64,000 nt of DNA from Flavobacterium celericrescens (GTDB lineage: Bacteria; Bacteroidota; Bacteroidia; Flavobacteriales; Flavobacteriaceae), in the NCBI RefSeq assembly GCF_011392075.1, contig NZ_JAAJBV010000002.1, positions 62,001-126,000 on the forward strand, written 5' to 3'. Position 1 is the stretch's first letter. Every line of letters begins with the position of its first letter. The notes under the pieces are model-generated. The model was not told the DNA's origin and ran no database searches. It was given only the letters and a program-made list of their open reading frames with translations. Below, one piece after another: positions 1 to 64,000 of the stretch. A program made the translations under genes and the position numbers.

Positions 1-27
1 GCGGCAACCTCAAATGAACACTCAAAT

Positions 28-627
28 ATGACAAACGAAACGATATTAATTGAAAAAGTGTTGGGTAAAACCATAACTGATATTAGATGTAAATATGGTG
101 TTGTAGATGGTTGGCTTGATACAGCAGAATGTTTTATAGAACTTGACCATAAAATCTGCATTGAAATTCCTTACGGACAGACAAATGACGTTGTGTTAGT
201 TGAACCACACTCTGAGGCTAAAACTATTTTTGACAATCTTGCGGATATACCAGAATATCATATAAATAAAGAAGGAAAAACAATCGTTGAAGTTGCTGAG
301 GCTCATAAGAAACGAAAACAAAATATTTTTAATCGTTTAAGAAAAGCATTGTTTAATTATGAACCACCAATAAAAGAATACAAACCATATAGAATTGAGT
401 ATCACGAGAACAAACTAAAATATATCGTAAACAGAAAGATAGTGGACTACTTGTGGGAAAACGACAATTCTGAAAAAGGCTATTTTGAATTGGACAATGG
501 ATTCATTATTTCTGATCAATATATGTCGCCAAGTGGAACTGGCCAGGCTGGTCTTCACTATTTCGATAGTTTAAATAGTTTGAAAGAGTGTAGAGAAAGT
601 AATTTAAAACGACACACAGAAGAGTAA
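28..627 (+). CDS. Cassette protein of unknown function (199 aa)
   Basis: This is the first cassette gene. Its ATG lies about 30 bases after the inferred recombination core at the window edge, the spacing seen in most other cassettes here. There is no signal peptide or membrane segment, so a cytoplasmic protein is likely. The N-terminal half is mixed alpha/beta with hydrophobic strands (ILIEKVLGKTI, HKICIEIPYG). A basic helix follows around residues 92-108 (KKRKQNIFNRLRKALF). I do not recognise the family. The gene ends 10 bases before the attC-like site at 637, so it fills its cassette, as cassette genes normally do. Confidence 0.75.
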   Translation: MTNETILIEKVLGKTITDIRCKYGVVDGWLDTAECFIELDHKICIEIPYGQTNDVVLVEPHSEAKTIFDNLADIPEYHINKEGKTIVEVAEAHKKRKQNIFNRLRKALFNYEPPIKEYKPYRIEYHENKLKYIVNRKIVDYLWENDNSEKGYFELDNGFIISDQYMSPSGTGQAGLHYFDSLNSLKECRESNLKRHTEE

Positions 628-636
628 GAGGCAGCC

Positions 637-765
637 GCTAACAAGCGTTTGGCAATAGGCGAAAATTCGTTTTCATAAGAAAAAAAGTGCTATATTTGAA
701 AATCGTTCTTAGTAAGAAATTGGGTGCTGAAAATTCGCCCATCGCCAAGCGCCAGAACGTTAGCA
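637..765 (+). repeat. attC-like site 1
   Basis: R'' core GCTAAC (637-642) and R' core GTTAGCA (759-765). The inner arms AGCGTTTGGC and GCCAAGCGCC pair with one T/G wobble and one terminal mismatch. A TAnnTTTG box (TATATTTG, 691-698) faces the next cassette. The middle differs from all other sites. Confidence 0.8.
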
Positions 766-783
766 GTAATTTTACCAAAAATT

Positions 784-1143
784 ATGAAAAAATATTTTAG
801 CCTTATTATTCTTATGTTTTTTGTTTCTTGTAGAAATGAAAGAACAATAAATGAAATTTTGAATGTTGGAAAAGAACTAACTACTAAAGATTTATCAAAA
901 ACTGATTCAACTGAAAACATTGTATTTATTGGAAAAAGCTTAAAGAGAAAAATAACCGAATTGAAAAAGCAAAACTTTGAATTAAAATTAAAAGTTCATA
1001 ATGATGACTTAAATTATCCTTTTGGCGACTCAAAAGCCGAAAATATTTTAGTATTGAATAATGGAATCCAAAAATTAAACGTGAGATTAAAATACAATTC
1101 AAATAAAAAAAAGTTTGATATTTTAGGTTTTGCTACAGAATGA
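784..1143 (+). CDS. Small lipoprotein of unknown function (119 aa)
   Basis: I start this gene at the ATG at 784, not at an upstream in-frame ATG at 724 that lies inside the attC-like site. From 784 the protein opens with a textbook lipoprotein signal, MKKYFSLIILMFFVSC, so it is probably exported and lipid-anchored. The mature part is lysine-rich and mixed alpha/beta with no motif I recognise. It is the only gene in its cassette. The cassette starts with GTTAGCAGTA and ends with the exact complement TACTGCTAAC. A promoter box at 691-698 in the preceding site sits about 90 bases upstream. Confidence 0.75.
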   Translation: MKKYFSLIILMFFVSCRNERTINEILNVGKELTTKDLSKTDSTENIVFIGKSLKRKITELKKQNFELKLKVHNDDLNYPFGDSKAENILVLNNGIQKLNVRLKYNSNKKKFDILGFATE

Positions 1144-1155
1144 AAAAAAACTACT

Positions 1156-1286
1156 GCTAACAGGCGTTTGGCAAGATTGCGAATTTTGTAGTAAATTCAC
1201 GTTTATTTCTCGCAAGAAATTTTATCTTTGATAGAAAATAAACGGTTCCGAAGTTCGCAACCTCGCCAAGCGCCGGAACGTTATAG
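1156..1286 (+). repeat. attC-like site 2 (type B)
   Basis: R'' GCTAAC (1156-1161) and R' GTTATAG (1280-1286). Inner arms GGCGTTTGGC and GCCAAGCGCC pair 9 of 10, with the T/G wobble at position 5. Promoter box TATCTTTG lies at 1223-1230. Nearly identical to sites 14, 15 and 18. Confidence 0.85.
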
Positions 1287-1305
1287 TGCATTTTAAAAAA
1301 CGATA

Positions 1306-1875
1306 GTGAAACAAAAAACAACAATATTATTTCTATTACTTATCTGCAATGTTTACGGACAAAAATGGCACTTAAACCGCATTGACAAAAATTCTAAATA
1401 TAAATATGAATATTGGTTTCAATTCCAAAACTTAGAAGACAGCTGCACTTTTAACGAAGAAAAGATTTTAGGTAAATTGAAATCAACCATTCAATTAACC
1501 GATAACAAAAATAAATTTGTCTCGCTAGCAAATATTACAATTAAAAATTTGGAAAGTGGTCATATAACAAACTTAACAACTGATTTAAATGGTTTAGGAG
1601 AAGTAAGCTTGAAACCAGGAAAATACAAAGTTTTTATTTCTGCAATTAACTATGACGAATTCACGTTTGATTTCAAAATATCAGAAAACGAAGCTATTAA
1701 CTTGAAAGTGCAACTTGGTTTAGCACCTGAGTTAGATGTTTATCAAATAAACTCTAAAACAGAACTTAAAGAAGTAGATATTTTTGAAATTATGAAGTGT
1801 GTTAAGGAAAATAAACAAAACTTTTATGAGAATTGTTCACAGCGTGAAAAATTTTATATAACAATGCAAATATAA
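1306..1875 (+). CDS. Secreted protein with carboxypeptidase-regulatory-like domain (189 aa)
   Basis: Translation probably starts at the GTG at 1306, which gives a clean signal peptide (MKQKTTILFLLLICNVYGQ). Residues about 60-125 resemble the carboxypeptidase regulatory-like beta-sandwich: a variable NITIKNLESG strand, a TDLNGLGEVSLKPGKY turn and a YDEFTFDFKI strand. That fold is common in exported Bacteroidota proteins. The C-terminal 50 residues contain two cysteines and no known motif. It is the single gene of a cassette whose ends, GTTATAGTGC and GCACTATAAC, are perfectly complementary. Its function is unknown and the domain call is moderate. Confidence 0.75.
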   Translation: MKQKTTILFLLLICNVYGQKWHLNRIDKNSKYKYEYWFQFQNLEDSCTFNEEKILGKLKSTIQLTDNKNKFVSLANITIKNLESGHITNLTTDLNGLGEVSLKPGKYKVFISAINYDEFTFDFKISENEAINLKVQLGLAPELDVYQINSKTELKEVDIFEIMKCVKENKQNFYENCSQREKFYITMQI

Positions 1876-1883
1876 AAACGCAC

Positions 1884-2020
1884 TATAACAGCGGTTTGCT
1901 TCAATGGCTACTTCCGGATTTTCCTGCGGAAAATCGGCTGCTGAATGGAATGTTTTGTTATATTTGTAATGGCTTGGTGTTGGTGCAACGCCACTGAGAG
2001 CAAGCCGCAGAACGTTGTGT
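1884..2020 (+). repeat. attC-like site 3 (type A)
   Basis: R'' TATAAC (1884-1889) and R' GTTGTGT (2014-2020). Inner arms GCGGTTTGCT and AGCAAGCCGC pair 9 of 10. It holds an internal hairpin with arms ATTTTCC and GGAAAAT, and promoter box TATATTTG at 1959-1966. First of nine near-identical type A copies. Confidence 0.87.
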
Positions 2021-2076
2021 GAAACTGTTGAAAATCAGCAGTTAAATCACATTTACGTTCTTAAAAATATAAAGAC

Positions 2077-2331
2077 GTGAAAGAAATTGCCTTTATTTTT
2101 ATTGCAGTAGTTGTTATCTTAACAATTTATGGAATAGTAGGTATAAGTATGTTTATTTACAAAAGCAATAAGGAGTGGAAATCATTTCAAGAATGTAATA
2201 AACCATCGCCACAATTGTCCCAACAGCAATCGCACCATTTACAAACAACATCCAACGAGACATCTTACGCTGAAAATTCTCAACGTTTATCAAACGGGTT
2301 TTATCGGATGTCTGTTTTTCGTATTCCGTAA
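2077..2331 (+). CDS. Possible small membrane protein (84 aa), doubtful
   Basis: A GTG-initiated frame about 60 bases after the attC core encodes a convincing N-terminal membrane helix (IAFIFIAVVVILTIYGIVGI) followed by a charged segment. From about residue 26 it overlaps the minus-strand gene 2153-2668, and its serine/glutamine-rich tail looks like antisense noise. It may be a real single-pass protein, a remnant broken by insertion of the minus-strand gene, or a chance frame. Position and start spacing fit a cassette gene, but the overlap makes me doubtful. Confidence 0.3.
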   Translation: MKEIAFIFIAVVVILTIYGIVGISMFIYKSNKEWKSFQECNKPSPQLSQQQSHHLQTTSNETSYAENSQRLSNGFYRMSVFRIP

Positions 2332-2668
2332 CAAAACCTTCTGAATATTTTATGATACCTTTATAAGTAATTTTTAGTGTGTAATTATCGGACGTAAAAA
2401 GATAACCCTCATCTACTAAATACTGAATGGATGCTTTAACTTTATAAAAAATTGCATTCTCATTATCAGGTGAAAATACAGAATTAAATAATTCTTCTGT
2501 ATTTGTAGGTTTAGGAAAATCGCCTTGTTTCTTTTCTAATTTTAATTTAAAAATATCATTAGATAGTGAAATTATATCTGCTGTATAATCTCTTTGTGTT
2601 ACTGTAAAATATTGTAGTATAGAATCTAAATACTCTAAATTCTTAATAATGTCTTTATCTTCAGTCAT
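2153..2668 (-). CDS. Membrane-anchored cassette protein, reversed orientation (171 aa)
   Basis: This is the only convincing cassette gene on the minus strand. Residues 1-110 are soluble, with a helical opening and a VDEGYLFTSDNYTLKITYKG segment resembling the wing of a winged-helix fold. A hydrophobic helix near the C-terminus (about 140-163, LFVNGAIAVGTIVAMVYYILEMI) anchors it. The overall plan, small soluble head plus membrane helix, is like the product of 9683-10255, although sequence similarity is slight. It needs its own promoter, because a leftward promoter or the promoter boxes in the attC-like sites would read it antisense. Function unknown. Confidence 0.6.
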   Translation of the reverse strand: MTEDKDIIKNLEYLDSILQYFTVTQRDYTADIISLSNDIFKLKLEKKQGDFPKPTNTEELFNSVFSPDNENAIFYKVKASIQYLVDEGYLFTSDNYTLKITYKGIIKYSEGFVTEYEKQTSDKTRLINVENFQRKMSRWMLFVNGAIAVGTIVAMVYYILEMISTPYCFCK

Positions 2669-2737
2669 AACGTAGAGAAATTAAAAAGCCGAAAATAATA
2701 AAAATTTGAATAACTTTACCGAAAAGAAACAGCATCA

Positions 2738-2873
2738 CACAACAGTGGTTTTGCAAGATGGCAAAAGACAGTGAATATTTGAAAACAAAAGGAAAAATTT
2801 AAAATTAATTATTAATCGGTAAATGCTTGGTGTTCAATTATTTACCACCTCGCAAAGCCACAAAACGTTGGCA
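2738..2873 (+). repeat. attC-like site 4
   Basis: R'' CACAAC (2738-2743) and R' GTTGGCA (2867-2873). Arms GTGGTTTTGC and GCAAAGCCAC pair 9 of 10 with the usual T/G wobble. There is no exact TAnnTTTG; the nearest is AATATTTG at 2773-2780. The middle sequence is unique. Confidence 0.78.
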
Positions 2874-2920
2874 GTAATTTTAACGCAGAATCAAGAATAT
2901 AACGAAATCTTAAATCAAAA

Positions 2921-3553
2921 ATGACTGACTGGTACAGACGAAAATCTTGGACTGAAAGTGATGAAACAGAATTCTTCGCTAAACTTAATCGTGCGAGAAA
3001 AGATGGAAGAGCGCAATATCTGAAAATCCAAGCTATCGAATTACTTTACACAGAAAACAAAGAATTATTGAAAGTTGCAGAAAGCTTACTTATTAAAATG
3101 TTAAATGAATATTCAGAAGATAACTTTAATAAAAGTTCAGCACTTCATAATCTTGGCAATATTTACAAACAGCTTGGAAACGAAACGAAAGCGCTTGATT
3201 ATTATGAGAAAGCAATTGATTTTGAAATTATTTTTTCGAATGTACAAACACAAGCATATTTAGATTATTCTGAATTGATAATTAAAACTAAAATTGTTTC
3301 TAAATACAAAGAAGTTGAAAAATTATTAATGGAAAAACATTCAAAAATTTTGTTCCCAATTGAAAAATACAAAGTAAATTCAATTTTATCAATCATTAAC
3401 AAATATAACAATAAGGAAGATGAAGCTTTTTTTTATGCAAAGCTAGCTGAAGAAAGTGCTACAGCAGAAACTTCAGGGTTTAGATACCACAAATTTCTTG
3501 GAGTTGTGACCGAAAGAGAATCGTGGCTTGATAAAATTGTAAAGGGAAAATAA
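2921..3553 (+). CDS. TPR-like protein, MTDWYRRK family (210 aa)
   Basis: The protein opens with MTDWYRRKSWT and an RARKDGRAQYL segment, then continues as helical hairpins. Residues about 60-105 read as tetratricopeptide repeats (SALHNLGNIYKQLGNETKALDYYEKAID). No signal peptide or membrane helix is present. A clear paralogue lies six cassettes away at 8881-9525, sharing the N-terminal signature and the whole length. TPR proteins are scaffolds for protein-protein contacts; the partner is unknown. The cassette ends (GTTGGCAGTA and TACTGCCAAC) match perfectly. Confidence 0.8.
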   Translation: MTDWYRRKSWTESDETEFFAKLNRARKDGRAQYLKIQAIELLYTENKELLKVAESLLIKMLNEYSEDNFNKSSALHNLGNIYKQLGNETKALDYYEKAIDFEIIFSNVQTQAYLDYSELIIKTKIVSKYKEVEKLLMEKHSKILFPIEKYKVNSILSIINKYNNKEDEAFFYAKLAEESATAETSGFRYHKFLGVVTERESWLDKIVKGK

Positions 3554-3562
3554 AAAACTACT

Positions 3563-3724
3563 GCCAACACAGGTTTTATGCTATTGCTGCGCTTGGGCTT
3601 TTTTGGACGCTTGGTCTCTTATCTTTTTTCTTTCAATCATGTTTTTTCTTTCAAAGTTTTCGGTATATTTGTTATCGCCAGTCTTGAAATTACGCAACAG
3701 ACATTAAGCCTTGGAACGTTAGCA
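3563..3724 (+). repeat. attC-like site 5
   Basis: R'' GCCAAC (3563-3568) and R' GTTAGCA (3718-3724). The arms AGGTTTTATG and CATTAAGCCT pair 8 of 10. It is the longest site (about 160 bp), with a unique middle and promoter box TATATTTG at 3664-3671. Confidence 0.72.
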
Positions 3725-3743
3725 GTAATTTTAAACAATCATC

Positions 3744-4235
3744 GTGGAAATACCAACCATAAAAGAAATTTACATTTTCGATTATCAAAATGGCCATTTT
3801 TACTATAACTTTGAGAGTTATCTTAAAGATATTGAATTAAAAGAACTAAATTCACTTCCTGTTTTAAATAGAGAACAGAAAAGCGAAAGATACAATCAAA
3901 AAATTAATATAGTTACCTCAGAAAATAAACGCATAATTAAAATTCCAAGAGGTTACTTTTTTAATGATACAAAAGATTGGCAACTATATCAAATTTTTGC
4001 TGTGTTGGAATATTACAAACCAGAAATTAGCTATGCTTATTATAAACCTGGAGAAAAATATGGTGAAGGAGAAAATACTATTGTGGAAAGAGAAAATACA
4101 CTTATAAAGAAAATATTTATCTATCATAATAATCAAAACGTATTAATTAGCAGTTTCATCAATGAACAGTTAAATCTAATTACCCAAAGCCAATTAGCTG
4201 AATTTGTAAAATCTTACTTTGAAAAAAGAAGTTGA
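3744..4235 (+). CDS. Cassette protein of unknown function (163 aa)
   Basis: Start is the GTG at 3744, 20 bases after the attC core; there is no better ATG upstream in frame. The protein has no signal peptide or membrane helix. It is rich in aromatic residues (IYIFDYQNGHFYYNFESYL, YYKPEISYAYYKPG) and mixed alpha/beta, ending in a helical segment. I do not recognise a family. It occupies a whole cassette whose ends are GTTAGCAGTA and TACTGCTAAC. Confidence 0.65.
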   Translation: MEIPTIKEIYIFDYQNGHFYYNFESYLKDIELKELNSLPVLNREQKSERYNQKINIVTSENKRIIKIPRGYFFNDTKDWQLYQIFAVLEYYKPEISYAYYKPGEKYGEGENTIVERENTLIKKIFIYHNNQNVLISSFINEQLNLITQSQLAEFVKSYFEKRS

Positions 4236-4251
4236 GAAGTCAAAAACTACT

Positions 4252-4388
4252 GCTAACAGCGGTTTGCTTCAATGGCTACTTCCGGATTTTCCTGCGGAAA
4301 ATCCGCTGCTGAATAAAATGTTTTGTTATATTTGTAATGGTTTGGTGTTGGTGCAACGCCACTGAAAGCAAGCCGCAGAACGTTACCA
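4252..4388 (+). repeat. attC-like site 6 (type A)
   Basis: R'' GCTAAC (4252-4257) and R' GTTACCA (4382-4388). Promoter box TATATTTG at 4327-4334. Differs from the other type A copies at only a few positions. Confidence 0.87.
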
Positions 4389-4431
4389 GCAAGTTTAAAA
4401 AACGCACGTACAAACTATCAGCAATAAGAAA

Positions 4432-5316
4432 ATGTTGACTTATAACGAACACATAGAACTAAGAAACAAATTGTTCAAAGGCGAAATTCAATTAGAAGTC
4501 GCAAAGGCTCAATTTTGGGGTGATGTAAAAGAAGGACAACGATCTTGGCACACAAAAGACTGGCAAGAAAGAAGACTAAAATTTCTCAAAGACAAATGTG
4601 AAATATGCTCTGGCAATGAGACACTGACTATACAACATCTTTCTCATCCAAAAAAACACTCGGAATATCTACGAGAAATAACAAGGAAGTATGCCAAAGA
4701 CCACATAGAGAACAATCCAGAAATAAATAAATCTGAGTTTACAGATTACGTAATAAAAAATCATGATTACGTTCCTGTTCTTTTGTGTCCGAATTGTAAG
4801 AACAAAAATCCAAGCGAAAGAGTGAGAAAAACTCCAAAATATCGTTGTGTTGATTGTAAGCATGAATTTGATGAAGCAATTTATAGATCTGTAAATGAAC
4901 TTATCTCTATTTATTATGAAAATAAAGACGCTTATGAAGTTGTAGATAAATGCTTCATATCAAAGGATAAATGGAGAAATAAGAACAATTTGTCAGGTAT
5001 TAAATATTGGATGCAAAGAGAACGTGCAAAAAATATTGATTCTGAAACAATTGAGAAAGAGGCATTTTTACTTCATCTCGATGATTGCATTAAGTATCTT
5101 TCGTTTGAAGACGCAATAACTGCTTGCAAAAAATGTGCATATAATTTTGATATAAAAAAAATGGAATTATGTCCTAAATGTAAACAGCATTACAAAGGAC
5201 TTCAATATCCAACTTGCATCGAGTGCTTACCTGAAGACAAACGAAAAGCTGCGTTAGAAAGCATTCAATTTGGAAAAGAATGGCATGAAATGCATAAAAG
5301 ACTAGGAATAGACTAA
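4432..5316 (+). CDS. Multi-zinc-ribbon protein with HNH-like N-terminus (294 aa)
   Basis: Six CxxC pairs are visible at C56/C59, C119/C122, C139/C142, C232/C235, C247/C250 and C262/C265, enough for about three zinc ribbons. The first pair, KCEICSG followed by LTIQHLSH, resembles the start of an HNH-type nuclease, where CxxC is followed by a histidine-bearing strand; I cannot find a complete second half of that active site. No signal peptide, so cytoplasmic. A nucleic-acid-binding or nuclease role is likely but inferred. It is the largest zinc-binding protein of the array and the most obvious defence candidate among the cassettes. Cassette ends GTTACCAGCA and TGCTGGTAAC match. Confidence 0.75.
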   Translation: MLTYNEHIELRNKLFKGEIQLEVAKAQFWGDVKEGQRSWHTKDWQERRLKFLKDKCEICSGNETLTIQHLSHPKKHSEYLREITRKYAKDHIENNPEINKSEFTDYVIKNHDYVPVLLCPNCKNKNPSERVRKTPKYRCVDCKHEFDEAIYRSVNELISIYYENKDAYEVVDKCFISKDKWRNKNNLSGIKYWMQRERAKNIDSETIEKEAFLLHLDDCIKYLSFEDAITACKKCAYNFDIKKMELCPKCKQHYKGLQYPTCIECLPEDKRKAALESIQFGKEWHEMHKRLGID

Positions 5317-5325
5317 AAACCTGCT

Positions 5326-5462
5326 GGTAACAGCGGTTTGCTTCAATGGCTACTTCCGGATTTTCCTACGGAAAATCCGCTGCTGAATGGAATGTTTTGT
5401 TATATTTGTAATGGCTTGGTGTTGGTGCAACGCCACTGAGAGCAAGCCGCAAAACGTTGGCA
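5326..5462 (+). repeat. attC-like site 7 (type A)
   Basis: R'' GGTAAC (5326-5331) and R' GTTGGCA (5456-5462). Promoter box TATATTTG at 5401-5408. The outer core differs from that of neighbouring type A sites, as expected because that part belongs to the cassette. Confidence 0.87.
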
Positions 5463-5509
5463 GTAATGTTATTTAGCAACGTAGAAAAAAAAATCTTAAA
5501 AATATTTTA

Positions 5510-6847
5510 ATGGATAAAAATACAATCATCAGAATATTAGTCGAAAAACTTGAAAATGAAATTAGAAATTCATTAAAAGAAAATCTTCATAAAAACCCAA
5601 TGGCTGGAACACCTTTAGAAGGTATGTTTCTTTTACAAATTATTAATGAAGAGTGTGAAAATTACAGAAATTTTCTTTCTCAAAGTCAAGACAAAATCAA
5701 TGTAACTCAAAATGAAATTGACATTATAATTTCAACAGCATCTAAAAATATAAGTAGACAAGTTTTTGACAATATGGATGATGAAGATGATGATAATGAC
5801 TTTCAAAATTTTAATTTTCAAGATGATGATTTTGAAGATGATGAAAATGAAAACATTGAAAATGAAAAATTTATAATTAGTTCATTATTTTACAAGTTTT
5901 GTTTTTCTGATGAAGTAGCAGCATTATTTCTTAATGATGACTCACACAGCGAGGAAATTGCTCAAAATATTAAAAACACTACTAATTTAAGTGATTCCGC
6001 ATCATTCTTAATGTTCAAAGCATTTTTAAGACGAAATAACATTCAAATTAACCAAATTGATGATGACAGGTTTGAATATAACAATTTCGAATTTGATTTT
6101 AATTTGACAAGAAGAAAAATTGAAAATTCTAACAATTATTTTGAAATCCTATCAAATAATATTGAAAATGTTAAAAATGAAGATGGTATTGAATTAGCTG
6201 TTGCAAATAATTTTGTTATTTATATAGAAAATAATAAACCTAAAATATTATGTAGTGTTATAAATGACCCTTACATTAACAAATATTCAATAAGAAGAGT
6301 TCAAACTAATGGAATAAGTTCAAGCATTGGATTTATTACAGATAACAAAATATCAACTATTTGCGAAAAAATTAAGGAAATTATTCCAAAAAAAGAAATA
6401 GTAAAATCTGTAAACAGTAATCCAAAACTTAACGAACAATTTAAAAATTACAAAGAAGGTTTAATGTCGCTAATAGGAGATAAAAATCCGGCTAAAGGTT
6501 CAGATGATAATAAAACAATTTCATTTTATCTTGGTTTAGCAAATAAAAATAAAGCTTTTGACTTTTATGAGTTAGTTCGTACTAACAACAATGGAGCCTA
6601 TTTCAGAATTCATACTATGAACGGCTTTTCAACTATAGCAGAAACTACTTCTGAAGTTATTTACAATGATTTATCAAAAACGGAATGGTTTGATTTAATC
6701 TATAAAACTTCAATGAAACATTTTTTCAAAGAAGAAGTAAAACTTTTCAAGTCTGGTTATGTAAAACAAAAATCTGGTGGTTGCCTTGGAATGATTATTG
6801 GTTTAAGTTTTATTTTGTATTTTGCTTTTAATATTTTAACCGAATAA
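5510..6847 (+). CDS. Acidic protein with C-terminal membrane anchor (445 aa)
   Basis: This is the largest cassette gene. Residues about 85-115 form a strongly acidic Asp/Asn/Glu-rich linker. A helical N-terminal region precedes it and a mixed alpha/beta region (about 150-420) follows. The last 22 residues (GGCLGMIIGLSFILYFAFNI) are a membrane helix preceded by lysines, suggesting a tail-anchored protein with a cytoplasmic bulk. No enzyme motif is recognised. The coding sequence is very AT-rich. Cassette ends GTTGGCAGTA and TACTGCCAAC are perfectly complementary. Confidence 0.75.
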   Translation: MDKNTIIRILVEKLENEIRNSLKENLHKNPMAGTPLEGMFLLQIINEECENYRNFLSQSQDKINVTQNEIDIIISTASKNISRQVFDNMDDEDDDNDFQNFNFQDDDFEDDENENIENEKFIISSLFYKFCFSDEVAALFLNDDSHSEEIAQNIKNTTNLSDSASFLMFKAFLRRNNIQINQIDDDRFEYNNFEFDFNLTRRKIENSNNYFEILSNNIENVKNEDGIELAVANNFVIYIENNKPKILCSVINDPYINKYSIRRVQTNGISSSIGFITDNKISTICEKIKEIIPKKEIVKSVNSNPKLNEQFKNYKEGLMSLIGDKNPAKGSDDNKTISFYLGLANKNKAFDFYELVRTNNNGAYFRIHTMNGFSTIAETTSEVIYNDLSKTEWFDLIYKTSMKHFFKEEVKLFKSGYVKQKSGGCLGMIIGLSFILYFAFNILTE

Positions 6848-6855
6848 ACACTACT

Positions 6856-6988
6856 GCCAACACAGGTTTTGCAAGATTGCGGGTTTTGGGCTTAATTTAA
6901 AGTTGGTTTTGTATCTTTGAGTTCAGTGTTTAACCGAAAGTTATGGCTTATTTAGTCCGCAACCACGCAAAGCCTGGGAACGTTAGCA
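6856..6988 (+). repeat. attC-like site 8 (type C)
   Basis: R'' GCCAAC (6856-6861) and R' GTTAGCA (6982-6988). Arms AGGTTTTGC and GCAAAGCCT pair 8 of 9. Promoter box TATCTTTG at 6912-6919. Core and arms resemble site 5 but the middle is different. Confidence 0.8.
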
Positions 6989-6996
6989 GAAAGCTT

Positions 6997-7431
6997 ATGA
7001 AAAAATTTCCGAAATACATTTTTACTTTTTTTATTTTCTTTTGTTGTTTTTTTGGACATAGTCAAAATTTTATAGGAAGATATTGTTATCATTATACAGA
7101 CAAATATGAAGTGAAAACTGAAATTGAAATTGAAGTGAAAGCAGATTCAACATACATAATGAAATCTATCGTGAATAGTTCACCTAAACATGGAGAAATT
7201 AAAAAAATTGAAAGTGAAGAAAATGGACAATTGATTTTTGAGAATAAGAAAATATACCTAAAAAGTAATAATAGTAATGTAAAGTCTGCATATCCGATAA
7301 AAGTTAATAATCGAAAACTGATAATTTTTGCTCTTAAGAAAAAGAAGAAATTATTTAGCTCTGAAAATAAATATACTGTGTCAAAAGGGATAGTTTTTCG
7401 TAAAAATAAATGTATAACAATTAGTGAATAA
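6997..7431 (+). CDS. Secreted protein of unknown function (144 aa)
   Basis: I start at the ATG at 6997. A longer frame from 6943 would begin inside the attC-like site and bury the signal peptide. From 6997 the product starts MKKFPKYIFTFFIFFCCFFG, a strong export signal with cleavage likely after GHSQ. The mature part is beta-rich and lysine-rich (KTEIEIEVKADSTYIMK), like small periplasmic or surface beta proteins. No family recognised. Cassette ends GTTAGCAGAA and TTCTGCTAAC are complementary, with further pairing beyond position 11. Confidence 0.72.
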   Translation: MKKFPKYIFTFFIFFCCFFGHSQNFIGRYCYHYTDKYEVKTEIEIEVKADSTYIMKSIVNSSPKHGEIKKIESEENGQLIFENKKIYLKSNNSNVKSAYPIKVNNRKLIIFALKKKKKLFSSENKYTVSKGIVFRKNKCITISE

Positions 7432-7441
7432 AAAGCCTTCT

Positions 7442-7578
7442 GCTAACAGCGGTTTGCTTCAATGGCTACTTCCGGATTTTCCTACGGAAAATCCGCTGCT
7501 GAATGGAATGTTTTGTTATATTTGTAATGGCTTGGTGTTGGTGCAACGCCACTGAGAGCAAGCCACAGAACGTTAGCA
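7442..7578 (+). repeat. attC-like site 9 (type A)
   Basis: R'' GCTAAC (7442-7447) and R' GTTAGCA (7572-7578). Promoter box TATATTTG at 7517-7524. The right arm has CCAC instead of CCGC, weakening one stem pair. Confidence 0.86.
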
Positions 7579-7607
7579 GTAACCTTGAAAACTAAACGTA
7601 AAAGAAA

Positions 7608-8144
7608 TTGAAAAAAATATTTATCATATTATTAATATTAAATTCCGTTTTGTTATTCGGTCAAAAAGATTGTGGATTTAAAATTGACGAGGAAAAAATA
7701 CTGAAAAACGAAAACTTAGATTTTTTCTTAAATAAACTCAAAAAAGAAAAGTTTGACATAACAAACCGAAAAGAAGATATTCCAATGCACGTATTTAAAC
7801 AATTGGAATGCTTAAACGACGAGTTTACAATTGCGAACCCAAACGAAGATTATCAAAGTAGTGATATAATAGATTTAGATAAAAAATTGCCTGAAAGAGG
7901 ATTAATATTTTATGCGAAAAGCAAAAGTACATTAGTCTTATATTACTCAATTTCAATCGGACCAGGTATTACTTCAAAAATATTATTTATTGAATATAAT
8001 GCAGAAAAAATTACAGATTTTTGGTGTGGAAACTCTATGGGTAGAGCTGACGTTAAAGATTTAGAAGGAATTAATATTATCATAAATAGAGAAAAAAAAT
8101 TACCATATCCTTTGGGATTACAAAACGGAATGATTGTATTTTAA
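7608..8144 (+). CDS. Secreted protein of unknown function (178 aa)
   Basis: The start appears to be the TTG at 7608, which yields the signal peptide MKKIFIILLILNSVLLFGQ; no in-frame ATG lies upstream. The mature protein is mixed alpha/beta with two early cysteines (DCGFKID, QLECLND) and a hydrophobic strand, STLVLYYSISIGPG. Probably periplasmic. I do not recognise a family. It fills a cassette whose termini GTTAGCAGTA and TACTGCTAAC match. Confidence 0.7.
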   Translation: MKKIFIILLILNSVLLFGQKDCGFKIDEEKILKNENLDFFLNKLKKEKFDITNRKEDIPMHVFKQLECLNDEFTIANPNEDYQSSDIIDLDKKLPERGLIFYAKSKSTLVLYYSISIGPGITSKILFIEYNAEKITDFWCGNSMGRADVKDLEGINIIINREKKLPYPLGLQNGMIVF

Positions 8145-8154
8145 AAAGGCTACT

Positions 8155-8291
8155 GCTAACAACGGTTTGCTTCAATGGCTACTTCCGGATTTTCCTACGG
8201 AAAATCCGCTGCTGAATGGAATGTTTTGTTATATTTGTAATGGCTTGGTGTTGGCTCAACGCCACTGAGAGCAAGCCGCAGAACGTTAGCG
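8155..8291 (+). repeat. attC-like site 10 (type A)
   Basis: R'' GCTAAC (8155-8160) and R' GTTAGCG (8285-8291). The left inner arm starts ACGG rather than GCGG. Promoter box TATATTTG at 8230-8237. Confidence 0.86.
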
Positions 8292-8326
8292 GTAATGCTA
8301 TCAAACTTTAATCAGAAAAAAATTTT

Positions 8327-8701
8327 ATGAAAAAAAAACTGATTTATAAATTCTCAATTATAGTACTTTTTTTTGTTTTAATTTCTTGCGCAAGTATGGT
8401 AGAAAAACCAACTTTTACTGAAACTGATGGATTAAGTCTTAAATATGAAATGAGAACGAAAAACACAGGAATGCTATTAATTGAAGATAATAAAGATTCA
8501 ATTCCATTCAGTTTTACTGTTACAAAAAGTAAAAAGAACGTTACTGATGGCAAGTCAAACAAACAAAAGCAAATTTTACTTTATCAGTACCACATAAAGT
8601 ATGATAGAAATGGTATTGATAAATATCCTATTTTGGCAAAGTTTGATTCATTACCTAGTCTAAAGAGAAAGAAACTATTCATATATAATTCACATCGTTG
8701 A
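8327..8701 (+). CDS. Small lipoprotein of unknown function (124 aa)
   Basis: The N-terminus MKKKLIYKFSIIVLFFVLISC is a lipoprotein signal with the lipid-carrying cysteine at residue 21. The mature region contains two probable beta strands and a lysine-rich loop (TKSKKNVTDGKSNKQK), then ends abruptly after a basic segment, so it may be a complete small protein or a shortened one. It is the only gene in a cassette with near-complementary ends (GTTAGCGG at the start, CCGCTAAC at the end). Confidence 0.68.
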   Translation: MKKKLIYKFSIIVLFFVLISCASMVEKPTFTETDGLSLKYEMRTKNTGMLLIEDNKDSIPFSFTVTKSKKNVTDGKSNKQKQILLYQYHIKYDRNGIDKYPILAKFDSLPSLKRKKLFIYNSHR

Positions 8702-8721
8702 ATAATATAATAAGCACTTCC

Positions 8722-8858
8722 GCTAACAGCGGTTTGCTTCAATGGCTACTTCCGGATTTTCCTACGGAAAATCCGCTGCTGAATGGAATGTTTTGTTATA
8801 TTTGTAGTGGCTTGGTGTTGGTGCAACGCCACTGAGAGCAAGCCGCAAAACGTTAGCA
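8722..8858 (+). repeat. attC-like site 11 (type A)
   Basis: R'' GCTAAC (8722-8727) and R' GTTAGCA (8852-8858). Promoter box TATATTTG at 8797-8804. Confidence 0.87.
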
Positions 8859-8880
8859 GTAATTTTAGAAAAAGCCTACA

Positions 8881-9525
8881 ATGACAGATTGGTACAGACG
8901 AAAAACTTGGACTAAAACAGACGAAGAAGAATACTTCGCCAAACTTGGACGTGCAAGAAAGGACGGACGAGCCCAATATTTAAGAGTTCAAGCCATAGAA
9001 CTTATTGAGACCCATGACAAAAATCTATTATCGGTTGCAGAGACACTTTTAAATAAAATCTTGACAGACTATCCCGACAACCGAATTGAAAAAAGCCAAA
9101 CATATAATTCACTAGGCGAAATATATAAGTTGAGAGAAGATTACGAAACCGCAATAGATTATTTTCAAAAATCGCTTGACTTTGAAAAAGAATTTCCAAA
9201 TGTAATAACGACCGCATATTTGAATTTTTCTGAAACAGTTGTTCGTGCAGAAAAAACAGAATTATATGACAAAGTGGAAAACTTGCTGACAGAAAAAATA
9301 AATGAAGACACTTTAAAGTTTCCAGTTCAAAATTATATCATGTATTCTGTAATGACAGTAATTTCAGAGTATAAAGGTGATTTGGAACAGTCGAAAATCT
9401 ATGCAGACTTAGCAGAAAATAATGCAACGATACAAACCAATTCACTTTGGAACCCACATAAGAAAAAATTTGGAATAGTAAAAGACAGAATTAAATGGTT
9501 GGACAAGCTCGTAGGACGGAAATAA
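8881..9525 (+). CDS. TPR-like protein, MTDWYRRK family, second copy (214 aa)
   Basis: This is a paralogue of the gene at 2921-3553. It starts MTDWYRRKTWT, keeps ARKDGRAQYLRVQAIEL, and has a TPR-like pair at about residues 78-105 (YNSLGEIYKLREDYETAIDY). Both proteins end in a tryptophan/lysine-rich segment (WLDKLVGRK here, WLDKIVKGK there), so full length is conserved. No export signal. Two divergent copies in one array suggest independent acquisition or an old duplication, and a role that benefits from variants. Molecular function is unknown beyond probable protein binding. Confidence 0.8.
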   Translation: MTDWYRRKTWTKTDEEEYFAKLGRARKDGRAQYLRVQAIELIETHDKNLLSVAETLLNKILTDYPDNRIEKSQTYNSLGEIYKLREDYETAIDYFQKSLDFEKEFPNVITTAYLNFSETVVRAEKTELYDKVENLLTEKINEDTLKFPVQNYIMYSVMTVISEYKGDLEQSKIYADLAENNATIQTNSLWNPHKKKFGIVKDRIKWLDKLVGRK

Positions 9526-9533
9526 AAACTACT

Positions 9534-9664
9534 GCTAACAGCCGTTTTGCAAAAGCGGGGGTTTCGTGCTTCGATGACAGTGAAGTGCTAAATTCAAGCT
9601 TTGTGCATCTAATGAAGTTTAGTGCTAACAATCCCCGTCTTCGCAAAGCGGCAAAACGTTGTAA
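9534..9664 (+). repeat. attC-like site 12
   Basis: R'' GCTAAC (9534-9539) and R' GTTGTAA (9658-9664). Arms GCCGTTTTGC and GCAAAGCGGC pair 9 of 10. There is no exact promoter box; AAGCTTTG at 9596-9603 differs at one base. The middle is unique. Confidence 0.78.
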
Positions 9665-9682
9665 AACAGTTTAGAAAAACCG

Positions 9683-10255
9683 ATGAGAATGGAAAAACCT
9701 ACTACGGACGAAATTATTGATTTCTTATTAAATACTTTATCTAACAATAAGTTTAAAAATGTAGATTCTAAATTAATAAGGCAAAAATTTAATTTAACTT
9801 TTAGTTCAGATGATATTGATTTGATAAAAAATTCTTTAATAAAAGCAGAAAATAAATCACTTATTGAATTAAACCAAAATAAGTCTTTTGCAAAATTAAC
9901 TGAAATTGGCGTATCTGTTAAAAATGTAGGTTGGTTAGTGTATCTCGAATATGAAAAAGCAAAAAAAATAGATGAAATTGAGATTGAATCAATAAAAAAA
10001 GATACGTTAAAAGTTGATTTGAAATTAAAAAAATGGCAGCTTAAAACTTTTTGGTGCATTTTTGGTATTGCTATCATTGGTTCTGGATTAAGTGTTTATA
10101 ATTTTATAAATAATTTATTTCCTTCAAGAAATGAAGAAAAACAAGAAGAACAAATAATAAGAATGGAATCGGAATTATCAAAATTGCGTACTTTAGTTTT
10201 AGACCAAAGAAAAGTTGATTCTTTGCGTAACTCCAATTCTTATAGAAAAAAATAA
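9683..10255 (+). CDS. Winged-helix-like protein with membrane helix and coiled coil (190 aa)
   Basis: Residues 1-75 are helical, with a KSFAKLTEIGVSVKN segment reminiscent of a winged-helix wing. A membrane helix follows at about residues 122-145 (FWCIFGIAIIGSGLSVYNFI). The tail is a probable coiled coil, EEKQEEQIIRMESELSKLR. The layout suggests a cytoplasmic head and a membrane-tethered oligomerisation tail. Similar head-plus-helix architecture occurs in the reversed cassette gene 2153-2668. No named family is claimed. Cassette ends GTTGTAAAA and TTTTACAAC are complementary. Confidence 0.7.
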   Translation: MRMEKPTTDEIIDFLLNTLSNNKFKNVDSKLIRQKFNLTFSSDDIDLIKNSLIKAENKSLIELNQNKSFAKLTEIGVSVKNVGWLVYLEYEKAKKIDEIEIESIKKDTLKVDLKLKKWQLKTFWCIFGIAIIGSGLSVYNFINNLFPSRNEEKQEEQIIRMESELSKLRTLVLDQRKVDSLRNSNSYRKK

Positions 10256-10337
10256 TATCTTTAATCATAACTTAATAATTTAAACTTACTTGACACTTAA
10301 AAAAGGCGGACAAGTTAAACCTTTATAAAACCGATTT

Positions 10338-10472
10338 TACAACAGCGGTTTGTTTCAAGTGGCGGTTTAGTGATAATCCGAAAACGCCGTTGTAAAATTT
10401 AATAATTAGTTTATATTTGTATTGGCTTGGTGCTTAAATCGCCACCTGAAAACAAGCCACATAACGTTATAG
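10338..10472 (+). repeat. attC-like site 13
   Basis: R'' TACAAC (10338-10343) and R' GTTATAG (10466-10472). Arms GCGGTTTGTT and AACAAGCCAC pair 8 of 10. Promoter box TATATTTG at 10412-10419. It looks like a distant relative of type A. Confidence 0.8.
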
Positions 10473-10562
10473 GAAACCTATTCGCAGAAGCTTGAAAAAT
10501 AAGTGACTTTAAATTCGCATCTTTCTTAAAAATCTATACTAAAGAAAAATAAAAAATTAAAT

Positions 10563-11351
10563 ATGGTTCATATAAGCTACAAACCAACAAAAAGGTACGA
10601 GACAAATTTTGATGCAGCTGAAGTTGCTAAAGAGATAGAAATTCCACTTAATAGCCAGAAATTCATTAAAGAATACTCAGAATCAGATAAATTATCAGAT
10701 GAATATGGAAAAGACTTATTTTTAATTTTTGACAAAGAAATAGTTTATGCTTTTGATTATTTATATGATAGTAAAAAAATTGTGATTCCAGAAATTAATC
10801 CAGTTCTGATATTCTATTCAAATGCAATTCTTTGTCATGCGTCATTATTTCATTTCAAATCTGAATTACTAAAAAAATCTCCAGAAATAACTAAAATACA
10901 AGGTCGTATCCATCCGGCAGATTTTGCAGACTTCGCAAAATTGGCAGTCAACTGCATTGTAAATTTACAGGGAGCAATTGAAAGTTTTTTAAATTATTCA
11001 ATTCCTGAAAACCATAAATTTATTTCAAAAAAGAAAAAAGAAATTAATCATCCAAGCATACACAATAAACTTGACGCAATATCGATAATTTCAAAAAAAT
11101 CTTATGAAGAAAGTCATCCTTCAGAATTTGTTCTAATTAAAAACTTAATTGATTTGCGTAATGATATAATTCACCTGAAACCAATAAAAGATGAGACAAA
11201 TACTAAATACAAAATGCTTTTTCGTAGAATGATTGATTTTGATTTTCTTAACGCTACTTTAGCAATTAGAGATTTCATAAACTACTATGAACCGGAATTG
11301 ATTGAAGAATGTCCATGTGGAAAAGAATATTTTTATCTCATCAAATCATAA
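10563..11351 (+). CDS. HEPN-like protein candidate (262 aa)
   Basis: The protein is soluble and largely helical. Residues R199 to H204 (RNDIIH) fit the Rx4-6H signature of HEPN ribonuclease domains, and the preceding helices (LVLIKNLIDL-like pattern at 189-198) are placed as expected. HEPN domains are common in toxins and anti-phage abortive systems. The match is a short motif only, so the assignment is tentative. A C-terminal CPCGKEY segment could bind metal. Cassette ends GTTATAGGAA and TTCCTATAAC match and pairing extends to about 15 positions. Confidence 0.65.
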   Translation: MVHISYKPTKRYETNFDAAEVAKEIEIPLNSQKFIKEYSESDKLSDEYGKDLFLIFDKEIVYAFDYLYDSKKIVIPEINPVLIFYSNAILCHASLFHFKSELLKKSPEITKIQGRIHPADFADFAKLAVNCIVNLQGAIESFLNYSIPENHKFISKKKKEINHPSIHNKLDAISIISKKSYEESHPSEFVLIKNLIDLRNDIIHLKPIKDETNTKYKMLFRRMIDFDFLNATLAIRDFINYYEPELIEECPCGKEYFYLIKS

Positions 11352-11370
11352 TCAAAATATTTAGGCTTCC

Positions 11371-11501
11371 TATAACAGGCGTTTGGCAAGATTGCGAATT
11401 TTGTAGTAAATTCACGTTTATTTCTCGCAAGAAATTTTATCTTTGATAGAAATTAATCGGTTCCGAAGTTCGCAACCTCGCCAAGCGCCGGAACGTTAGC
11501 C
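11371..11501 (+). repeat. attC-like site 14 (type B)
   Basis: R'' TATAAC (11371-11376) and R' GTTAGCC (11495-11501). Nearly identical to site 2 in the middle. Promoter box TATCTTTG at 11438-11445. Confidence 0.86.
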
Positions 11502-11527
11502 GTTATATTACCAAAAACCTGCAAAAA

Positions 11528-12370
11528 ATGAAATTTCTGAATATATTCATATTACTAATTTTTCTTAATTCTTGTGAAATATATTCTCAAGAAAAATATG
11601 TTGAAAAATATCCAAACGGAAATTTGAAAGTTGAAGGATTTCTTGTTGGTAAAACTTTAGATAGCGTTTATAAAGAATATTACGAAAATGGAAATATAAA
11701 AACTGAAGGTTTTTATAAAAATTGCGAATATAAAACTAATCACATATCAATTTATTCATCACTACAAACTTGTGGAAGAATAAATATTAAAGACTCTATT
11801 AATATTGGAAAATATCACGGAACTTGGAAAAATTATTATGAAAATGGAATATTAAAAAGTGTTTTCAATTATCATTGCAGTTTTTTGCAAGGTAATAATT
11901 ACACATATTACGAAAATGGAAATTTAGAAAGTATTGAATTTTATAATGGTGGAAATTTATTAACATCAATAGAATATTATGAAAATGGCTTTGTAGCTAA
12001 AAATTCACTTTACACTTATATTCACAATAAAAAAGAAAGTAGAAACTTAAAAACTACAAGAGAATTGGAATATTATGAAAATGGTAATTTAAAAATTCAA
12101 AGAGAAATTATTGAAAAGGAAAAAAACGTGGAAATTGAAACCGTAAAAGAATATTACCCAAATGGTTTTCTAAAATCCGATAAAGAATTAATAGACTTGG
12201 ACAAAAATGGAATCTATAGAGAATATTATGAAAATGGAAATGTAAAATACGAAGGGAAATTTCTAAACGACAAACCTATTGAAAAACAATACTATTATCT
12301 CGAAAATGGTAAACAACACAAAATAGAATATTGGAAAAAAGGCAAACTTATTAATACTGAAACAAAATAA
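11528..12370 (+). CDS. MORN-like repeat lipoprotein (280 aa)
   Basis: The N-terminus MKFLNIFILLIFLNSC is a lipoprotein-type export signal. The rest is built of repeats with the signature YYENGNLK (around residues 25-45, 95-110, 130-160, 175-190, 205-220 and 230-245). This is the MORN-variant repeat found in YwqK-type proteins, some of which are annotated as antitoxins. Such repeats form extended beta surfaces, so a binding role on the cell surface or in the periplasm is plausible. The cassette's own ends match poorly (GTTAGCCG against CTGCTAAC), unlike its neighbours. Confidence 0.82.
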   Translation: MKFLNIFILLIFLNSCEIYSQEKYVEKYPNGNLKVEGFLVGKTLDSVYKEYYENGNIKTEGFYKNCEYKTNHISIYSSLQTCGRINIKDSINIGKYHGTWKNYYENGILKSVFNYHCSFLQGNNYTYYENGNLESIEFYNGGNLLTSIEYYENGFVAKNSLYTYIHNKKESRNLKTTRELEYYENGNLKIQREIIEKEKNVEIETVKEYYPNGFLKSDKELIDLDKNGIYREYYENGNVKYEGKFLNDKPIEKQYYYLENGKQHKIEYWKKGKLINTETK

Positions 12371-12377
12371 AGCTACT

Positions 12378-12508
12378 GCTAACAGGCGTTTGGCAAGATT
12401 GCGAATTTTACAGTAAAATCACGTTTACATTTCGCAAGAAATTTTATCTTTGATAGAAAATAATTAGTTCCGAAGTTCGCAACCTCGCCAAGCGCCGGAA
12501 CGTTGGCA
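12378..12508 (+). repeat. attC-like site 15 (type B)
   Basis: R'' GCTAAC (12378-12383) and R' GTTGGCA (12502-12508). Promoter box TATCTTTG at 12445-12452. Close copy of sites 2, 14 and 18. Confidence 0.86.
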
Positions 12509-12511
12509 GTA

Positions 12512-12979
12512 ATGTTACCACGAAAACTTAAAAATGAAAAGTTGAAAAAAAAATATTTGAAAATATTCGGAGTAATTATTTCAATCATAATTCTGATTGG
12601 TATTTCTTATTATAATAAATTTTGCAACTATTATAAAAGTGGGGAAAATAATAACTTTGAATTAAAAGTTGGTGAAACTTTAGAAATCAGATTATACGAA
12701 AATGGTTCTACAGGGTTTTCAAATTGTTGGCTAAATGAAAATAGAAGCAAAAAATTAAAATTAGTTAACCGAAAATACGAAAATAGTCTGTATGCAAAAC
12801 TTGGTTCCGAAGGTGCTGGAGGAATTATAACTTTAATTTTTAAAGCTTACGAAAAAGGAATTGATACAATAAAAATTGCGAATTGTCCACTCGGACAAGA
12901 GAGTAAAAATTGTAGTGACTATAATGAAAAAAACACTGCCGCTGACAATGAATTTATAGTAAAAATATCCGAAAGATAA
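12512..12979 (+). CDS. Chagasin-like (I42 family) protease inhibitor, membrane-anchored
   Basis: After an N-terminal hydrophobic helix (YLKIFGVIISIIILIGISYY) the protein carries the chagasin pattern. LKVGETLEIRL is followed by ENGSTGFSNCW (the NPTTGF-like loop, about residues 64-74), then a Gly-rich GSEGAGG with an IFKAYEKGIDTI strand. Chagasin-type proteins inhibit papain-like cysteine proteases; here it would face the periplasm. The start is uncertain. ATG at 12512 lies only three bases after the attC core, and TTG at 12542 gives a more usual MKKKYLKIF signal anchor. The family call rests on motif spacing, so it is moderate. Confidence 0.68.
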   Translation: MLPRKLKNEKLKKKYLKIFGVIISIIILIGISYYNKFCNYYKSGENNNFELKVGETLEIRLYENGSTGFSNCWLNENRSKKLKLVNRKYENSLYAKLGSEGAGGIITLIFKAYEKGIDTIKIANCPLGQESKNCSDYNEKNTAADNEFIVKISER

Positions 12980-12990
12980 AAAACACTACT

Positions 12991-13127
12991 GCTAACAGCG
13001 GTTTGCTTCAATGGCTACTTCCGGATTTTCCTACGGAAAATCCGCTGCTGAATGGAATGTTTTGTTATATTTGTGATGGCTTGGTGTTGGTTCAACGCCA
13101 CTGAGAGCAAGCCGCAGAACGTTGTAC
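12991..13127 (+). repeat. attC-like site 16 (type A)
   Basis: R'' GCTAAC (12991-12996) and R' GTTGTAC (13121-13127). Promoter box TATATTTG at 13066-13073. Confidence 0.87.
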
Positions 13128-13148
13128 GTAATTTAAAAACACCCTAAA

Positions 13149-13799
13149 ATGAGACAGACAAACTACAAATTATCTACAATAGTTGCTTTACTATCCTTAT
13201 CCTGTGGTGCTGGTACGACAACCCCTAAAGTTGTATTAGAAAATTCAACAAGAGAAAAATTTGACACTATAAACAAATCACAACTTATGACAGATATCGA
13301 AACTCAAAAACAAGGTTACATTGAATTAATTAAGCTGTGCCTTGGAGACAATAAAAAGAAAGAAGTTTCGAGTTTCATAGACACTCTTCGTAATTATAAC
13401 GGTGACCAAAACTATTATACTACACTGAATTATGTTAAAGAGTATTTAGACAATAACGGCATTCATTTTATTATGGCGTTAGATTGGAAACAAGAAATTA
13501 GAGACTTAGTGTGGAGAGTTAATTCATCTTTGAAAGATAATTTTAATATAAACATTGAACTACCCAATCCTAAAGACTATGGCGAAAATGCATCGGTTTC
13601 AGCTAAAAATGTCTTTAGAGATTTTGACAAGTCAATTCAAAAGCAAAATTTTAAACTTGGTTTTATTGATACAAACTCGGACGAATATGTAATAATAGTT
13701 CACAAAATAAGTGATGAAAGTAAAGTTAAAGAAGCGGTTAAAAAAATTGGATATCCATACATAGACGCTAATTCACCCAAAATAAATAATGAGAAGTGA
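13149..13799 (+). CDS. Exported protein, DUF6630-like (216 aa)
   Basis: The N-terminus is a short export signal with a candidate lipobox (LLSLSCGAG). The central part contains ALDWKQEIRDLVWRV, LPNPKDYGENASVSAKNVF and a final LGFIDTNSDEYVIIVHK. From memory these are characteristic of the DUF6630 family, which has no known function; I could not check this. The cassette ends (GTTGTACGTA and TACGTACAAC) are a perfect 10-base match. The following attC-like site is unusually short, so this cassette probably has a different origin from its neighbours. Confidence 0.72.
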   Translation: MRQTNYKLSTIVALLSLSCGAGTTTPKVVLENSTREKFDTINKSQLMTDIETQKQGYIELIKLCLGDNKKKEVSSFIDTLRNYNGDQNYYTTLNYVKEYLDNNGIHFIMALDWKQEIRDLVWRVNSSLKDNFNINIELPNPKDYGENASVSAKNVFRDFDKSIQKQNFKLGFIDTNSDEYVIIVHKISDESKVKEAVKKIGYPYIDANSPKINNEK

Positions 13800-13818
13800 A
13801 ATGTTCAAATAAACTACG

Positions 13819-13893
13819 TACAACACCAAATAAACAAAAGCGCTAATTCACTATACCTGTTAGGCGCCTTTGCCTATTTGGAAAACGTTAGGC
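13819..13893 (+). repeat. attC-like site 17 (short, canonical-looking)
   Basis: R'' TACAAC (13819-13824) and R' GTTAGGC (13887-13893), the latter fitting GTTRRRY exactly. The inner arms CCAAATA and TATTTGG pair perfectly. At 75 bp it is far shorter than the others, has no promoter box, and resembles mobile-integron attC sites in size. Confidence 0.82.
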
Positions 13894-13921
13894 GTCACTT
13901 TGAAAAACGAAATCTAAAAGA

Positions 13922-14467
13922 ATGATTGATATAGAAAGACGAAAAAAATTAGCTTATCATTTAAGACATTTATCAATTGGATTAATAACAAATGATGAGT
14001 TTGAAGACTATATTACTGACGACGTAACATTTGGATGGCTTCCTGAACAATATTATAGAGCAAAAGAAGCTAAATTTGACGATCCGATTATTAGACCTTT
14101 GTTAGAATTAAGTTGGTGCTTATATAGTGATTTGAAAGAATACAAATTGAAAGATAAATACAAACTTGAAGAAAAACAATTAAAGGATATTGCACGCTAT
14201 ATTCTATTCTTACACTCAAATAATGAATATGAATGGTCATACATTGACCCAACAAATCCACTTATAAGATTCTCATTCAAAGATATTATACTAAGCGTCA
14301 TTACTTTGGGCATACATTATAAAGAAAAAAGAAAAGAAAGAGAAAAAGAATTCGCTGAAATGGAAAAAATGGGAGATTTTGATTATTGGCCGTTCATAAG
14401 TAAAGAACAATACGAAGAGCAACTTAAAAACCAACCATTCTTATCTGAAAAAAAAGCGAACGCCTAA
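13922..14467 (+). CDS. Cassette protein of unknown function (181 aa)
   Basis: A soluble, helix-rich protein without signal peptide. It begins MIDIERRKKLAYHLRHLSIG and has charged helices near the C-terminus (KEKRKEREKEFAEMEKMG). Three Trp/Tyr-rich segments (WLPEQYYRAKEA, SWCLYSDLKEY, EWSYIDP) suggest a compact fold, but I do not recognise it. Its stop codon TAA lies inside the R'' core GCCTAAC of the following site, so the gene uses the recombination sequence as its terminus. Cassette ends GTTAGGCGT and ACGCCTAAC match. Confidence 0.72.
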   Translation: MIDIERRKKLAYHLRHLSIGLITNDEFEDYITDDVTFGWLPEQYYRAKEAKFDDPIIRPLLELSWCLYSDLKEYKLKDKYKLEEKQLKDIARYILFLHSNNEYEWSYIDPTNPLIRFSFKDIILSVITLGIHYKEKRKEREKEFAEMEKMGDFDYWPFISKEQYEEQLKNQPFLSEKKANA

Positions 14468-14593
14468 CAGGCGTTTGGCAAGATTGCGAATTTTGTAGTG
14501 AATTCACGTTTGTTTCTCGCAAGAAATTTTATCTTTGATAGAAAATAATCGGTTCCGAAGTTCGCAACCTCGCCAAGCGCCGGAACGTTAGCA
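14462..14593 (+). repeat. attC-like site 18 (type B)
   Basis: R'' GCCTAAC (14462-14468), overlapping the stop codon of the preceding gene, and R' GTTAGCA (14587-14593). Promoter box TATCTTTG at 14530-14537. Confidence 0.86.
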
Positions 14594-14621
14594 GCAAGCG
14601 TGCAAACCAAAATTCGTTAAA

Positions 14622-15062
14622 ATGAAAATCCTAAAATTAATCGGTTTATTAATAATAATTGCAATCCTGATTTTGGCTGGAATTCTAAATTTCACAAAAA
14701 CAGAATTAACTGTTGAAAATGCAGAATTTAATGAAAATTATGAAAATATTTATCCGTCAAGTTGTTTTATAAAATTTGAAAATAAAAAATTTCTTGTTCA
14801 AGAAATATACAAATACAAACATAAAATACTTAATGAATATTGGTTTGTAGCAAGTGAAGGTTTTGCAATTCAAAAATTCGAGTTTCCTTTTGAAATGAAT
14901 TATAACAATGAACAAAAAAAGTATAGAATATTAAAATATACGGAAAATGAAAAATTAGTAAAATTCAATTCTCAAGAATATAAAATTACAGAAAAAAGAA
15001 ATGACACAATTATTTCAAAAATTACCGAAAATAAAGTCATTATATTTATAGACAAAGAATAA
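14622..15062 (+). CDS. Membrane-anchored or secreted protein of unknown function (146 aa)
   Basis: An N-terminal hydrophobic helix (ILKLIGLLIIIAILILAGIL) without an obvious cleavage site is followed by a beta-rich domain, probably periplasmic (FIKFENKKFLVQEIYKYK, EYWFVASEGFAIQKFEFPF). No family recognised. It is the last complete cassette before the integrated element. Cassette ends GTTAGCAGC and GCTGCTAAC match, so the cassette itself is intact although its attC has lost its right half. Confidence 0.7.
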   Translation: MKILKLIGLLIIIAILILAGILNFTKTELTVENAEFNENYENIYPSSCFIKFENKKFLVQEIYKYKHKILNEYWFVASEGFAIQKFEFPFEMNYNNEQKKYRILKYTENEKLVKFNSQEYKITEKRNDTIISKITENKVIIFIDKE

Positions 15063-15070
15063 CGCCAGCT

Positions 15071-15092
15071 GCTAACAGCGGTTTAGCTCAAT
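15071..15092 (+). repeat. Truncated attC-like site 19
   Basis: R'' GCTAAC (15071-15076) and the left inner arm GCGGTTTAGC are present. The matching right arm and a GTT core are missing both here and at the other end of the inserted element, so the site is broken, not simply split. Confidence 0.7.
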
Positions 15093-15100
15093 TACGCCTG

Positions 15101-15120
15101 TAAAGCACTATATTTATTGA
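15101..15120 (+). repeat. Left copy of flanking inverted repeat
   Basis: Matches the reverse complement of 41015-41034 at 18 of 20 positions. It may be part of a stem-loop target that the element split, or an element terminus. Confidence 0.6.
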
Positions 15121-15146
15121 TATTTTTAGTTTTCAAACATCTATTA

Positions 15147-15170
15147 GTACAACATAAGTACAACAAATCA
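15147..15170 (+). repeat. Candidate attL: GTACAACA direct repeat
   Basis: Two GTACAACA words nine bases apart are followed by AATCA. The same arrangement and orientation recurs at 40937-40962. Direct repeats at both ends are expected for tyrosine-recombinase integration. The repeat overlaps the last codons of the nuclease gene 15168-15659. Confidence 0.5.
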
Positions 15171-15659
15171 GAACTTTTTTACATGCTTGTAAATACCTCG
15201 TTTTTTAAGTTGTGCTTTGCGATTCATTTTTTGAAATTCTGCTAATCGTCCACAATAATATTCGTCTGTTGCTTTTGCAAATCCATTGATCAAAAGCAAA
15301 TCATTCAAGCACTCCCCTCCTGGCAAGATTACATACCCTAATTGTCGGTTCCAATAATCGTAAAAGTTATCCTGTTCTGTAATTATCGTTACCACCGTTT
15401 TAGGCGGTGCTACTTCCAAAACATAATGCAAGGCTTCCAATCCTAATTGGATTAAAAATTGGGCAGCTAAACGTGTTTTCTGTTCGTCCTCTTTCATCTT
15501 TCTATTGTACTTTACTTCTGGTGCATCTAAACCATATAGTCGTATCTCTTTTTGCAAACGAGTGAAAAGATTGCTAATGATTATGCTGTCCCCATCTTTG
15601 ACTTCATCTATTTGCCAATGGGTTTCCACTAAATAGGGTGCTTTTGCGTTGTATTGCAT
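15168..15659 (-). CDS. Staphylococcal-nuclease-like (SNase/thermonuclease) protein
   Basis: The family's catalytic elements are visible in order: VKDGDSI (about residues 20-26), IRLYGLDAPE (about 37-46, with the conserved Arg, Asp and Glu), and YWNRQLGYVILPGG with the second catalytic Arg. LNDLLLINGFAKA follows. SNase enzymes cut DNA or RNA using calcium. No signal peptide is seen, so it may act inside the cell. At 163 aa it is a normal length for a minimal SNase domain. It is the leftmost gene of the element, transcribed outward. Confidence 0.88.
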   Translation of the reverse strand: MQYNAKAPYLVETHWQIDEVKDGDSIIISNLFTRLQKEIRLYGLDAPEVKYNRKMKEDEQKTRLAAQFLIQLGLEALHYVLEVAPPKTVVTIITEQDNFYDYWNRQLGYVILPGGECLNDLLLINGFAKATDEYYCGRLAEFQKMNRKAQLKKRGIYKHVKKF

Positions 15660-15756
15660 TGATTTTCAGTATTTTAAGTTATTGTAAATCAAAGATAATG
15701 AATGATATTTGAGTATAAAATTTCACTTAAATATTAACTTCTAAAATCTTTACAAA

Positions 15757-16560
15757 ATGGCTAGACAGAAAGGCGTTTTAAAGTATGTGGGGACTCTTGG
15801 AGATGTTCGCCACTTTAAAATTAAAGGACAAGAAGGGTACTTTGCCGGAATGGTAGGTGGACCTTCAGGGGAGCAAGTTTTATCAGCTCCAGAATTTGAA
15901 AGAACTCGTGAGAACATGAACGAGTTTGGTGCTTGTGCTAAAGCAGGAAAATCGGTTAGAACTGGTTTATCACAAATCGTGAAGCAAATGTCTGATACGC
16001 AAGTAGCAGGACGTTTAACAGCTATCATGAAGAAAATCAATTTGGAAGACCAAACCGAAGCCAGAGGGTATCGTAAAATTGAGATTACCACTCAAAGAAA
16101 TTACTTGGTAGGTTTTGAGTTTGACAAAAACACTTCCTTAAATGGTATTTTCAATGCTCCTTACAGTGTTACGCATGACCCAGCAAGAAACACTGCTGAT
16201 TTTGTAATTCCTGCATTTAATCCAGCGAATTTGATTAATGCTCCTGCTGGTGCTACTCACTTTAGATTGATTCACACGCTTTCTGTTGTGAGTGACTTTG
16301 CTTACAATGCTGTAACGAATAGTTATGATCCTATTGACACAGCTCAAAATGAAGTGAGTGATGTTCAATTTAGTGGTTTCTTAGACTTGTATGCTCCTGC
16401 AACTGCAACTACCATTACAGCAACTTTGCCAAATGGTATTACACCATCAACAGATGTTACCGTTCTTCAAGGTATTGGAATTGAGTTCTACCAAAAAGTA
16501 GGTTCAAACTATTACTTATTTGCAACAGGTAACTGCTTGAAAATTGAGGACGCATTTTAA
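15757..16560 (+). CDS. Conserved mobile-element protein of unknown function (267 aa)
   Basis: The protein begins MARQKGVLKYVGTLGDVRHF and is rich in beta strands, with a Gly/Ala-rich N-terminal third and a C-terminal domain full of Thr/Val strands (FSGFLDLYAPATATTITATL). No signal peptide. It heads a four-gene rightward module and has its own terminator at 16574-16606. I recall similar proteins next to DUF5675 genes in Flavobacterium mobile elements, but no function is established. A structural, phage-like role is one possibility; I see no capsid hallmark. Confidence 0.75.
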   Translation: MARQKGVLKYVGTLGDVRHFKIKGQEGYFAGMVGGPSGEQVLSAPEFERTRENMNEFGACAKAGKSVRTGLSQIVKQMSDTQVAGRLTAIMKKINLEDQTEARGYRKIEITTQRNYLVGFEFDKNTSLNGIFNAPYSVTHDPARNTADFVIPAFNPANLINAPAGATHFRLIHTLSVVSDFAYNAVTNSYDPIDTAQNEVSDVQFSGFLDLYAPATATTITATLPNGITPSTDVTVLQGIGIEFYQKVGSNYYLFATGNCLKIEDAF

Positions 16561-16573
16561 GAATCCTACTTAC

Positions 16574-16606
16574 AAATCCCTCAGAAGCTCTGGGGGATTT
16601 TTTGTT
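16574..16606 (+). terminator. Intrinsic terminator
   Basis: Stem AATCCCTCAGA with TCTGGGGGATT (one mismatch), followed by a T-run, 14 bases after the stop of the preceding gene. Confidence 0.8.
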
Positions 16607-16628
16607 TTAACTTACTAATTCAATTCCC

Positions 16629-17081
16629 ATGGAAACAAAAATCATTCGCGTAGCACAGGGCAAACAAAGTACCTTAAGCCAATTATATATCAACGGAGTA
16701 TTTCAATGTTATTTACTAGAGGATAAAATACGAACTGAAAAAATCAAGGAACATACTGCCATACCTACTGGAACCTATTCATTGCAGCTTAATACTTGGG
16801 GTGCAAAAAATGTCAACTACAAAAAGGCATTTGGAAAAGTTCACCAAGGTATGATTGAAATTACAGGTTTACCAAATTTCAGTTATGTGTATATCCATAC
16901 AGGAAATACGATTGAAGATACCGCAGGATGTCCGCTTTGTGGATTTGGGTTCCAACTTATCCAGGGCGATTACCGAGTTAATCAAAGTGTTATGGCTTAC
17001 CAAATGATTTATCCTAAACTAGTTGCATTAGCAAAGAACAAAGCAAACAAGATTAGTATCGAAAACAATTTCCAATTTTAA
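16629..17081 (+). CDS. DUF5675 family protein (150 aa)
   Basis: The sequence contains LSQLYINGVFQCYLLED, an AIPTGTYSLQL turn, and the signature YVYIHTGNTIEDTAGCPLCG (about residues 96-115). These are characteristic of the DUF5675 family. Members occur in prophages and mobile elements, often beside holin-like genes. The His/Asp/Cys arrangement resembles L,D-transpeptidase-type or cell-wall peptidase active sites, so a peptidoglycan role is inferred, not shown. There is no signal peptide, so it would need a holin or lysis to reach the wall. Two small membrane-protein genes follow closely. Confidence 0.82.
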   Translation: METKIIRVAQGKQSTLSQLYINGVFQCYLLEDKIRTEKIKEHTAIPTGTYSLQLNTWGAKNVNYKKAFGKVHQGMIEITGLPNFSYVYIHTGNTIEDTAGCPLCGFGFQLIQGDYRVNQSVMAYQMIYPKLVALAKNKANKISIENNFQF

Positions 17082-17093
17082 ACTTGTAATGCC

Positions 17094-17357
17094 ATGGAAC
17101 AAGCTCCACAATTAATGGTACTTTTTGGAAGTTTAATAAGCTTATTATTATCGGTTGTAGCCTATTTTATCAAACAATTGCACACAGATTTCAAAAGAAT
17201 GGAAAAAGACCTTGTTGAAGTAAAAACCATGGCATTATTAATCAAAACCGAGTTTAAAAGTAGTAGTGATTTACTGAACCAAAAAGTAGATTATTTAGAA
17301 CACCGAGTACAAAAATTAGAATTAAACATTTTTAAAAATCACGAACATGAAAAGTAA
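17094..17357 (+). CDS. Holin-like small membrane protein (87 aa)
   Basis: One N-terminal membrane helix (LMVLFGSLISLLLSVVAYFI) is followed by a charged coiled coil (about residues 30-80, FKRMEKDLVEVKTMALLIK and LEHRVQKLELNIF). This architecture is common in phage-encoded spanin- or holin-like proteins and in small membrane scaffolds. The gene sits 12 bases after the DUF5675 gene and overlaps the next one by 11 bases, so the three are likely co-translated. Confidence 0.7.
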   Translation: MEQAPQLMVLFGSLISLLLSVVAYFIKQLHTDFKRMEKDLVEVKTMALLIKTEFKSSSDLLNQKVDYLEHRVQKLELNIFKNHEHEK

Positions 17358-17604
17358 TGAAATGAATATCGTTCAAAGAGTAAAAGCTCCAACACCAAAG
17401 TTTTTCAAAGTATTGAGAACAATTGGTTTAGCCTTGGCAACCGTTGGAGGAACTATCATCGCTTCACCAATTGCATTGCCGGCTGGATTAGTTGCAGCTG
17501 CAGGTTATTTGGTTTTGGGCGGTGGTGTATTGTCGGCAGTATCGCAAACCGCTGTACAAGATGACGACGAACCGAGAGTTCCACAGGAAGACAGGGTTCA
17601 ATAA
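17347..17604 (+). CDS. Small two-helix membrane protein (85 aa)
   Basis: Two hydrophobic segments are visible at about residues 25-45 (TIGLALATVGGTIIASPIAL) and 47-67 (AGLVAAAGYLVLGGGVLSAV), with a short acidic tail. Glycine-rich helices like these are typical of phage holins and small pore-forming peptides. It overlaps the preceding gene by 11 bases and is followed by a terminator at 17632-17661, so it ends the module. Function inferred only from shape and neighbours. Confidence 0.7.
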   Translation: MKSNEMNIVQRVKAPTPKFFKVLRTIGLALATVGGTIIASPIALPAGLVAAAGYLVLGGGVLSAVSQTAVQDDDEPRVPQEDRVQ

Positions 17605-17631
17605 ACCTAAATTTGCTTAAAAATTGCAATC

Positions 17632-17661
17632 AAAAGCTCCTATTTCAGGGGCTTTTTTTTG
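17632..17661 (+). terminator. Intrinsic terminator
   Basis: Stem AAAAGCTCC with GGGGCTTTT followed by a run of T, ending the four-gene module. Confidence 0.85.
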
Positions 17662-17773
17662 TTTTATACCCAATTGCATCGCTTTTTCCAATTTTATTTA
17701 ATTGGTGCGTTCATATTGCGGTTATGTATTGTTTTGCTTCGGGATAGGGATTGTTTTTGGAAATTTGATGAAA

Positions 17774-17804
17774 TGAAAAAACCTAGCCCATCGGGGCCAG
17801 GTTT
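17774..17804 (-). terminator. Intrinsic terminator of the DUF6943-like gene
   Basis: Arms AAACCTAGCCC and GGGGCCAGGTTT form a stem that reads into a T-run on the minus strand, just past the gene's stop. Confidence 0.75.
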
Positions 17805-17807
17805 GTG

Positions 17808-18230
17808 TTATTTGTTTCTGTAACGTTGTAGGATGGCGTTACGGATTTCGTTGATTAAGTGGATGTTTTTTGCGTGGTGTGCTTCTTGTTCTTGCAACAG
17901 CTTGAGTGCTTGGATGTTTTTATGGTGCAGCTCGTGTTCACGCATTAATCGGGTGGCTTTTGGATTGAACTCTTTTTTGAATTCATAGAGAGATAAGAAC
18001 GGAATAACCGAACCGCGAAGAAAAGGTATCCAGAATTTGGATTTCCATAGGCTCATGGCTATCCAAAAGATGTCCTCTTTTTGAGCTTCGGTTTGAAATA
18101 CAAGTACAAAGCTGTTTGTAAAGGGTTCGTTTTGAGGTTTTCCGCTATTCAGTCCTTTTGATAATACGAAAAAGTGCGGTTTGGCATAGTGCGCCCCAGG
18201 TTGGTGGGTTTTAATAAAAATAGTGTCCAT
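17808..18230 (-). CDS. DUF6943-like protein (140 aa)
   Basis: I start at the ATG giving MDTIFIKTHQPGAHY, because the upstream extension lacks the family's character. The segments HFFVLSKGLNSGKPQNEP, FWIAMSLWKSKFWIPFLRGSVIPFL and a Glu/His-rich tail match what I remember of DUF6943, a family found in Bacteroidota mobile elements, often near plasmid or transfer functions. No enzymatic motif is visible. The gene faces away from a 1 kb noncoding region with four large inverted repeats, so a role connected to that region (transfer or replication) is possible but speculative. Confidence 0.75.
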   Translation of the reverse strand: MDTIFIKTHQPGAHYAKPHFFVLSKGLNSGKPQNEPFTNSFVLVFQTEAQKEDIFWIAMSLWKSKFWIPFLRGSVIPFLSLYEFKKEFNPKATRLMREHELHHKNIQALKLLQEQEAHHAKNIHLINEIRNAILQRYRNK

Positions 18231-18371
18231 AGTACAAGGATTTAACAGGTTAACTTCCTTCGTCTTTCCTTCGTGATTGCCCGAAATGTGAATGGAAACC
18301 GAGATGCCCCACACACATTTTTGCAAAAGAAAAAAGGAAAAAAAAGAAAGCCGTCTTGCCTTGTGGAGGGT

Positions 18372-18505
18372 TTCAAAAAAGCAAGTTTTACGGGTAAAAT
18401 ACTACCCATATGCGTCTGTGGAAACGCTAAGTGGATGTTGTGGTATTGAAAATGTATGGGTGGAGATTTTATCCGGAACCGAAGGCTTGAACTTGCTTTT
18501 TTGAA
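18372..18505. repeat. Large inverted repeat H1
   Basis: Perfect 16-base arms at 18372-18387 (TTCAAAAAAGCAAGTT) and 18490-18505, about 100 bases apart. A smaller GGGTA/TACCC hairpin lies in the loop. Confidence 0.7.
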
Positions 18506-18721
18506 TACCCGGAACAAACCTTTGGCTTCTTTTTTATCCTTTTTTTTGTAAAAATGTTTACCCCAAATGTTCTTATGAAATGGGGTTTTAGGGGTGTTCA
18601 ATCGGGACTGGTAAACAAGGGTGTGGTTTTCTTTTTTTAGGTGGACGACCTCGACTACGCTTGGTTTGACAATGTTTCTTTGTGAAGATTAGAAAAAAGA
18701 AAAACACACTCTTGTGATAGT

Positions 18722-18817
18722 TTGATTTTTGAGGATGCTTTGAAAGTGTTTAGTATTCAGTTTTTAGTGTTCAGTGGAGTGCGTGAACTGGAAATGGGAA
18801 GCATCTTCAAAAAACAA
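18722..18817. repeat. Large inverted repeat H2
   Basis: Arms at 18722-18740 and 18799-18817 match at 17 of 19 positions. Confidence 0.68.
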
Positions 18818-18882
18818 TGAAAATTACGTTAGCGGTAGCGTTCCTATTATTCTTCGGGTGGGTGCGGCTGGGAGCGGATATT

Positions 18883-18957
18883 TTACATAATAACCCTTAT
18901 AACTTTCAGGGGGACTGCGTGGGGTGTTGGGAATGAATTATAAGGTTTATTATGTAA
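18883..18957. repeat. Large inverted repeat H3
   Basis: Arms at 18883-18902 and 18938-18957 match at 19 of 20 positions, with a GC-rich 35-base loop. Confidence 0.75.
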
Positions 18958-18971
18958 TAATAGCTTGGGAG

Positions 18972-19122
18972 TGGTTTTTGCGTGTTTTTAGCGTTTGTTT
19001 TTTGGATTGGGTGTAAGTGGATAAAAAAAGGCGGACTGTGCGCGAGGGGTTGGGAAAACAGGGAGCCTTTTTTTATTGACTTACTTTGGGTAAAACAAGT
19101 GCTAAAAACACACAAAATACCA
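18972..19122. repeat. Large inverted repeat H4 (long imperfect hairpin)
   Basis: Arms of about 60 bases at 18972-19032 and 19064-19122. The best segments are GTGTTTTTAGC (18982-18992) with GCTAAAAACAC (19101-19111), and ATAAAAAAAGGC (19021-19032) with its complement (19065-19076). The loop is G-rich. It could be a MITE-like remnant or a structured transfer or replication site. Confidence 0.68.
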
Positions 19123-19227
19123 CTAGTGCGGTGGGGAGCGTTGGACTGGGTGGGTGAAACTACTTCAGCGAAGCGTTCCTATTTAATTATTATTCTATTG
19201 ATATGCACAAAAAATAAATCGTTTTTT

Positions 19228-19671
19228 TTAAGATACTTTTTGAGATTTATTGTTTTTTGTTCTTTTATCAATAAAATCATCAACACAACCAAATTCTACT
19301 GCATCAAAGTAAAGTATTAGATTATCTACCTCATGCCAATGTTTTCTGGTTAGCACTAATTGGAAATTATCAATCATTATGTTTTTTAATACTTCACCTA
19401 AAGTACTTTTAGTTTCTAAACATGAACAATCTAAGCTATCTAACAAGCTTAATCTTAATGCCAAATCTTTATTAATGGTCAGATGATTTGGAATTATTTG
19501 TTCTATACCTTCATTAAATTCATACTTTATAAGTGTTGCAATTTCGTTAGGATTTTCCTCTATCAATTTTTTTAAGCTTGATTCGTTATTGATTAAATTG
19601 GCAAAAGAGGAACCGAATGAACTAGTATTGTTATTGTATCTGTCTTCTGTTATTAGAATTTCAATTTCCAT
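19228..19671 (-). CDS. Uncharacterised protein (147 aa)
   Basis: An ATG start at 19671 gives a soluble, acidic, mostly helical protein with no signal peptide. A cysteine pair (SLDCSCLET) lies near residue 83 and the tail is basic (KRTKNNKSQKVS). Hydrophobic periodicity and a full-length frame in AT-rich DNA suggest a real gene, but I recognise no family. It lies alone between the inverted-repeat region and the TPR gene. Confidence 0.6.
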   Translation of the reverse strand: MEIEILITEDRYNNNTSSFGSSFANLINNESSLKKLIEENPNEIATLIKYEFNEGIEQIIPNHLTINKDLALRLSLLDSLDCSCLETKSTLGEVLKNIMIDNFQLVLTRKHWHEVDNLILYFDAVEFGCVDDFIDKRTKNNKSQKVS

Positions 19672-20066
19672 AAATTATTAAATTAATTAAGCCTAAAGAT
19701 AAAAATATAATTGAAATTAGTGAAATGAAGCAAACAAAGAATTGATGCTAGGAATACTTGGATACCGATAGCTATCGGCACAGGCTAGGAGCGATTTTTG
19801 TGCAGCTGAATGAGATAATGAAATTTTATTTACTTTTCATCTATGAGCTTTAATAATTTACAATTATTTCATTAGCATTATATCGTTTTAGCTAATAGAT
19901 GCGTTATAATTAGTATCTCGTTTGATTGTTTAACCTCTTAATAAAGATTTATTTTGTAAATTAAACTATGATTTGATTATTAATTACTTTCATTTACGGA
20001 AAACCGTACACAATTATTAACCCAACGTATTAACTTTAATCACTTTATTAAATTAAATTCTAAAAT
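19672..20066. other. Intergenic region, 395 bp
   Basis: Contains a perfect 14-base palindrome at 19764-19777 (CCGATAGCTATCGG), of the dispersed-repeat kind common in this genus. The rest is AT-rich with no gene seen; it should hold promoters for both flanking genes. Confidence 0.6.
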
Positions 20067-20975
20067 ATGAAAAAACTATTCTTATATGCTTTTTTAAGCT
20101 TTGCCATTTCTTCTTACTGTCAAACTGCAGAAGACTATTTTAAAAGTGGTCTGTCTAAACTTCGATTAGAAGACCATGAAGGAGCCATTGTTGAATTTAC
20201 AAAAGCCATACAATTAAAACCTAATTATGTTTATGCCTACAGTAATAGAGGTGTTGCTAAAAAAGAATTAAAAGACTTTCAGGGAGCTGTTGAAGATTTT
20301 ACCAAAGCGTTAGAATATGAACCTAATTATAATCCTGTTTATTTTAACAGAGCTGATGCAAAATATAATTTGAATGATCTTGAGGGAGCTATAGCTGATT
20401 ATACTATTGCTATAAAATTAAAACCTACTGATGCAGAGTCTTATTATAACAGAGGAGTAATCTATTTAGAACTAAATGATTTTCCTGCTGCTATTGCTGA
20501 TTATAATAAATCATTAGAATTAGAACCTAATAATGATTTTGTTTACTTACAAAGAGGTTACGCTAAAAATGAAATTAAAGACTATGAAGGTGCTATCCAA
20601 GATTATTCAAAAGCAATTGAATTTAATGATGGAAATTTAGAAGCTTATTTTTTTAGAGCTTCTGCAAAAAGTGATTTAAATAACTATGTTGGTTCAATAG
20701 AAGACTACAACTTACTTATAAAATTATCACCGAATGACAGTTTTGCTTTTTATAATAGAGGTGTTGCAAAGAGTCAATTAAAGGATTTTGAAGGTGCTAT
20801 AGCTGATTACACGAAAGCTATTGAACTAGATTCTGAATTAGCAGATGCTTACATGGCAAGAGCTCTCGCAAAAATTGAATTAAAACAATTTGATGGTTTG
20901 TGTGCTGATTTATTAAAAGCAAGTGAAAATGATATTGAAAAAGCTAATACACTTATTGAACAATATTGCGAATAA
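20067..20975 (+). CDS. Secreted TPR-repeat protein (302 aa)
   Basis: An export signal (MKKLFLYAFLSFAISSYC) is followed by about eight tetratricopeptide repeats spanning residues 22-290. Each has the pattern AYSNRGVAKKELKDFQGAVEDF or a close variant. The repeats are unusually regular, suggesting a solenoid for protein binding in the periplasm. It lies at the edge of the defence operon but is on the opposite strand, with its own terminator at 21056-21121. Whether it works with that operon is unclear. Confidence 0.85.
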   Translation: MKKLFLYAFLSFAISSYCQTAEDYFKSGLSKLRLEDHEGAIVEFTKAIQLKPNYVYAYSNRGVAKKELKDFQGAVEDFTKALEYEPNYNPVYFNRADAKYNLNDLEGAIADYTIAIKLKPTDAESYYNRGVIYLELNDFPAAIADYNKSLELEPNNDFVYLQRGYAKNEIKDYEGAIQDYSKAIEFNDGNLEAYFFRASAKSDLNNYVGSIEDYNLLIKLSPNDSFAFYNRGVAKSQLKDFEGAIADYTKAIELDSELADAYMARALAKIELKQFDGLCADLLKASENDIEKANTLIEQYCE

Positions 20976-21055
20976 TGTTACTTGTTGTTTTAGAATTTAT
21001 AACTTTCTGATTCACGAATTAATCTGAATAGTTAATTTACATAATTAGATATTCT

Positions 21056-21121
21056 AATCTGTCTTAAATTTTGTCATTTCATATTCTTGAGAGACAAATT
21101 ATCTAAGACAGATTTTTTTAT
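21056..21121 (+). terminator. Terminator after the TPR gene
   Basis: Outer arms AATCTGTCTTA (21056-21066) and TAAGACAGATT (21104-21114), an inner ATTTTGTC/GACAAAT stem, then a T-run. Confidence 0.7.
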
Positions 21122-21207
21122 TGCACACTATTGGAATTTTATATAATTAGTTACTACAGTTATTTATCCAAATACATAAATAACAACCATTTACATTTTG
21201 TTAAATA

Positions 21208-22926
21208 TTAAATTAATTTAGATTTGTCAGTTGTAAGGGCAAAATAAATATCATTAATTTTGAGATTGTTGTAACCTATTAATGGGACTTTATTTGTTAC
21301 AACTACATCGTTTATTTCTGTTCCTGTACTCTCGAGGTCGTATAACCAAACATTGTCTTTGGTGTTGATTATTACACAATGTCTTCTACTTACTGTAGTA
21401 GAACCTGAGACTTTAATATCGTTCTGATTGTACTCTTCTCTTCCAAATTTTATTATTAGGTTATTTAATGCGCTAGGAGTTTGAACTTTATTATTGGTTT
21501 CTAATATTGTTATGGTATTTTCTTTCATATTGTTGAACTGAAAGTCCATAAATAATAGTTTTGATTTTAGTGTTGGTGATTTTTTAAAGTTATGGCTCAA
21601 TTCATTTTCGGTAATAACAGAAAGGTTATATTCAATAAATGGATTGTTTTTTTGTTCTGCTTTTGTTTTTGGAGGAATGGATTTGCCATTACTATTTAAC
21701 ACAAAAGCAATAAAATAATTATTGGCAAAACAAGGTAACGATGGATTGGCTTCCATAATCATTTTGGAAAGTTCCATCGCTGTTTCGTATCTATCCGTTT
21801 CGTAATAACAACGAATTAAAAGATTGTAGGCTTCGTAATCTGCTGGGTTTCTATGAAGATGGTCTGATAATAATCCTATAGCTATTGGATATTTTTTTGC
21901 TTCCAAATTAATCCAACCTAAATCCTTTTGAACATCAAGCCTTGGATTGAGTTTTAGTGCCTTTTCATAGTAACTTTTTGCAGCATCAATCTTTTGAATT
22001 CTTAAGTTGTATTTACCTAATGCTTGTAAAACCGCCACATTGTTTTTATATTGTTTTTGCGCTAATTCTAAAAAATTTAGAGCATTACGCCATTTATTAG
22101 TTTTTAAGGCTTTGTCTGCTAAGTCAACTAATTCAGCAGCTTTGAGGTTATCTTTATTAAAAATCATTGGAACTGATTTAGCTTTCAACGCTTCTTCCAA
22201 TTCAATCATAAATTGAAATCTAAGTTCAGGTGTTTTATTGATTGCTTTTAAGATTATTTCTTGTTGCCAATTCGGGAGTTTCTGAATTGGGAAATCAGTT
22301 GATTGGTGTTTTTCAATTATTTCTTCTCTTGATAATCCTAAAAAAGGGTTTTTCTTCGATAATAATTCCATTAACGTAACACCCAATGAGTAAATGTCAA
22401 TTCTAGGATCATTTGTACTTTTAAAATCCCAATTAAAAGATTCTGGGCACATATATGACCTGGTTCCCATGTTTTTATTAGCAACGCCAAAGTCTGCAAT
22501 CTTTATATTGCCATTCTGTGTAAAAAGTATGTTGTCGGGTTTGATATCGTGATGAATAATTCCTTTTTTGTGAATTATTCTTAGACTTTCTGCTAAAGTT
22601 ATTACCCAATCAATAGCTTCTGTATTTGTATATGTATTGCTATTTATTTTATCTCTCAAACTACCACCAGAACAATATTCCATTACAAGATAAAATACAC
22701 CCTCTTCTCTAAAGTGATGGTAGAAGGTAACAATATTTGGATTTTCAAATTTTGCTACTGTTTCAATTTCATGGATTATATTTTCTTGTAAAAATTTGTC
22801 TTCAGTTAATAATTGCTTGATCGCTACAAAACGATTTGACACTCTTTCTTTCGCTAAAAAAACCTTGCCAAAACCACCATTGCCAAGGTCTTTAATGAAA
22901 ATGTATTTGTTGTCGAATAGTTTCAT
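21208..22926 (-). CDS. Ser/Thr protein kinase with TPR and FHA domains
   Basis: The kinase domain (about residues 1-255) shows the G-loop GNGGFGKVF, lysine in VAIKQL, catalytic HHDIKPDNILF, IADFG and a short activation loop ending in CPESF. The usual HRD is HHD, so this is a non-RD kinase. TPR-like helices follow (about 270-400). The C-terminus (about 490-572) is an FHA domain (FGREE, SRRHCVI, STGTEIN), which binds phosphothreonine and could read the kinase's own marks. No membrane helix, unlike PknB-type kinases. The start at 22926 overlaps the upstream stop, so it is translationally coupled and last in the defence operon. Confidence 0.88.
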   Translation of the reverse strand: MKLFDNKYIFIKDLGNGGFGKVFLAKERVSNRFVAIKQLLTEDKFLQENIIHEIETVAKFENPNIVTFYHHFREEGVFYLVMEYCSGGSLRDKINSNTYTNTEAIDWVITLAESLRIIHKKGIIHHDIKPDNILFTQNGNIKIADFGVANKNMGTRSYMCPESFNWDFKSTNDPRIDIYSLGVTLMELLSKKNPFLGLSREEIIEKHQSTDFPIQKLPNWQQEIILKAINKTPELRFQFMIELEEALKAKSVPMIFNKDNLKAAELVDLADKALKTNKWRNALNFLELAQKQYKNNVAVLQALGKYNLRIQKIDAAKSYYEKALKLNPRLDVQKDLGWINLEAKKYPIAIGLLSDHLHRNPADYEAYNLLIRCYYETDRYETAMELSKMIMEANPSLPCFANNYFIAFVLNSNGKSIPPKTKAEQKNNPFIEYNLSVITENELSHNFKKSPTLKSKLLFMDFQFNNMKENTITILETNNKVQTPSALNNLIIKFGREEYNQNDIKVSGSTTVSRRHCVIINTKDNVWLYDLESTGTEINDVVVTNKVPLIGYNNLKINDIYFALTTDKSKLI

Positions 22927-22928
22927 TA

Positions 22929-24335
22929 TTAGATAAAAATTTCCGGCCAATATTTATTTAAAATACCCCAATTTTCTCTGTAGTATTTATTCTTTAAAGA
23001 TTTTCCTTTTGCTGTAAAAGATTTTATATAAAGATTACCTAAATCATCTCTACATTCAGAAGGTAAAATTTTATATTCAATCTTGTCATAGATATCATAA
23101 ACCGTTTGATAACCTTTCAAACCAATAACATCATTATTCTCTTTAAGTTGACTAATGTTATGTGCTTTAAAATATTTATTCCCCTTATATGTATAACAAA
23201 TTCCTATTAATTTATTTTCATCATTATCTATTAATAGATTGTTTATTGTGTTAGTTTTATAGACGCCATTTTTATATAAATCTCGACTTTTATTTAAAAT
23301 ACTTTTTAAAGTCACTTTATTAATATTGCCCTCTTCATTGTAGCAAACCAACAAAAAACCATTTCTAAAGGATTCATAAATAGGAACTGACCAAGTGAAA
23401 TTTGCAGGTAAATCAGTCAATTTATGGTTCCCATCCTGTGAAAGATTAAAATATTTAACTATTTCATCCTTTGAATTTGTTTTTTCTTGAATTCTATTAA
23501 GTGGTTCATTAAAAGTTTGACTATTTGAAAATGGAAGTTTTAATTCTTTAGGATTACATAAATCTTGAAACTTCATTTCAAGTTGCTTAACAAACCATTC
23601 TTTCTTAAAAAAACCAAGAGGTTTTGTACCACCTAACAAATTTACGAATTTAGATATTCTATCACCATTTTCTTTAGTTTCTTTAATGTCGTGAATTTTA
23701 TAAAATTCAAGAATCCCTAAAATTGCTTCTTTATGTCTAACATATGAGCTTCCACCAAATGTAACAGTTCTGTAACGATTGTTGTTAAAATAAATTTTTG
23801 ACAGCTCATATGGATCATCCATACTATCATCGATTGTTAAATGAATGGACCACCAAAGAGTAGTTAATGGGTAGTTAATCAAGTGTTTTTGAGATGATAA
23901 AGTCATCAACCAATGTCGGTTTATGTATGTTTCTCGTGAACTTTTTGATGGACTTTCAATTTCGTTCCACCTCAAATGAATGTACTTATACATATCAAAA
24001 TGATGCAAATAACTCCAAAAATCTATGTCAGAAGCTTGTTTGGGTGTTATTTTAATACTTTCATACAATAATTTTGCACATTCAAAATCAGCTTTTCTAA
24101 AATCATTAGACTTTTGATTAAGATTTGATTTGAAGGTGCTAATCATTTCATTCCCTAAATCTCTAGGAATTTCATAAAAATCACAAACAGTAAAATCATT
24201 ATTTTCAAAATGGTATTTAAACTCATTTTTATTTAAATAATATTTTATTATTGAGGAATCATCATTACTAATTAGATTTTTTAATTTCTCAACAACGCCA
24301 GTATTAAATTTTTTTTGATAATTCATATTATTCAA
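22929..24335 (-). CDS. DUF6339-like defence-operon protein (468 aa)
   Basis: A soluble protein. The central region (about 105-205) holds HHFDMYKYIHLRW, INRHWLMTL and a TLWWSIHLTIDD motif followed by YELSKIYFNN. From memory, this RLWW-type pattern is typical of DUF6339, a family that turns up beside ATPases and helicases in defence islands. No catalytic motif is recognised. It overlaps the upstream gene by 8 bases and abuts the kinase gene, so the four distal genes form a tight translational unit. Confidence 0.7.
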   Translation of the reverse strand: MNNMNYQKKFNTGVVEKLKNLISNDDSSIIKYYLNKNEFKYHFENNDFTVCDFYEIPRDLGNEMISTFKSNLNQKSNDFRKADFECAKLLYESIKITPKQASDIDFWSYLHHFDMYKYIHLRWNEIESPSKSSRETYINRHWLMTLSSQKHLINYPLTTLWWSIHLTIDDSMDDPYELSKIYFNNNRYRTVTFGGSSYVRHKEAILGILEFYKIHDIKETKENGDRISKFVNLLGGTKPLGFFKKEWFVKQLEMKFQDLCNPKELKLPFSNSQTFNEPLNRIQEKTNSKDEIVKYFNLSQDGNHKLTDLPANFTWSVPIYESFRNGFLLVCYNEEGNINKVTLKSILNKSRDLYKNGVYKTNTINNLLIDNDENKLIGICYTYKGNKYFKAHNISQLKENNDVIGLKGYQTVYDIYDKIEYKILPSECRDDLGNLYIKSFTAKGKSLKNKYYRENWGILNKYWPEIFI

Positions 24336-25176
24336 ATTCTGTGTTTTTTTGTTTGTTGTCCATTTCTGCTAAAGTTTCTAATAAAGAATTAGTAGGTTTA
24401 GATAATAAATCTTCTATGAAACTTGGAACTTCATCAATAGAAGGAAATTCAGAATCTTTTTGCATTCTTGACCAATGAATTTTTAATACTCTAGACCAGC
24501 TTTTTTCTTCATAATCTTCGTTAGATAATTTATAACAAGCATGTATTAATGCGGGTTGTAGCAAAGAAGAAATTAGTAATTTTTGATAGTCTGGATTTTC
24601 AGAAAATTGTTTTAGTGCATCGAATTCTTTAATTGGTAATTCAATTACAATGCTATCACCAGAATAAATATATTGGACCCTTTTTTCAGTATTATTATTA
24701 GATGATCTTATTTTTATGATACTATCTAAACTAGTACCATTCAAATCTAATTCAAAATTATATTCACCCAAATAAGCTAAAATTTCACCTTTCTCTACAT
24801 AAAAATCTAAATCTCTTAGTTCTTTTTTGATTGCTTGATTTTTATAATTCGGTAAATCTATATTTGCTATTACTAATAAAACTACTTCAACCTTATTTTT
24901 TAGATAATCTAAGGGTATACTTATGTTGAATTGAAATTCTTGTTCAAATACTTTTCTGAACATTGTATGTGTACAAAAAATCTCAGCAATTACTTTAGCT
25001 TCATTTTTTTGTATCATATCAATTATTTTTTCATTATTCCCAAAATTGATTTCTTCAGAAGTAATTATAAAATTGTTATTTTCAATCTTATTTTCAATAT
25101 TACAGATTGGTTTAAAATCGTAATAATCTGGATCACCAAACACAGGATGTCCAAATTTATATCCATTAATTTTCAT
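24328..25176 (-). CDS. Defence-operon protein of unknown function (282 aa)
   Basis: A soluble mixed alpha/beta protein starting MKINGYKFGHPVFGDPDYYDF. The first 150 residues alternate strands (VEVVLLVIANIDL, ILAYLGEYNFELDL). The C-terminal half is helical and acidic (SFIEDLLSKPTNSLLETLAEM). No motif is recognised. It overlaps both neighbours (11 bases with the GHKL gene, 8 with the DUF6339-like gene), which points to a partner of the ATPase produced in fixed ratio. Confidence 0.72.
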   Translation of the reverse strand: MKINGYKFGHPVFGDPDYYDFKPICNIENKIENNNFIITSEEINFGNNEKIIDMIQKNEAKVIAEIFCTHTMFRKVFEQEFQFNISIPLDYLKNKVEVVLLVIANIDLPNYKNQAIKKELRDLDFYVEKGEILAYLGEYNFELDLNGTSLDSIIKIRSSNNNTEKRVQYIYSGDSIVIELPIKEFDALKQFSENPDYQKLLISSLLQPALIHACYKLSNEDYEEKSWSRVLKIHWSRMQKDSEFPSIDEVPSFIEDLLSKPTNSLLETLAEMDNKQKNTEFE

Positions 25177-26854
25177 CTAATACCTCTTTAATTTCTTTTA
25201 ACCTAATAGCATGTTTCAGTGTGTCTTCCAAAATAATTACTACTTCATTTACTCCTGAATTTAAATTTAGAAATAATCTATTTCCTTCAAATTTACCCTG
25301 AGAAGTAGAAGAAATATTAATAATTTCACGACCAGTTTTATCATCAGAACCAACAAACACTTCAAAATCAATTTTATTATTAGATTTTTTAGAATTCATT
25401 GTAATGATATATTTATAACTACCGTTCTCTTTAATTGCTCTACTACGAAGCCAATGAAAAGATTTAGGTGTGTAATCATTTTGAGGTTTTAGTATTTTTG
25501 GGGGTTTTATTTTTTCTTGAGTTTTGTCATCATTCTTTTGAAGTCCACTTTTACTACTTTTTAAACCTGGCAGATTTAATAATTTATCAAATTCTGGAAT
25601 TGTAATTTCATTACCTTGTTGATCACCAACAAAATCTTTAATACAATCGGATTGAAATTCATTTAAAAAATCCAATGCTTTTTTACCATTTGGATCTTTC
25701 CAGTTCCCTTTTCTCCATTCAGTATGCGTTGCATTTTCAAGTTTTTTTAAAATTTCATTTCCTTTGTCATCATCACAAATGAAAACACCACAATACCCTC
25801 TGTATAATTTAGAAGGATCTTTAAAAATTAGCATTTTTGAATTTCTGAAGTTAGAAATTCTACCTTGATATTCTTCATTCTTAGCTATGACAAATTTTAC
25901 ACTACCTAGAATTGGAATTTCTTTTGCATACTTTTTATTTGAACAATTATTCCCTAAATAAGTTTCTATATATGGTCTAGGATTTGGATTGTTGTTATAT
26001 TGTCCAGATTCATAAATACTAGGGTATAATCTTAAAATTTCATTATAGATGTTGTCTTTATTAAATTCTTTTTTGTCAATAGTAACAATTAGATCTCCTT
26101 CAAGAATAGCAAGCCAAAAGTTATTAACCAGTTCTTTTTCCATTATTGATTGTTTGTCTGGTTCATCCCATACACCAAGTATAAATGCGGAAGTACCTGA
26201 CTCATTTCTAGAGAAGATTGATGGTATTAACTCTTTTTCTGTTATTGGATTAAAATCATTACTAAAGTAACCTTTATAGTTTAATAATTCACCATCTTTA
26301 TAATGGGTTGATATTCTGGATATTCCTTGAAAAAGTATGCTTTTGTTTTCATGAAAAATGGATGTAACAAATATACTATGTAGATAAGAAGCCGCAAAGT
26401 AAGCCGCTTTTCCCATACCTTTTGAACCAGCAGAACCAGCAGAGCTTTTTGTTGATACATTTCTTGAATGTGCAAAAGAATCAAAAGAGGTTTTAAGTTC
26501 CATACCTTTTGTGTTATAATCTGCGATTTCAAGGCAAGTATAACTATCTTTTTCGATTGCATTACACATAGTATCAATCAATTCTAAATCGTCATTATTA
26601 GCTTTTTCCCATTTTTTACAACCAAATAAATGACTTTCAATTTCCGCTATGCTAGGAAATAAAGATTTATCAATTTTAAAATAATTAAATTCAATTTTTA
26701 CAGGCTCTAATTCATTTAACCTTGCATCCAATGAATTTTGAATAGCTTCTCTTACAACAGATTGGTATCTAGTTTTATCAAATAATTCAATATCCCCATC
26801 ACGAATACCCTGAAAGTCATCACCTTGCGTTAGTTTTTTAAAATGCCATTTCAT
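25166..26854 (-). CDS. GHKL-type ATPase of the defence operon (562 aa)
   Basis: The N-box REAIQNSLDAR lies near residue 36, a G1-like LEIADYNTKGM follows, and the G2 region SAGSKGMGKAAYFAAS lies near residue 140. These are the ATP-binding elements of the GHKL superfamily (Hsp90, MutL, gyrase B, histidine kinases). No phospho-acceptor or membrane helix is visible, so it is not a sensor kinase. MORC- and MutL-like GHKL ATPases clamp DNA or act as conformational switches, and members occur in several defence systems. It follows the helicase gene after 64 bases and is coupled to the next gene. Confidence 0.82.
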   Translation of the reverse strand: MKWHFKKLTQGDDFQGIRDGDIELFDKTRYQSVVREAIQNSLDARLNELEPVKIEFNYFKIDKSLFPSIAEIESHLFGCKKWEKANNDDLELIDTMCNAIEKDSYTCLEIADYNTKGMELKTSFDSFAHSRNVSTKSSAGSAGSKGMGKAAYFAASYLHSIFVTSIFHENKSILFQGISRISTHYKDGELLNYKGYFSNDFNPITEKELIPSIFSRNESGTSAFILGVWDEPDKQSIMEKELVNNFWLAILEGDLIVTIDKKEFNKDNIYNEILRLYPSIYESGQYNNNPNPRPYIETYLGNNCSNKKYAKEIPILGSVKFVIAKNEEYQGRISNFRNSKMLIFKDPSKLYRGYCGVFICDDDKGNEILKKLENATHTEWRKGNWKDPNGKKALDFLNEFQSDCIKDFVGDQQGNEITIPEFDKLLNLPGLKSSKSGLQKNDDKTQEKIKPPKILKPQNDYTPKSFHWLRSRAIKENGSYKYIITMNSKKSNNKIDFEVFVGSDDKTGREIINISSTSQGKFEGNRLFLNLNSGVNEVVIILEDTLKHAIRLKEIKEVLDEN

Positions 26855-26918
26855 AATTTATACTAGATTTATCTATTGTTTTTTAACTATGTTAATTTAT
26901 AATTTTATGACTTAATTT

Positions 26919-29900
26919 TTAATTATTTAATTGATTTTCAACAGCTATTATTACTTCATTTTTTTGATTATCAACTCTTTTTAGAATTTTATCTAAGTAA
27001 TCATCTCCAAAGTGATTTCTAACCCAATTTATTTCGTTTGTTAGTGCTTGAATCTCCTTCTCACTAGATTTAGGATTGATTGATTTTCTTCCTAATCTTC
27101 CTAGTGTTCGGATTGAAAGGGTATGATATTTTTTTAAATCTTTGATTAACATTTTTACAAAATTTGCTAAGTTTTCTTCGTTACCTGGTAATAATTTTAA
27201 ATATACTTTTAAATTATCTAAAGCTTTGGATTCTAAAGCAATATCACTTCTACCTGTTTTATAGTTAGGTTTGAAGTTTTTAATGTTTTCGTAATTATTC
27301 CAAAAATCTTTTGAAAGGGGTAATTTATTTTCTTCAAATTCGCATTGTGTATTAATCAATAACTCTTCAAAAGTTACTTCTTTAATATTTGTATTTACAT
27401 CTTCTTCATTTTCGATAATTTGAGCGAATAAACTCAATCCTTTTTTTCTCAATACATTTAATTGATATTTATCAAATCCCTTAGCTGTTTTGACTCTCGA
27501 GGGAAGGTTGCTAATTTTTTTGATAACTTCGGGATATTTGTTCTCGATATCTTTGTATGTGTTACGAATATGAGTTGATGTATTTATTTCTCCTCCTTCA
27601 TCCGGATTTTGATTTAATTTATTGAATAACCCTGATGCAGTTGGTTCTTCTTCTTCGTCAAACATCTTTGCATCTTCCCCTAATGAACTATGAATTAGGA
27701 ACATTTTTTGAGCAGCAATTTCTCTAGACTTAACAATATCAGCACCAATTTCAGATGGGAAGAAGTTATAAATGTGTAATTCATCAAAAACTTTTGTTCC
27801 AATACGATTAATACGACCTACTCTTTGAATAACTCTTGTTGGATTCCAAGGAATATCGTAATTGATAATTACTCCTGCACGGTTTAAATTGAACCCTTCA
27901 GAAAGTTTATCACTCGTTAATAATATGTCGAAATGATTTGTTTGTCCGTCTTTTCTTTGCGCATTGAAATCTGAATTCAGACTTTTAGCCAATTCTTTTG
28001 AAACCTTACCATCACAAACTAATAATCGCATACCGAATTTCTCACGGAAATAAGGCTCTAAATGCTTAATAGTATCAACATATTCTGAAAACAATATGAC
28101 TTTTCTGTTTTTGTCTTTTTCTAAAATAGATTGTATTTCATTTGCTATACGTTCTCTTTTTGGGTCGTTTTCTACAATTTTTAGTTTTTTTAGTTGGCTT
28201 TGAATTTCTTGAAAAACTAAAATATCACTTTCAATATGTTCCAAAAATTCAGTTCTTCTTTGGAAATCGTTAATGTCATAAACTGTATTGTTTTTTGGAA
28301 CTTTTTTATTTAATAAATCTTTAGAATACTCGCTTAAAATTCTATCAATATCATCTTCATCATATGACTTAATTTTGTCAATTAAACCTCTGTCTAATAT
28401 GTATTTGCCATTAGACTTTTCAATGAAATCACGTACTAAAATATGCACTTGCAAAAAACGATCTATTGATTGACTGAATGCACCAAATGAACTTTCGAAA
28501 CGCTTTACTAATAAACGTCTCATAAAGTCAAATAAGTTTTGCTGTTGTTGGAATTGTCTATTGCCTTGTTCGTCTAGTTGATCCTCGTCTACAATTTTTT
28601 CATAACTGAAAGGTTGATAAATTGCTCCTTTGAATCTGCCGTTTTCTTCAAAATATTCATTTAATATTCTGTCATAAAATGTATTTTGTTCATGTGATAA
28701 ATGATAAAATAATTCAACTGGGTCTTTAACGGTAGATAAATCACCAACCTCTGCTTTATAAACGTAATCTTCTTTTAAATCTAAACGATTTCTTCTAATT
28801 ACTACAGAGGAAATTATATTCTTAATTTGATTTGCCAATAATTTAGTTTCATGTCTTACCACGTTAACGTCTATGGGTAATTCCTTAGCTAACATAGTGC
28901 GATATAATGTTTCGGCTTTTTGACGCTTTGCTGGCTTATTAGAATTCCAGTTTTTGATTATGTCTGAAAGACGTTTGTATTTATAATTGAATGCCCTGAA
29001 TAATCCTTCTAAGTTGTCATCAATTGTGATACCTGATTTACCAGGTACAATAAATAGTTTTAATAATGAAAATATATCCGCAGGTGAATTATTGAATGGT
29101 GTAGCTGTCAATAAAATTACGGTTCTGTCTCTACAGATGGTAAGTAAAGATTCGTAATCTGCGGAATCTTGATTCCTAAAATAATGTGCTTCGTCGACAA
29201 TAACAACTTCGATTCCTTTTGTTTGAATAGTATCTGCTAAATCTTCTAATTTTCCTCTACTTTCTACTTCCCAATCATACAATTTAAATTCGTTAATATA
29301 ACCCCACCAACCTGTATTGTATGTTTTATCACCCATTAATCCTGGAGGACAAATAACCATTCCTCTTTTGCCTAAGTTTTTAGCTATTAGAGAGGCAATT
29401 ACTGATTTGCCCAAACCTACTACATCGGCAATAATTACACCGTTGTATTCCTCAATAATAGACAATGCTTGATTTACTGCATCGGTTTGATAGCTGTATT
29501 TTTTATATCCTATTTCTTCCAGAAGATTTTCTACTTCGGGTTTTATTTGTTTTTGTTGTTGTAGGTCTAAATAGGTTTTTAGAATTAAAACATAGGCTTC
29601 AAAAGGTGTTACTGAAGCTGCTTGTGATTTGTGCTGAATGAATTGTATCAAAAACTCTTTTCTGTTTTCGATTTCTGAAATTGGAATAGCTCGTTCCCAA
29701 AGTTCATCAAAATAGTTTTCAGCTTCGGTAAAACCATAATCTTTTATTTCTACATTGAATTCTTCTTGACCTGATAATCCTGCACGTGTTAAATTACTAC
29801 TACCTGTAATAAACTGCCCTGTCATGGCTTGTATCTCTGCCTGTTCTTGGTTTAAACGGAATAGGTATAACTTAGCGTGGTTTGAATTTTCGGTTTTGCG

Positions 29901-30278
29901 AATGATTAATCGCTTTTCGTTTAGCATTTGCAAAAAGAACTCTACTTGATTGTAGAATGCTTCTGTATCCATTTCTTCATTGTTAATGGCATTGCCCATA
30001 GAAGTCATGAATTGATTGAATAGGTCGTCTTGTGACTGTTCCTCTTCTTGACTACCGTGTTCTACAATTTTATTTAAGATTTGATCTACTTGAAGACCAA
30101 CCAATAATTTTAGTGTTAGGTTTTCGTTCTTTTTTAAGTTTTCAAAAAGTTCTTGCCAACCTGAAAAGTAAAAGAACCCTACTAAAAATTTAAGCTCATC
30201 ACTAATGCCGATTAATGTATTTAATCTTCCTTTTAATGATTTATTGGTTTTATTATTGGTTATGAAATTGTTTGCCAT
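26919..30278 (-). CDS. PLD-family nuclease fused to SNF2/DEAD-like helicase (1119 aa)
   Basis: The N-terminal part (about residues 20-200) contains a phospholipase-D-type half site, NHAKLYLF followed by GSSNLTRAGLSGQEEF, as in HKD nucleases. The helicase core follows: Walker A in ADVVGLGKSVIASL (about 285), DEAH in VDEAHYFRN, LLTATPFNN, and motif VI QRVGRINRIGT (about 815). Such fusions are restriction-like effectors that translocate on and cut DNA. With the methyltransferase of the same operon it is the likely restriction arm, which is inference. The C-terminal 250 residues are helical and unassigned. Confidence 0.88.
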   Translation of the reverse strand: MANNFITNNKTNKSLKGRLNTLIGISDELKFLVGFFYFSGWQELFENLKKNENLTLKLLVGLQVDQILNKIVEHGSQEEEQSQDDLFNQFMTSMGNAINNEEMDTEAFYNQVEFFLQMLNEKRLIIRKTENSNHAKLYLFRLNQEQAEIQAMTGQFITGSSNLTRAGLSGQEEFNVEIKDYGFTEAENYFDELWERAIPISEIENRKEFLIQFIQHKSQAASVTPFEAYVLILKTYLDLQQQKQIKPEVENLLEEIGYKKYSYQTDAVNQALSIIEEYNGVIIADVVGLGKSVIASLIAKNLGKRGMVICPPGLMGDKTYNTGWWGYINEFKLYDWEVESRGKLEDLADTIQTKGIEVVIVDEAHYFRNQDSADYESLLTICRDRTVILLTATPFNNSPADIFSLLKLFIVPGKSGITIDDNLEGLFRAFNYKYKRLSDIIKNWNSNKPAKRQKAETLYRTMLAKELPIDVNVVRHETKLLANQIKNIISSVVIRRNRLDLKEDYVYKAEVGDLSTVKDPVELFYHLSHEQNTFYDRILNEYFEENGRFKGAIYQPFSYEKIVDEDQLDEQGNRQFQQQQNLFDFMRRLLVKRFESSFGAFSQSIDRFLQVHILVRDFIEKSNGKYILDRGLIDKIKSYDEDDIDRILSEYSKDLLNKKVPKNNTVYDINDFQRRTEFLEHIESDILVFQEIQSQLKKLKIVENDPKRERIANEIQSILEKDKNRKVILFSEYVDTIKHLEPYFREKFGMRLLVCDGKVSKELAKSLNSDFNAQRKDGQTNHFDILLTSDKLSEGFNLNRAGVIINYDIPWNPTRVIQRVGRINRIGTKVFDELHIYNFFPSEIGADIVKSREIAAQKMFLIHSSLGEDAKMFDEEEEPTASGLFNKLNQNPDEGGEINTSTHIRNTYKDIENKYPEVIKKISNLPSRVKTAKGFDKYQLNVLRKKGLSLFAQIIENEEDVNTNIKEVTFEELLINTQCEFEENKLPLSKDFWNNYENIKNFKPNYKTGRSDIALESKALDNLKVYLKLLPGNEENLANFVKMLIKDLKKYHTLSIRTLGRLGRKSINPKSSEKEIQALTNEINWVRNHFGDDYLDKILKRVDNQKNEVIIAVENQLNN

Positions 30279-30350
30279 TCTTTTAGTTACGTTTATTAAC
30301 TTATCTATTTTTTAAAATATTGATATGTTTTGTTTTCTTGTGTTAATCAA

Positions 30351-30803
30351 TTATTGTTCTTGATTGTTTAAATGATTTGTTTTAGCCTCAATTATTTTCA
30401 TTTTTAATTCGATGCTAAAATCATCTTCATAAATGAATGAAGTAATTATTTCATGTAATAAATCTCTATCTATTATGTTATCAGCAACATCAACAGCAAT
30501 ATTTTCTATTTCTCTCATGAATCTACCAACTATGAAATCTAATTGATTGATTTCGAAAAAGTAAGCTGTTAAAACAACTGATGCTCTTTTGTTTCCATCA
30601 GAAAACGCATGATTTTTATTTAAGGCATAAAACAAATAAGCTGCTTTATCTTCTATAGTTGGATAATACCCATCATGTTGAACAAAATCTAAAACCGCTT
30701 CCAAATGTCCTTTGTCTTTTATGCCAAATAAACCACCTGATTTTTCTATTATATAGTCGTGTTCTTTGATAGCATATTCTATGTCAAAATAATTGAATTT
30801 CAT
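30351..30803 (-). CDS. Doc/Fic-family protein (150 aa)
   Basis: The Fic motif is intact as HAFSDGNKR (about residues 67-75), in the HxFxDGNKR form typical of Doc (death-on-curing) proteins. The surrounding helices also fit (YLFYALNKNHAF, ASVVLTAYFFEIN). Fic proteins transfer AMP, and Doc transfers phosphate to EF-Tu. No inhibitory motif (S/TxxxE[G/N]) is obvious, so control would come from the partner gene, which ends only three bases upstream. Placement inside the defence operon suggests a guard toxin or regulator. Confidence 0.85.
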   Translation of the reverse strand: MKFNYFDIEYAIKEHDYIIEKSGGLFGIKDKGHLEAVLDFVQHDGYYPTIEDKAAYLFYALNKNHAFSDGNKRASVVLTAYFFEINQLDFIVGRFMREIENIAVDVADNIIDRDLLHEIITSFIYEDDFSIELKMKIIEAKTNHLNNQEQ

Positions 30804-30806
30804 ACC

Positions 30807-31808
30807 CTATCTGTCTTTTAATCTTTTGAACACATCTATGTTTTCATCAATTCTTTCTTCAAGAGTTTTGCTTTTTTCACCTAAGAACCTATCAAAGTCT
30901 GTTTTTGAAACACTATCTATATATTGTTCAAGATTTTCATGTAAAACTTGCCTGAAACCATAATCTCTTGTAGCCATTTTTGTTCTTGCATCGTTGATTA
31001 ATGGTGTAAATAATGGATGTTCTGCAAAGTTTTCAAGAAGATTATCCATTTCTGCCTTAGCCAATTTTCTATTATACTTTAACGACAATGATTTCATTTC
31101 GTGTGCTAAACCATTTTCAAAAGAAGCTATTAATTTTAAAACTTCAGCATACATGGTGTCTCTTACGTTTTCATTTGCTTCTAATTTTAAAACTCTTTTA
31201 TACTCGTCTGCTTTTTCTTTAAAAACACATTGATAAATTTTATCTGTGTAGTATGAGTATTTGAAAGGACCTAAGTCTAAATATTCTTTTAAGGCATTTG
31301 TAAATTCTTTACGATAATGAGGTTCTTTTAATATTGTATTAAAAAAGTCTTCATCTCGTTGGTTGATGTATTTTGTAGAACCTCCTGTTTTTTGGTTTAA
31401 ACTATCTATTACAATATCAAGCATTTTACTTCTTAAAGCTTTTGCCATATCGCTTTCAACTAAAAGCATTCCGATGTTTAAAAACGATCTAAAATTAAAC
31501 ACCCCTAGCTGTGGAGTTCTGCTAGACAAGTTTAGAATATGACCAAATTCTTCTTTGAATTCTTTTAATGATTTACCCTTTAATACATTATAACCGTTAT
31601 GCTTTAGCTCTTTTTCATTATTTTCTAAGTAGCGTTCTATTGTTACAACATCTATTTGATAAAATTCTGCAATTTGCTGTTTTGTGAATACATATTGTTC
31701 TTTAAAATACATACCCGGTATACCTACATAGTCTTGTAATTGCATTATGACTATATAGTTATTTAGAATGTTTTGACGGTCAATATTTGAAACGGTTAAA
31801 TCTTTCAT
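30807..31808 (-). CDS. RhuM-like DNA-binding protein paired with Doc (333 aa)
   Basis: I start at the ATG giving MKDLTVSNIDRQN; the longer frame adds a basic segment unlike the family. Residues about 45-75 (YVFTKQQIAEFYQIDVVTIERYL) look like the N-terminal HTH of RhuM/virulence-type proteins, and SSRTPQLGVFNFRSFLNIGMLL fits that family. The remainder is helical. In many genomes a RhuM-like protein precedes a Doc protein, as here, and is presumed to be its antitoxin or a regulator. Gene order and a three-base gap support pairing. Confidence 0.72.
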   Translation of the reverse strand: MKDLTVSNIDRQNILNNYIVIMQLQDYVGIPGMYFKEQYVFTKQQIAEFYQIDVVTIERYLENNEKELKHNGYNVLKGKSLKEFKEEFGHILNLSSRTPQLGVFNFRSFLNIGMLLVESDMAKALRSKMLDIVIDSLNQKTGGSTKYINQRDEDFFNTILKEPHYRKEFTNALKEYLDLGPFKYSYYTDKIYQCVFKEKADEYKRVLKLEANENVRDTMYAEVLKLIASFENGLAHEMKSLSLKYNRKLAKAEMDNLLENFAEHPLFTPLINDARTKMATRDYGFRQVLHENLEQYIDSVSKTDFDRFLGEKSKTLEERIDENIDVFKRLKDR

Positions 31809-32047
31809 TTTCTGACTTTTTTGTTTTATTTTACTAGCACCTGCTACAAAACTGAGCTCTATTCTTTCTCTTCTTTTGTTACAACACAACAATTTTATTA
31901 CTAAAAATTATTTAAAAAAACAATTATTGTTGATAACTTTTTGATGTTCCCCTCATGAATGAGGGAAACATATTGTGTTATTGTTGAAAAACCCTTATTT
32001 TACTGGTCTTTTGGTTTAGATTATTTTTAGTGATTTTATTCACAATT

Positions 32048-35000
32048 TTAATAAACATAGCTGTTATACTCTTCCTCGCTTAACCCAAACTCTGGATCTA
32101 CTACTAAAACTTCAGCATAACTCAACTCGTAGAGTTTGTAAACCATGAGGTCGATTTGGTTTGCAGTTTCATTTATCTCTAATTTATTTACTATCAGTAA
32201 ATCAATTTCTGATATTAAATTCTCAAATATTTTTTGAACACTGGTACTACATTTAACAATTGGTATCTTTCGTAATTGCTCAGGTTTAATATTGACATCA
32301 TTGAAATAATACGAGAACCAATAGTTAATTAGTTTTGAGTTTAAAATAGCTAGAATGTATTTTAAAGATAAATCTTTAACATTCTCTTTTAAAAGTATAT
32401 TAGACATTCCAGTCCCATTTATGAATTTTTGATCATCAAATGCACAGACTAATCTTTGTTTAAGTTGAGGGTTTCTTATTCGTTGAACTAGAATTTTTTC
32501 ATTATCAAAAATGTAACTAGGTCTTGGTCTATGAAGCCATTCACCATATTTTAAATATTCACCACCCCATTCAATAAAATACTTTGATACATTCTTTCCA
32601 TAAAGCAATTTTCTATGGAATTCTGTTTCTTTATTTTCTGAAGAAAAACTACGAGGTTGGTTCTTTTTCCCATAAGCAATCAAACCTTGCCATATTTCTG
32701 TAAAATCATCTAGAGTTGAAATTACAATATCAATTTTTTTAATTACACTATTGTTTTCTTTAATGTTGAGTACAAATTCATCGTTAAGTTCAAGTAATCT
32801 TTTCTCTTTTTCAATCAAGTCACCGCTTACAAGGAAGTATTCATCATTTGTATTTTTTTTATTTTGAATAAAGAAAATATTGGTATCAACCATTGCCATT
32901 TCGAATACTTTATATAATGTTTTTGAAATTGAAACAAGATTATATTTTTCAAAAATTAATTTTCTTAATTTTTTAAAATAACCTAATCCTGTCCACGTAT
33001 CAGGAACTATGTAGGAATTAATACCATTAGTGTTTAAAAATGATAATCCTTTTTCTATAAAGTATTTATAAATTTCATGCTTACCTTCAACACATTTATA
33101 ATTATTATTAAAATATTCTTTACCAGTTTTAATAATACTACCATAAGGCGGATTCCCAATTACCACATCGAATTTTTCTACCCCAAACATCCAGTCGGGG
33201 TCAAACCAAGCAGAGCTTTCGTTACTGAAAGGTTTCCAAGCTGCTAATTGTTGTGCACGTTTGTTTTGCCCGCCAGCTTTGAGTTCGTTTTTATAAATTT
33301 GCGTTTGTAGTTTCTCAAATTGTTGTTTTAAATTTTCTTTTTCCTGAGGGCTGGCTTGTAAATAAGTGTTTCTTAATTGTTGCAGTTGGTTTTGTAAATC
33401 GGTAGTTTCTCCAAAATCAAAAGCCATCATACCCTCTTTTTTACCTTCGTCTAAACCTATTAAGGTATTGGCAGTTACAAACTTAAATTCTAGATTCGGC
33501 AGTGGTTCAATTCCTCTATTGTCTGCTTTGTCATCAATATTTTCATCAATAATCAACGAAAGGAAACTTCTTAGTTTTGAAATTTCAGCTGCAATAGGTT
33601 GTATGTCCACTCCATAGATAGAGTGCTGTATCACCCCTAATTTACGGGCATAATCACTATTTGAATTTTCAATTTTTTCTTTAAAATCATTCAAATATTT
33701 TGAATCTAATACTTTAGCTGCTTTTTCTACTTGTTTTGCTTTCCACCAAACGGCACCTTTATCTAATTTTTTTAATAAGGCTATAATTTTATGCAAAACT
33801 CCCATAGGGAAAGCACCTGAACCACAAGCTGGATCTAATATTTTAACTTCGCTTAAAGCTTCCAATATGGCAACAGTTTGTTTGTTGTTAAAAGGATTTT
33901 CTGCATCGTCTTTTAACAATATTTCTAATTGCTCTTCGTCTTCGATATTGGTTTTGGTTTTAATGTATTGCAATAATGATTGCTCTACCATATAATCTAC
34001 AATCTCTCGTGGTGTATAGAAACTTCCTGTAGATTTACGAGCACTTTTCTCGGTATCTGGGTCAATCTCTGCCAATAGATTTTCGAAAATGGTACCTAGC
34101 ATTTCAGGGTCGATACTTACCTCAAAATCGTTAATACTGTTTTCATCAATAGTGAAGTTGTATTGTTCTAGCGTTTCGAAAAACTTTAAAAACCAATCAT
34201 TTGGAATATTTAGAGCAAAATTAATCTGATGTATTCCTTTGCTATCTTTTGCGAAAAAGTCATCATCTTGTGCTTCAAATAAACCTCCATTTAAAAATGG
34301 AACTAGTTCGTGTTTATTAGGTAAAACATAAGGTTTTCTGTCTTCCACTTTTTTGTTCAAGACCAAGAAGAATAATTTTTCTAAAATAGCATGGTAGTAG
34401 TTGTGTTGGTCATTATTGACACTTGCTACCATATTTGACGAAAGCCATTCTTCGGGAATTAGTGGAATACCGCTATCTGATTTCTTGTTTTTTAGAAACC
34501 AACAAAATATAGTTCTACCAATTAATCGAACTGCGAATTCTTGATATACTTTTCTGTTTTCTACAGGTGTAGATGGAAGTTTTAAACATGCATCAAAAGA
34601 TTGTTCTTTTTTGTTGATGTTTACTTTACCACCAATAAGACTGTAGAAAGCCGTTGCAATTTCCTCGTAGAATTTTTTGTTTAATTTTTCAACACTAAAT
34701 GCCTCTTGAATATCTTCTAACGAACTAAAATTACAACCGTTGATTCTGTTTTTAAATGTTTTATTCGTTTTTGACGGGTCGACAAAGTAGGTGTAACGTT
34801 TCCAGTTCGTAAACTTTTGTTCTTTATTACCATAATTTTTTCTAATGAATGAAAAACGGAAACAATTGTTTTCATCATAGAAAATGAAGATAGCGCCATC
34901 TTTAAAATCTTCTTTCAGGACTTTTTTAGCAATTTCAAACTGACGTTTTTTTGAGGAACGCTCCGATAGTAAACCGTTAAATTTACATGTAAATACAATT

Positions 35001-35179
35001 AATTCGTCTGAATTGTTAAAAGCAACTTCTCCTACTTTCTGAAGGTTAGAAAAGTTTATAAAATCATTACCCTCTATTATGTAATCAAGGTTTTCACTGT
35101 TTGGAGAAAAAGCAGCTATTTTACTTTTGAAGAAATCTGTAACCGATTTTATAGAGAAATTTTGAATTAGTTTGTCCAT
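32048..35179 (-). CDS. Eco57I-type N6-adenine DNA methyltransferase (1043 aa)
   Basis: Motif I is DPACGSGAFPMG (about residue 447) and motif IV is NPPYG (about 676), preceded by TGSFYTPREIVDYM, all typical of gamma-class N6-adenine methyltransferases. About 380 residues precede the methylase domain. They contain no PD-(D/E)xK I can point to, so a nuclease here is not supported. The C-terminal 250 residues look like a target-recognition domain (IPIVKCSTSVQKIFENLI). It is the first gene of the defence operon. Methylating host sites so that the PLD-helicase spares them is the natural model. Confidence 0.88.
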   Translation of the reverse strand: MDKLIQNFSIKSVTDFFKSKIAAFSPNSENLDYIIEGNDFINFSNLQKVGEVAFNNSDELIVFTCKFNGLLSERSSKKRQFEIAKKVLKEDFKDGAIFIFYDENNCFRFSFIRKNYGNKEQKFTNWKRYTYFVDPSKTNKTFKNRINGCNFSSLEDIQEAFSVEKLNKKFYEEIATAFYSLIGGKVNINKKEQSFDACLKLPSTPVENRKVYQEFAVRLIGRTIFCWFLKNKKSDSGIPLIPEEWLSSNMVASVNNDQHNYYHAILEKLFFLVLNKKVEDRKPYVLPNKHELVPFLNGGLFEAQDDDFFAKDSKGIHQINFALNIPNDWFLKFFETLEQYNFTIDENSINDFEVSIDPEMLGTIFENLLAEIDPDTEKSARKSTGSFYTPREIVDYMVEQSLLQYIKTKTNIEDEEQLEILLKDDAENPFNNKQTVAILEALSEVKILDPACGSGAFPMGVLHKIIALLKKLDKGAVWWKAKQVEKAAKVLDSKYLNDFKEKIENSNSDYARKLGVIQHSIYGVDIQPIAAEISKLRSFLSLIIDENIDDKADNRGIEPLPNLEFKFVTANTLIGLDEGKKEGMMAFDFGETTDLQNQLQQLRNTYLQASPQEKENLKQQFEKLQTQIYKNELKAGGQNKRAQQLAAWKPFSNESSAWFDPDWMFGVEKFDVVIGNPPYGSIIKTGKEYFNNNYKCVEGKHEIYKYFIEKGLSFLNTNGINSYIVPDTWTGLGYFKKLRKLIFEKYNLVSISKTLYKVFEMAMVDTNIFFIQNKKNTNDEYFLVSGDLIEKEKRLLELNDEFVLNIKENNSVIKKIDIVISTLDDFTEIWQGLIAYGKKNQPRSFSSENKETEFHRKLLYGKNVSKYFIEWGGEYLKYGEWLHRPRPSYIFDNEKILVQRIRNPQLKQRLVCAFDDQKFINGTGMSNILLKENVKDLSLKYILAILNSKLINYWFSYYFNDVNIKPEQLRKIPIVKCSTSVQKIFENLISEIDLLIVNKLEINETANQIDLMVYKLYELSYAEVLVVDPEFGLSEEEYNSYVY

Positions 35180-35686
35180 TAATTGTTTGTTTAAGTGCTT
35201 AGAGAAAATTAAAAAAAATATAATTCGTAAATATATAAAAAACGTACCGAAACCAAAATGAGGAAATCCGTATTTCAGTTAAAAATGATGAAAAATACTG
35301 CAAAATACCGCAGGGTGTAGGGTGTAGGGAAAAAACGAGTAAAAGATTTTTATTTTTTCTGAAATAAAAAAAACGGATTTATTTGAGGAAATGGGTGCAA
35401 ACTACACTTAGTCCTTTATTGATTTGCTTTTGAATATGCCGATGTTGCTAGAAAATTTGAAAAGTAAAAAAATACAAAATGTTTGTGTGGAAATTTGCTT
35501 ACACCCCTTACACCCTCTTTGGAGTGGTCTGTGGTCTGTGGTCAGTTGGCAGAAAAAAAAGTGGATATCCTAACGAGAATTTCTTTGTCTTTCCAAATTC
35601 ATTTTTATCAGTTTTGGAGAAACTGAAACAAGTTCAGTTTGACAAGCATTCTATTTTTGGGATACCCACTTATGATAATTTTGGGT
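35180..35686. other. Intergenic region, 507 bp, with repeats
   Basis: No gene seen. An inverted repeat pairs 35264-35278 with segments at 35359-35366 and 35373-35380. A short GGGTGTA tandem lies near 35315. A dispersed repeat at 35619-35646 resembles the one inside vapE (37264-37297). The defence-operon promoter should lie at the left end of this gap. Confidence 0.6.
35619..35646. repeat. Dispersed palindromic repeat, diverged copy
   Basis: GAAACTGAAACAAGTTCAGT followed by TTGACAAG resembles the repeat inside vapE at 37264-37297, with several changes in the arms. Confidence 0.55.
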
Positions 35687-37912
35687 TTATATTTCGGATT
35701 GTCTGTTGGTTTGATCTACTTCTTCGTAGGTAAATTCTTTTACTGCGTAGACTGGACTTCCTTTTCGCATTAGTCTTGTGAAATTGTGTTTTTTTAAAGC
35801 TTTTCCGATTTTGTTTATTGTTCCGTCGGTGATGGTTATTTTTGCTCTTTCGGCTAGTTTAGCTGCTATCTGTGAGGCGTTTAAATAATGCGTGGCATTT
35901 TCTCTATCGCAAGGTTCAAACCATGTTAAAAGCAATTCTTCTTCTGGGCTTCGTAGTTGGTATTGTTCGTTGTTTTCGGTGATGTTTTTGATTTCTTCTT
36001 GGTCGAACCAATGTCTGAATCCTGATTTGAATAAATATAAGGCTTGTGATAATACATTGTCAATATTGATTTCGTGTTGGTATTGGATGTTTTCTACTTC
36101 AAAACAAAGGAATCGTCTGCTTCCTGTACTGTCGTTTAAGAATTGTGCTGTGTTGACACTTCCGGCAAATGATGCGCGTCTTGGCATGGTTTCGTTGTTA
36201 TGTCCGTAGGCTTTTCTCATTCTGATTTGTGTCTTTGTGATGATTTCTTTTAAGCTTCCAATTTCGGAACGGTTTAGGTTTTCTAATTCGTCCAGGTTGA
36301 TTAACATACATTCTGAAAGCTGCACTAAAGTGTCTTTGTTGTTTGGGTTTATGGTTCCAGAGAACAAATACTCTTTTAATTTTCTAGGCACTAGTTTTTC
36401 TACCCAAGTGGTTTTCCCTAATCCTTGTTTTCCACTGAATACAATTACCGTGTGATTGATAACTTTGTCATCCAATACACAACCCACCATTGCTACAATC
36501 CATTTTTTAAAACACTCTTGCCAAAGGTCTTGTTTTGTGGTGGTTATGGTGTTTGCCAATTCTAAAATATAGTCTGTTTTTTCATCATACGATGGTAGAT
36601 TGAAAAAGTAATCTTCGAACGGATTGTATAATTCACAGAAATCGGAATACAATAGGTTTCGCAACGAAGAAAGGTTTGTTTTTATTCTTCCTTTTAAACA
36701 TTCGCGAAGCATAGAGTTTTCTATAAAGTCGTTCATTACATGCCATTTCTTTTTAGCCCCACCCGACCTCCCCGAAAGGGAGGAGCTTGAAAGCTGTTGA
36801 TATTCTAGTTTACCTGATACTATGTTGTGACGGAAATTGTATCGAGAGGTTAGAAAATTTTCTAGTTTGTCGATTGGTGTTATTCTCGTTTTTTCTTCTT
36901 CTTCGTCCTCATAGAAGTCGCCTCTCGACTCCGCTCGAGGTGACAGGTTTTGATTGTCTGATTTTTTTGTGTTGTTTTTAGTGTTTCTGTTCTTTTCAAA
37001 ATTTTCATCTTTTCCAAATTCGTGAATGTTTCCGTAGGCGCTGTGAACGGTTTGTGTTACTTCTTTTTCGTCATAGCCAAAGTCTGTTAGTATGAAGCTT
37101 AGTGCTTCGTTTAATGATATGCCTTTTCGGTTTAGGTTGCACGCGAGTTGGTGTACGAATACGTTTCGGCTACCTGTCGCGTATTGCACTTTTTTTTCGG
37201 TGAAGCGAACGCAGTGGTTGTAGATGGCTTCGCTGTTAGTCGCAGTCGCAGTCGCAGTTGGCAGTTGAGATGCTGAAACGAGTTCAGCATGACAAGATTG
37301 ATTTGAGTTATTATTATTCAAATGCATCTCGCCCCTCGACTCCGCTCGGGATGACAGCATTTCATTTTGCTCTTTTGTGACAAAGGTTTTAGCAGCTTCG
37401 TTATGATAGAGGTTATCATCGAATGAGTAGAAACATAGTCGGGTTATGTCTTTTCCGGATTTGTCTATTTCTTGGTTTAATAGGGTTTCATAGTGTTTTT
37501 GGATGGCCAAAAAGGTTTCTTTGTGGTCTTCTTTTGTGGTGTTTACTTTTACTAAAATCTTTAATCCATTGCCTGATGGACTTATGAAACTTGCATAAGT
37601 GTATTCGGATTGGTTGGCTTTATGTTTTGCGTTTTGTAAATCGGTTTGACTTAATTTATCGATGTCTAGGATTATGAAATTGGAGTATGCTTCCAGAAAT
37701 TCCATTTTTCTTCCACCTACAAATTTTCCTGAAGGAGTGAATGCAGGCAATGATTTTTTGGCTTTTTCATAGGCTTCTAGTTTGTTTTCGGCTAATGATT
37801 TACGCAAATACGTTATCCCTGGTCTGTACTTTCCTGTTTTGATTTCGTGCAGGATTTCGGGAATTGTTTTGTGTTCTATTACTTCGTTGAAGTTTTTGAA
37901 GATTGTTATCAT
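35687..37912 (-). CDS. VapE-type primase/helicase with BT4734-like N-terminus (741 aa)
   Basis: The N-terminal 180 residues (GKYRPGITYLRKSLA, FIILDIDKL, SPSGNGLKILVKV) match the BT4734-type primase-associated domain. A PriCT-like stretch follows (ATGSRNVFVHQLACNLNRKG). The C-terminal half is the virulence-associated E ATPase, with Walker A GKQGLGKTTW and LINLDELENL, then FAGSVNTAQFLNDSTGSRRF. VapE proteins drive replication of phage satellites and mobile islands. Three palindromic repeat types are inserted in frame in its linkers (36755-36790, 36917-36947, 37238-37360), encoding SRAESRG- and CHAELVSAS-type peptides. The ATPase motifs are intact. Confidence 0.88.
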   Translation of the reverse strand: MITIFKNFNEVIEHKTIPEILHEIKTGKYRPGITYLRKSLAENKLEAYEKAKKSLPAFTPSGKFVGGRKMEFLEAYSNFIILDIDKLSQTDLQNAKHKANQSEYTYASFISPSGNGLKILVKVNTTKEDHKETFLAIQKHYETLLNQEIDKSGKDITRLCFYSFDDNLYHNEAAKTFVTKEQNEMLSSRAESRGEMHLNNNNSNQSCHAELVSASQLPTATATATNSEAIYNHCVRFTEKKVQYATGSRNVFVHQLACNLNRKGISLNEALSFILTDFGYDEKEVTQTVHSAYGNIHEFGKDENFEKNRNTKNNTKKSDNQNLSPRAESRGDFYEDEEEEKTRITPIDKLENFLTSRYNFRHNIVSGKLEYQQLSSSSLSGRSGGAKKKWHVMNDFIENSMLRECLKGRIKTNLSSLRNLLYSDFCELYNPFEDYFFNLPSYDEKTDYILELANTITTTKQDLWQECFKKWIVAMVGCVLDDKVINHTVIVFSGKQGLGKTTWVEKLVPRKLKEYLFSGTINPNNKDTLVQLSECMLINLDELENLNRSEIGSLKEIITKTQIRMRKAYGHNNETMPRRASFAGSVNTAQFLNDSTGSRRFLCFEVENIQYQHEINIDNVLSQALYLFKSGFRHWFDQEEIKNITENNEQYQLRSPEEELLLTWFEPCDRENATHYLNASQIAAKLAERAKITITDGTINKIGKALKKHNFTRLMRKGSPVYAVKEFTYEEVDQTNRQSEI
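36755..36790. repeat. In-frame palindromic repeat in vapE (CCTCCCC type)
   Basis: Palindromic DNA around CCTCCCCGAAAGGGAGG encodes the peptide SSSLSGRSGG between the primase and ATPase parts. Confidence 0.7.
36917..36947. repeat. In-frame palindromic repeat in vapE (SRAESRG type, copy 1)
   Basis: CTCGACTCCGCTCGAG core encoding LSPRAESRG on the minus strand. Confidence 0.75.
37238..37360. repeat. In-frame repeat cluster in vapE
   Basis: Three units lie side by side: a GTCGCA tandem (37238-37264, encoding TATATA), the GAAACGAGTTCAGCATGAC unit (37264-37297, encoding CHAELVSAS), and a second CTCGACTCCGCTCGGG unit (37325-37360, encoding SSRAESRG). Confidence 0.75.
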
Positions 37913-38009
37913 GTTTGAGTGAAAAGTGATTAGTGATTAGTGAAAAGTCTTAGTGGTTGTTCCTGTTTTACAGTCACATACCTCACATGTTCCGTTGCAC
38001 TGGTTCATA

Positions 38010-38291
38010 CTATTTTCCTTTGAATGATTTGTTGTAGTGTTCTTGTAGTAGTTTTTCAACATCAGAAAGTTTGTAGTAAATTTTACTTCCTACTTGACTG
38101 AATGAAATTTTGCCTTCATCTCTCCAGGTTTGTGCGGTGCGTTTTGAGACTTTCATCAGCATAATGAACTCTTGATTGTCTAAGAAGGTTTCTTTCTTTG
38201 GGTCTGGCTTGGCGTTTAGTTGGCTTTGAATTGCATCTAATTTTGCCATTAATTCGTTGTACTGGTCTTTTGTTAAAATAATTGCTTCCAT
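38010..38291 (-). CDS. Helix-turn-helix / excisionase-like DNA-binding protein (93 aa)
   Basis: The start is the ATG giving MEAIILTKDQYNEL; an upstream extension lies in the leader. The second half is an excisionase-type HTH_17 motif (LMKVSKRTAQTWRDEGKISF followed by GSKIYYKLSDVEKLL). Proteins of this size and shape beside vapE and integrase genes in Bacteroidota elements act as excisionases or regulators of the integrase. It shares its strand with all replication and integration genes of this end. Confidence 0.85.
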   Translation of the reverse strand: MEAIILTKDQYNELMAKLDAIQSQLNAKPDPKKETFLDNQEFIMLMKVSKRTAQTWRDEGKISFSQVGSKIYYKLSDVEKLLQEHYNKSFKGK

Positions 38292-38331
38292 TTTCGTAGT
38301 TTTTAAAAGTTTATGGAGCAAAATTGTGAAG

Positions 38332-38372
38332 TAAAAAAAAGTCCCTTAGTCCCAATCGGGTCCCAAGGGACT
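38332..38372 (-). terminator. Intrinsic terminator
   Basis: Arms AGTCCCTT and AAGGGACT (38340-38371), followed on the minus strand by a run of about nine T. It separates the 302-aa gene from the HTH gene. Confidence 0.75.
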
Positions 38373-38380
38373 ATTATTTT

Positions 38381-39289
38381 TTAGAGGAAATTGTCGAGGT
38401 CTATTCGTTTATGGGTCTTTGGTCGTTTATCGCCTCGTGATGGTTTGAGGATGGTTTCGACTGTTTGGGGACTTATTTCGTTGTTGTCTTTGTCGATAAA
38501 ATTATTGACAATCATATTTACTATTTCGCCATTAGAAGCATCTATAAATGATTTTCCATCTACAAATAGTTCACGACTTAGTTGGTAGAATATATCTACT
38601 AATTGGTTTAGATTTCCGTTGAATTTCAGTTTTTTAGTGGTTAGTTTTTTCTCCAGTTCTAGTTCTTTTTCCTTCTCAATTTCGGAACGCATTTTGCGAA
38701 GCGTTTGTAATTTTTCGATGAATTGTACGCATTGCTGGTCATAAGCTTGCAGCTTGTTGTTGATTGAAATGATGTCGGCTTGTCGGTATTCGAAAATTTC
38801 TTCGTTCAAAAAGATTATTTTTTCATTGAACGATTCCATTTTTTCGACCTGTTGTTTGATTTCAAAAAACGAAAAATAACGATCTTCTGATTCGGCATTG
38901 ATTAACCTTTTTGGAGTTGCTTGTTTGGTTTCTTTTACGCTCGAAGATTGCAGCTCTGTTCTTTTTTTCTCGATGATGTTGTACAATTTGTTGAATCTAC
39001 TCAATGCCTTTTGGCTAAAGAATAGTTCTTCATTGTTGGCTAATAATTTTTCGAACTTGTTTAACCAAGTGTTTCCGTCTTGGGCAAGTTGGAGTTGGTA
39101 GTTAATGAATTCAGGTAGTTGGGATTGTGGGATTGTAAATACTTTTTCGAGTAAAGCAATACAATAGTTTTCCAGTGTGGGTTCCTGGTCGTGCGTAATG
39201 TCAAAAATAGAAGCTGCACTTTGTGCTGTGTCGATGGTTCTCCATTCTGAGAATAATGATTTTTTGATGTTTTGCCCTTTCAAGTTCAC
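38381..39289 (-). CDS. Coiled-coil mobile-element protein, RteC-like tail (302 aa)
   Basis: A soluble, helical protein with a strong coiled coil at about residues 195-225 (MRSEIEKEKELELEKKLTTK). The C-terminal 70 residues (LVDIFYQLSRELFVDGKSF, SNGEIVNMIVNNFIDKDNN, ISPQTVETILKPSRGDKRPK) resemble the tail of RteC-type regulators of Bacteroidota conjugative elements, where it forms a small DNA-binding domain. The resemblance is from memory. It lies between the integrase and the HTH gene, a position typical of regulators of excision. Confidence 0.6.
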   Translation of the reverse strand: MNLKGQNIKKSLFSEWRTIDTAQSAASIFDITHDQEPTLENYCIALLEKVFTIPQSQLPEFINYQLQLAQDGNTWLNKFEKLLANNEELFFSQKALSRFNKLYNIIEKKRTELQSSSVKETKQATPKRLINAESEDRYFSFFEIKQQVEKMESFNEKIIFLNEEIFEYRQADIISINNKLQAYDQQCVQFIEKLQTLRKMRSEIEKEKELELEKKLTTKKLKFNGNLNQLVDIFYQLSRELFVDGKSFIDASNGEIVNMIVNNFIDKDNNEISPQTVETILKPSRGDKRPKTHKRIDLDNFL

Positions 39290-39372
39290 GTTTTTTGCCG
39301 GTGTTAAATTTGTTCATTATTTGTTATTTGGTTACACTTTTTCCAATGTCACTACTTGAAATGTTATAGTTG

Positions 39373-39396
39373 CTTGAAGTTCAGGTATACTTCAAG
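39373..39396. promoter_or_regulatory. Candidate operator (inverted repeat)
   Basis: CTTGAAGT (39373-39380) and ACTTCAAG (39389-39396) form a perfect 8-base dyad with an 8-base spacer, about 85 bases upstream of the 302-aa gene. A regulator-binding site is inferred from symmetry and place. Confidence 0.45.
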
Positions 39397-39570
39397 TTGA
39401 TTTCAATATGATTTTGGAAGTTTTTTACTATTTGGGATGCCTAAAATTAGAACAAATTCAGTACCTGTTTGCGTTGTTTTTCGTACAAGTTTTTAACAAA
39501 ATTGCGAGGGCTTGTAATTGCTAGGGTTTTGGATTTCGAGAGTAAAAAATGGTAAAATTTACCTTCGAAA

Positions 39571-39610
39571 AAGAAAACGAGAGTATTTTTTTGAAGTAAT
39601 TACTCTCGTT
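39571..39610 (-). terminator. Integrase terminator
   Basis: Perfect 10-base arms AACGAGAGTA (39576-39585) and TACTCTCGTT (39601-39610), then a T-rich stretch on the minus strand, just past the integrase stop. Confidence 0.75.
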
Positions 39611-39615
39611 CTGTT

Positions 39616-40833
39616 TTAGTAGATGTAGTTGTCAACCGCTTTGTCTAATTCTTCCGAAATGATTTTAGCATATACCTGGGTTGTGCTGATATCGCGGTGG
39701 TCCATTAGTTTTGAAACGTGCTCAATTCTCATTCCATTGTTTAATGCGTTTGTTGCAAAGGTGTGGCGGCTTATGTGGAACGTTACTTTTACTGGAATTT
39801 CTAATTTCTTTGCAATGCGCTGTAATTGAAAATTAGCTGCTTTATTGGCACTTTCTATAAAAGTATAACGGTATTCATCATTCTTTAAATACAGCTCTTT
39901 ATTTGTGATTACAGGGAATATAAAGTCGTCTTGTTCTGCATTTTCCTTTTTGTATTTATTGATGATGTCCAATGCTAACTGACCAATCTTGAACTGATGC
40001 ATTCTTCCTGTTTTGCGAATTACTTTTTGTATTCTTCTTTCTTCTTCATTGAAGTGTTTTACTTGAAATTCTAATACATCACTGAATCGTAATCCTCCAG
40101 CGAAAATTGAAAAGATAAACATATCGCGATATACACTCGCTTTTGATTTTTCATCTAGTTTATAATTGATAATCGCCTCGAATTGCTCTTTCTTTAAAAA
40201 CTGTCTTCTGCTTGGGTCTTTCTTTAATTTCAACTTACTAAACGGATACATGTATTCCGGAATTAAATCTTCTTTGATAGCTTCTTTGAACATAATTGCC
40301 AGTATCATGATGGAATAACGTTGTGTTGTATTTCCGTTTTTTAATTCGTTGCTTAGATAACTCATATAGTCCATTAATAATGAAACTGTAATGTCATCAA
40401 AATAAACCTCCTTGGTTCCTACCCATTTTTCGAACTTATCTAAATAGGCATGGTAATTTTTATAGGTTGAAATGGAAACGTTGTTTTTGATTCGTTCACA
40501 ATGTTTTCTGGAATACTCGAAGAAATTTGGTACTTCTTTACCTTTTATGGCTTCTTTTAGTTTTTTAATGGAAACGGTTTTTACTTTACGCTCCATGTCG
40601 GCAATTTGTCCTTCCGCATCGGCAATTTTTTGAGCAAGTGCAGCATTCATTCGCGCGCTATTAGGATAGCTTTTCTTTACTCTCTGCTTTGCTTCATCCC
40701 AATCACTTTCTTTAAGTTTGAGTCCGGCAGTGATAAATTTCGTTTTTCTATCTTTTATAATTCTAATGTACAAAGGGCTTTTACCTGTTTGATCTTTCTG
40801 GTTGGTGCGTAGTATTAATTTAATAGATGCCAT
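39616..40833 (-). CDS. Tyrosine recombinase / phage-type integrase (405 aa)
   Basis: The N-terminal arm-binding domain (about 1-85, LYIRIIKDRKTKFITAGLKL) and the SAM-like core-binding domain (about 100-195) match Bacteroidota element integrases. Catalytic residues are in place: Arg in AGGLRFSDVL, HISRHTFAT (His and Arg), the second His in LMDHRDIST, and the nucleophile Tyr in TTQVYAKI. Length is normal. It lies at the right end next to the candidate att repeat at 40937. It lacks the extra domain of integron IntI enzymes as far as I can tell, so it should mobilise the 26 kb element, not the cassettes. Confidence 0.93.
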   Translation of the reverse strand: MASIKLILRTNQKDQTGKSPLYIRIIKDRKTKFITAGLKLKESDWDEAKQRVKKSYPNSARMNAALAQKIADAEGQIADMERKVKTVSIKKLKEAIKGKEVPNFFEYSRKHCERIKNNVSISTYKNYHAYLDKFEKWVGTKEVYFDDITVSLLMDYMSYLSNELKNGNTTQRYSIMILAIMFKEAIKEDLIPEYMYPFSKLKLKKDPSRRQFLKKEQFEAIINYKLDEKSKASVYRDMFIFSIFAGGLRFSDVLEFQVKHFNEEERRIQKVIRKTGRMHQFKIGQLALDIINKYKKENAEQDDFIFPVITNKELYLKNDEYRYTFIESANKAANFQLQRIAKKLEIPVKVTFHISRHTFATNALNNGMRIEHVSKLMDHRDISTTQVYAKIISEELDKAVDNYIY

Positions 40834-40936
40834 AATTATAGAATTTTAGAAATGTTGTACTATATTTGTAAAGCGGTGCAAACGAGTGAAAGTATTGATT
40901 TTACTAGTGTTTCATTCTAGTGCAACGGAGTACTAA

Positions 40937-40962
40937 GGTACAACAATTGGTACAACAAATCA
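40937..40962 (+). repeat. Candidate attR: GTACAACA direct repeat
   Basis: Two GTACAACA words followed by AATCA, matching 15147-15170 in order and orientation. A third copy in inverse orientation (GTTGTAC) lies near 40854, as integrase arm sites often do. Confidence 0.5.
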
Positions 40963-41014
40963 AGTATTTTGATGCTTTTTTATGCTTAAATTTGCTTTAG
41001 CATTTTTTATAAAG

Positions 41015-41034
41015 TCAATAAATACAGTACTTTA
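41015..41034 (-). repeat. Right copy of flanking inverted repeat
   Basis: Reverse complement of 15101-15120 with two mismatches. Confidence 0.6.
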
Positions 41035-41067
41035 AGTGCAAAAGGGTACTTGCAGAATTATTATAGA

Positions 41068-41204
41068 GATAACAGCGGTTTGCTTCAATGGCTACTTCCG
41101 GATTTTCCTGCGGAAAATCCGCTGCTGAATGGAATGTTTTGTTATATTTGTAATGGCTTGGTGTTGGTTCAACGCCACAATTTTTAAGCCGCGAAACGTT
41201 ACCA
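41068..41204 (+). repeat. attC-like site 20 (type A)
   Basis: R'' GATAAC (41068-41073) and R' GTTACCA (41198-41204). Promoter box TATATTTG at 41143-41150. The cassette it closes should begin GTTATC, but no such start lies on the far side of the element, so that cassette has been truncated. Confidence 0.85.
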
Positions 41205-41228
41205 GTAAGTTTTGAAAATCTGCATAAA

Positions 41229-41759
41229 ATGAACAATAGAATTTTACTTACAATTATTTTTTTCTTGTTAATAAATGTAAATTGTTATTCACAATCAGAA
41301 TATCCTTTCTACGAACAATTGGCTTTTAATTTCTATAAAGACACTATTCTTGAAATGTATCCTGTTGAAAGGAAAATAACTGTGTTTAAATCTCTTAACT
41401 ATGATTCTGGTGAAGAAATTTATTATGTCCCATCTGAATGCTTAAAGACAAAGCTTCCAAATTATGGAAAAAATATTGAAAAGTTAGAATATTCAAAATA
41501 TTGGAGAAGATTTGAAGATATGAGATTGGATCTCGATTTAACAAATATTGACAAAAAGAAATTTAAAATCAGAAAATTTAATCGTGGAAATTTTCCAAAG
41601 TTATTTATTCATTATCCAAAAGTATATGAAAACAGATTTTTTGTAATTGTACACGAAAAATATCAAAACAGCGGAAAATATTATACTATTGAATTAAATA
41701 AAGCTGGTGAAATTATCGATTGGTGCCAATCAAAATATGAAACTGTAACTTTACATTAA
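41229..41759 (+). CDS. Secreted cassette protein of unknown function (176 aa)
   Basis: The N-terminus MNNRILLTIIFFLLINVNCYSQ is a signal peptide with likely cleavage after YSQ. The mature protein is rich in Tyr, Phe and Lys, with several beta strands (KRFFVIVHEKYQNSGKYYTI-like pattern near the end). No family recognised. Its cassette shows the longest self-match in the window: the start GTTACCAGTAAGTTT and the end of the same cassette are complementary over 15 bases. It is the first gene of the array beyond the inserted element. Confidence 0.75.
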   Translation: MNNRILLTIIFFLLINVNCYSQSEYPFYEQLAFNFYKDTILEMYPVERKITVFKSLNYDSGEEIYYVPSECLKTKLPNYGKNIEKLEYSKYWRRFEDMRLDLDLTNIDKKKFKIRKFNRGNFPKLFIHYPKVYENRFFVIVHEKYQNSGKYYTIELNKAGEIIDWCQSKYETVTLH

Positions 41760-41766
41760 ACTTACT

Positions 41767-41903
41767 GGTAACAGCGGTTTGCTTCAATGGCTACTTCCGG
41801 ATTTTCCTACGGAAAATCCACTACTGAATGGAATGTTTTGTTATATTTGTAATGGCTTGGTGTTGGTGTAACGCCACTGAGAGCAAGCCGCAGAACGTTG
41901 GTG
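41767..41903 (+). repeat. attC-like site 21 (type A), last site
   Basis: R'' GGTAAC (41767-41772) and R' GTTGGTG (41897-41903). Promoter box TATATTTG at 41842-41849. Carries small changes (CCACTACTG for CCGCTGCTG; GTAACG for GCAACG). Confidence 0.85.
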
Positions 41904-41938
41904 ACAATATTTCCGCAGAAGAAGAAAAAAAACCTAAA

Positions 41939-42412
41939 ATGAAGTCGAAAATAGATATAACTGAATTTAGAAATAGATTAAAAGATAATACAAAAATTGG
42001 CTCGCCAAAACTTAAAATTCCGTTGGGTTTCTTTTCAATATTTACTGACAATTCAAAATGTTTTTATGGCAGATTTGACAACTCAACTTTTGAAATTATA
42101 AAAAATTCTAGTTTTGTTCCAAGTTTATATTTTCTGAAAGGAACTTATGAAAAAACTGAAAAAAGTTTGACTGTAAATTATAGTTTAGAACCAGTCGGCA
42201 AATTACGCTTAGTTTGGGTAAAATACTTTCCAATTATTGCACTTATTATGTTTAATTCTATATTTTATTTTCAAGTAAAACCGTCAATGAAAGTATATCT
42301 TATATTTAATTTATTCATAATTTTTATTTCAATCGTTTCAAAACTTAACATAAAATGGCAAAATAGAAACCTGAAAAGAAAATTTAATAAAATATTTGAA
42401 TTAACGGAATGA
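41939..42412 (+). CDS. Two-helix membrane protein, terminal cassette gene (157 aa)
   Basis: I start at the ATG at 41939. The longer frame from 41828 would translate the attC-like site itself. Residues 1-95 are soluble, and two membrane helices follow at about 97-113 (YFPIIALIMFNSIFYF) and 117-137 (MKVYLIFNLFIIFISIVS), ending in a basic tail. Function unknown. No attC-like site follows, only a terminator shared with the convergent gene, so this is the 3' end of the array. Confidence 0.72.
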   Translation: MKSKIDITEFRNRLKDNTKIGSPKLKIPLGFFSIFTDNSKCFYGRFDNSTFEIIKNSSFVPSLYFLKGTYEKTEKSLTVNYSLEPVGKLRLVWVKYFPIIALIMFNSIFYFQVKPSMKVYLIFNLFIIFISIVSKLNIKWQNRNLKRKFNKIFELTE

Positions 42413-42427
42413 AAACTTGGTCAATAA

Positions 42428-42458
42428 AAAAACCGATTTCTTAGTGAAATCGGTTTTT
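42428..42458. terminator. Bidirectional terminator closing the array
   Basis: Perfect 13-base arms AAAAACCGATTTC and GAAATCGGTTTTT with a five-base loop, serving both the last cassette gene and the convergent secreted-protein gene. Confidence 0.9.
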
Positions 42459-42478
42459 AAAATTTAGTAAGCTTATGG

Positions 42479-45199
42479 TTATTCTACCATTAGTTTTTTC
42501 ATTACTCTAGTATTGTTATTTGAAGTAATTTCAATCATGTAAACACCTGCATTCAAATCGGCTATGTTAACCGTTTGAGCATTTGCATTTGTAATTTCTT
42601 TGGTCATTACAACTTTTCCTAATAAATCATAAATTACAATAGATTTAATAGTATGAATTGCGTTGTTTGCAGTAACCGTTACATAATCATTTGCTGGATT
42701 TGGATAAAAAGCAAACTGATTAGTATCAAAAGAGTTAGTTCCTAAAGCAGCAACAAATTTGGTATTGAAAGTATTGGTTACAATAGCTGGATTGAAATCG
42801 AAGTAGATAGAAGCTGTATTTGGAATAATATCTCCTACTGCATATCCTGCTTTTGGTTTTACTTTAAACATTACATATCCTTTTCCAATTGTAGTATTCG
42901 CTACAGAAACTGGCAACATGATATCGTCAAAATTCCATGTTAAATTAGCACCAACACGGTCTAAAACATAAGCATGGCTAGCGTCAACCATTTTAATTGT
43001 AGATTCATCTAATTTTGCATCTAATACATCATTCACTCTAACGTTTATGGCACTAGCATTACCTGTGTTTTCGAAACGAATAGTATAATATAAATAATCT
43101 TCTGAAGTGAATGAGCTGTGCAGAATTTCTTCTCCGTGTGATTCCATTTTATCGTTAGGGTCATAGGCGTTGATTACCATTTGCGCTAGAGAACTATCGT
43201 TATTTTCTGGTACGATATCACCTACTAATGGAACAATTGAAGCTAAATTTGTTAAATATTGACCTGCATTCACCGTAGGAATAGTAGGCACTTGCATTGT
43301 AACTGTAATTTCTCTTGCTTCAAAAGGCATTAAATTTGTAAAATCGTACGTAAATCCTGTTGGAGTAGCTGTGGTTCCTGCTTGAGAAATTGAAGCTATC
43401 GTTACATTGGCATCTTTCGTAAAAGTAACTGTTCCCGCTCCAACTGTTTGATTTCCTAGATTTGCATATACTACTTTATTAATATAAGTAAACCCTGGTC
43501 TTGGTGAAGAAACAGGTATTATAGTAACGGCAATATCATTGTAAGGTTGAGTTACAGTGATTGGGAAATTATAAGTAGTCATCCCTGCTCCTACTACTAC
43601 ACTTATATCACTATAACTTGAAGTTGTTATACCATACATAGCTGCATAGGCTGGATCCACTGTATAATTAAAATCGTACGAATTAGCAGGATTAGTTTCA
43701 TAAATATTATAAATTCCTGCAGGTGAAGACACGTTATGAACAGTTCCATTATTATTCAATTCGTAATGAAATTGTCCTAATGGGAAGTTATTTTCACCAT
43801 TATCTTGAACACCATTTGCATTTGTATCTAAGAAAGCATTTAAGCGTATTCCAGTACAATCTATAGCTCCTTGTGAATTACCTAAATCATTGATTTTGAT
43901 ATAACCTGATTGGTTACTATAATTAGTTACCATGATTAAATAATATTGTCCCATCACAGCGTTAGGAATTACAGGATATTCTACAGCTGCTCCTGAAAAA
44001 CTACAACTAACAATCGTATTTGGAGTAATTTGACCATTACAAGGAGTTACAGGATCTGTAAAAGGCCCAAAAATAGCGTAATCAACGTCTAAATTATTGA
44101 AACCAAAATTAGGATCTGTACTTTGCTGAATCATTAAATTGATACTTCCTGATGTACTTATAGGTAAATAAAACCAAGTTGGATTTGGAGTTGAACCTAA
44201 ACAACCCATACCTCCTGTTGAAGGTAGGTTAATTGTATTTGGGAAAGGATTTCCTAAAGCACCACATAAAGAATTTGCTAGACCACAAACCGATGCTAAA
44301 TTACAATTTGCAAAAGTTCTTAAATTCATTGTATAAATACTATCACAACCATTAACAATACTTTCTCTGATATAGATAGGAACTGTAGTTGGTTGTACCG
44401 GTAATGTATAAGTTGCTGGATTAGCTATTGGATTTACCTCAGCCTCAGCATTAGCTTGAGAAGCATAATAACTAATTGTATTTGTAGTATTTAATTGTGC
44501 TTGTGCTGTTGTTAAATCAAAACTAATTACACCATTATTATCTTGGTCACATTGTTCCATTGGTGTTAATGCTGGTTGGCTGTAACTATATCCTATAACA
44601 TGTAAGAAAAATACAGAAATATAAGAACTTCCGTTTGTAGTATTTGTGATTCTACAATATACTGATTGGTTTACACCTAAACCAACACAATAAGGTGATG
44701 AAAGTGGATTTACATTGTTATTTGCATCGTCATTTGAAACGTGATAAGTAATAACATGTTCTGATGGGTTTAACGTCCCCATTAAATTTGCATCATTATC
44801 TGTTAAGTTAAAACAAGCTTGATTTGGACCATCTACACAAGCTGAAAAACTTTGAGGTTGTCCAGGCTGGTTACATGTAGCTGTCATAAAAGTTATAGTA
44901 ACTGGTGCGCTAGATTCAGTTGGTGAACAAATTGATGAAATTTCTACAGTAATATAACTACCACAAGAAAGTCCTGTTAACACAAATGGATTAGAGGTAG
45001 CATAATATTGCATTACTGAAGCTCCATTTAATGAAACTCCAATATTCCATGCTGAAGTTGTTGCAGAATCTTGCCAAAAAATGACGGCAGAATCTTGCGT
45101 TATGTTATTTACACCTGGGAACGTTGGGCTAGCACATTGAGCCGAGACCAAATTTGATGCAAACAAAAATGAAATAAATAGGAGTAGTGTTTTTTTCAT
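42479..45199 (-). CDS. T9SS-secreted surface protein with DUF7619-like domain (906 aa)
   Basis: A signal peptide (MKKTLLLFISFLFASNLVSAQ) is followed by a fibronectin-III-like domain (about 22-110) and beta-rich regions. A DUF7619-like domain comes next (about 690-820, NAYDPNDKMESHGEEIL, YTIRFENTGNASAINVRV). The C-terminal type A sorting domain (about 835-906) has FYPNPANDYVTV, the LLGKVV strand and LNAGVYMIEI. Such proteins leave through the type IX secretion system and attach to the surface. Function may be adhesion; no catalytic domain was seen. Convergent with the array end. Confidence 0.87.
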   Translation of the reverse strand: MKKTLLLFISFLFASNLVSAQCASPTFPGVNNITQDSAVIFWQDSATTSAWNIGVSLNGASVMQYYATSNPFVLTGLSCGSYITVEISSICSPTESSAPVTITFMTATCNQPGQPQSFSACVDGPNQACFNLTDNDANLMGTLNPSEHVITYHVSNDDANNNVNPLSSPYCVGLGVNQSVYCRITNTTNGSSYISVFFLHVIGYSYSQPALTPMEQCDQDNNGVISFDLTTAQAQLNTTNTISYYASQANAEAEVNPIANPATYTLPVQPTTVPIYIRESIVNGCDSIYTMNLRTFANCNLASVCGLANSLCGALGNPFPNTINLPSTGGMGCLGSTPNPTWFYLPISTSGSINLMIQQSTDPNFGFNNLDVDYAIFGPFTDPVTPCNGQITPNTIVSCSFSGAAVEYPVIPNAVMGQYYLIMVTNYSNQSGYIKINDLGNSQGAIDCTGIRLNAFLDTNANGVQDNGENNFPLGQFHYELNNNGTVHNVSSPAGIYNIYETNPANSYDFNYTVDPAYAAMYGITTSSYSDISVVVGAGMTTYNFPITVTQPYNDIAVTIIPVSSPRPGFTYINKVVYANLGNQTVGAGTVTFTKDANVTIASISQAGTTATPTGFTYDFTNLMPFEAREITVTMQVPTIPTVNAGQYLTNLASIVPLVGDIVPENNDSSLAQMVINAYDPNDKMESHGEEILHSSFTSEDYLYYTIRFENTGNASAINVRVNDVLDAKLDESTIKMVDASHAYVLDRVGANLTWNFDDIMLPVSVANTTIGKGYVMFKVKPKAGYAVGDIIPNTASIYFDFNPAIVTNTFNTKFVAALGTNSFDTNQFAFYPNPANDYVTVTANNAIHTIKSIVIYDLLGKVVMTKEITNANAQTVNIADLNAGVYMIEITSNNNTRVMKKLMVE

Positions 45200-45423
45200 A
45201 GGTTGTTTTTTTTGTTGTTAATTTTATGCAAATTACAAATTTTCAATGAATTACACTCAATCGTACAAAAAATTAACACTATAAGTTGCATTTTTTAAAA
45301 AAAATTAATTTTTAATCAAAATGTAAATTGTTAATTTTCAATTATTTAAAATTCTGTTTCTCATTATTTTTTTATTTTTTTTTAAATTTACAGCACTTTT
45401 TTTTAAATCATAACTTTTTTTTA

Positions 45424-45431
45424 TATATTTG
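45424..45431 (+). promoter_or_regulatory. TAnnTTTG promoter box
   Basis: TATATTTG after a T-rich tract, matching the Bacteroidota -7 element. No clear -33 TTG is visible. It precedes the candidate RNA. Confidence 0.5.
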
Positions 45432-45556
45432 TGACGCTTTAAAACAAAATCGTATTTAAAGTCTAGTAGAAATACTAGAATAATCATGATAATCCCCCCT
45501 TATATATATAGATGCCTCAGATGGATAATACCGTTTGGGGTTTTTCTTTTTTAAAA
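45432..45556 (+). ncRNA. Candidate small RNA or leader RNA
   Basis: The segment starts just after TATATTTG and ends in GGGGTTTTTCTTTTTT. A C-run (45494-45499) can pair with the G-run (about 45536-45540), enclosing GATGCCTCAGATGG. No open frame is present. It may be a family such as Flavo-1, which I cannot verify, or a premature-termination leader for 45845. Confidence 0.4.
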
Positions 45557-45844
45557 AATAAATTCTCCTTTTAAGATAACACCCAACTAATTTCAACAAT
45601 CATAAGTATTGTAAATTTAAAAAAAGATGGCATTGTTTTAAAAAAACACACTTGTCCTTCACAGACTACACTTATACTTGTGTACTCCCTCTAGCTAATT
45701 TACACTTCTTCACTTTTTCAAATAAGCATAGTTTTATAACAAATTAATAAGTGTTTAAATATTGATTGTAATAATTTATGCTTTCTTTTTTATTCATTTC
45801 TCAATTTAAATAATGTTCATAAAAACAACTAATAAACAAGTGAT

Positions 45845-46321
45845 ATGAAGAAAAAAAAATTACTTCTTATGGGCGCTTTTTTGAGTTGTTACTCTATTTA
45901 TGCTCAAGAAGCTATAGTTACTTCTGGAGGAAATAATTCGGGTAGCAATGGAAATATAAGCTATTCTATAGGACAAGTAGTCTATACTACTTCCGTAGGA
46001 ACAACTGGTTCTCTAGCAGAAGGTGTTCAACAGCCTTATGAAATTCAAACTTTGTCAGGAAATGACAATTTTAATATTAGTCTCGAACTATCCGCTTATC
46101 CAAATCCAACAACCAATTTACTTTATTTAGAAGTAAAGGAATCTAACTTTGAAGCTGTTCACTATCAATTATTTGATTTTAATGGTAGATTATTGGAAAG
46201 TAAAAAAATTGATTCTATCACAACTTCAATTCAAATGGAGCAATATCCGATGGCAGTTTATTTATTAAAAGTTTTAGACAACAACATTGAGGTTAAATCC
46301 TTCAAAATTATCAAACAATAG
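45845..46321 (+). CDS. T9SS type A sorting domain protein (158 aa)
   Basis: A signal peptide (MKKKKLLLMGAFLSCYSIYAQ) precedes a short N-terminal region (VTSGGNNSGSNGNISYSIGQ, common in flavobacterial secreted proteins). A C-terminal sorting domain covers about residues 80-158 (LSAYPNPTTNLLYL, YQLFDFNGRLLE, MAVYLLKV, KSFKIIKQ). Little is left apart from the signals, so it may be a small surface component or partner of the collagen-like protein, which follows after 32 bases in what looks like one transcript. Confidence 0.85.
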   Translation: MKKKKLLLMGAFLSCYSIYAQEAIVTSGGNNSGSNGNISYSIGQVVYTTSVGTTGSLAEGVQQPYEIQTLSGNDNFNISLELSAYPNPTTNLLYLEVKESNFEAVHYQLFDFNGRLLESKKIDSITTSIQMEQYPMAVYLLKVLDNNIEVKSFKIIKQ

Positions 46322-46353
46322 GTTAAAAATAAATACCCTTAAAATCATTATTT

Positions 46354-48672
46354 ATGAAAAAAATATACATTTTAACAATGTTGTTATTAATGTCAGTTGC
46401 AACATTTGCTCAGAGTCAAGATTATATGAGCTATCAAGCAGTAATTAGAAATGCTAGCAACAACTTAATAACAAACCAACCTGTAGGAATGAAAATTAGT
46501 ATTTTACAAGGTTCGGCAATTGGAACTGCAGTCTATGAAGAGACACAAACGCCTACTTCAAATATAAATGGATTAGTTACTCTTGCAATTGGTGGAGGAA
46601 GTACAATTTCTGGTTCATACGGCACTATAAATTGGGCAAATGGTCCTTATTTTATAAAAACAGAAACAGATCCAACAGGAGGAACAAATTATACAATTGT
46701 TGGAGTAACGCAATTTTTAAGTGTTCCTTATGCGCTTTATGCTGCAAATTCAGGGAGTTCAATACCTGGCCCACAAGGTCCTGCTGGATTAAATGGTACA
46801 GATGGTATTAACGGTTTAGATGGAGCAACAGGTCCAATGGGTCCACAAGGCCCTGCTGGAATAAATGGTTTAGACGGTGCAACTGGTCCAATGGGTTCTC
46901 AAGGTCCTGCTGGATTAAATGGTGTAGACGGTATTAACGGTTTAGATGGAGCAACAGGTGCAATGGGTCCACAAGGTCCTGCTGGATTGAATGGTTTAGA
47001 CGGTGCAACTGGCCCAATGGGTCCTCAAGGTCCTGCTGGATTGAATGGTGTAGACGGTGCAACTGGCCCAATGGGTCCTCAAGGTCCTGCTGGATTGAAT
47101 GGTGTAGACGGTGCAACTGGTCCGATGGGTCCTCAAGGTCCTGCTGGATTAAATGGTGTAGACGGTATTAACGGTTTAGATGGTGCAACAGGTCCAATGG
47201 GTCCACAAGGTCCTGCTGGATTAAATGGTACAGATGGTATTAACGGTTTAGATGGTACAACTGGCCCAATGGGTCCACAAGGTCCTGCCGGATTGAATGG
47301 TGTAGACGGTGCTACTGGTCCGATGGGTCCTCAAGGTCCTGCTGGATTGAATGGTTTAGACGGTGCAACTGGCCCAATGGGTCCTCAAGGTCCTGCTGGA
47401 TTGAATGGTGTAGACGGTGCAACTGGTCCGATGGGTCCTCAAGGTCCAGCTGGATTAAATGGTGTAGACGGTATTAACGGTTTAGATGGAGCAACAGGTC
47501 CGATGGGTCCTCAAGGTCCTGCTGGATTGAATGGTTTAGACGGTGCAACTGGTCCAATGGGTCCACAAGGTCCTGCTGGATTAAATGGTGTAGACGGTAT
47601 TAACGGTTTAGATGGAGCAACAGGTCCAATGGGTCCACAAGGTCCTGCTGGATTAAATGGTACAGATGGTATTAACGGTTTAGATGGTGCAACTGGTCCA
47701 ATGGGTCCTCAAGGTCCTGCTGGATTAAATGGTACTGATGGTATTAACGGTTTAGATGGTGCAACTGGCCCAATGGGCCCACAAGGCCCTGCTGGATTGA
47801 ATGGTGCAGATGGTATTAATGGTTTAGACGGTGCAACAGGTCCAATGGGTCCTCAAGGTCCTGCTGGATTAAATGGTACAGATGGTATTAACGGTTTAGA
47901 CGGTGCAACTGGCCCAATGGGTCCTCAAGGTCCTGCTGGATTAAATGGTGTAGACGGTATTAACGGTTTAGATGGAGCAACAGGCCCAATGGGTCCACAA
48001 GGTCCTGCTGGAATAAATGGTGTAGACGGTATTAATGGTTTAGACGGTGCTACTGGCCCAATGGGTCCACAAGGTCCTGCTGGATTGAATGGTGTAGACG
48101 GTATTAATGGTTTAGACGGTGCAACTGGTCCAATGGGTCCTCAAGGTCCTGCTGGTAATGATGGTTTAGATGGTGCAACTGGTCCGATGGGTCCACAAGG
48201 TCCCGCTGGTAATGATGGTTTAGACGGTGCTACTGGCCCTATGGGTCCTCAAGGTCCTGCTGGAATAAATGGTGTAGACGGAGCAACTGGCCCGATGGGT
48301 CCTCAAGGTCCAATGGGTCCATCAGGAGTTCCTACAGCATTTACATTTCTTTCTAAAACAACTGACTATACTATCACTTCTAGTGACATTTTAAATAATG
48401 TATATTTAAAAAATACTAGTAACTCGTTAATTACAATTACACTTCCAAGCGCTAGTATAGCTGGATCTGGTAAGATGATTTATATCACAAGTACATCAAC
48501 TAGTTTATACCAATCTATAAATGTATTGAGTAATGGTATTGATAGCATATATGGCTTTTACAGTAATCCAACAGGTACTATGAATATATCAACAATGACT
48601 TCTTCTAACATAGGTTGGATTCAATTGATTAGTGATGGAACAAGCTGGAATATTTTAGGAATGTATTGGTAA
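46354..48672 (+). CDS. Collagen-like repeat surface protein (772 aa)
   Basis: After a signal peptide (MKKIYILTMLLLMSVATFAQ) comes a roughly 120-residue N-terminal domain (SYQAVIRNASNNLI, VTQFLSVPYALYAANS) seen in many flavobacterial fibre proteins. Residues about 143-658 are uninterrupted Gly-X-Y triplets made of units such as GPMGPQGPAGLNG and VDGINGLDGAT, which should form a collagen-type triple helix. The last 110 residues are a beta-rich cap (TFLSKTTDYTITSSDILNNV). It is probably a rod-like surface fibre, trimerised by the end domains. The repeat DNA is highly similar unit to unit and likely varies in number among strains. Confidence 0.9.
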   Translation: MKKIYILTMLLLMSVATFAQSQDYMSYQAVIRNASNNLITNQPVGMKISILQGSAIGTAVYEETQTPTSNINGLVTLAIGGGSTISGSYGTINWANGPYFIKTETDPTGGTNYTIVGVTQFLSVPYALYAANSGSSIPGPQGPAGLNGTDGINGLDGATGPMGPQGPAGINGLDGATGPMGSQGPAGLNGVDGINGLDGATGAMGPQGPAGLNGLDGATGPMGPQGPAGLNGVDGATGPMGPQGPAGLNGVDGATGPMGPQGPAGLNGVDGINGLDGATGPMGPQGPAGLNGTDGINGLDGTTGPMGPQGPAGLNGVDGATGPMGPQGPAGLNGLDGATGPMGPQGPAGLNGVDGATGPMGPQGPAGLNGVDGINGLDGATGPMGPQGPAGLNGLDGATGPMGPQGPAGLNGVDGINGLDGATGPMGPQGPAGLNGTDGINGLDGATGPMGPQGPAGLNGTDGINGLDGATGPMGPQGPAGLNGADGINGLDGATGPMGPQGPAGLNGTDGINGLDGATGPMGPQGPAGLNGVDGINGLDGATGPMGPQGPAGINGVDGINGLDGATGPMGPQGPAGLNGVDGINGLDGATGPMGPQGPAGNDGLDGATGPMGPQGPAGNDGLDGATGPMGPQGPAGINGVDGATGPMGPQGPMGPSGVPTAFTFLSKTTDYTITSSDILNNVYLKNTSNSLITITLPSASIAGSGKMIYITSTSTSLYQSINVLSNGIDSIYGFYSNPTGTMNISTMTSSNIGWIQLISDGTSWNILGMYW
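46770..48327 (+). repeat. Tandem repeat encoding collagen-like region
   Basis: About 1.5 kb of repeating 45- and 72-base units encoding Gly-X-Y triplets, with synonymous variation only in many copies. Confidence 0.9.
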
Positions 48673-48770
48673 TTTTAAGAACTCGAAAATTATCAATACG
48701 AATGCTTTACAAAATATAAAGCAAATGAATTTCAAAATTTAAATAATTATGTTAAGCAATAATTAGAACA

Positions 48771-48803
48771 AAAAAGCTACAACAATAGATGTTGTAGCTT
48801 TTT
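48771..48803. terminator. Bidirectional terminator
   Basis: Arms AAAAAGCTACAAC and GTTGTAGCTTTTT around a seven-base loop, between two convergent genes. Confidence 0.9.
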
Positions 48804-48826
48804 TATTTATCATAATTTCAAAAAAA

Positions 48827-49573
48827 TCAATACTTACCACTCAACAACTCACCACCGATTGCTGATTTAGCTTCAATACCAATTTTTTTCATCATTTCAT
48901 AAGTAGTACAAACCGCTGCAGAAGTTACTGGAATTCCACATTCCGCCTGAATCAAATCGATTGCTTCTAGTGATGGCATTTGCACACAAGCTGAAGCTAC
49001 TAAAACATCAACATCTGTTAAATCTAATTGCTTATAGATTTCCAAAAGATTCATTGGATTTTGAGCGGCAACTTCTAAGTTATCAGGAATCTCTAAAGCG
49101 ATACTTTGTTTTACTTTAATTCCTTGATTTTCTATATAATCTACAACCATATCTGTTAATGGTCGCATATAAGGTGTAATAATCGAAATTTGTTTAGCTC
49201 CTAACACTTTCAATCCATTGATTAAAGCTCCTGCGGAAGTTACAATTGGAGTAGGAAAATCGTTTGCCACCGTTTCTTGATGCAAATTTACTTCCGAAAC
49301 ACAATGATAACCACGTCCCATACTCATAATTGCTACTAAACATGCGTATCCCATTACGTCTACATGTGCATCAGATAATTCTTGCGCACATTTTAAACTC
49401 ATAGCATCCATAGCTTCTAATTCTTCTTTAGTCACTTTTTTCATTCGCATTCTACTGCTATGAAAGGTAAAACGTTCAGGTAGAATGGTTTCACGGGAGC
49501 GGAAGATTGCTGGTATTTCGGTTTCCATCGTTACGTTTGAGGATGGAACTATTTGGCCGATTCTGTATTTCAT
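48827..49573 (-). CDS. Maleate cis-trans isomerase (Asp/Glu racemase superfamily)
   Basis: The two catalytic cysteines of the family are present, in MGYACLVAIMSMGRG (about residue 74) and VASACVQMPSLEA (about 195). Supporting motifs are TSAGALINGLKVLGAKQI and ITPYMRPLTD. At 248 aa it has the usual length of NicE/MaiA-type enzymes. It converts maleate to fumarate, and arylmalonate decarboxylase is the main alternative. As the last gene of the aromatic-degradation operon, next to an FAH hydrolase, it fits the final step feeding the TCA cycle. Confidence 0.85.
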   Translation of the reverse strand: MKYRIGQIVPSSNVTMETEIPAIFRSRETILPERFTFHSSRMRMKKVTKEELEAMDAMSLKCAQELSDAHVDVMGYACLVAIMSMGRGYHCVSEVNLHQETVANDFPTPIVTSAGALINGLKVLGAKQISIITPYMRPLTDMVVDYIENQGIKVKQSIALEIPDNLEVAAQNPMNLLEIYKQLDLTDVDVLVASACVQMPSLEAIDLIQAECGIPVTSAAVCTTYEMMKKIGIEAKSAIGGELLSGKY

Positions 49574-49642
49574 TTTTATTAGTTTACAGTCTCAGTCTCA
49601 GTCAACAGTCTGAAAACTGAAAACTGCGACTGAATACTTTTA

Positions 49643-50551
49643 TTATATTTCTTTAATCGTATTTGTTATTGTTCCAATCCCTTCCACAGTTGCCTCAACT
49701 ACATCGCCATCATATATCCATTCTTGTGGGTCGCGACCTGCGCCAACGCCTGCTGGAGTTCCTGTTGCGATAATATCACCTGCTTCTAAAGTGAAAACGG
49801 TACTTAAATCTTCAATCAAATCGTTGATGTTGAAAAGCATGAATTTGGTATTCGAATTTTGTTTTTCAACACCATTTACTTTCAATGATAAATTCAAGTT
49901 GTGTGGGTTTTCGATTTCGTCTTTCGTAACAATAACTGGTCCCATCGGTGCAAAAGTATCTTGTCCTTTAGAAACAATCCACTGCCCTTCTCTACGGCAA
50001 TCACGTGCTGAAATATCGTTAATCACTGTATAACCAAAAACATAATCTAAAGCGTCTGATTTTGATACATATTTTCCTTTTTTACCAATAATCACAGCTA
50101 ATTCACATTCCCAATCCAATTGCGAAGTTAACTTCGTGTTTTTAATGATTTCGGTATTCGTTGCTGTAACCGTTGTGGGTGGTTTTGAGAAGATAATCGG
50201 TTTGGTTGGAAGTTTTCCAGTTGTGTCTAATGTACGAGCACTTTCGGCTACGTGTTCTGTATAATTTAAACCAATTCCGATGATGTTTTTTCTTGGTTTT
50301 TCGATTGGGGCTAAAATGGTTACTTCGCTCATTTCATAAGCGATTTCTTCGAAGAAATTCTCAGGTGTTTCCGCAATCATTTCTGTTATTTCTGGAATAA
50401 TTTCAAATCCCATATCAATTAATTCTAACATATCGTTTGGTAATGGGAAATTGGAAACATCTCCAAAATCCTGCATATCGATAACTTGGTTATTATGAAT
50501 AAAGCCTAAACGTGGCTCGGTGTCTTGTGTTTTATAGGTAAGTAGTTTCAT
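49643..50551 (-). CDS. Fumarylacetoacetate-hydrolase family protein (302 aa)
   Basis: Motifs IGLNYTEHVAES (about 96), DWECELAVIIGKKG (about 147, metal-binding Glu residues), DISARDCRREGQW and the C-terminal GDIIATGTPAGVG identify the FAH superfamily. These enzymes cleave C-C bonds in acylpyruvates. In this operon it should hydrolyse the ring-cleavage product (maleylpyruvate or its amide), giving pyruvate plus maleate or maleamate. No separate maleylpyruvate isomerase is present, which fits direct hydrolysis. Confidence 0.88.
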   Translation of the reverse strand: MKLLTYKTQDTEPRLGFIHNNQVIDMQDFGDVSNFPLPNDMLELIDMGFEIIPEITEMIAETPENFFEEIAYEMSEVTILAPIEKPRKNIIGIGLNYTEHVAESARTLDTTGKLPTKPIIFSKPPTTVTATNTEIIKNTKLTSQLDWECELAVIIGKKGKYVSKSDALDYVFGYTVINDISARDCRREGQWIVSKGQDTFAPMGPVIVTKDEIENPHNLNLSLKVNGVEKQNSNTKFMLFNINDLIEDLSTVFTLEAGDIIATGTPAGVGAGRDPQEWIYDGDVVEATVEGIGTITNTIKEI

Positions 50552-50611
50552 ATTTTTTATTTAACCGCAAAGAGCGCTAAGTTTTACGCAAAGTTCGCAA
50601 AGTTTTTGTTG

Positions 50612-51724
50612 TTATTGAATTTGTTGATGTCCGTTGTTTTCTGTTAATTCTCTTCCTTGGTATAATCCCAATCCTTCAATCACTGGTAAATCGTTGAAAT
50701 TGAAAAGGCAAGCATCTTCGGTTTCGGATAAATTGTGATGTTCGTGCCAAGCCCAACTCGGAACACAGAAAATATCACGCTCTTTCCAATCGAAACGTTT
50801 TCCGTTGATGATCGTGTAGCCTTTTCCTTTGGCGCATTGGTACACAAATGAACCGGTATGTTTGTGTGCTTTTCCTTTGAATCCTGCTGGTAATAATTGC
50901 ATCGCAGCTCCCATAGTTTGCATTACGTGTCCACCAGTTAATGGATTCGAATATTGCATAAAAATGCCATCAAACGGATTGACTTCATTGACTTTATGCG
51001 CTTCTAATAAGGCTGGATACACATTTTTCCAAGAATATTTGAATAGTGGAGAATAAGGTTTATCCCAAGTTTTATCGGCTGGAATCAATCCTGCACAACC
51101 ATACGTTATTGGTGAAAAATTCAAGGGTGCTATCAATGGTTGTTTACCATCATAAACTGCATAATCATTAGCTTCTAAAGCATTCACCAACGGAATATCT
51201 AAACCATCTTGCCAAATGCAGGTTTTCCCACCTTCTTCTACACCATGTTCGTGCCAAGTGAAATTAGGAGTAATAACAAAATCGTTTACTTCTAACATGA
51301 TTTTATTACCATCTACAACCGTATAACCTTTTTCGCCTTCCATAATAAAACGTAAAGCCGAAGCACGATGACGGTGTGCCGAAGTAAATTCACCAGGACG
51401 CGTAACTTGAATTCCAGTATATAGCCAACCCACAGCTGCTGAAACATCTTTACGTTTGTCGTTTACCAAATATACAACGCGTCTTCCAGCTTGTTCTGGC
51501 GTTACTAATTCGGATGATTTTAGAACTAATTCGCGTAAATCATCATATTTCCATAACATAGGAACCGAAGAAGAACGCGGTTCCCAAGGTTCGATATCAT
51601 TAGCGACCGTCCATAAAGCTCCAGCGCCAAGCGTTTCTAACTCTTTATAATAGGCTTTTAGTTCGTCTGAATCTTGAACTCGCGCTCTTCCGTATTGGTC
51701 GTCTGAAAAATTATTTGTTTCCAT
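50612..51724 (-). CDS. Gentisate 1,2-dioxygenase-like bicupin (370 aa)
   Basis: Two cupin domains are visible. The first has the iron-binding HRHRASALRFIMEGEKGYT (about residue 117) and TWHEHG. The second has KHTGSFVYQCAKGKGYT and AWHEHH. Length and order match gentisate 1,2-dioxygenases, which open the ring between the carboxyl- and hydroxyl-bearing carbons. Relatives act on 1-hydroxy-2-naphthoate or 5-aminosalicylate, so the true substrate could be gentisate or 5-hydroxyanthranilate. The N-terminal QYGRARVQDSDELKAYYKEL segment is also family-typical. Confidence 0.85.
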   Translation of the reverse strand: METNNFSDDQYGRARVQDSDELKAYYKELETLGAGALWTVANDIEPWEPRSSSVPMLWKYDDLRELVLKSSELVTPEQAGRRVVYLVNDKRKDVSAAVGWLYTGIQVTRPGEFTSAHRHRASALRFIMEGEKGYTVVDGNKIMLEVNDFVITPNFTWHEHGVEEGGKTCIWQDGLDIPLVNALEANDYAVYDGKQPLIAPLNFSPITYGCAGLIPADKTWDKPYSPLFKYSWKNVYPALLEAHKVNEVNPFDGIFMQYSNPLTGGHVMQTMGAAMQLLPAGFKGKAHKHTGSFVYQCAKGKGYTIINGKRFDWKERDIFCVPSWAWHEHHNLSETEDACLFNFNDLPVIEGLGLYQGRELTENNGHQQIQ

Positions 51725-51768
51725 AATCTTATGTTTTAATTAGTGACTTCGAGAGCCTCAGCCATCAA

Positions 51769-52752
51769 TTATTTATCTTTATTAAACTCCTCGTGATTAT
51801 CAATAAAGGTAATCTTACGTGTAGGAGCAGTGTTTACTCTTAAATCAAAAATATCAAATCGGTTGTAATGTCCTAAAATATCGTGCATTTGTTTCGGTTG
51901 AATACATTTTGCTAAATCTATTTCGGCATACACCATTCCTTCTTCATCGATAAGTGGTTGTCCGATTACAGCACCATTTGGACCAATAAATCCTGAGAAA
52001 GCCGAACTTTTTCTATCCAATAATTCATCTACATTTGGAACATCAGCACGTAAAGCATCTTTGATTTCTTGTGAAACGGTTGAACATGATACAATCGTAA
52101 ACAATTTTCCTTCAAACGAATGCGCAGCCGCACGAATTTTAATTGCTTCTGCCATATCGTAATCCGGTGGCGCTACTGGCAATGAAATGTAATTCGCTAT
52201 ATGAATCAATTCGCCTTGAGAAAGTAGCGTAAAACGCGCTAAAGTATTTGTGTTTTCACCACAAGCTAAAGTTCCTATGGGACCAATTTCTGTATTGTAC
52301 ACTTTTAACGAAGAACCGTCACCTGAAGACCACGTTAGTTTTTCGGCCCAGGTTGGGACTAATTTTCTGTGTTTCCCAACGATAACGCCTTTGTTGTCGA
52401 TGATTAAGTTGGTGTTATAAATTTCGCCATAGCTTTTACCGCGCTCGTTGATTCCCATTACGATATGAATGTCATTATCTTTGGCAGCTAAGCAAAGTTT
52501 TTTTATTTCTGGACCGGCTACATCAACCGAATTTTTATATAATTCTTCATACCATTTACTGCCTTGAACTGGCGTCATAATCCAATTCCAATAAGGATAT
52601 CCTGCGATAAAAACCTCCGGAAAAGCGATTAATTTTGCTCCGTTATTGCTCGCTTCTTTAATGAAAGAAATGGCTTTATCGACTGTTTTTTCTACATTTA
52701 GAAATACTGGTGACGTTTGAACGGTTGCGGCTTTGAATTTTTTGAATTCCAT
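51769..52752 (-). CDS. Nitrilase-superfamily hydrolase (327 aa)
   Basis: The catalytic triad is intact: Glu in LIAFPEVFIAGYPYWNW (about 46), Lys in KHRKLVPTW (about 133) and Cys in LACGENTNTLARF (about 169). These flanks are those of true nitrilases, not of most amidases. In this operon it could release a carboxylic acid from an aromatic nitrile, or hydrolyse an amide such as maleamate if the substrate is 2-aminobenzoate. The pathway context makes the second idea attractive, the sequence the first. Confidence 0.85.
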   Translation of the reverse strand: MEFKKFKAATVQTSPVFLNVEKTVDKAISFIKEASNNGAKLIAFPEVFIAGYPYWNWIMTPVQGSKWYEELYKNSVDVAGPEIKKLCLAAKDNDIHIVMGINERGKSYGEIYNTNLIIDNKGVIVGKHRKLVPTWAEKLTWSSGDGSSLKVYNTEIGPIGTLACGENTNTLARFTLLSQGELIHIANYISLPVAPPDYDMAEAIKIRAAAHSFEGKLFTIVSCSTVSQEIKDALRADVPNVDELLDRKSSAFSGFIGPNGAVIGQPLIDEEGMVYAEIDLAKCIQPKQMHDILGHYNRFDIFDLRVNTAPTRKITFIDNHEEFNKDK

Positions 52753-52756
52753 TTGT

Positions 52757-52820
52757 GAATTTTTTTTTGGAACACAGATTGGAGAAATTTTTAAAATTTA
52801 TATAATTTCTTAAATCTGTG
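52757..52820. repeat. Intergenic palindromic repeat (ACACAGATT type)
   Basis: GGAACACAGATT and AAATCTGTGTTTC form arms around an AT-rich loop between two operon genes; such sequences are common between flavobacterial genes. Confidence 0.55.
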
Positions 52821-52829
52821 TTTCTAGTT

Positions 52830-53249
52830 TTATAATTCGTATTGCTTTATTTTATTCTTCATTTCTTCTGTAAAAGGTTCGGCTTTGATGCCGTTTCTTT
52901 CTGGGTTGAAAGCTACGTTTACCAATGTTACTTCGCCTTCTAAAACGGTGTTTTCTGATTCATTTACAAACTGAAATCCGCAGAGTATTGACGAGTTTTT
53001 TAATTCTTTTACCCAAAGTTTTTTGGTTAAGATTTCTCCCAATCTTGCGGCATTTTTAAATTGAATTTTCAAATCAACCGTTGGAATACCATTGGTTTCG
53101 TGCATTTTTGAAAAAGGACGATTTAAGGCTTCTTCAAACCAATCTTCTACTAAACAATTTAGCATTTCTAAAAATCTTGGATAGAAGACAATTCCAGCAT
53201 AATCAACATGTTGGAAACGTACTTTTTCTTGTTTTATGAATTCACTCAT
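52830..53249 (-). CDS. Acyl-CoA thioesterase, 4HBT/YbgC family (139 aa)
   Basis: The hot-dog fold signature VRFQHVDYAGIVFYPRFLEM (about residues 11-30), with the catalytic Asp in HVDYAG, identifies a 4-hydroxybenzoyl-CoA thioesterase-type enzyme. Length is typical. In the operon it should release the free ring-hydroxylated acid from its CoA ester before ring cleavage by the dioxygenase. The gene sits between the ligase and nitrilase genes with short gaps. Confidence 0.87.
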   Translation of the reverse strand: MSEFIKQEKVRFQHVDYAGIVFYPRFLEMLNCLVEDWFEEALNRPFSKMHETNGIPTVDLKIQFKNAARLGEILTKKLWVKELKNSSILCGFQFVNESENTVLEGEVTLVNVAFNPERNGIKAEPFTEEMKNKIKQYEL

Positions 53250-53339
53250 TTTGTTTGTTATCTAAATTATGAGATTCCTGCTTACGTCGGAATTACAAGA
53301 TTATCTTTTTTTTGCTAATTACTTTTCACTATTTACTAA

Positions 53340-54929
53340 TCACTTCAGCTTAAATCGTTGTATTTTTCCTGTCTCCGTTTTTGGTAAACATTCCACAAAA
53401 TTAATCACTCTTGGATATTTATAAGGGGCCGCTACTTCTTTGAACCAGTGTTGGATACGATTCTTCATCACATCTGTCGCTTTAGATGTGTCATGTAACA
53501 CAATATGCGCACAAACTAGCATTCCTCGCTCTTCATCGGGTAAACCAACAACGGCACATTCCAAAATATCTTCGTGGGTTAAAAGTACGGATTCTACTTC
53601 AATTGCCGCAATATTATAGCCCGAAGAAATAATCATATCATCGCCACGTGCCACAAAATGGAAATAGCCTTCTTCATCTTGACGGAAAATATCTCCTGTG
53701 ATATTCCAACCATTTTCTACATATTCGCGTTGTTTTTCCTCTCGGTTTAGGTATTTACAACCTGTAATTCCTCGAACGGCTAGTCTTCCGGCTTCGTTTC
53801 TTGGTAATTCGTTTCCTTGTTTGTCTATGATTTTAGCTTCGTAACCCGTAATCGCTTTTCCAGTAGCGCCTGGTTTCATATTTTCTTCATTAGATGAAAT
53901 AAAAATATGCAACATTTCGGTAGCACCGATTCCATCTATGATTTTTAAACCTGTAGCATCGTACCAATCTTGCCAGACTTTTAAAGGCAAGGTTTCGCCA
54001 GCAGATACACATTTTCTTAAACTCGAAATATCGTAATCTTGAACTTTGGTTGTTATGATGCGCCAAGCAGTAGGAGCGGTGAAGCAAATCGTAATTTTAA
54101 AATCTTGAATTGCTTTCAATAATAAATCTGGACTTGGTTTTTCAATTAGAAATGTTGAAGCTCCGAAATACATCGGAAACAACACTAATCCACCCAAACC
54201 AAAAGTAAATCCTATTGGCGGACTTCCTGTGAAAATATCATTTTGTGTTGGCTGTAAAGAATAGTTTGGAAATGCTTCACATATATTCAAAATGTCTTTG
54301 TGATAATGCGCTGTCATTTTAGGTAAACCCGTTGTTCCAGAAGTGAAACCAATTAAAGCAATTGAATCGGATTTGGAATGATAATTATCGAAAGTTTTGG
54401 GTTTAGAAGCCATTAATTCTTCCAATTGCGAATTCCCATAAAAACACGTTTGTTTCAGAAAATCCGATTTTACTAAATGAATTTCTTCTTCCAATTCCTT
54501 ATCACACAATACATGTGAAATTTCGGCACAATCAATAATCGTAGTTAGTTCTTTTGAACGAAGTAATGGCATGGTAGCCACAACGATTCCGCCCGCTTTC
54601 AAAATAGCAAACCAACACGCTACCATCATCGGATTATTCGCCGAACGAATCAAAACGCGATTACCTGATTTCAAACCCAAATCATCCACCAAAACATGTG
54701 CAATTTGATTTGCTTTTTCAAATAAATCTTGATATGTCCAAGTTTCTTCAAATGTGCGAATGCAACTATTGTTTCCACGACCTTCGCGAATGTGGCTGTC
54801 CAACAATCTATCTACGCAATTTAGCATTTCAGATTGTTGGAATTGAGGTAAATCCAAAAAAGTGTATTCTGATTGTAATTCCAGAGATGGTAAGCTATTG
54901 TGTGCAAAATTATCTTCGTAATGTTTCAT
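53340..54929 (-). CDS. Aromatic acid-CoA ligase, 2-aminobenzoate/salicylate type (529 aa)
   Basis: The AMP-binding motif GFTSGTTGLPKM (about 193), GIGATEM (about 335), TGDIFRQDEEG and the catalytic lysine in PKTETGKIQRF near the C-terminus are all present. The overall pattern is that of benzoate- and 2-aminobenzoate-CoA ligases. The downstream hydroxylase/reductase fusion is known to act on 2-aminobenzoyl-CoA or salicylyl-CoA, which narrows the substrate to an ortho-substituted benzoate. It ends 9 bases before the fusion gene's stop region begins, so the two are closely linked. Confidence 0.88.
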   Translation of the reverse strand: MKHYEDNFAHNSLPSLELQSEYTFLDLPQFQQSEMLNCVDRLLDSHIREGRGNNSCIRTFEETWTYQDLFEKANQIAHVLVDDLGLKSGNRVLIRSANNPMMVACWFAILKAGGIVVATMPLLRSKELTTIIDCAEISHVLCDKELEEEIHLVKSDFLKQTCFYGNSQLEELMASKPKTFDNYHSKSDSIALIGFTSGTTGLPKMTAHYHKDILNICEAFPNYSLQPTQNDIFTGSPPIGFTFGLGGLVLFPMYFGASTFLIEKPSPDLLLKAIQDFKITICFTAPTAWRIITTKVQDYDISSLRKCVSAGETLPLKVWQDWYDATGLKIIDGIGATEMLHIFISSNEENMKPGATGKAITGYEAKIIDKQGNELPRNEAGRLAVRGITGCKYLNREEKQREYVENGWNITGDIFRQDEEGYFHFVARGDDMIISSGYNIAAIEVESVLLTHEDILECAVVGLPDEERGMLVCAHIVLHDTSKATDVMKNRIQHWFKEVAAPYKYPRVINFVECLPKTETGKIQRFKLK

Positions 54930-54938
54930 AATTCCTAA

Positions 54939-57236
54939 TTACTTCTTATTACTTTTCGGTTTCAACGCTTTTTTCATGCCTTCCATTTGTTTTCTTTCCG
55001 AAGCTTTTAGTGGATACAAATGCGAAACACCCATTTTGTATTGATTTGGAATATCATTCGCTTGAAATTGTTCGTATGCTTGAGCATTTCTAACGAAATT
55101 AGCATCTAACAATAAAGGTCTTCCTAAAGCGACTAAATCAGCTCTTCCGTTTAGAAGAATAGTATTGATTTGATCAATATCTTGAATATAGCCAGCGGTT
55201 ATGGTTGGAATATGAACGGTATTTCGAACGGCATCAGAAAAAGGCGTTTGCCACATTCTGCCTGTTAGCGGTTTTTGATTTGAGACAGTATTTCCTGTAG
55301 AAACATTGATAATATCTGCTCCTGCTTTTTTGAATGCTTCCGAAATAATAAAAACCTCTTCTTCAGAGATTCCGTTTTCTGCCCAATCAGTGGCTGAAAT
55401 TCGTACTGAAATTGGTTTTTCTTTTGGAAATACTTCACGAATAGCATTAAATATCTCCAATGGATATTTTAAACGATTCTGTATTTTTCCACCAAATTCA
55501 TCAGTACGAACATTTGTTAAAGGTGATAAAAAAGATGCTAATAAAAACCCATGATGTGCTTGTAATTCGATCATATCAAAGCCTGCTTCATCAGCATTTT
55601 TAGCTGCTTGCATAAATTGTGCTTTAATTACAGCCATATCTTTCAAAGTCATCTCCTTAGGAATAGTATAATTTTCATTAAAGGGAATTGGGGAAGCCGA
55701 AATTAAATTCCATGGTGTATCGATGGGTCCATTTCCTTCAAAAGGTTTTTTAACAGCACCTTTTCGTCCCGAATGTCCTAATTGAATGGCAATTTTTGTT
55801 GAAGAGTTATGGTGAACAAACGCAGTAATTTTTTTCCATTGATTCAATTGCTCTGCATTGTAAATTCCGGCACAGCCTTCTGTTATTCTTCCAGTTTCTG
55901 AAATTGCGGTCATTTCGGTGATGATTAATCCTACGCCTCCAGTAGCACGACTTCCGTAATGCACTAAATGCCAATCAGAAACTAATCCGTCAATTGCGGA
56001 ATATTGTCCCATTGGCGCCATAACGATTCGGTTTGGAAGTTCAAGTTCTCTTATTTTAAATGGTGTAAATGCTGCAGAGTTGGAAGTCGGAAGTTTGGAG
56101 CTGGAAGTTTCCAAAAATTCTTTTAAGACCTTATCAGTAAACGAACTATCTCTCAAACGTAAATTCTCGTATGTTACTTTCTTAGAACGTGTCATGCATC
56201 CAAAAGCAAATTGTTGGAAGGAATGTTGCATGTGACGTCCCATATTTTCGAACCAATCAAGAGAAACTAAAGCTGCATACTGAATCATTTCGACAGTGTT
56301 TCTTCTAGATTTGTCGTATTGTTCAAAAGCTGCTTGTACATTATTTGGATTCGCAATCACAGCATCTGCTAAACCAATAGCACAATCCATAGCTAATTTA
56401 GTTCCTGAACCAATGGAGTAATGTGCTGTAGCCTTGGCATCACCTAATAAAACAATATTGTTATGATACCAATTTTGATTCGTAACATGTGGAAATTGAC
56501 GCCAATGCGATTTGTTTGAAATCAGTGGATGTCCGTCTAATTCTTCTTTGAAGATTTCTGTGATTTTAGCCATCGTATCTTCTTCGTTAGTAACTTCAAA
56601 ACCGTGTTTTTGCCACGTTTCATCGCTACATTCAAAAATCCACGTACTCATACCTTCTTCGTATTGATAGGTATGTGCTACTATAGTTCCATGTGGCGTA
56701 CTTCTGAAGAAATAGGTGAATGCATCAAGAGGTTTTGTAGAACCTAACCAAACGAAGCGGTTTTTCTTTAATTCGATTTTCGTTCCGAATTCAGTTTCAT
56801 GCTTTGTACGGATAGCACTTGCAATTCCGTCAGCAGCTAAAATGATATCCGAATCAGCAAATTGCGACAAATCCTCTACGTTTTGTTCGAAATGCAGATT
56901 AACACCTTCTTCGACACAGCGTTGTTGTAATAATTGTAAAAGAGTTTTACGAGAACAACCGCAAAAACCATTTCCAGCAATGCTTACTTCTTGACCATCA
57001 CGAGCGACAATAATATCATCCCAATACGCAAATTTGCTTCGAATTAATTCATACGATTGCATATCGCGTTTTAAGAATTCGCCTAAAGTTTCGTCTGAAA
57101 AAACCACTCCGAAACCAAAACTATCATCAGGTTTGTTACGTTCGTAAATATCGATTTGGAAATGTGGCATTGCTTTTTTTGTTAATATCGAAAAGTAAAG
57201 TCCGCCTGGACCACCACCTATAACTGTTATTTTCAT
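54939..57236 (-). CDS. Bifunctional salicylyl-/2-aminobenzoyl-CoA hydroxylase-oxidoreductase (765 aa)
   Basis: Start at 57236 gives MKITVIGGGPGGLYFSIL, a flavoprotein Rossmann motif; the 13-residue extension upstream is not needed. The first 370 residues form a flavin monooxygenase (GDAKATAHYSIGSGTKLAMD binds FAD). From about 395 an Old Yellow Enzyme-type reductase begins (IVMAPMGQYSAIDGLVSDWH, LGHSGRKG, ELQAHHGFLL, ALGRPLLLD). This fusion hydroxylates the CoA-bound ring and reduces it or re-oxidises the product. A low-complexity linker (SSSKLPTSNSAAF) from a GGAAGT-type repeat joins the halves. Confidence 0.9.
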   Translation of the reverse strand: MKITVIGGGPGGLYFSILTKKAMPHFQIDIYERNKPDDSFGFGVVFSDETLGEFLKRDMQSYELIRSKFAYWDDIIVARDGQEVSIAGNGFCGCSRKTLLQLLQQRCVEEGVNLHFEQNVEDLSQFADSDIILAADGIASAIRTKHETEFGTKIELKKNRFVWLGSTKPLDAFTYFFRSTPHGTIVAHTYQYEEGMSTWIFECSDETWQKHGFEVTNEEDTMAKITEIFKEELDGHPLISNKSHWRQFPHVTNQNWYHNNIVLLGDAKATAHYSIGSGTKLAMDCAIGLADAVIANPNNVQAAFEQYDKSRRNTVEMIQYAALVSLDWFENMGRHMQHSFQQFAFGCMTRSKKVTYENLRLRDSSFTDKVLKEFLETSSSKLPTSNSAAFTPFKIRELELPNRIVMAPMGQYSAIDGLVSDWHLVHYGSRATGGVGLIITEMTAISETGRITEGCAGIYNAEQLNQWKKITAFVHHNSSTKIAIQLGHSGRKGAVKKPFEGNGPIDTPWNLISASPIPFNENYTIPKEMTLKDMAVIKAQFMQAAKNADEAGFDMIELQAHHGFLLASFLSPLTNVRTDEFGGKIQNRLKYPLEIFNAIREVFPKEKPISVRISATDWAENGISEEEVFIISEAFKKAGADIINVSTGNTVSNQKPLTGRMWQTPFSDAVRNTVHIPTITAGYIQDIDQINTILLNGRADLVALGRPLLLDANFVRNAQAYEQFQANDIPNQYKMGVSHLYPLKASERKQMEGMKKALKPKSNKK

Positions 57237-57301
57237 ATTTTTTTGCACGCGGATGAAATGGATTTGCTTTGGCAAAACGTAGATTTCCGCAGATTTTTAA
57301 T

Positions 57302-57907
57302 TTATTGTCTTTTAATAGCGAATATTTCTCCTAACTTACTATAATTAGAACCTGCTAAACGAGCAACAGGTTTGTATGTTTCCAAATTGATTCTGTGATT
57401 ATCCATAAGAATTGAATCATCAATATGCATGGTGATAATTCTTCCAATAATAATACAAGCTCCACCATTTTGATGCTTTTCGATGAAATAATGATGTACC
57501 ATTTCACATTCAAAATGCACTAAACTTTCTTTGACACGTTTTGGTTTGATGTAAATAGCGTCAATTGGTGTAACACCTGCTAATTCAAATTCGTCAACAT
57601 CTGAAGCGACAGATTGAGAAGTAGTATTCATTTGCTCTACAACTTCTTCTGTAACTAAATTTACAACGAATTGTTTGTTTTCTAGTATATTATTTAAAGT
57701 GTCTTTATTTTTGTTTCCTGTTCGAACGGTTGAAAACATTACATGCGGAGGATCTTCACTAACGACATTAAAAAAAGAAAATGGAGCTAAATTATTGATT
57801 CCGTTAGTATCAATTGTAGAAATCCAACCAATAGGTCTTGGTATTACTGTTCCTGTTAAAAGCTTATATAAAGCGGAAGATTCGGTATCTTTAATATCGA
57901 ATTGCAT
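57302..57907 (-). CDS. Flavin reductase-like FMN-binding split-barrel protein (201 aa)
   Basis: TGTVIPRPIGWISTIDTNG (about residues 18-36), APFSFFNVVSEDPPHVMFS and the later CIIIGRIITMHID are typical of the flavin-reductase-like/flavoredoxin family. Length is normal for the family. It is the first gene of the operon and could supply reduced flavin to the hydroxylase fusion or act on a pathway intermediate. Its substrate is not evident from sequence. The operon promoter should lie in the 100-base gap between this gene and aroC, on the minus strand. Confidence 0.85.
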   Translation of the reverse strand: MQFDIKDTESSALYKLLTGTVIPRPIGWISTIDTNGINNLAPFSFFNVVSEDPPHVMFSTVRTGNKNKDTLNNILENKQFVVNLVTEEVVEQMNTTSQSVASDVDEFELAGVTPIDAIYIKPKRVKESLVHFECEMVHHYFIEKHQNGGACIIIGRIITMHIDDSILMDNHRINLETYKPVARLAGSNYSKLGEIFAIKRQ

Positions 57908-58020
57908 ATTAATTTGTGTTGTTTCTACAAATTAAGCAATTTATTTGAAATTATTAAAAAAAAGTAACGAAAAAATATATAATCTTCAATTAAAAGTATA
58001 GGTTAATACATATTACATTT

Positions 58021-59070
58021 TTATTTCAACAAAAAATAATCTGCAAGTACTAATGCAGCCATAGCTTCAACTATAGGAACGGCTCTAGGCACCACACAAG
58101 GATCGTGACGTCCTTTTCCTTGTTGCTCGATGATTTCACCTTTTGTTGTTAAAACATCTTGTTTTTGTAATAGGGTTGCAACTGGTTTAAAAGCTACTCT
58201 AAAATATATATCCATGCCGTTAGATATTCCACCTTGAATTCCTCCCGAAAGGTTTGATTTTGTAGTTCCGTCGGCATTGTATAAATCATTGTGTTCGCTT
58301 CCTTTCATTTTGGCACCACAAAAACCACTACCAAATTCAAATCCTTTTACAGCATTGATTGAAAGCATTGCTTTTCCTAATTCTGCATGTAATTTATCAA
58401 AAACAGGTTCTCCTAATCCTATAGGAACATTTTGAATTACACAAGTAATAGTTCCTCCTACAGAATCACCTTCTTTTTTAATTTCTTTAATATAGGCTTC
58501 CATTTTTTTGGCTGTAGCCGAGTCAGGACAACGAACAGCATTGCTTTCTGTTTTAGAAAAATCTAAATCTTGATATGGTTTATCGATAAAAATTTCACCT
58601 ACTGAAGAGACAAAAGCATTTATTTTTATATTAGGAATAATTTGTTTTGCAATAGCTCCCCCTACTACTCTGCTTGCAGTTTCACGTGCAGAACTTCTAC
58701 CTCCACCTCTATAATCACGAATACCATACTTTTGTTCATAAACATAATCTGCGTGGCTAGGACGATAAGTTTCTTTTATGTGCGAATAGTCATCTGATTT
58801 TTGATTGGTATTTGGTATGAGAAACCCAATTGGTGTTCCTGTTGTTTTACCTTCAAAAATTCCTGATAGAAATTGGACTTCATCAGCTTCTTGTCTTTGA
58901 GTCACAATACTTGATTGTCCGGGTTTTCTTCGTTGCATTTCGGCATGAATCGCTTGAAAATCTATTTCAATCCCTGGAGGACAACCATCTACAATTCCTC
59001 CCAAGGCTTCACCATGTGATTCTCCAAAAGTGGTTAACTTGAATAATTTTCCAAATGTATTTCCTGCCAT
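58021..59070 (-). CDS. aroC: Chorismate synthase
   Basis: [20 protein letters not shown] is the conserved N-terminus (signature 1). [20 protein letters not shown] and the [17 protein letters not shown] segment match signatures 2 and 3. At 349 aa it has the normal length. The enzyme makes chorismate from EPSP using reduced FMN, the last common step to aromatic amino acids. It lies upstream of the degradation operon on the same strand with a 110-base gap, so it is probably a separate unit. Confidence 0.97.
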
Positions 59071-59239
59071 AACTTTATTCCAAATTGATTAAGTAACTAA
59101 AAACAAATGTAAGGATTATTTTAAATTAAACAGAAACCAATTCGTTAACAAAAGAATCTAATTCATAGCTATTTTATAACCTTTAGATAATTGTTGGATG
59201 ATATAAAAACTGGTATTTTGTATCTCAAATAATTATATT

Positions 59240-60064
59240 TTGAAAAAACGTAAAGTTGAAATTTGTGTAATTTCTGATGTTCATTTAGGAACATATGGTT
59301 GTCATGCTTCAGAATTATTAGATTATTTAGACAGTATAAAACCAAAAATCTTAATTTTAAATGGTGATATAATTGATATATGGCAATTTAGAAAATCCTA
59401 TTTCCCAAAATCGCATTTGAAAGTTGTCAAGAAATTAATCAGTTTTACTTCAAAAGGCACAAAAGTATATTACATAACCGGAAACCATGATGAAATGTTG
59501 CGAAAATTTAGCGATACACACATGGGTAATTTTTCACTAATTGATAAACTAGTATTAAATTTAGACGGAAAGAAAGCATGGTTTTTTCATGGCGATGTTT
59601 TTGATAGTTCGGTACATAGTGCAAAATGGATTGCTAAACTTGGAGGTTATGGATATGATTATTTGATTTTATTAAATAGGCTTATAAATTGGTGTTTGAT
59701 AAAACTTGGAAAAGAGCCTTATTCTCTTTCTAAAAAGATTAAAGGAAGTGTCAAAAAAGCAGTAAAATTCATTTCCGATTTTGAAACTACTGCTACAGAA
59801 ATTGCGATAGAAAATAATTATGATTTTGTATGTTGTGGGCATATTCACGAGCCTAAAATGATTCATCAAACTACAAAAAAAGGTAGTACTTTATATTTGA
59901 ATAGTGGCGATTGGATTGAGAATTTAACCGCTTTAGAGTACAACAAAAAACGCTGGAAATTATACCATCATAAGAAAATAGAAAAAGTAAGTGAGGAAGA
60001 ATATTTTGAATTAGAAACCAAACTAAGCGGTCAATTACTAGACTCATTATTATTCTCTAAATAA
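59240..60064 (+). CDS. LpxH-like UDP-2,3-diacylglucosamine diphosphatase family metallophosphoesterase (274 aa)
   Basis: The calcineurin-type metal motifs are complete: ISDVHLGTYG, LNGDIIDIW, TGNHDEML, HGDVFD and CCGHIHEPKM. This is the pattern of the LpxH branch, which splits UDP-diacylglucosamine in lipid A synthesis. The longer C-terminus and TTG start (59240) are compatible with flavobacterial members. Whether it is the main lipid A enzyme or a paralogue is unclear. It is transcribed divergently from aroC. Confidence 0.85.
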   Translation: MKKRKVEICVISDVHLGTYGCHASELLDYLDSIKPKILILNGDIIDIWQFRKSYFPKSHLKVVKKLISFTSKGTKVYYITGNHDEMLRKFSDTHMGNFSLIDKLVLNLDGKKAWFFHGDVFDSSVHSAKWIAKLGGYGYDYLILLNRLINWCLIKLGKEPYSLSKKIKGSVKKAVKFISDFETTATEIAIENNYDFVCCGHIHEPKMIHQTTKKGSTLYLNSGDWIENLTALEYNKKRWKLYHHKKIEKVSEEEYFELETKLSGQLLDSLLFSK

Positions 60065-60107
60065 TTTAATTATTTTGTTATATTAGCAACATAATTAAAT
60101 ACTTTTT

Positions 60108-60896
60108 ATGAAAAAATCAGCTTTTCTTGTCACCCTACTAACTTCAATTCTTTTTATTTCATGTTCTAGTGATGATTCTGGTACTGGAAGTAACTTTGAA
60201 ACACCTTTAACAATCGGAAATTACTGGACCTATGATGTAGAAGGTCAAGCCGGAATCACTAGAGATTCTTTGTATATATCTAATGATACTGTAATCGGTT
60301 CAAATACTTATAAAAAATTTAAAACTGAAAACAATATTGCTACTGGATTTTATTCATCAGCCTTGAGAAATAATGGCGTGAGAGAATCAAATGGAAAATT
60401 AAAACTTTCAGGCGATTTGTCTTTAGCATCAGGTCAAACATTACCAATTGCAGTAGATTTAACACTTAGCGATTTTGTTATTTTTAATAAAAATGCATCT
60501 AATAACCAAGCATTAAATTCGTCTCCAAAAACGGGTACAATTCAACAAACCGTTAGTGGTTATCCGTTAAATATCAATTATTCTTTACAATCCTATGGAG
60601 GAGAAACTTTAACCTCATTTACTTCACCTAATGGTGATGTTTATACCGATGTAAAAACTACCAAAATTAAACTCAATGTAGAGATCACAACAACTATATC
60701 AGGATTTCCTATAACTGCTTTGGCAGCTCAAGATGTTTTGGTTTCTACACAATATTTAGCCGATGGAATTGGTGTTGTATATACTAATACCGTAACATCA
60801 TACAGCTTAAATTCACTTGTGGCTACACAATTAGGTATTCCTGCTACAAGTTCACAAACTCAAGAAGAATTTTTAGACACTTATTTAGTTAATTAG
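60108..60896 (+). CDS. Lipoprotein of unknown function (262 aa)
   Basis: A lipoprotein signal with cysteine at residue 20 (LFISCSSDDSG) is followed by the acidic Ser/Asp linker typical of surface lipoproteins in Bacteroidota. The mature domain is beta-rich (TIGNYWTYDVEGQAG, TTKIKLNVEITTTISG), in the style of outer-membrane-attached lipoproteins. No catalytic motif. It follows the phosphoesterase gene after 43 bases and may share its transcript. Confidence 0.8.
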   Translation: MKKSAFLVTLLTSILFISCSSDDSGTGSNFETPLTIGNYWTYDVEGQAGITRDSLYISNDTVIGSNTYKKFKTENNIATGFYSSALRNNGVRESNGKLKLSGDLSLASGQTLPIAVDLTLSDFVIFNKNASNNQALNSSPKTGTIQQTVSGYPLNINYSLQSYGGETLTSFTSPNGDVYTDVKTTKIKLNVEITTTISGFPITALAAQDVLVSTQYLADGIGVVYTNTVTSYSLNSLVATQLGIPATSSQTQEEFLDTYLVN

Positions 60897-60939
60897 GCGT
60901 TAAAAGTACGATTTGGCATAATCCTTGTAGAATTTTTTC

Positions 60940-60947
60940 TACATTTG
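60940..60947 (+). promoter_or_regulatory. TAnnTTTG promoter box
   Basis: TACATTTG lies 16 bases before the start of the beta-barrel gene, preceded by a TTTGG about 24 bases upstream that could act as the -33 element. Confidence 0.6.
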
Positions 60948-60962
60948 TAAAAACACATTTAT

Positions 60963-61454
60963 ATGAAAAAAGTAATTTTATCGGCTTTTATGCTACTAGG
61001 ATTAGCATTCAGCGCACAAGCACAGGACATTTCTAAAAACGCACTAGGGTTACGCTTAGGTGATAATGATGGTTTTGGAGGTGAAGTTTCTTATCAAAGA
61101 GGTTTAGGAGACAACAACCGTTTAGAATTAGATTTAGGTTGGAGAAACAGCAATGATGTAGATGCTATTAAATTAGCTGGTTTATATCAATGGGTTTGGA
61201 ACATTGATGGTGGTTTTAACTGGTATGCCGGTGTAGGTGGTGGAGCAGGTAGCTGGAGTTATGATGTTAATGGAGTTAGTGATAGTGGCGCAGTTTTATT
61301 TGCTGCTGGTGATGTAGGTATTGAATATAATTTTGATTTTCCACTTCAACTTTCATTAGACGTTAGACCAGAAATTTATTTTAATTCAAATGATTGGAGA
61401 GAAGACAATTTTGGACCAGATATCGCATTAGGTATTCGTTACAAATTTGACTAA
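60963..61454 (+). CDS. Outer-membrane beta-barrel protein (163 aa)
   Basis: A signal peptide (MKKVILSAFMLLGLAFSAQA) precedes alternating hydrophobic strands with aromatic ends (RLELDLGWRNS, AIKLAGLYQWVWN, FNWYAGVGGGAG). The C-terminus, LGIRYKFD, has the aromatic pattern near the end typical of beta-barrels. It is a small eight-strand-type porin-like protein, with function unknown. A promoter box lies at 60940-60947 and a bidirectional terminator at 61462-61493. Confidence 0.85.
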   Translation: MKKVILSAFMLLGLAFSAQAQDISKNALGLRLGDNDGFGGEVSYQRGLGDNNRLELDLGWRNSNDVDAIKLAGLYQWVWNIDGGFNWYAGVGGGAGSWSYDVNGVSDSGAVLFAAGDVGIEYNFDFPLQLSLDVRPEIYFNSNDWREDNFGPDIALGIRYKFD

Positions 61455-61461
61455 TTACAAT

Positions 61462-61493
61462 AAAAAAAGGCTTCTAATTAGGAGCCTTTTTTT
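61462..61493. terminator. Bidirectional terminator
   Basis: AAAAAAAGGCTTCT and AGGAGCCTTTTTTT form a stem between convergent genes. Confidence 0.9.
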
Positions 61494-61926
61494 ATTGTAC
61501 TATTTTGATATTATTTGCTTTCGGTATAATTGTAATACAATAGGGCGAAGTTAATGCCATAGTCACCATTTCTCCTTTATTTGGAATTGTTTCTACTTTT
61601 TTAATCAAAAGTGATTCATTTTCCCAAGTAATTTTTTCAACATCAATTGCAAAACCCCCAGATGCTTTTTGACCTTGATAAAGCACTATAACATCATTTT
61701 CTTTAAAATTAACCACTACTAATTTATTAAACTCTGATTCGTCAATTTTTAAGGTTTCAATCAATTTTATATAATCTTCATTATTTGTAATATGTAAATA
61801 ACCTGCATTTTCGGTTCCGCCATTAGTACTTTTATAAATAGTAGAAAACGAGGTATTTATAACCACTGGTTTAGGAGTTGCGCAAGAAGTTAAAATTAAA
61901 ATAAGAATAGGTATTAATTTATTCAT
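61492..61926 (-). CDS. PrcB-like protease-complex lipoprotein (144 aa)
   Basis: I start at the ATG giving MNKLIPILILILTSC, a lipoprotein signal. The body includes VVVNFKENDVIVLYQGQKASGGF and IDVEKITWENESLLIK, characteristic of the PrcB_C domain, first named in Treponema's chymotrypsin-like protease complex. The start overlaps the stop of bshA by 8 bases, so translation is coupled. A protein-stability role in the envelope is possible but unproven. Confidence 0.8.
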   Translation of the reverse strand: MNKLIPILILILTSCATPKPVVINTSFSTIYKSTNGGTENAGYLHITNNEDYIKLIETLKIDESEFNKLVVVNFKENDVIVLYQGQKASGGFAIDVEKITWENESLLIKKVETIPNKGEMVTMALTSPYCITIIPKANNIKIVQ

Positions 61927-63055
61927 TTTTGGATTGGATTGCTTGGTAATAAACTTGTTCATATAATGGCATAATTTGCTGAATATCAAATAATTTTGCC
62001 GTTTCTAAAGCGTTAATTTTAAATTGTTTCAGTTTTGCTTTGTCTTTTAATAAATCAATTGCATCTTGACTCATTTTTGCAACATCGCCAACGTTGCTCA
62101 AATATCCTGAAAAACCATCTTTATTTACTTCTGGTAAACCTCCAGAATTACTAGAAATAACAGGAACTCCACAAGCCATAGCTTCTAGTGCTGCTAAACC
62201 AAAACTTTCAGTTTCTGAAGGTAATAAAAACAAATCGGAATACGATAAAATCTTATCAATTTCATTACTATTCCCAAAAAAAATCACTTTGTTTTGTATG
62301 CCTAATTGGTTGCATAAATATTCTGCATTTTCTTTTTCAGGGCCTTCACCTACCATCATTAATTTTGAAGGTATTTCTTTTTGAATTTCATAGAATATTT
62401 TTACAATATCTTCTATTCGCTTAACTTTTCTAAAATTAGAAATATGAGTAATAATCATTTCATTTTCGCAAGCCATTAACGAACGGTGACAAGCAATATT
62501 TTCAATTGGTTTGGCCTTAGCTAATTCGATAAAGTTTGGAATAACAACAATTTCTTTTTTAATATCAAAAAGGCGGTACGTATCGTCTTTTAAACTTTGT
62601 GAAACGCTGGTTACTACATCAGATTTATTGATACTAAAACTCACAGCAGGTTTATAGAACGGATGATTTCCAACTAAAGTGATATCGGTACCATGTAAAG
62701 TTGTTACCATTGGAATATGAATACCTTCATCGGCTAGCATTTGTTTTGCCATATAACCTGCATAGGCATGTGGAATAGCATAATGCACGTGTAACACGTC
62801 AATTTTATACAATTTAACCATATCCACCAACTTACTAGAAAGTGCTAATTCATAGGGCTGATAATGAAATAATGGATATTCTGGAACGTGAACTTCATGA
62901 TAATGCACATTAGGATTCAACAAGGCTAAGCGCACTGGTTGACTGTAAGTTATGAAGTGAATTTCGTGACCTCTTTTGGCTAATTCTAAACCTAATTCTG
63001 TGGCTACTACTCCACTTCCTCCAAATGTAGGATAACAAACTATAGCAATTTTCAT
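61919..63055 (-). CDS. bshA: N-acetyl-alpha-D-glucosaminyl L-malate synthase
   Basis: A GT4-type glycosyltransferase: MKIAIVCYPTFGGSGVVATE at the N-terminus, the HVHYAIPHAYAGYMAKQ loop, TTLHGTDITLVG, and ETESFGLAALEAMACGVPVI carrying the ExFGLxxxE pattern. At 378 aa this is the length and pattern of BshA, which joins UDP-GlcNAc to malate in the first step of bacillithiol synthesis; Flavobacteriia use bacillithiol. It overlaps the PrcB-like gene. Confidence 0.93.
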   Translation of the reverse strand: MKIAIVCYPTFGGSGVVATELGLELAKRGHEIHFITYSQPVRLALLNPNVHYHEVHVPEYPLFHYQPYELALSSKLVDMVKLYKIDVLHVHYAIPHAYAGYMAKQMLADEGIHIPMVTTLHGTDITLVGNHPFYKPAVSFSINKSDVVTSVSQSLKDDTYRLFDIKKEIVVIPNFIELAKAKPIENIACHRSLMACENEMIITHISNFRKVKRIEDIVKIFYEIQKEIPSKLMMVGEGPEKENAEYLCNQLGIQNKVIFFGNSNEIDKILSYSDLFLLPSETESFGLAALEAMACGVPVISSNSGGLPEVNKDGFSGYLSNVGDVAKMSQDAIDLLKDKAKLKQFKINALETAKLFDIQQIMPLYEQVYYQAIQSKNE

Positions 63056-63118
63056 GTATGTAAAATTTGAAATAAAAATACCATTTCTATGATTGGTAAT
63101 TATAAAACATTTGTTAAT

Positions 63119-63574
63119 TTATTTTTTGAAAGCCGATTCGTAGGTTTCAATCCAATCTGCAACTGAGATTTTTTTTACTAACTCACCTATCAATTCAAAC
63201 GGAATATTTTCAGGTTTTTTAAATCGCACACAGCTTTTTCCCATATCTAATTTTTGTTTAGAATGTTTTGTATATTCTGTCACAAACCAGTCGTGTAATT
63301 CTGGGTTAGCATAAATGCACATGTGATAAAAATTGATGCTATTTTTTTGGCTTGCAAATGACATAAAAGGCAAAGGCAATTCAGGAGTACAATGATAACC
63401 CGCTGGATAAATTGAATGTGGCACAAAATAACCTATCATCCCATATCCAATTCCTTCTTGAAATCCTTCTGGAAGATTTTCTAAAATTACATTTCTTAAT
63501 TTTTGCAACGCTTCTCTTCTATCGTCTGGAGCTTCGTTGATGTATTGATCTACAGTAGTTGCTTTTGATATCAT
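63119..63574 (-). CDS. DUF1801 family protein (151 aa)
   Basis: VDQYINEAPDDRREALQKLR at the N-terminus, EGIGYGMIGYF, PLPFMSFASQKNSINFYHM and GKSCVRFKKPENIPFELI are typical of the DUF1801/YdhG-like family. The family is related to the phosphoprotein fold of iron-chaperone-like proteins, but no function is established. Length is normal. It lies between bshA and a partial serine hydrolase on the same strand. Confidence 0.88.
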   Translation of the reverse strand: MISKATTVDQYINEAPDDRREALQKLRNVILENLPEGFQEGIGYGMIGYFVPHSIYPAGYHCTPELPLPFMSFASQKNSINFYHMCIYANPELHDWFVTEYTKHSKQKLDMGKSCVRFKKPENIPFELIGELVKKISVADWIETYESAFKK

Positions 63575-63607
63575 GTTTAGATGTTTAGAACGTTAGATGT
63601 TTAGAAA

Positions 63608-64000
63608 TTATTCTATAATACTCTCGTAAATCACTTTTTGAATATTTTCTCTAATATTTTCTTTAGATAATTTGTTTGCAGCATTTGAATCGGGAAATGT
63701 TCTGTTAGATAAAAAAACGTATACAATTTCCTTTTCTGGATCTGCCCATGTCATGGTTCCTGTAAATCCAGTATGTCCAAAACTTGTTAACGATACACAA
63801 CCACAAGTTGGTCCTTCATTTCCTAATTGTGGCTTATCAAAACCAACTCCTCTTCTATTTCCATCTTTACAAAAATAACAGGTATTAAATTTTTGCAAGG
63901 TTGCTTCAGTAATATATCGCATTCCTCCATAATTCCCTTTCTGTAAATACATTTGCATTACTTTGGCAATGTCTAGCGCATTAGAAAATAATCCAGCATG
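63608..64000 (-). CDS. Beta-lactamase-family serine hydrolase, C-terminal part (partial)
   Basis: The frame is open to the window edge, so only the C-terminal 130 residues are seen. HAGLFSNALDIAKVMQMYLQ, FGHTGFTGTMTWADPE and VFLSNRTFPDS are the third-motif region (HTG) and flanks of class C beta-lactamase-like (penicillin-binding-fold) proteins. The SxxK and YxN motifs would lie beyond the edge. In Flavobacteria such proteins are often exported esterases or peptidases. Confidence 0.85.
   Translation of the reverse strand, partial: HAGLFSNALDIAKVMQMYLQKGNYGGMRYITEATLQKFNTCYFCKDGNRRGVGFDKPQLGNEGPTCGCVSLTSFGHTGFTGTMTWADPEKEIVYVFLSNRTFPDSNAANKLSKENIRENIQKVIYESIIE

Follow-up and report, generated by a model that had tools for sequence, protein, structure and literature searches.

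In a stretch of 64,000 nucleotides from Flavobacterium celericrescens, hereafter the window, a run of genes for CoA-dependent aromatic degradation raises the question of its substrate: salicylate, degraded through gentisate, or anthranilate (2-aminobenzoate), degraded through 5-hydroxyanthranilate and an amide. A preliminary description had set out both routes and held that the second explains every gene, including a nitrilase-like one. Family and domain profile matches located every enzyme type that it had named at 48827-57907 on the minus strand, together with FLR, an eighth gene left undiscussed in its gene list. The eight same-strand genes form a genuine operon, with the following features from the first gene to the last:

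57302-57907, minus strand: FLR, flavin-reductase-like split-barrel protein, first gene (PF01613, 87 bits)
54939-57275, minus strand: HYD, fused FAD monooxygenase and old-yellow-enzyme (OYE) protein (PF00724, PF01494)
53340-54929, minus strand: LIG, aromatic acid CoA ligase of the benzoate-CoA-ligase family (TIGR02262, 321.5 bits)
52830-53249, minus strand: TE, hotdog acyl-CoA thioesterase of the 4HBT type (PF13279/PF03061)
51769-52752, minus strand: NIT, nitrilase-superfamily (CN_hydrolase) enzyme (PF00795)
50612-51724, minus strand: GDO, gentisate-dioxygenase-like, ring-cleaving bicupin (TIGR02272, 304.6 bits)
49643-50551, minus strand: FAH, fumarylacetoacetate-hydrolase-family protein (PF01557, 234 bits)
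48827-49573, minus strand: MI, Amdase/maleate-isomerase-type protein, last gene (matches to PDB 4fq7/4fq5)
48767-48807, both strands: bidirectional terminator-like hairpin 3' of MI (18 pairs, loop of 5 on the minus strand)

The intergenic gaps between the listed reading frames measure 9-90 bp, and a promoter scan gave no signal (27 sites versus 34 expected). The true start of HYD is probably the ATG at 57236; the NF006101 match to this protein begins at residue 14. HYD was found in 157 of 398 Flavobacterium genomes (241 negative). The gene set recurs in 80 related contigs (FLR 80, HYD 80, LIG 79, TE 70, NIT 68, GDO 62, FAH 60, MI 58), and the arrangement is not a product of chance. Most of the missing genes coincide with contig ends, while in five loci (L065, L068, L086, L087 and L088) different genes follow LIG or NIT, with GDO turning up again ~6 kb further in L088. 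NIT was present in all 62 GDO-bearing loci of these contigs, 58 of which hold all eight genes together, and its mean conservation was 89.3% versus 89.7% for GDO. Genes for a glutamate-synthase domain, AHSA1, an alpha/beta hydrolase and a methyltransferase are inserted in relatives' operons, and an OsmC gene adjoins the operon in relatives; these extra genes gave no testable pathway clue.

Based on genome comparison, from which all substrates and reactions of the scheme are deduced, the operon very probably breaks down anthranilate, a product of tryptophan and indole breakdown, via 5-hydroxyanthranilate, with the nitrogen kept on the carbon skeleton past ring cleavage. LIG would convert anthranilate to anthraniloyl-CoA, which the monooxygenase half of HYD would hydroxylate at C5. 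The OYE half would no longer hydrogenate the ring, and the product would stay aromatic because a Gln replaces the OYE active-site His. TE would then free 5-hydroxyanthranilate, GDO would cut it between C1 and C2 to the carboxamide maleamoylpyruvate, and FAH would split this into maleamate and pyruvate. NIT, which could precede or follow FAH, would hydrolyze maleamate to maleate and ammonia, and MI would turn maleate into fumarate.

For the upper pathway, we propose that LIG is a putative anthranilate-CoA ligase. It scored below the TIGR02262 cut-off (321.5 vs 375 bits) and its best PDB match was the anthranilate-CoA ligase 4wv3 (279 bits), followed by the benzoate enzyme 2v7b (216 bits). Its identity to the pAL1 ligase of Arthrobacter Rue61a, presumably the enzyme that had been assayed, is 45.7%. 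For this strain, portions of PMC3534580 describe ligase activity measured on anthranilate and, for a related monooxygenase/reductase, 5-hydroxyanthraniloyl-CoA under NADH limitation, both of which we counted for the anthranilate reading. HYD fell short of the curated salicylyl-CoA 5-hydroxylase/oxidoreductase profile (980.4 vs 1078 bits for NF006101), and its relatives are named "salicylyl-CoA 5-hydroxylase" by NCBI even within anthraniloyl-CoA-type clusters; we propose that it is a putative anthraniloyl-CoA 5-hydroxylase with an altered reductase half (Gln572). TE, also below its cut-off (TIGR00051), is proposed as the putative thioesterase releasing 5-hydroxyanthranilate. The best PDB matches of FLR were 3bpk and 4z85, the latter a 2-nitrobenzoate nitroreductase. 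The earlier claim that the amino route explains every gene went too far, as this flavin-reductase-like first gene is left unaccounted for, a point that we counted against the anthranilate reading.

In the lower pathway, GDO did not reach the curated gentisate 1,2-dioxygenase cut-off (304.6 vs 442.1 bits for TIGR02272). A branch with 100/99 support splits its subfamily from six other dioxygenases. It keeps the bicupin-family residues R81, Y102, G104, Q106, H117, H119, R125, H158, H160 and D173, which cover the Fe-binding His and the carboxylate- and 5-OH-binding positions. Part of these role assignments comes from PMC10306065. All checked gentisate-binding residues of known enzymes are retained, which we counted against the anthranilate reading. 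The best PDB match, 3bu7 (GDOsp; 513 bits), belongs to the same bicupin subfamily and shares metal-binding-type His in both cupins. It comes from Ruegeria (Silicibacter) pomeroyi and is annotated and, in the sections of PMC4585797 concerned with it, recorded as a purified gentisate dioxygenase characterized on that substrate; those sections hold no record of a trial with 5-hydroxyanthranilate. The preliminary description had named a dioxygenase active only on gentisate as evidence against its amino route, and the 3BU7 record is a partial datum in that direction. The 3BU7 sequence matches the GDO of a Ruegeria NIT-GDO-FAH-MI block that lies beside genes for an indolepyruvate-oxidoreductase-like (IOR-like) enzyme. 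We propose that GDO is a putative 5-hydroxyanthranilate 1,2-dioxygenase and FAH a putative acylpyruvate hydrolase yielding maleamate and pyruvate; the PDB matches of FAH include maleylpyruvate hydrolase 6jvv (97 bits, not the top match).

MI matched maleate cis-trans isomerase 4fq7/4fq5 at 314/310 bits, the former over residues 3-248, and both of its active-site-type Cys align with the active-site Cys of 4fq7. We therefore propose MI as a predicted maleate cis-trans isomerase producing fumarate. In nicotine and nicotinate breakdown, maleate isomerase acts after maleamate amidase; that route likewise runs from maleamate through maleate to fumarate with a homologous isomerase. Its amidase is isochorismatase-like; the operon would instead rely on an amidase from the nitrilase superfamily. 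NIT scored 234 bits against a TIGR04048 cut-off of 503, and its E46, K130 and C164, the Glu-Lys-Cys triad of the nitrilase superfamily, are invariant in 11 sequences. Alignment to solved nitrilases placed it in the true-nitrilase branch, with NitA and other nitrilases as best solved relatives. Enzymes of this branch usually act on nitriles, and we counted this placement against the anthranilate reading. We nevertheless propose NIT as a putative amidohydrolase of maleamate (or maleamoylpyruvate).

The neighborhoods of related dioxygenases outside Flavobacterium bear on this assignment. Among 201 dioxygenase plasmid records found, 30 were listed, 17 of them at 54.9-64.2% identity; 13 of these 17 were examined (L113-L125, 12 kb flanks), and an N. 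humi locus among the remaining four (NZ_CP117418, L155) was reached through its HYD, as was a fifteenth locus, L164, described below. Six ordinary clusters (L143-L148) were taken from the 13 weaker listed records: four are annotated gtdA, and two are cupins beside an FAD monooxygenase and a FAH gene. Flanks of 8 kb were examined for L155 and the ordinary clusters. Of the 15 subfamily loci, 13 had a C-N hydrolase in the vicinity of GDO, compared with 0 of 6 ordinary clusters, which also lacked any NIT or MI homologue. The distance to GDO was at most 1.5 kb in 12 of these 13 loci and 6 kb in Tistrella. These C-N hydrolases are of two kinds, only ~34% alike, the distant kind taking the place of NIT in Novosphingobium, Aminobacter and Tistrella. 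An isochorismatase-family gene was seen 1.7 kb from GDO in L143. Two subfamily loci showed no C-N hydrolase across the 25 kb examined: L116, which adjoins transposases, and L118, where RidA stands in its place; L155 has a weak RidA-like match 6 kb off. These exceptions, and a Polaromonas NIT homologue (L126, 54%) with no GDO within 10 kb, were counted against the anthranilate reading.

Apart from the window's own genome, a search for HYD in 397 genomes of the family matched only one locus, L164, in a related genus. Its genes are 64% (HYD), 48% (TE), 64% (NIT), 65% (GDO), 56% (FAH) and 70% (MI) identical to those of the operon. The locus has no CoA ligase. It carries genes for an isatin hydrolase that scored 368 bits against PDB 5nmp, for both subunits (alpha and beta) of an IOR-like enzyme and for a pair of monooxygenase proteins resembling StyA/StyB. 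Isatinate is an alpha-keto acid, and conversion of isatin through isatinate to anthraniloyl-CoA would replace the ligase step. As isatin can yield only an aminobenzoyl-CoA, this substitution argues for the amino route. The NIT/GDO/FAH/MI block also lies beside IOR alpha/beta genes in Ruegeria, Caballeronia, Shinella, Sagittula and Sulfitobacter THAF37, with NIT and GDO 58-67% identical to the operon's. An isatin hydrolase gene adjoins the block in Caballeronia and Shinella; in Sagittula and Sulfitobacter THAF37 the two are 5-8 kb apart. The ring-cleavage genes thus lie with isatin hydrolase and the IOR-like enzyme on four proteobacterial plasmids besides L164. All five isatin-hydrolase-linked clusters (L114, L115, L117, L122 and L164) hold homologous GDO, FAH, NIT and MI, and L114 and L164 also hold HYD and TE; they appear to be entered via isatin hydrolase and the IOR-like enzyme, whereas the operon in the window would be entered via CoA ligase. 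No HYD was found near the block in Ruegeria, Shinella L115, Sagittula or Sulfitobacter THAF37, nor at E <= 1e-100 on the replicons of the last three, and the several isatin-linked loci with no HYD nearby were counted against the anthranilate reading.

The preliminary description had overlooked the OYE half of HYD, which matters because it separates the proposed route from the known 2-aminobenzoyl-CoA pathway of Azoarcus evansii and Arthrobacter sp. Rue61a. That pathway likewise uses a CoA ligase and a fused FAD monooxygenase/OYE protein on anthraniloyl-CoA, but it includes reduction of the ring, after which the intermediates are proposed to remain CoA thioesters, whereas in the operon the next enzymes are a thioesterase and a bicupin dioxygenase, and the nitrogen would exit as an amide. 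In HYD, the intact OYE site is lost, Gln572 replacing the active-site His. Gln occupies this position in all 80 Flavobacterium-type HYDs (GDO being visible on 62 of these contigs) and in 5/5 other HYDs with GDO nearby, compared with His in 10/10 HYDs that have no GDO within ~8 kb (nine plasmid loci among the 40 matches listed, and one from another search). Only the OYE site tells the two kinds apart; overall HYD identity did not (43.7-44.8% vs 44.5-45.7%). A single Gln clade was rejected (p-AU 3.5e-5). The choice between Gln and His at this OYE position may serve as a one-residue marker separating two anthraniloyl-CoA routes. The pattern goes back to 2-3 separate changes (sign test p 0.5), and three of the ten His-type HYDs lie on replicons that bear a GDO block elsewhere (Ruegeria L127, Leisingera L156, at 18 kb from the block, and Shinella L163); we counted both points against the anthranilate reading.

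RidA, the expected deaminase of the reduced enamine, was present in all ten His-type clusters. It was absent at E <= 1e-15 from L114, L116, L124, L155 and the 80 Flavobacterium contigs, and at E <= 1e-8 from L164. Hydroxyacyl-CoA dehydrogenase and thiolase homologues were likewise absent from the 80 loci at E <= 1e-15, as were those of SDR, enoyl-CoA hydratase and acyl-CoA dehydrogenase except for one 27% SDR.

Co-occurrence with tryptophan/kynurenine genes was rejected as support for the anthranilate route. Among 40 operon-plus and 40 operon-minus Flavobacterium genomes, hand-picked from the 157 positive and 241 negative ones, kynureninase was above the cut-off in 40/40 vs 38/40, 3-hydroxyanthranilate dioxygenase in 40/40 vs 35/40 and tryptophan dioxygenase in 40/40 vs 36/40; the operon-minus set comprised 16 named negatives and 24 assumed so from their absence among the matches, and some of its genomes were incomplete (down to 75%). 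These genes are near-universal with or without the operon, a point that we counted against the anthranilate reading.

We consider it improbable that the operon instead runs from salicylyl-CoA through gentisyl-CoA, gentisate and maleylpyruvate to maleate plus pyruvate and then fumarate, with the nitrilase as a passenger or in an unrelated role. The order of steps is the same (CoA activation, 5-hydroxylation, thioester hydrolysis, 1,2-cleavage), and the NCBI name of the HYD relatives, the gentisate-dioxygenase-type active site of GDO and the 3BU7 record fit. However, this route needs no nitrogen step, and NIT accompanies every visible GDO in the 80 contigs and is about as conserved. Moreover, HYD, GDO and LIG all score under the curated cut-offs of their named families. 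Taken together, the isatin hydrolase and IOR-like enzyme that accompany these ring-cleavage genes in related loci, the C-N hydrolase that accompanies the GDO subfamily and is missing from the six ordinary clusters, and the HYD reductase residue that changed in register with the presence of GDO support the amino route of the preliminary description much better than the salicylate route.

NIT could also act upstream, converting a nitrile into an aromatic acid such as anthranilate before the remaining genes follow either route. Its true-nitrilase affiliation and the Polaromonas homologue apart from GDO are compatible with this, yet NIT accompanies ring-cleavage genes in the other loci examined, a distant C-N hydrolase takes its place in three genera, and the Leisingera NIT-GDO-FAH-MI block has no upper-pathway genes within 25 kb; we regard such a role as unlikely too. 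Still less probable is the loss of ammonia from 5-hydroxyanthranilate to give gentisate. Sections of PMC4539516 review this proposal, made in 1968 for Nocardia opaca, but no operon gene resembles a deaminase of that kind in profile matches, and the nitrilase would again be idle. The classical 2-aminobenzoyl-CoA route, with ring reduction by HYD and β-oxidation-like steps, fits the fused family of HYD (43.7-45.7% identity to both kinds) and is hardly credible given the Gln at the OYE site, the missing β-oxidation-like genes and RidA, and the ring-cleaving dioxygenase in the operon.

Beyond the window, we consider a broader picture somewhat more likely than not: a widespread, as yet unnamed aerobic cleavage of 5-hydroxyanthranilate with the nitrogen in place, giving an amide, in which the two distantly similar nitrilase-superfamily kinds would be maleamate/maleamoylpyruvate amidohydrolases, the 3BU7 subfamily would be 5-hydroxyanthranilate 1,2-dioxygenases, the fused monooxygenase/reductase would repeatedly have given up its site for ring reduction on joining, and a common lower pathway would take in anthranilate in the window, isatin or indole in L164 and Caballeronia, and further substrates elsewhere. 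According to portions of PMC6221969 and PMC4539516, a 5-hydroxyanthranilate/gentisate route was proposed for anthranilate in 1968 and a gentisate route for indole in 1983; the 2018 review, in the part dealing with it, states that no functional gene of the gentisate pathway had been revealed and that the enzyme was unreported (PMC6221969). In the parts of the open-access PubMed Central literature that came up, outside which most subscription journals lie, we found no gene set for an anthranilate route that removes the nitrogen last. The operon of F. celericrescens is a complete candidate gene set for the proposed route, with the nitrogen predicted to leave as an amide through a nitrilase, and it suggests that proteins labeled "salicylyl-CoA 5-hydroxylase" or "gentisate dioxygenase" are in some cases misnamed.

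The operon consists of eight genes transcribed from 57907 down to 48827, which encode a flavin-reductase-like protein (FLR), a fused FAD monooxygenase and old-yellow-enzyme (OYE) protein (HYD), an aromatic acid CoA ligase (LIG), a hotdog thioesterase (TE), a nitrilase-superfamily enzyme (NIT), a gentisate-dioxygenase-like bicupin (GDO), an FAA-hydrolase-family protein (FAH) and a maleate-isomerase-type protein (MI). The features considered are:

48827-57907, - strand: the operon, with a terminator-like hairpin after MI
46354-48672, + strand: neighbouring gene for a 772-residue collagen-repeat protein (PF01391)
50587-50602, gap between GDO and FAH: CGCAAAGTTCGCAAAG, a single copy in the window (0.05 expected, up to 2 mismatches), which resembles a piece of some dispersed repeat

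HYD was detected (E <= 1e-100) in 157 of 398 Flavobacterium genomes and in 2 of 397 genomes sampled across the family, including the window's own; its nearest named relatives are Flavobacterium contigs (up to 92%). GDO was detected (E <= 1e-40) in 6 of 395 genomes sampled across the phylum, all six Flavobacterium. Across 80 HYD-related contigs, some of which stop early, the order FLR-HYD-LIG-TE-NIT-GDO-FAH-MI was kept wherever the genes were present, with other genes after LIG or NIT in five (L065, L068, L086, L087, L088). All 62 GDO-bearing loci contained NIT, and 58 held the full set. Mean identities to the window, calculated over 56 loci in which every one of the eight genes spanned at least 85% of the length, were 94.8% for MI, 89.7% for GDO, 89.3% for NIT, 85.9% for LIG, 85.6% for FAH, 80.8% for HYD, 80.5% for TE and 76.6% for FLR. 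NIT is thus conserved as strictly as the core enzymes, its mean identity being close to that of GDO.

A few of the 80 contigs are labelled outside Flavobacterium (e.g., Paenimyroides). Three assemblies labelled Rhizobium (L073), Bifidobacterium breve (L084) and Chryseobacterium gleum (L049) carry Flavobacterium-like operons (HYD 80-84% identity), and these labels are probably wrong. Separately, a protein at 14101-15684 of L087 consists of a glutamate-synthase FMN domain alone (PF01645, 303 bits); its cluster, c4, sits after LIG in 23 of the 80 loci (L087 and 22 others), an insertion in an operon expected to release ammonia.

The preliminary description had weighed a salicylate route through gentisate against an anthranilate route through 5-hydroxyanthranilate, in which NIT would release ammonia. 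Outside Flavobacterium, we surveyed 15 loci of the GDO subfamily for C-N hydrolases. A NIT-type enzyme lay near GDO in nine (L113, L114, L115, L117, L121, L122, L123, L125, L164), four (L119, L120, L124, L155) had a second kind of C-N hydrolase that shares about 34% identity with NIT, and none was seen in the stretch viewed of the other two (L116, L118). Homologues of NIT and MI were absent from all six loci of other family dioxygenases (36-41% identical to GDO). On the other side of the balance, NIT itself falls in the true-nitrilase branch, which counts against the amino route, and conversely a Polaromonas locus (L126) carries a 54% homologue without GDO within 10 kb. On the Sulfitobacter alexandrii plasmid L118, GDO-FAH-FLR accompany RidA and a thioesterase; a C-N hydrolase is absent in 25 kb, HYD is absent from the replicon, and a weak Asp/Glu racemase match lies upstream (10727-11419).

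A tblastn search against plasmids revealed loci outside the genus in which NIT and GDO are adjacent. The order NIT-GDO-FAH-MI stands beside indolepyruvate-oxidoreductase-like (IOR) alpha and beta subunits and a thioesterase in Ruegeria pomeroyi (L113), Shinella (L115), Sagittula (L117) and Sulfitobacter THAF37 (L122), while Caballeronia (L114) has IOR alpha/beta, TE, HYD, GDO, FAH, NIT, MI, a regulator and isatin hydrolase. In these five loci identity to the window was 63.5-66.6% for NIT and 58.4-62.4% for GDO. Isatin hydrolase was recognized from solved structures in L114 (461 bits, 5nmp), L115 (336 bits, 5nna) and L164 (368 bits, 5nmp); in L117 and L122, where it lies 5-8 kb from MI, it was identified by its 60% similarity to the protein of L114. 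Leisingera (L121) carries the NIT-GDO-FAH-MI block, with upper-pathway genes absent in 25 kb. HYD is absent near the block in L113, L115, L117 and L122, and from the whole replicon in the last three; there the substrate may already be 5-hydroxylated, or the hydroxylase encoded elsewhere.

The most telling locus for the amino route is L164, from a related genus of the same family, whose GDO and HYD are the closest relatives of the Flavobacterium proteins in our trees. MI-FAH-GDO-NIT lie on one strand; a divergent set encodes an SDR, a StyA-like monooxygenase, a StyB-like reductase, HYD, isatin hydrolase, IOR alpha, IOR beta, an amine-oxidase-type protein and TE. A CoA ligase was sought in this cluster and not found. 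Isatinate combines an alpha-keto acid function with an amino group in the ortho position, and its conversion by an IOR-type enzyme would give anthraniloyl-CoA, so that the downstream enzymes of L164 would receive an amino substrate; by analogy, LIG would be the simplest equivalent entry in the window. The stretch 1-19001 of L164 resembles a complete indole-to-fumarate cluster that begins with the StyA/StyB-like monooxygenase, proceeds via isatin hydrolase and IOR and ends in the ring-cleavage genes; neither the amine-oxidase-type protein (16114-17694) nor a luciferase-like monooxygenase at 183-1292 has an assigned place in it.

The gentisate record counts against the amino route. The R. pomeroyi enzyme is described as a characterized gentisate dioxygenase in passages of PMC4585797, and its sequence in the PDB (3BU7) agrees with that of L113 GDO across the aligned stretch. 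GDO retains all checked gentisate-binding residues (roles from passages of PMC10306065) and should therefore require a carboxylate and a 5-hydroxyl. These residues do not distinguish amino from hydroxyl at C2.

Known-family labels do not fit HYD, GDO, LIG and NIT well: all four score under the curated cut-offs of the nearest NCBIfam models (980/1078, 305/442, 321/375 and 234/503 bits, respectively). MI is nearest to maleate cis-trans isomerase 4fq7 (314 bits, both Cys kept). The nearest solved protein to LIG is anthranilate-CoA ligase 4wv3 (279 bits, versus 216 for benzoate-CoA ligase), a weak pointer to anthranilate, since few ortho-substituted ligases are likely to have solved structures. 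FLR occurs in all 80 contigs, with homologues beside GDO/FAH in L118, L119, L124 and L155, and in L120, where the second C-N hydrolase is 6 kb away. The proposed route has no step for FLR, which is a further point against it. Among solved proteins, the best matches to FLR include the 2-nitrobenzoate nitroreductase 4z85, and we speculate that FLR may reduce the quinone imine formed in air from 5-hydroxyanthranilate.

In an alignment with the solved OYE 3hf3 (IELHMAHGYLL, versus IELQAHHGFLL in the HYD of the window), a His that lines the OYE active site is replaced by Gln572. Gln occupies this position in the HYDs of all 80 contigs and of L114, L116, L124, L155 and L164 (L003), whereas ten HYDs that lack a GDO in the surrounding 8 kb or so (L127, L149-L154, L156, L157, L161/L163) retain His. 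RidA accompanies all ten His-type HYDs, six with SDR and enoyl-CoA hydratase and L150 with SDR; searches at E <= 1e-15 detected none in the 80 contigs or in L114, L116, L124 and L155, and a search at E <= 1e-8 none in L164. L155 has a weak RidA-like match 6 kb away. For three of the ten (Ruegeria, Leisingera at 18 kb, Shinella), a GDO block lies elsewhere on the replicon. Gln-type HYDs do not form one clade (three changes; AU test p 3.5e-5 for a group named from the His/Gln pattern itself). The residue agrees with gene context in 23 of 23 tree rows, with only two independent His/Gln pairs on well-supported branches and three on all (sign test p 0.5).

Fused enzymes of the 2-aminobenzoyl-CoA route yield a ring-reduced product; passages of PMC3534580 report aromatic 5-hydroxyanthraniloyl-CoA under NADH limitation. 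Thus, RidA is available for removing the enamine nitrogen where the ring is reduced (His-type), and clusters with an altered OYE site (Gln-type) instead offer a ring-cleaving dioxygenase and, in most cases, a C-N hydrolase. In the Arthrobacter and Rhodococcus plasmids L151, L152 and L154 (His-type), a small cupin and an FAH-family gene stand in place of SDR and enoyl-CoA hydratase beside HYD, together with an acyl-CoA thioesterase; these are perhaps a third variant. On the R. pomeroyi megaplasmid (L113 + L127), the NIT-GDO-FAH-MI block coexists with a cluster of the classical 2-aminobenzoyl-CoA type, in which tryptophan 2,3-dioxygenase lies close to HYD (L127).

Kynurenine-pathway genes were rejected as support for an anthranilate route, as their presence does not track the operon. 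Passages of earlier work propose routes via 5-hydroxyanthranilate and gentisate in Nocardia opaca (PMC4539516) and via indole, isatin, anthranilate and gentisate in an Alcaligenes (PMC6221969), the gene for the latter being stated as unknown in that 2018 review. Titles, abstract openings and passages of the open-access literature yielded neither genes for 5-hydroxyanthranilate cleavage nor a nitrilase acting on maleamate; in these open-access papers, looking for maleamate together with nitrilase turned up one paper, on an unrelated subject. We rate the operon as a variant of the anthraniloyl-CoA pathway.
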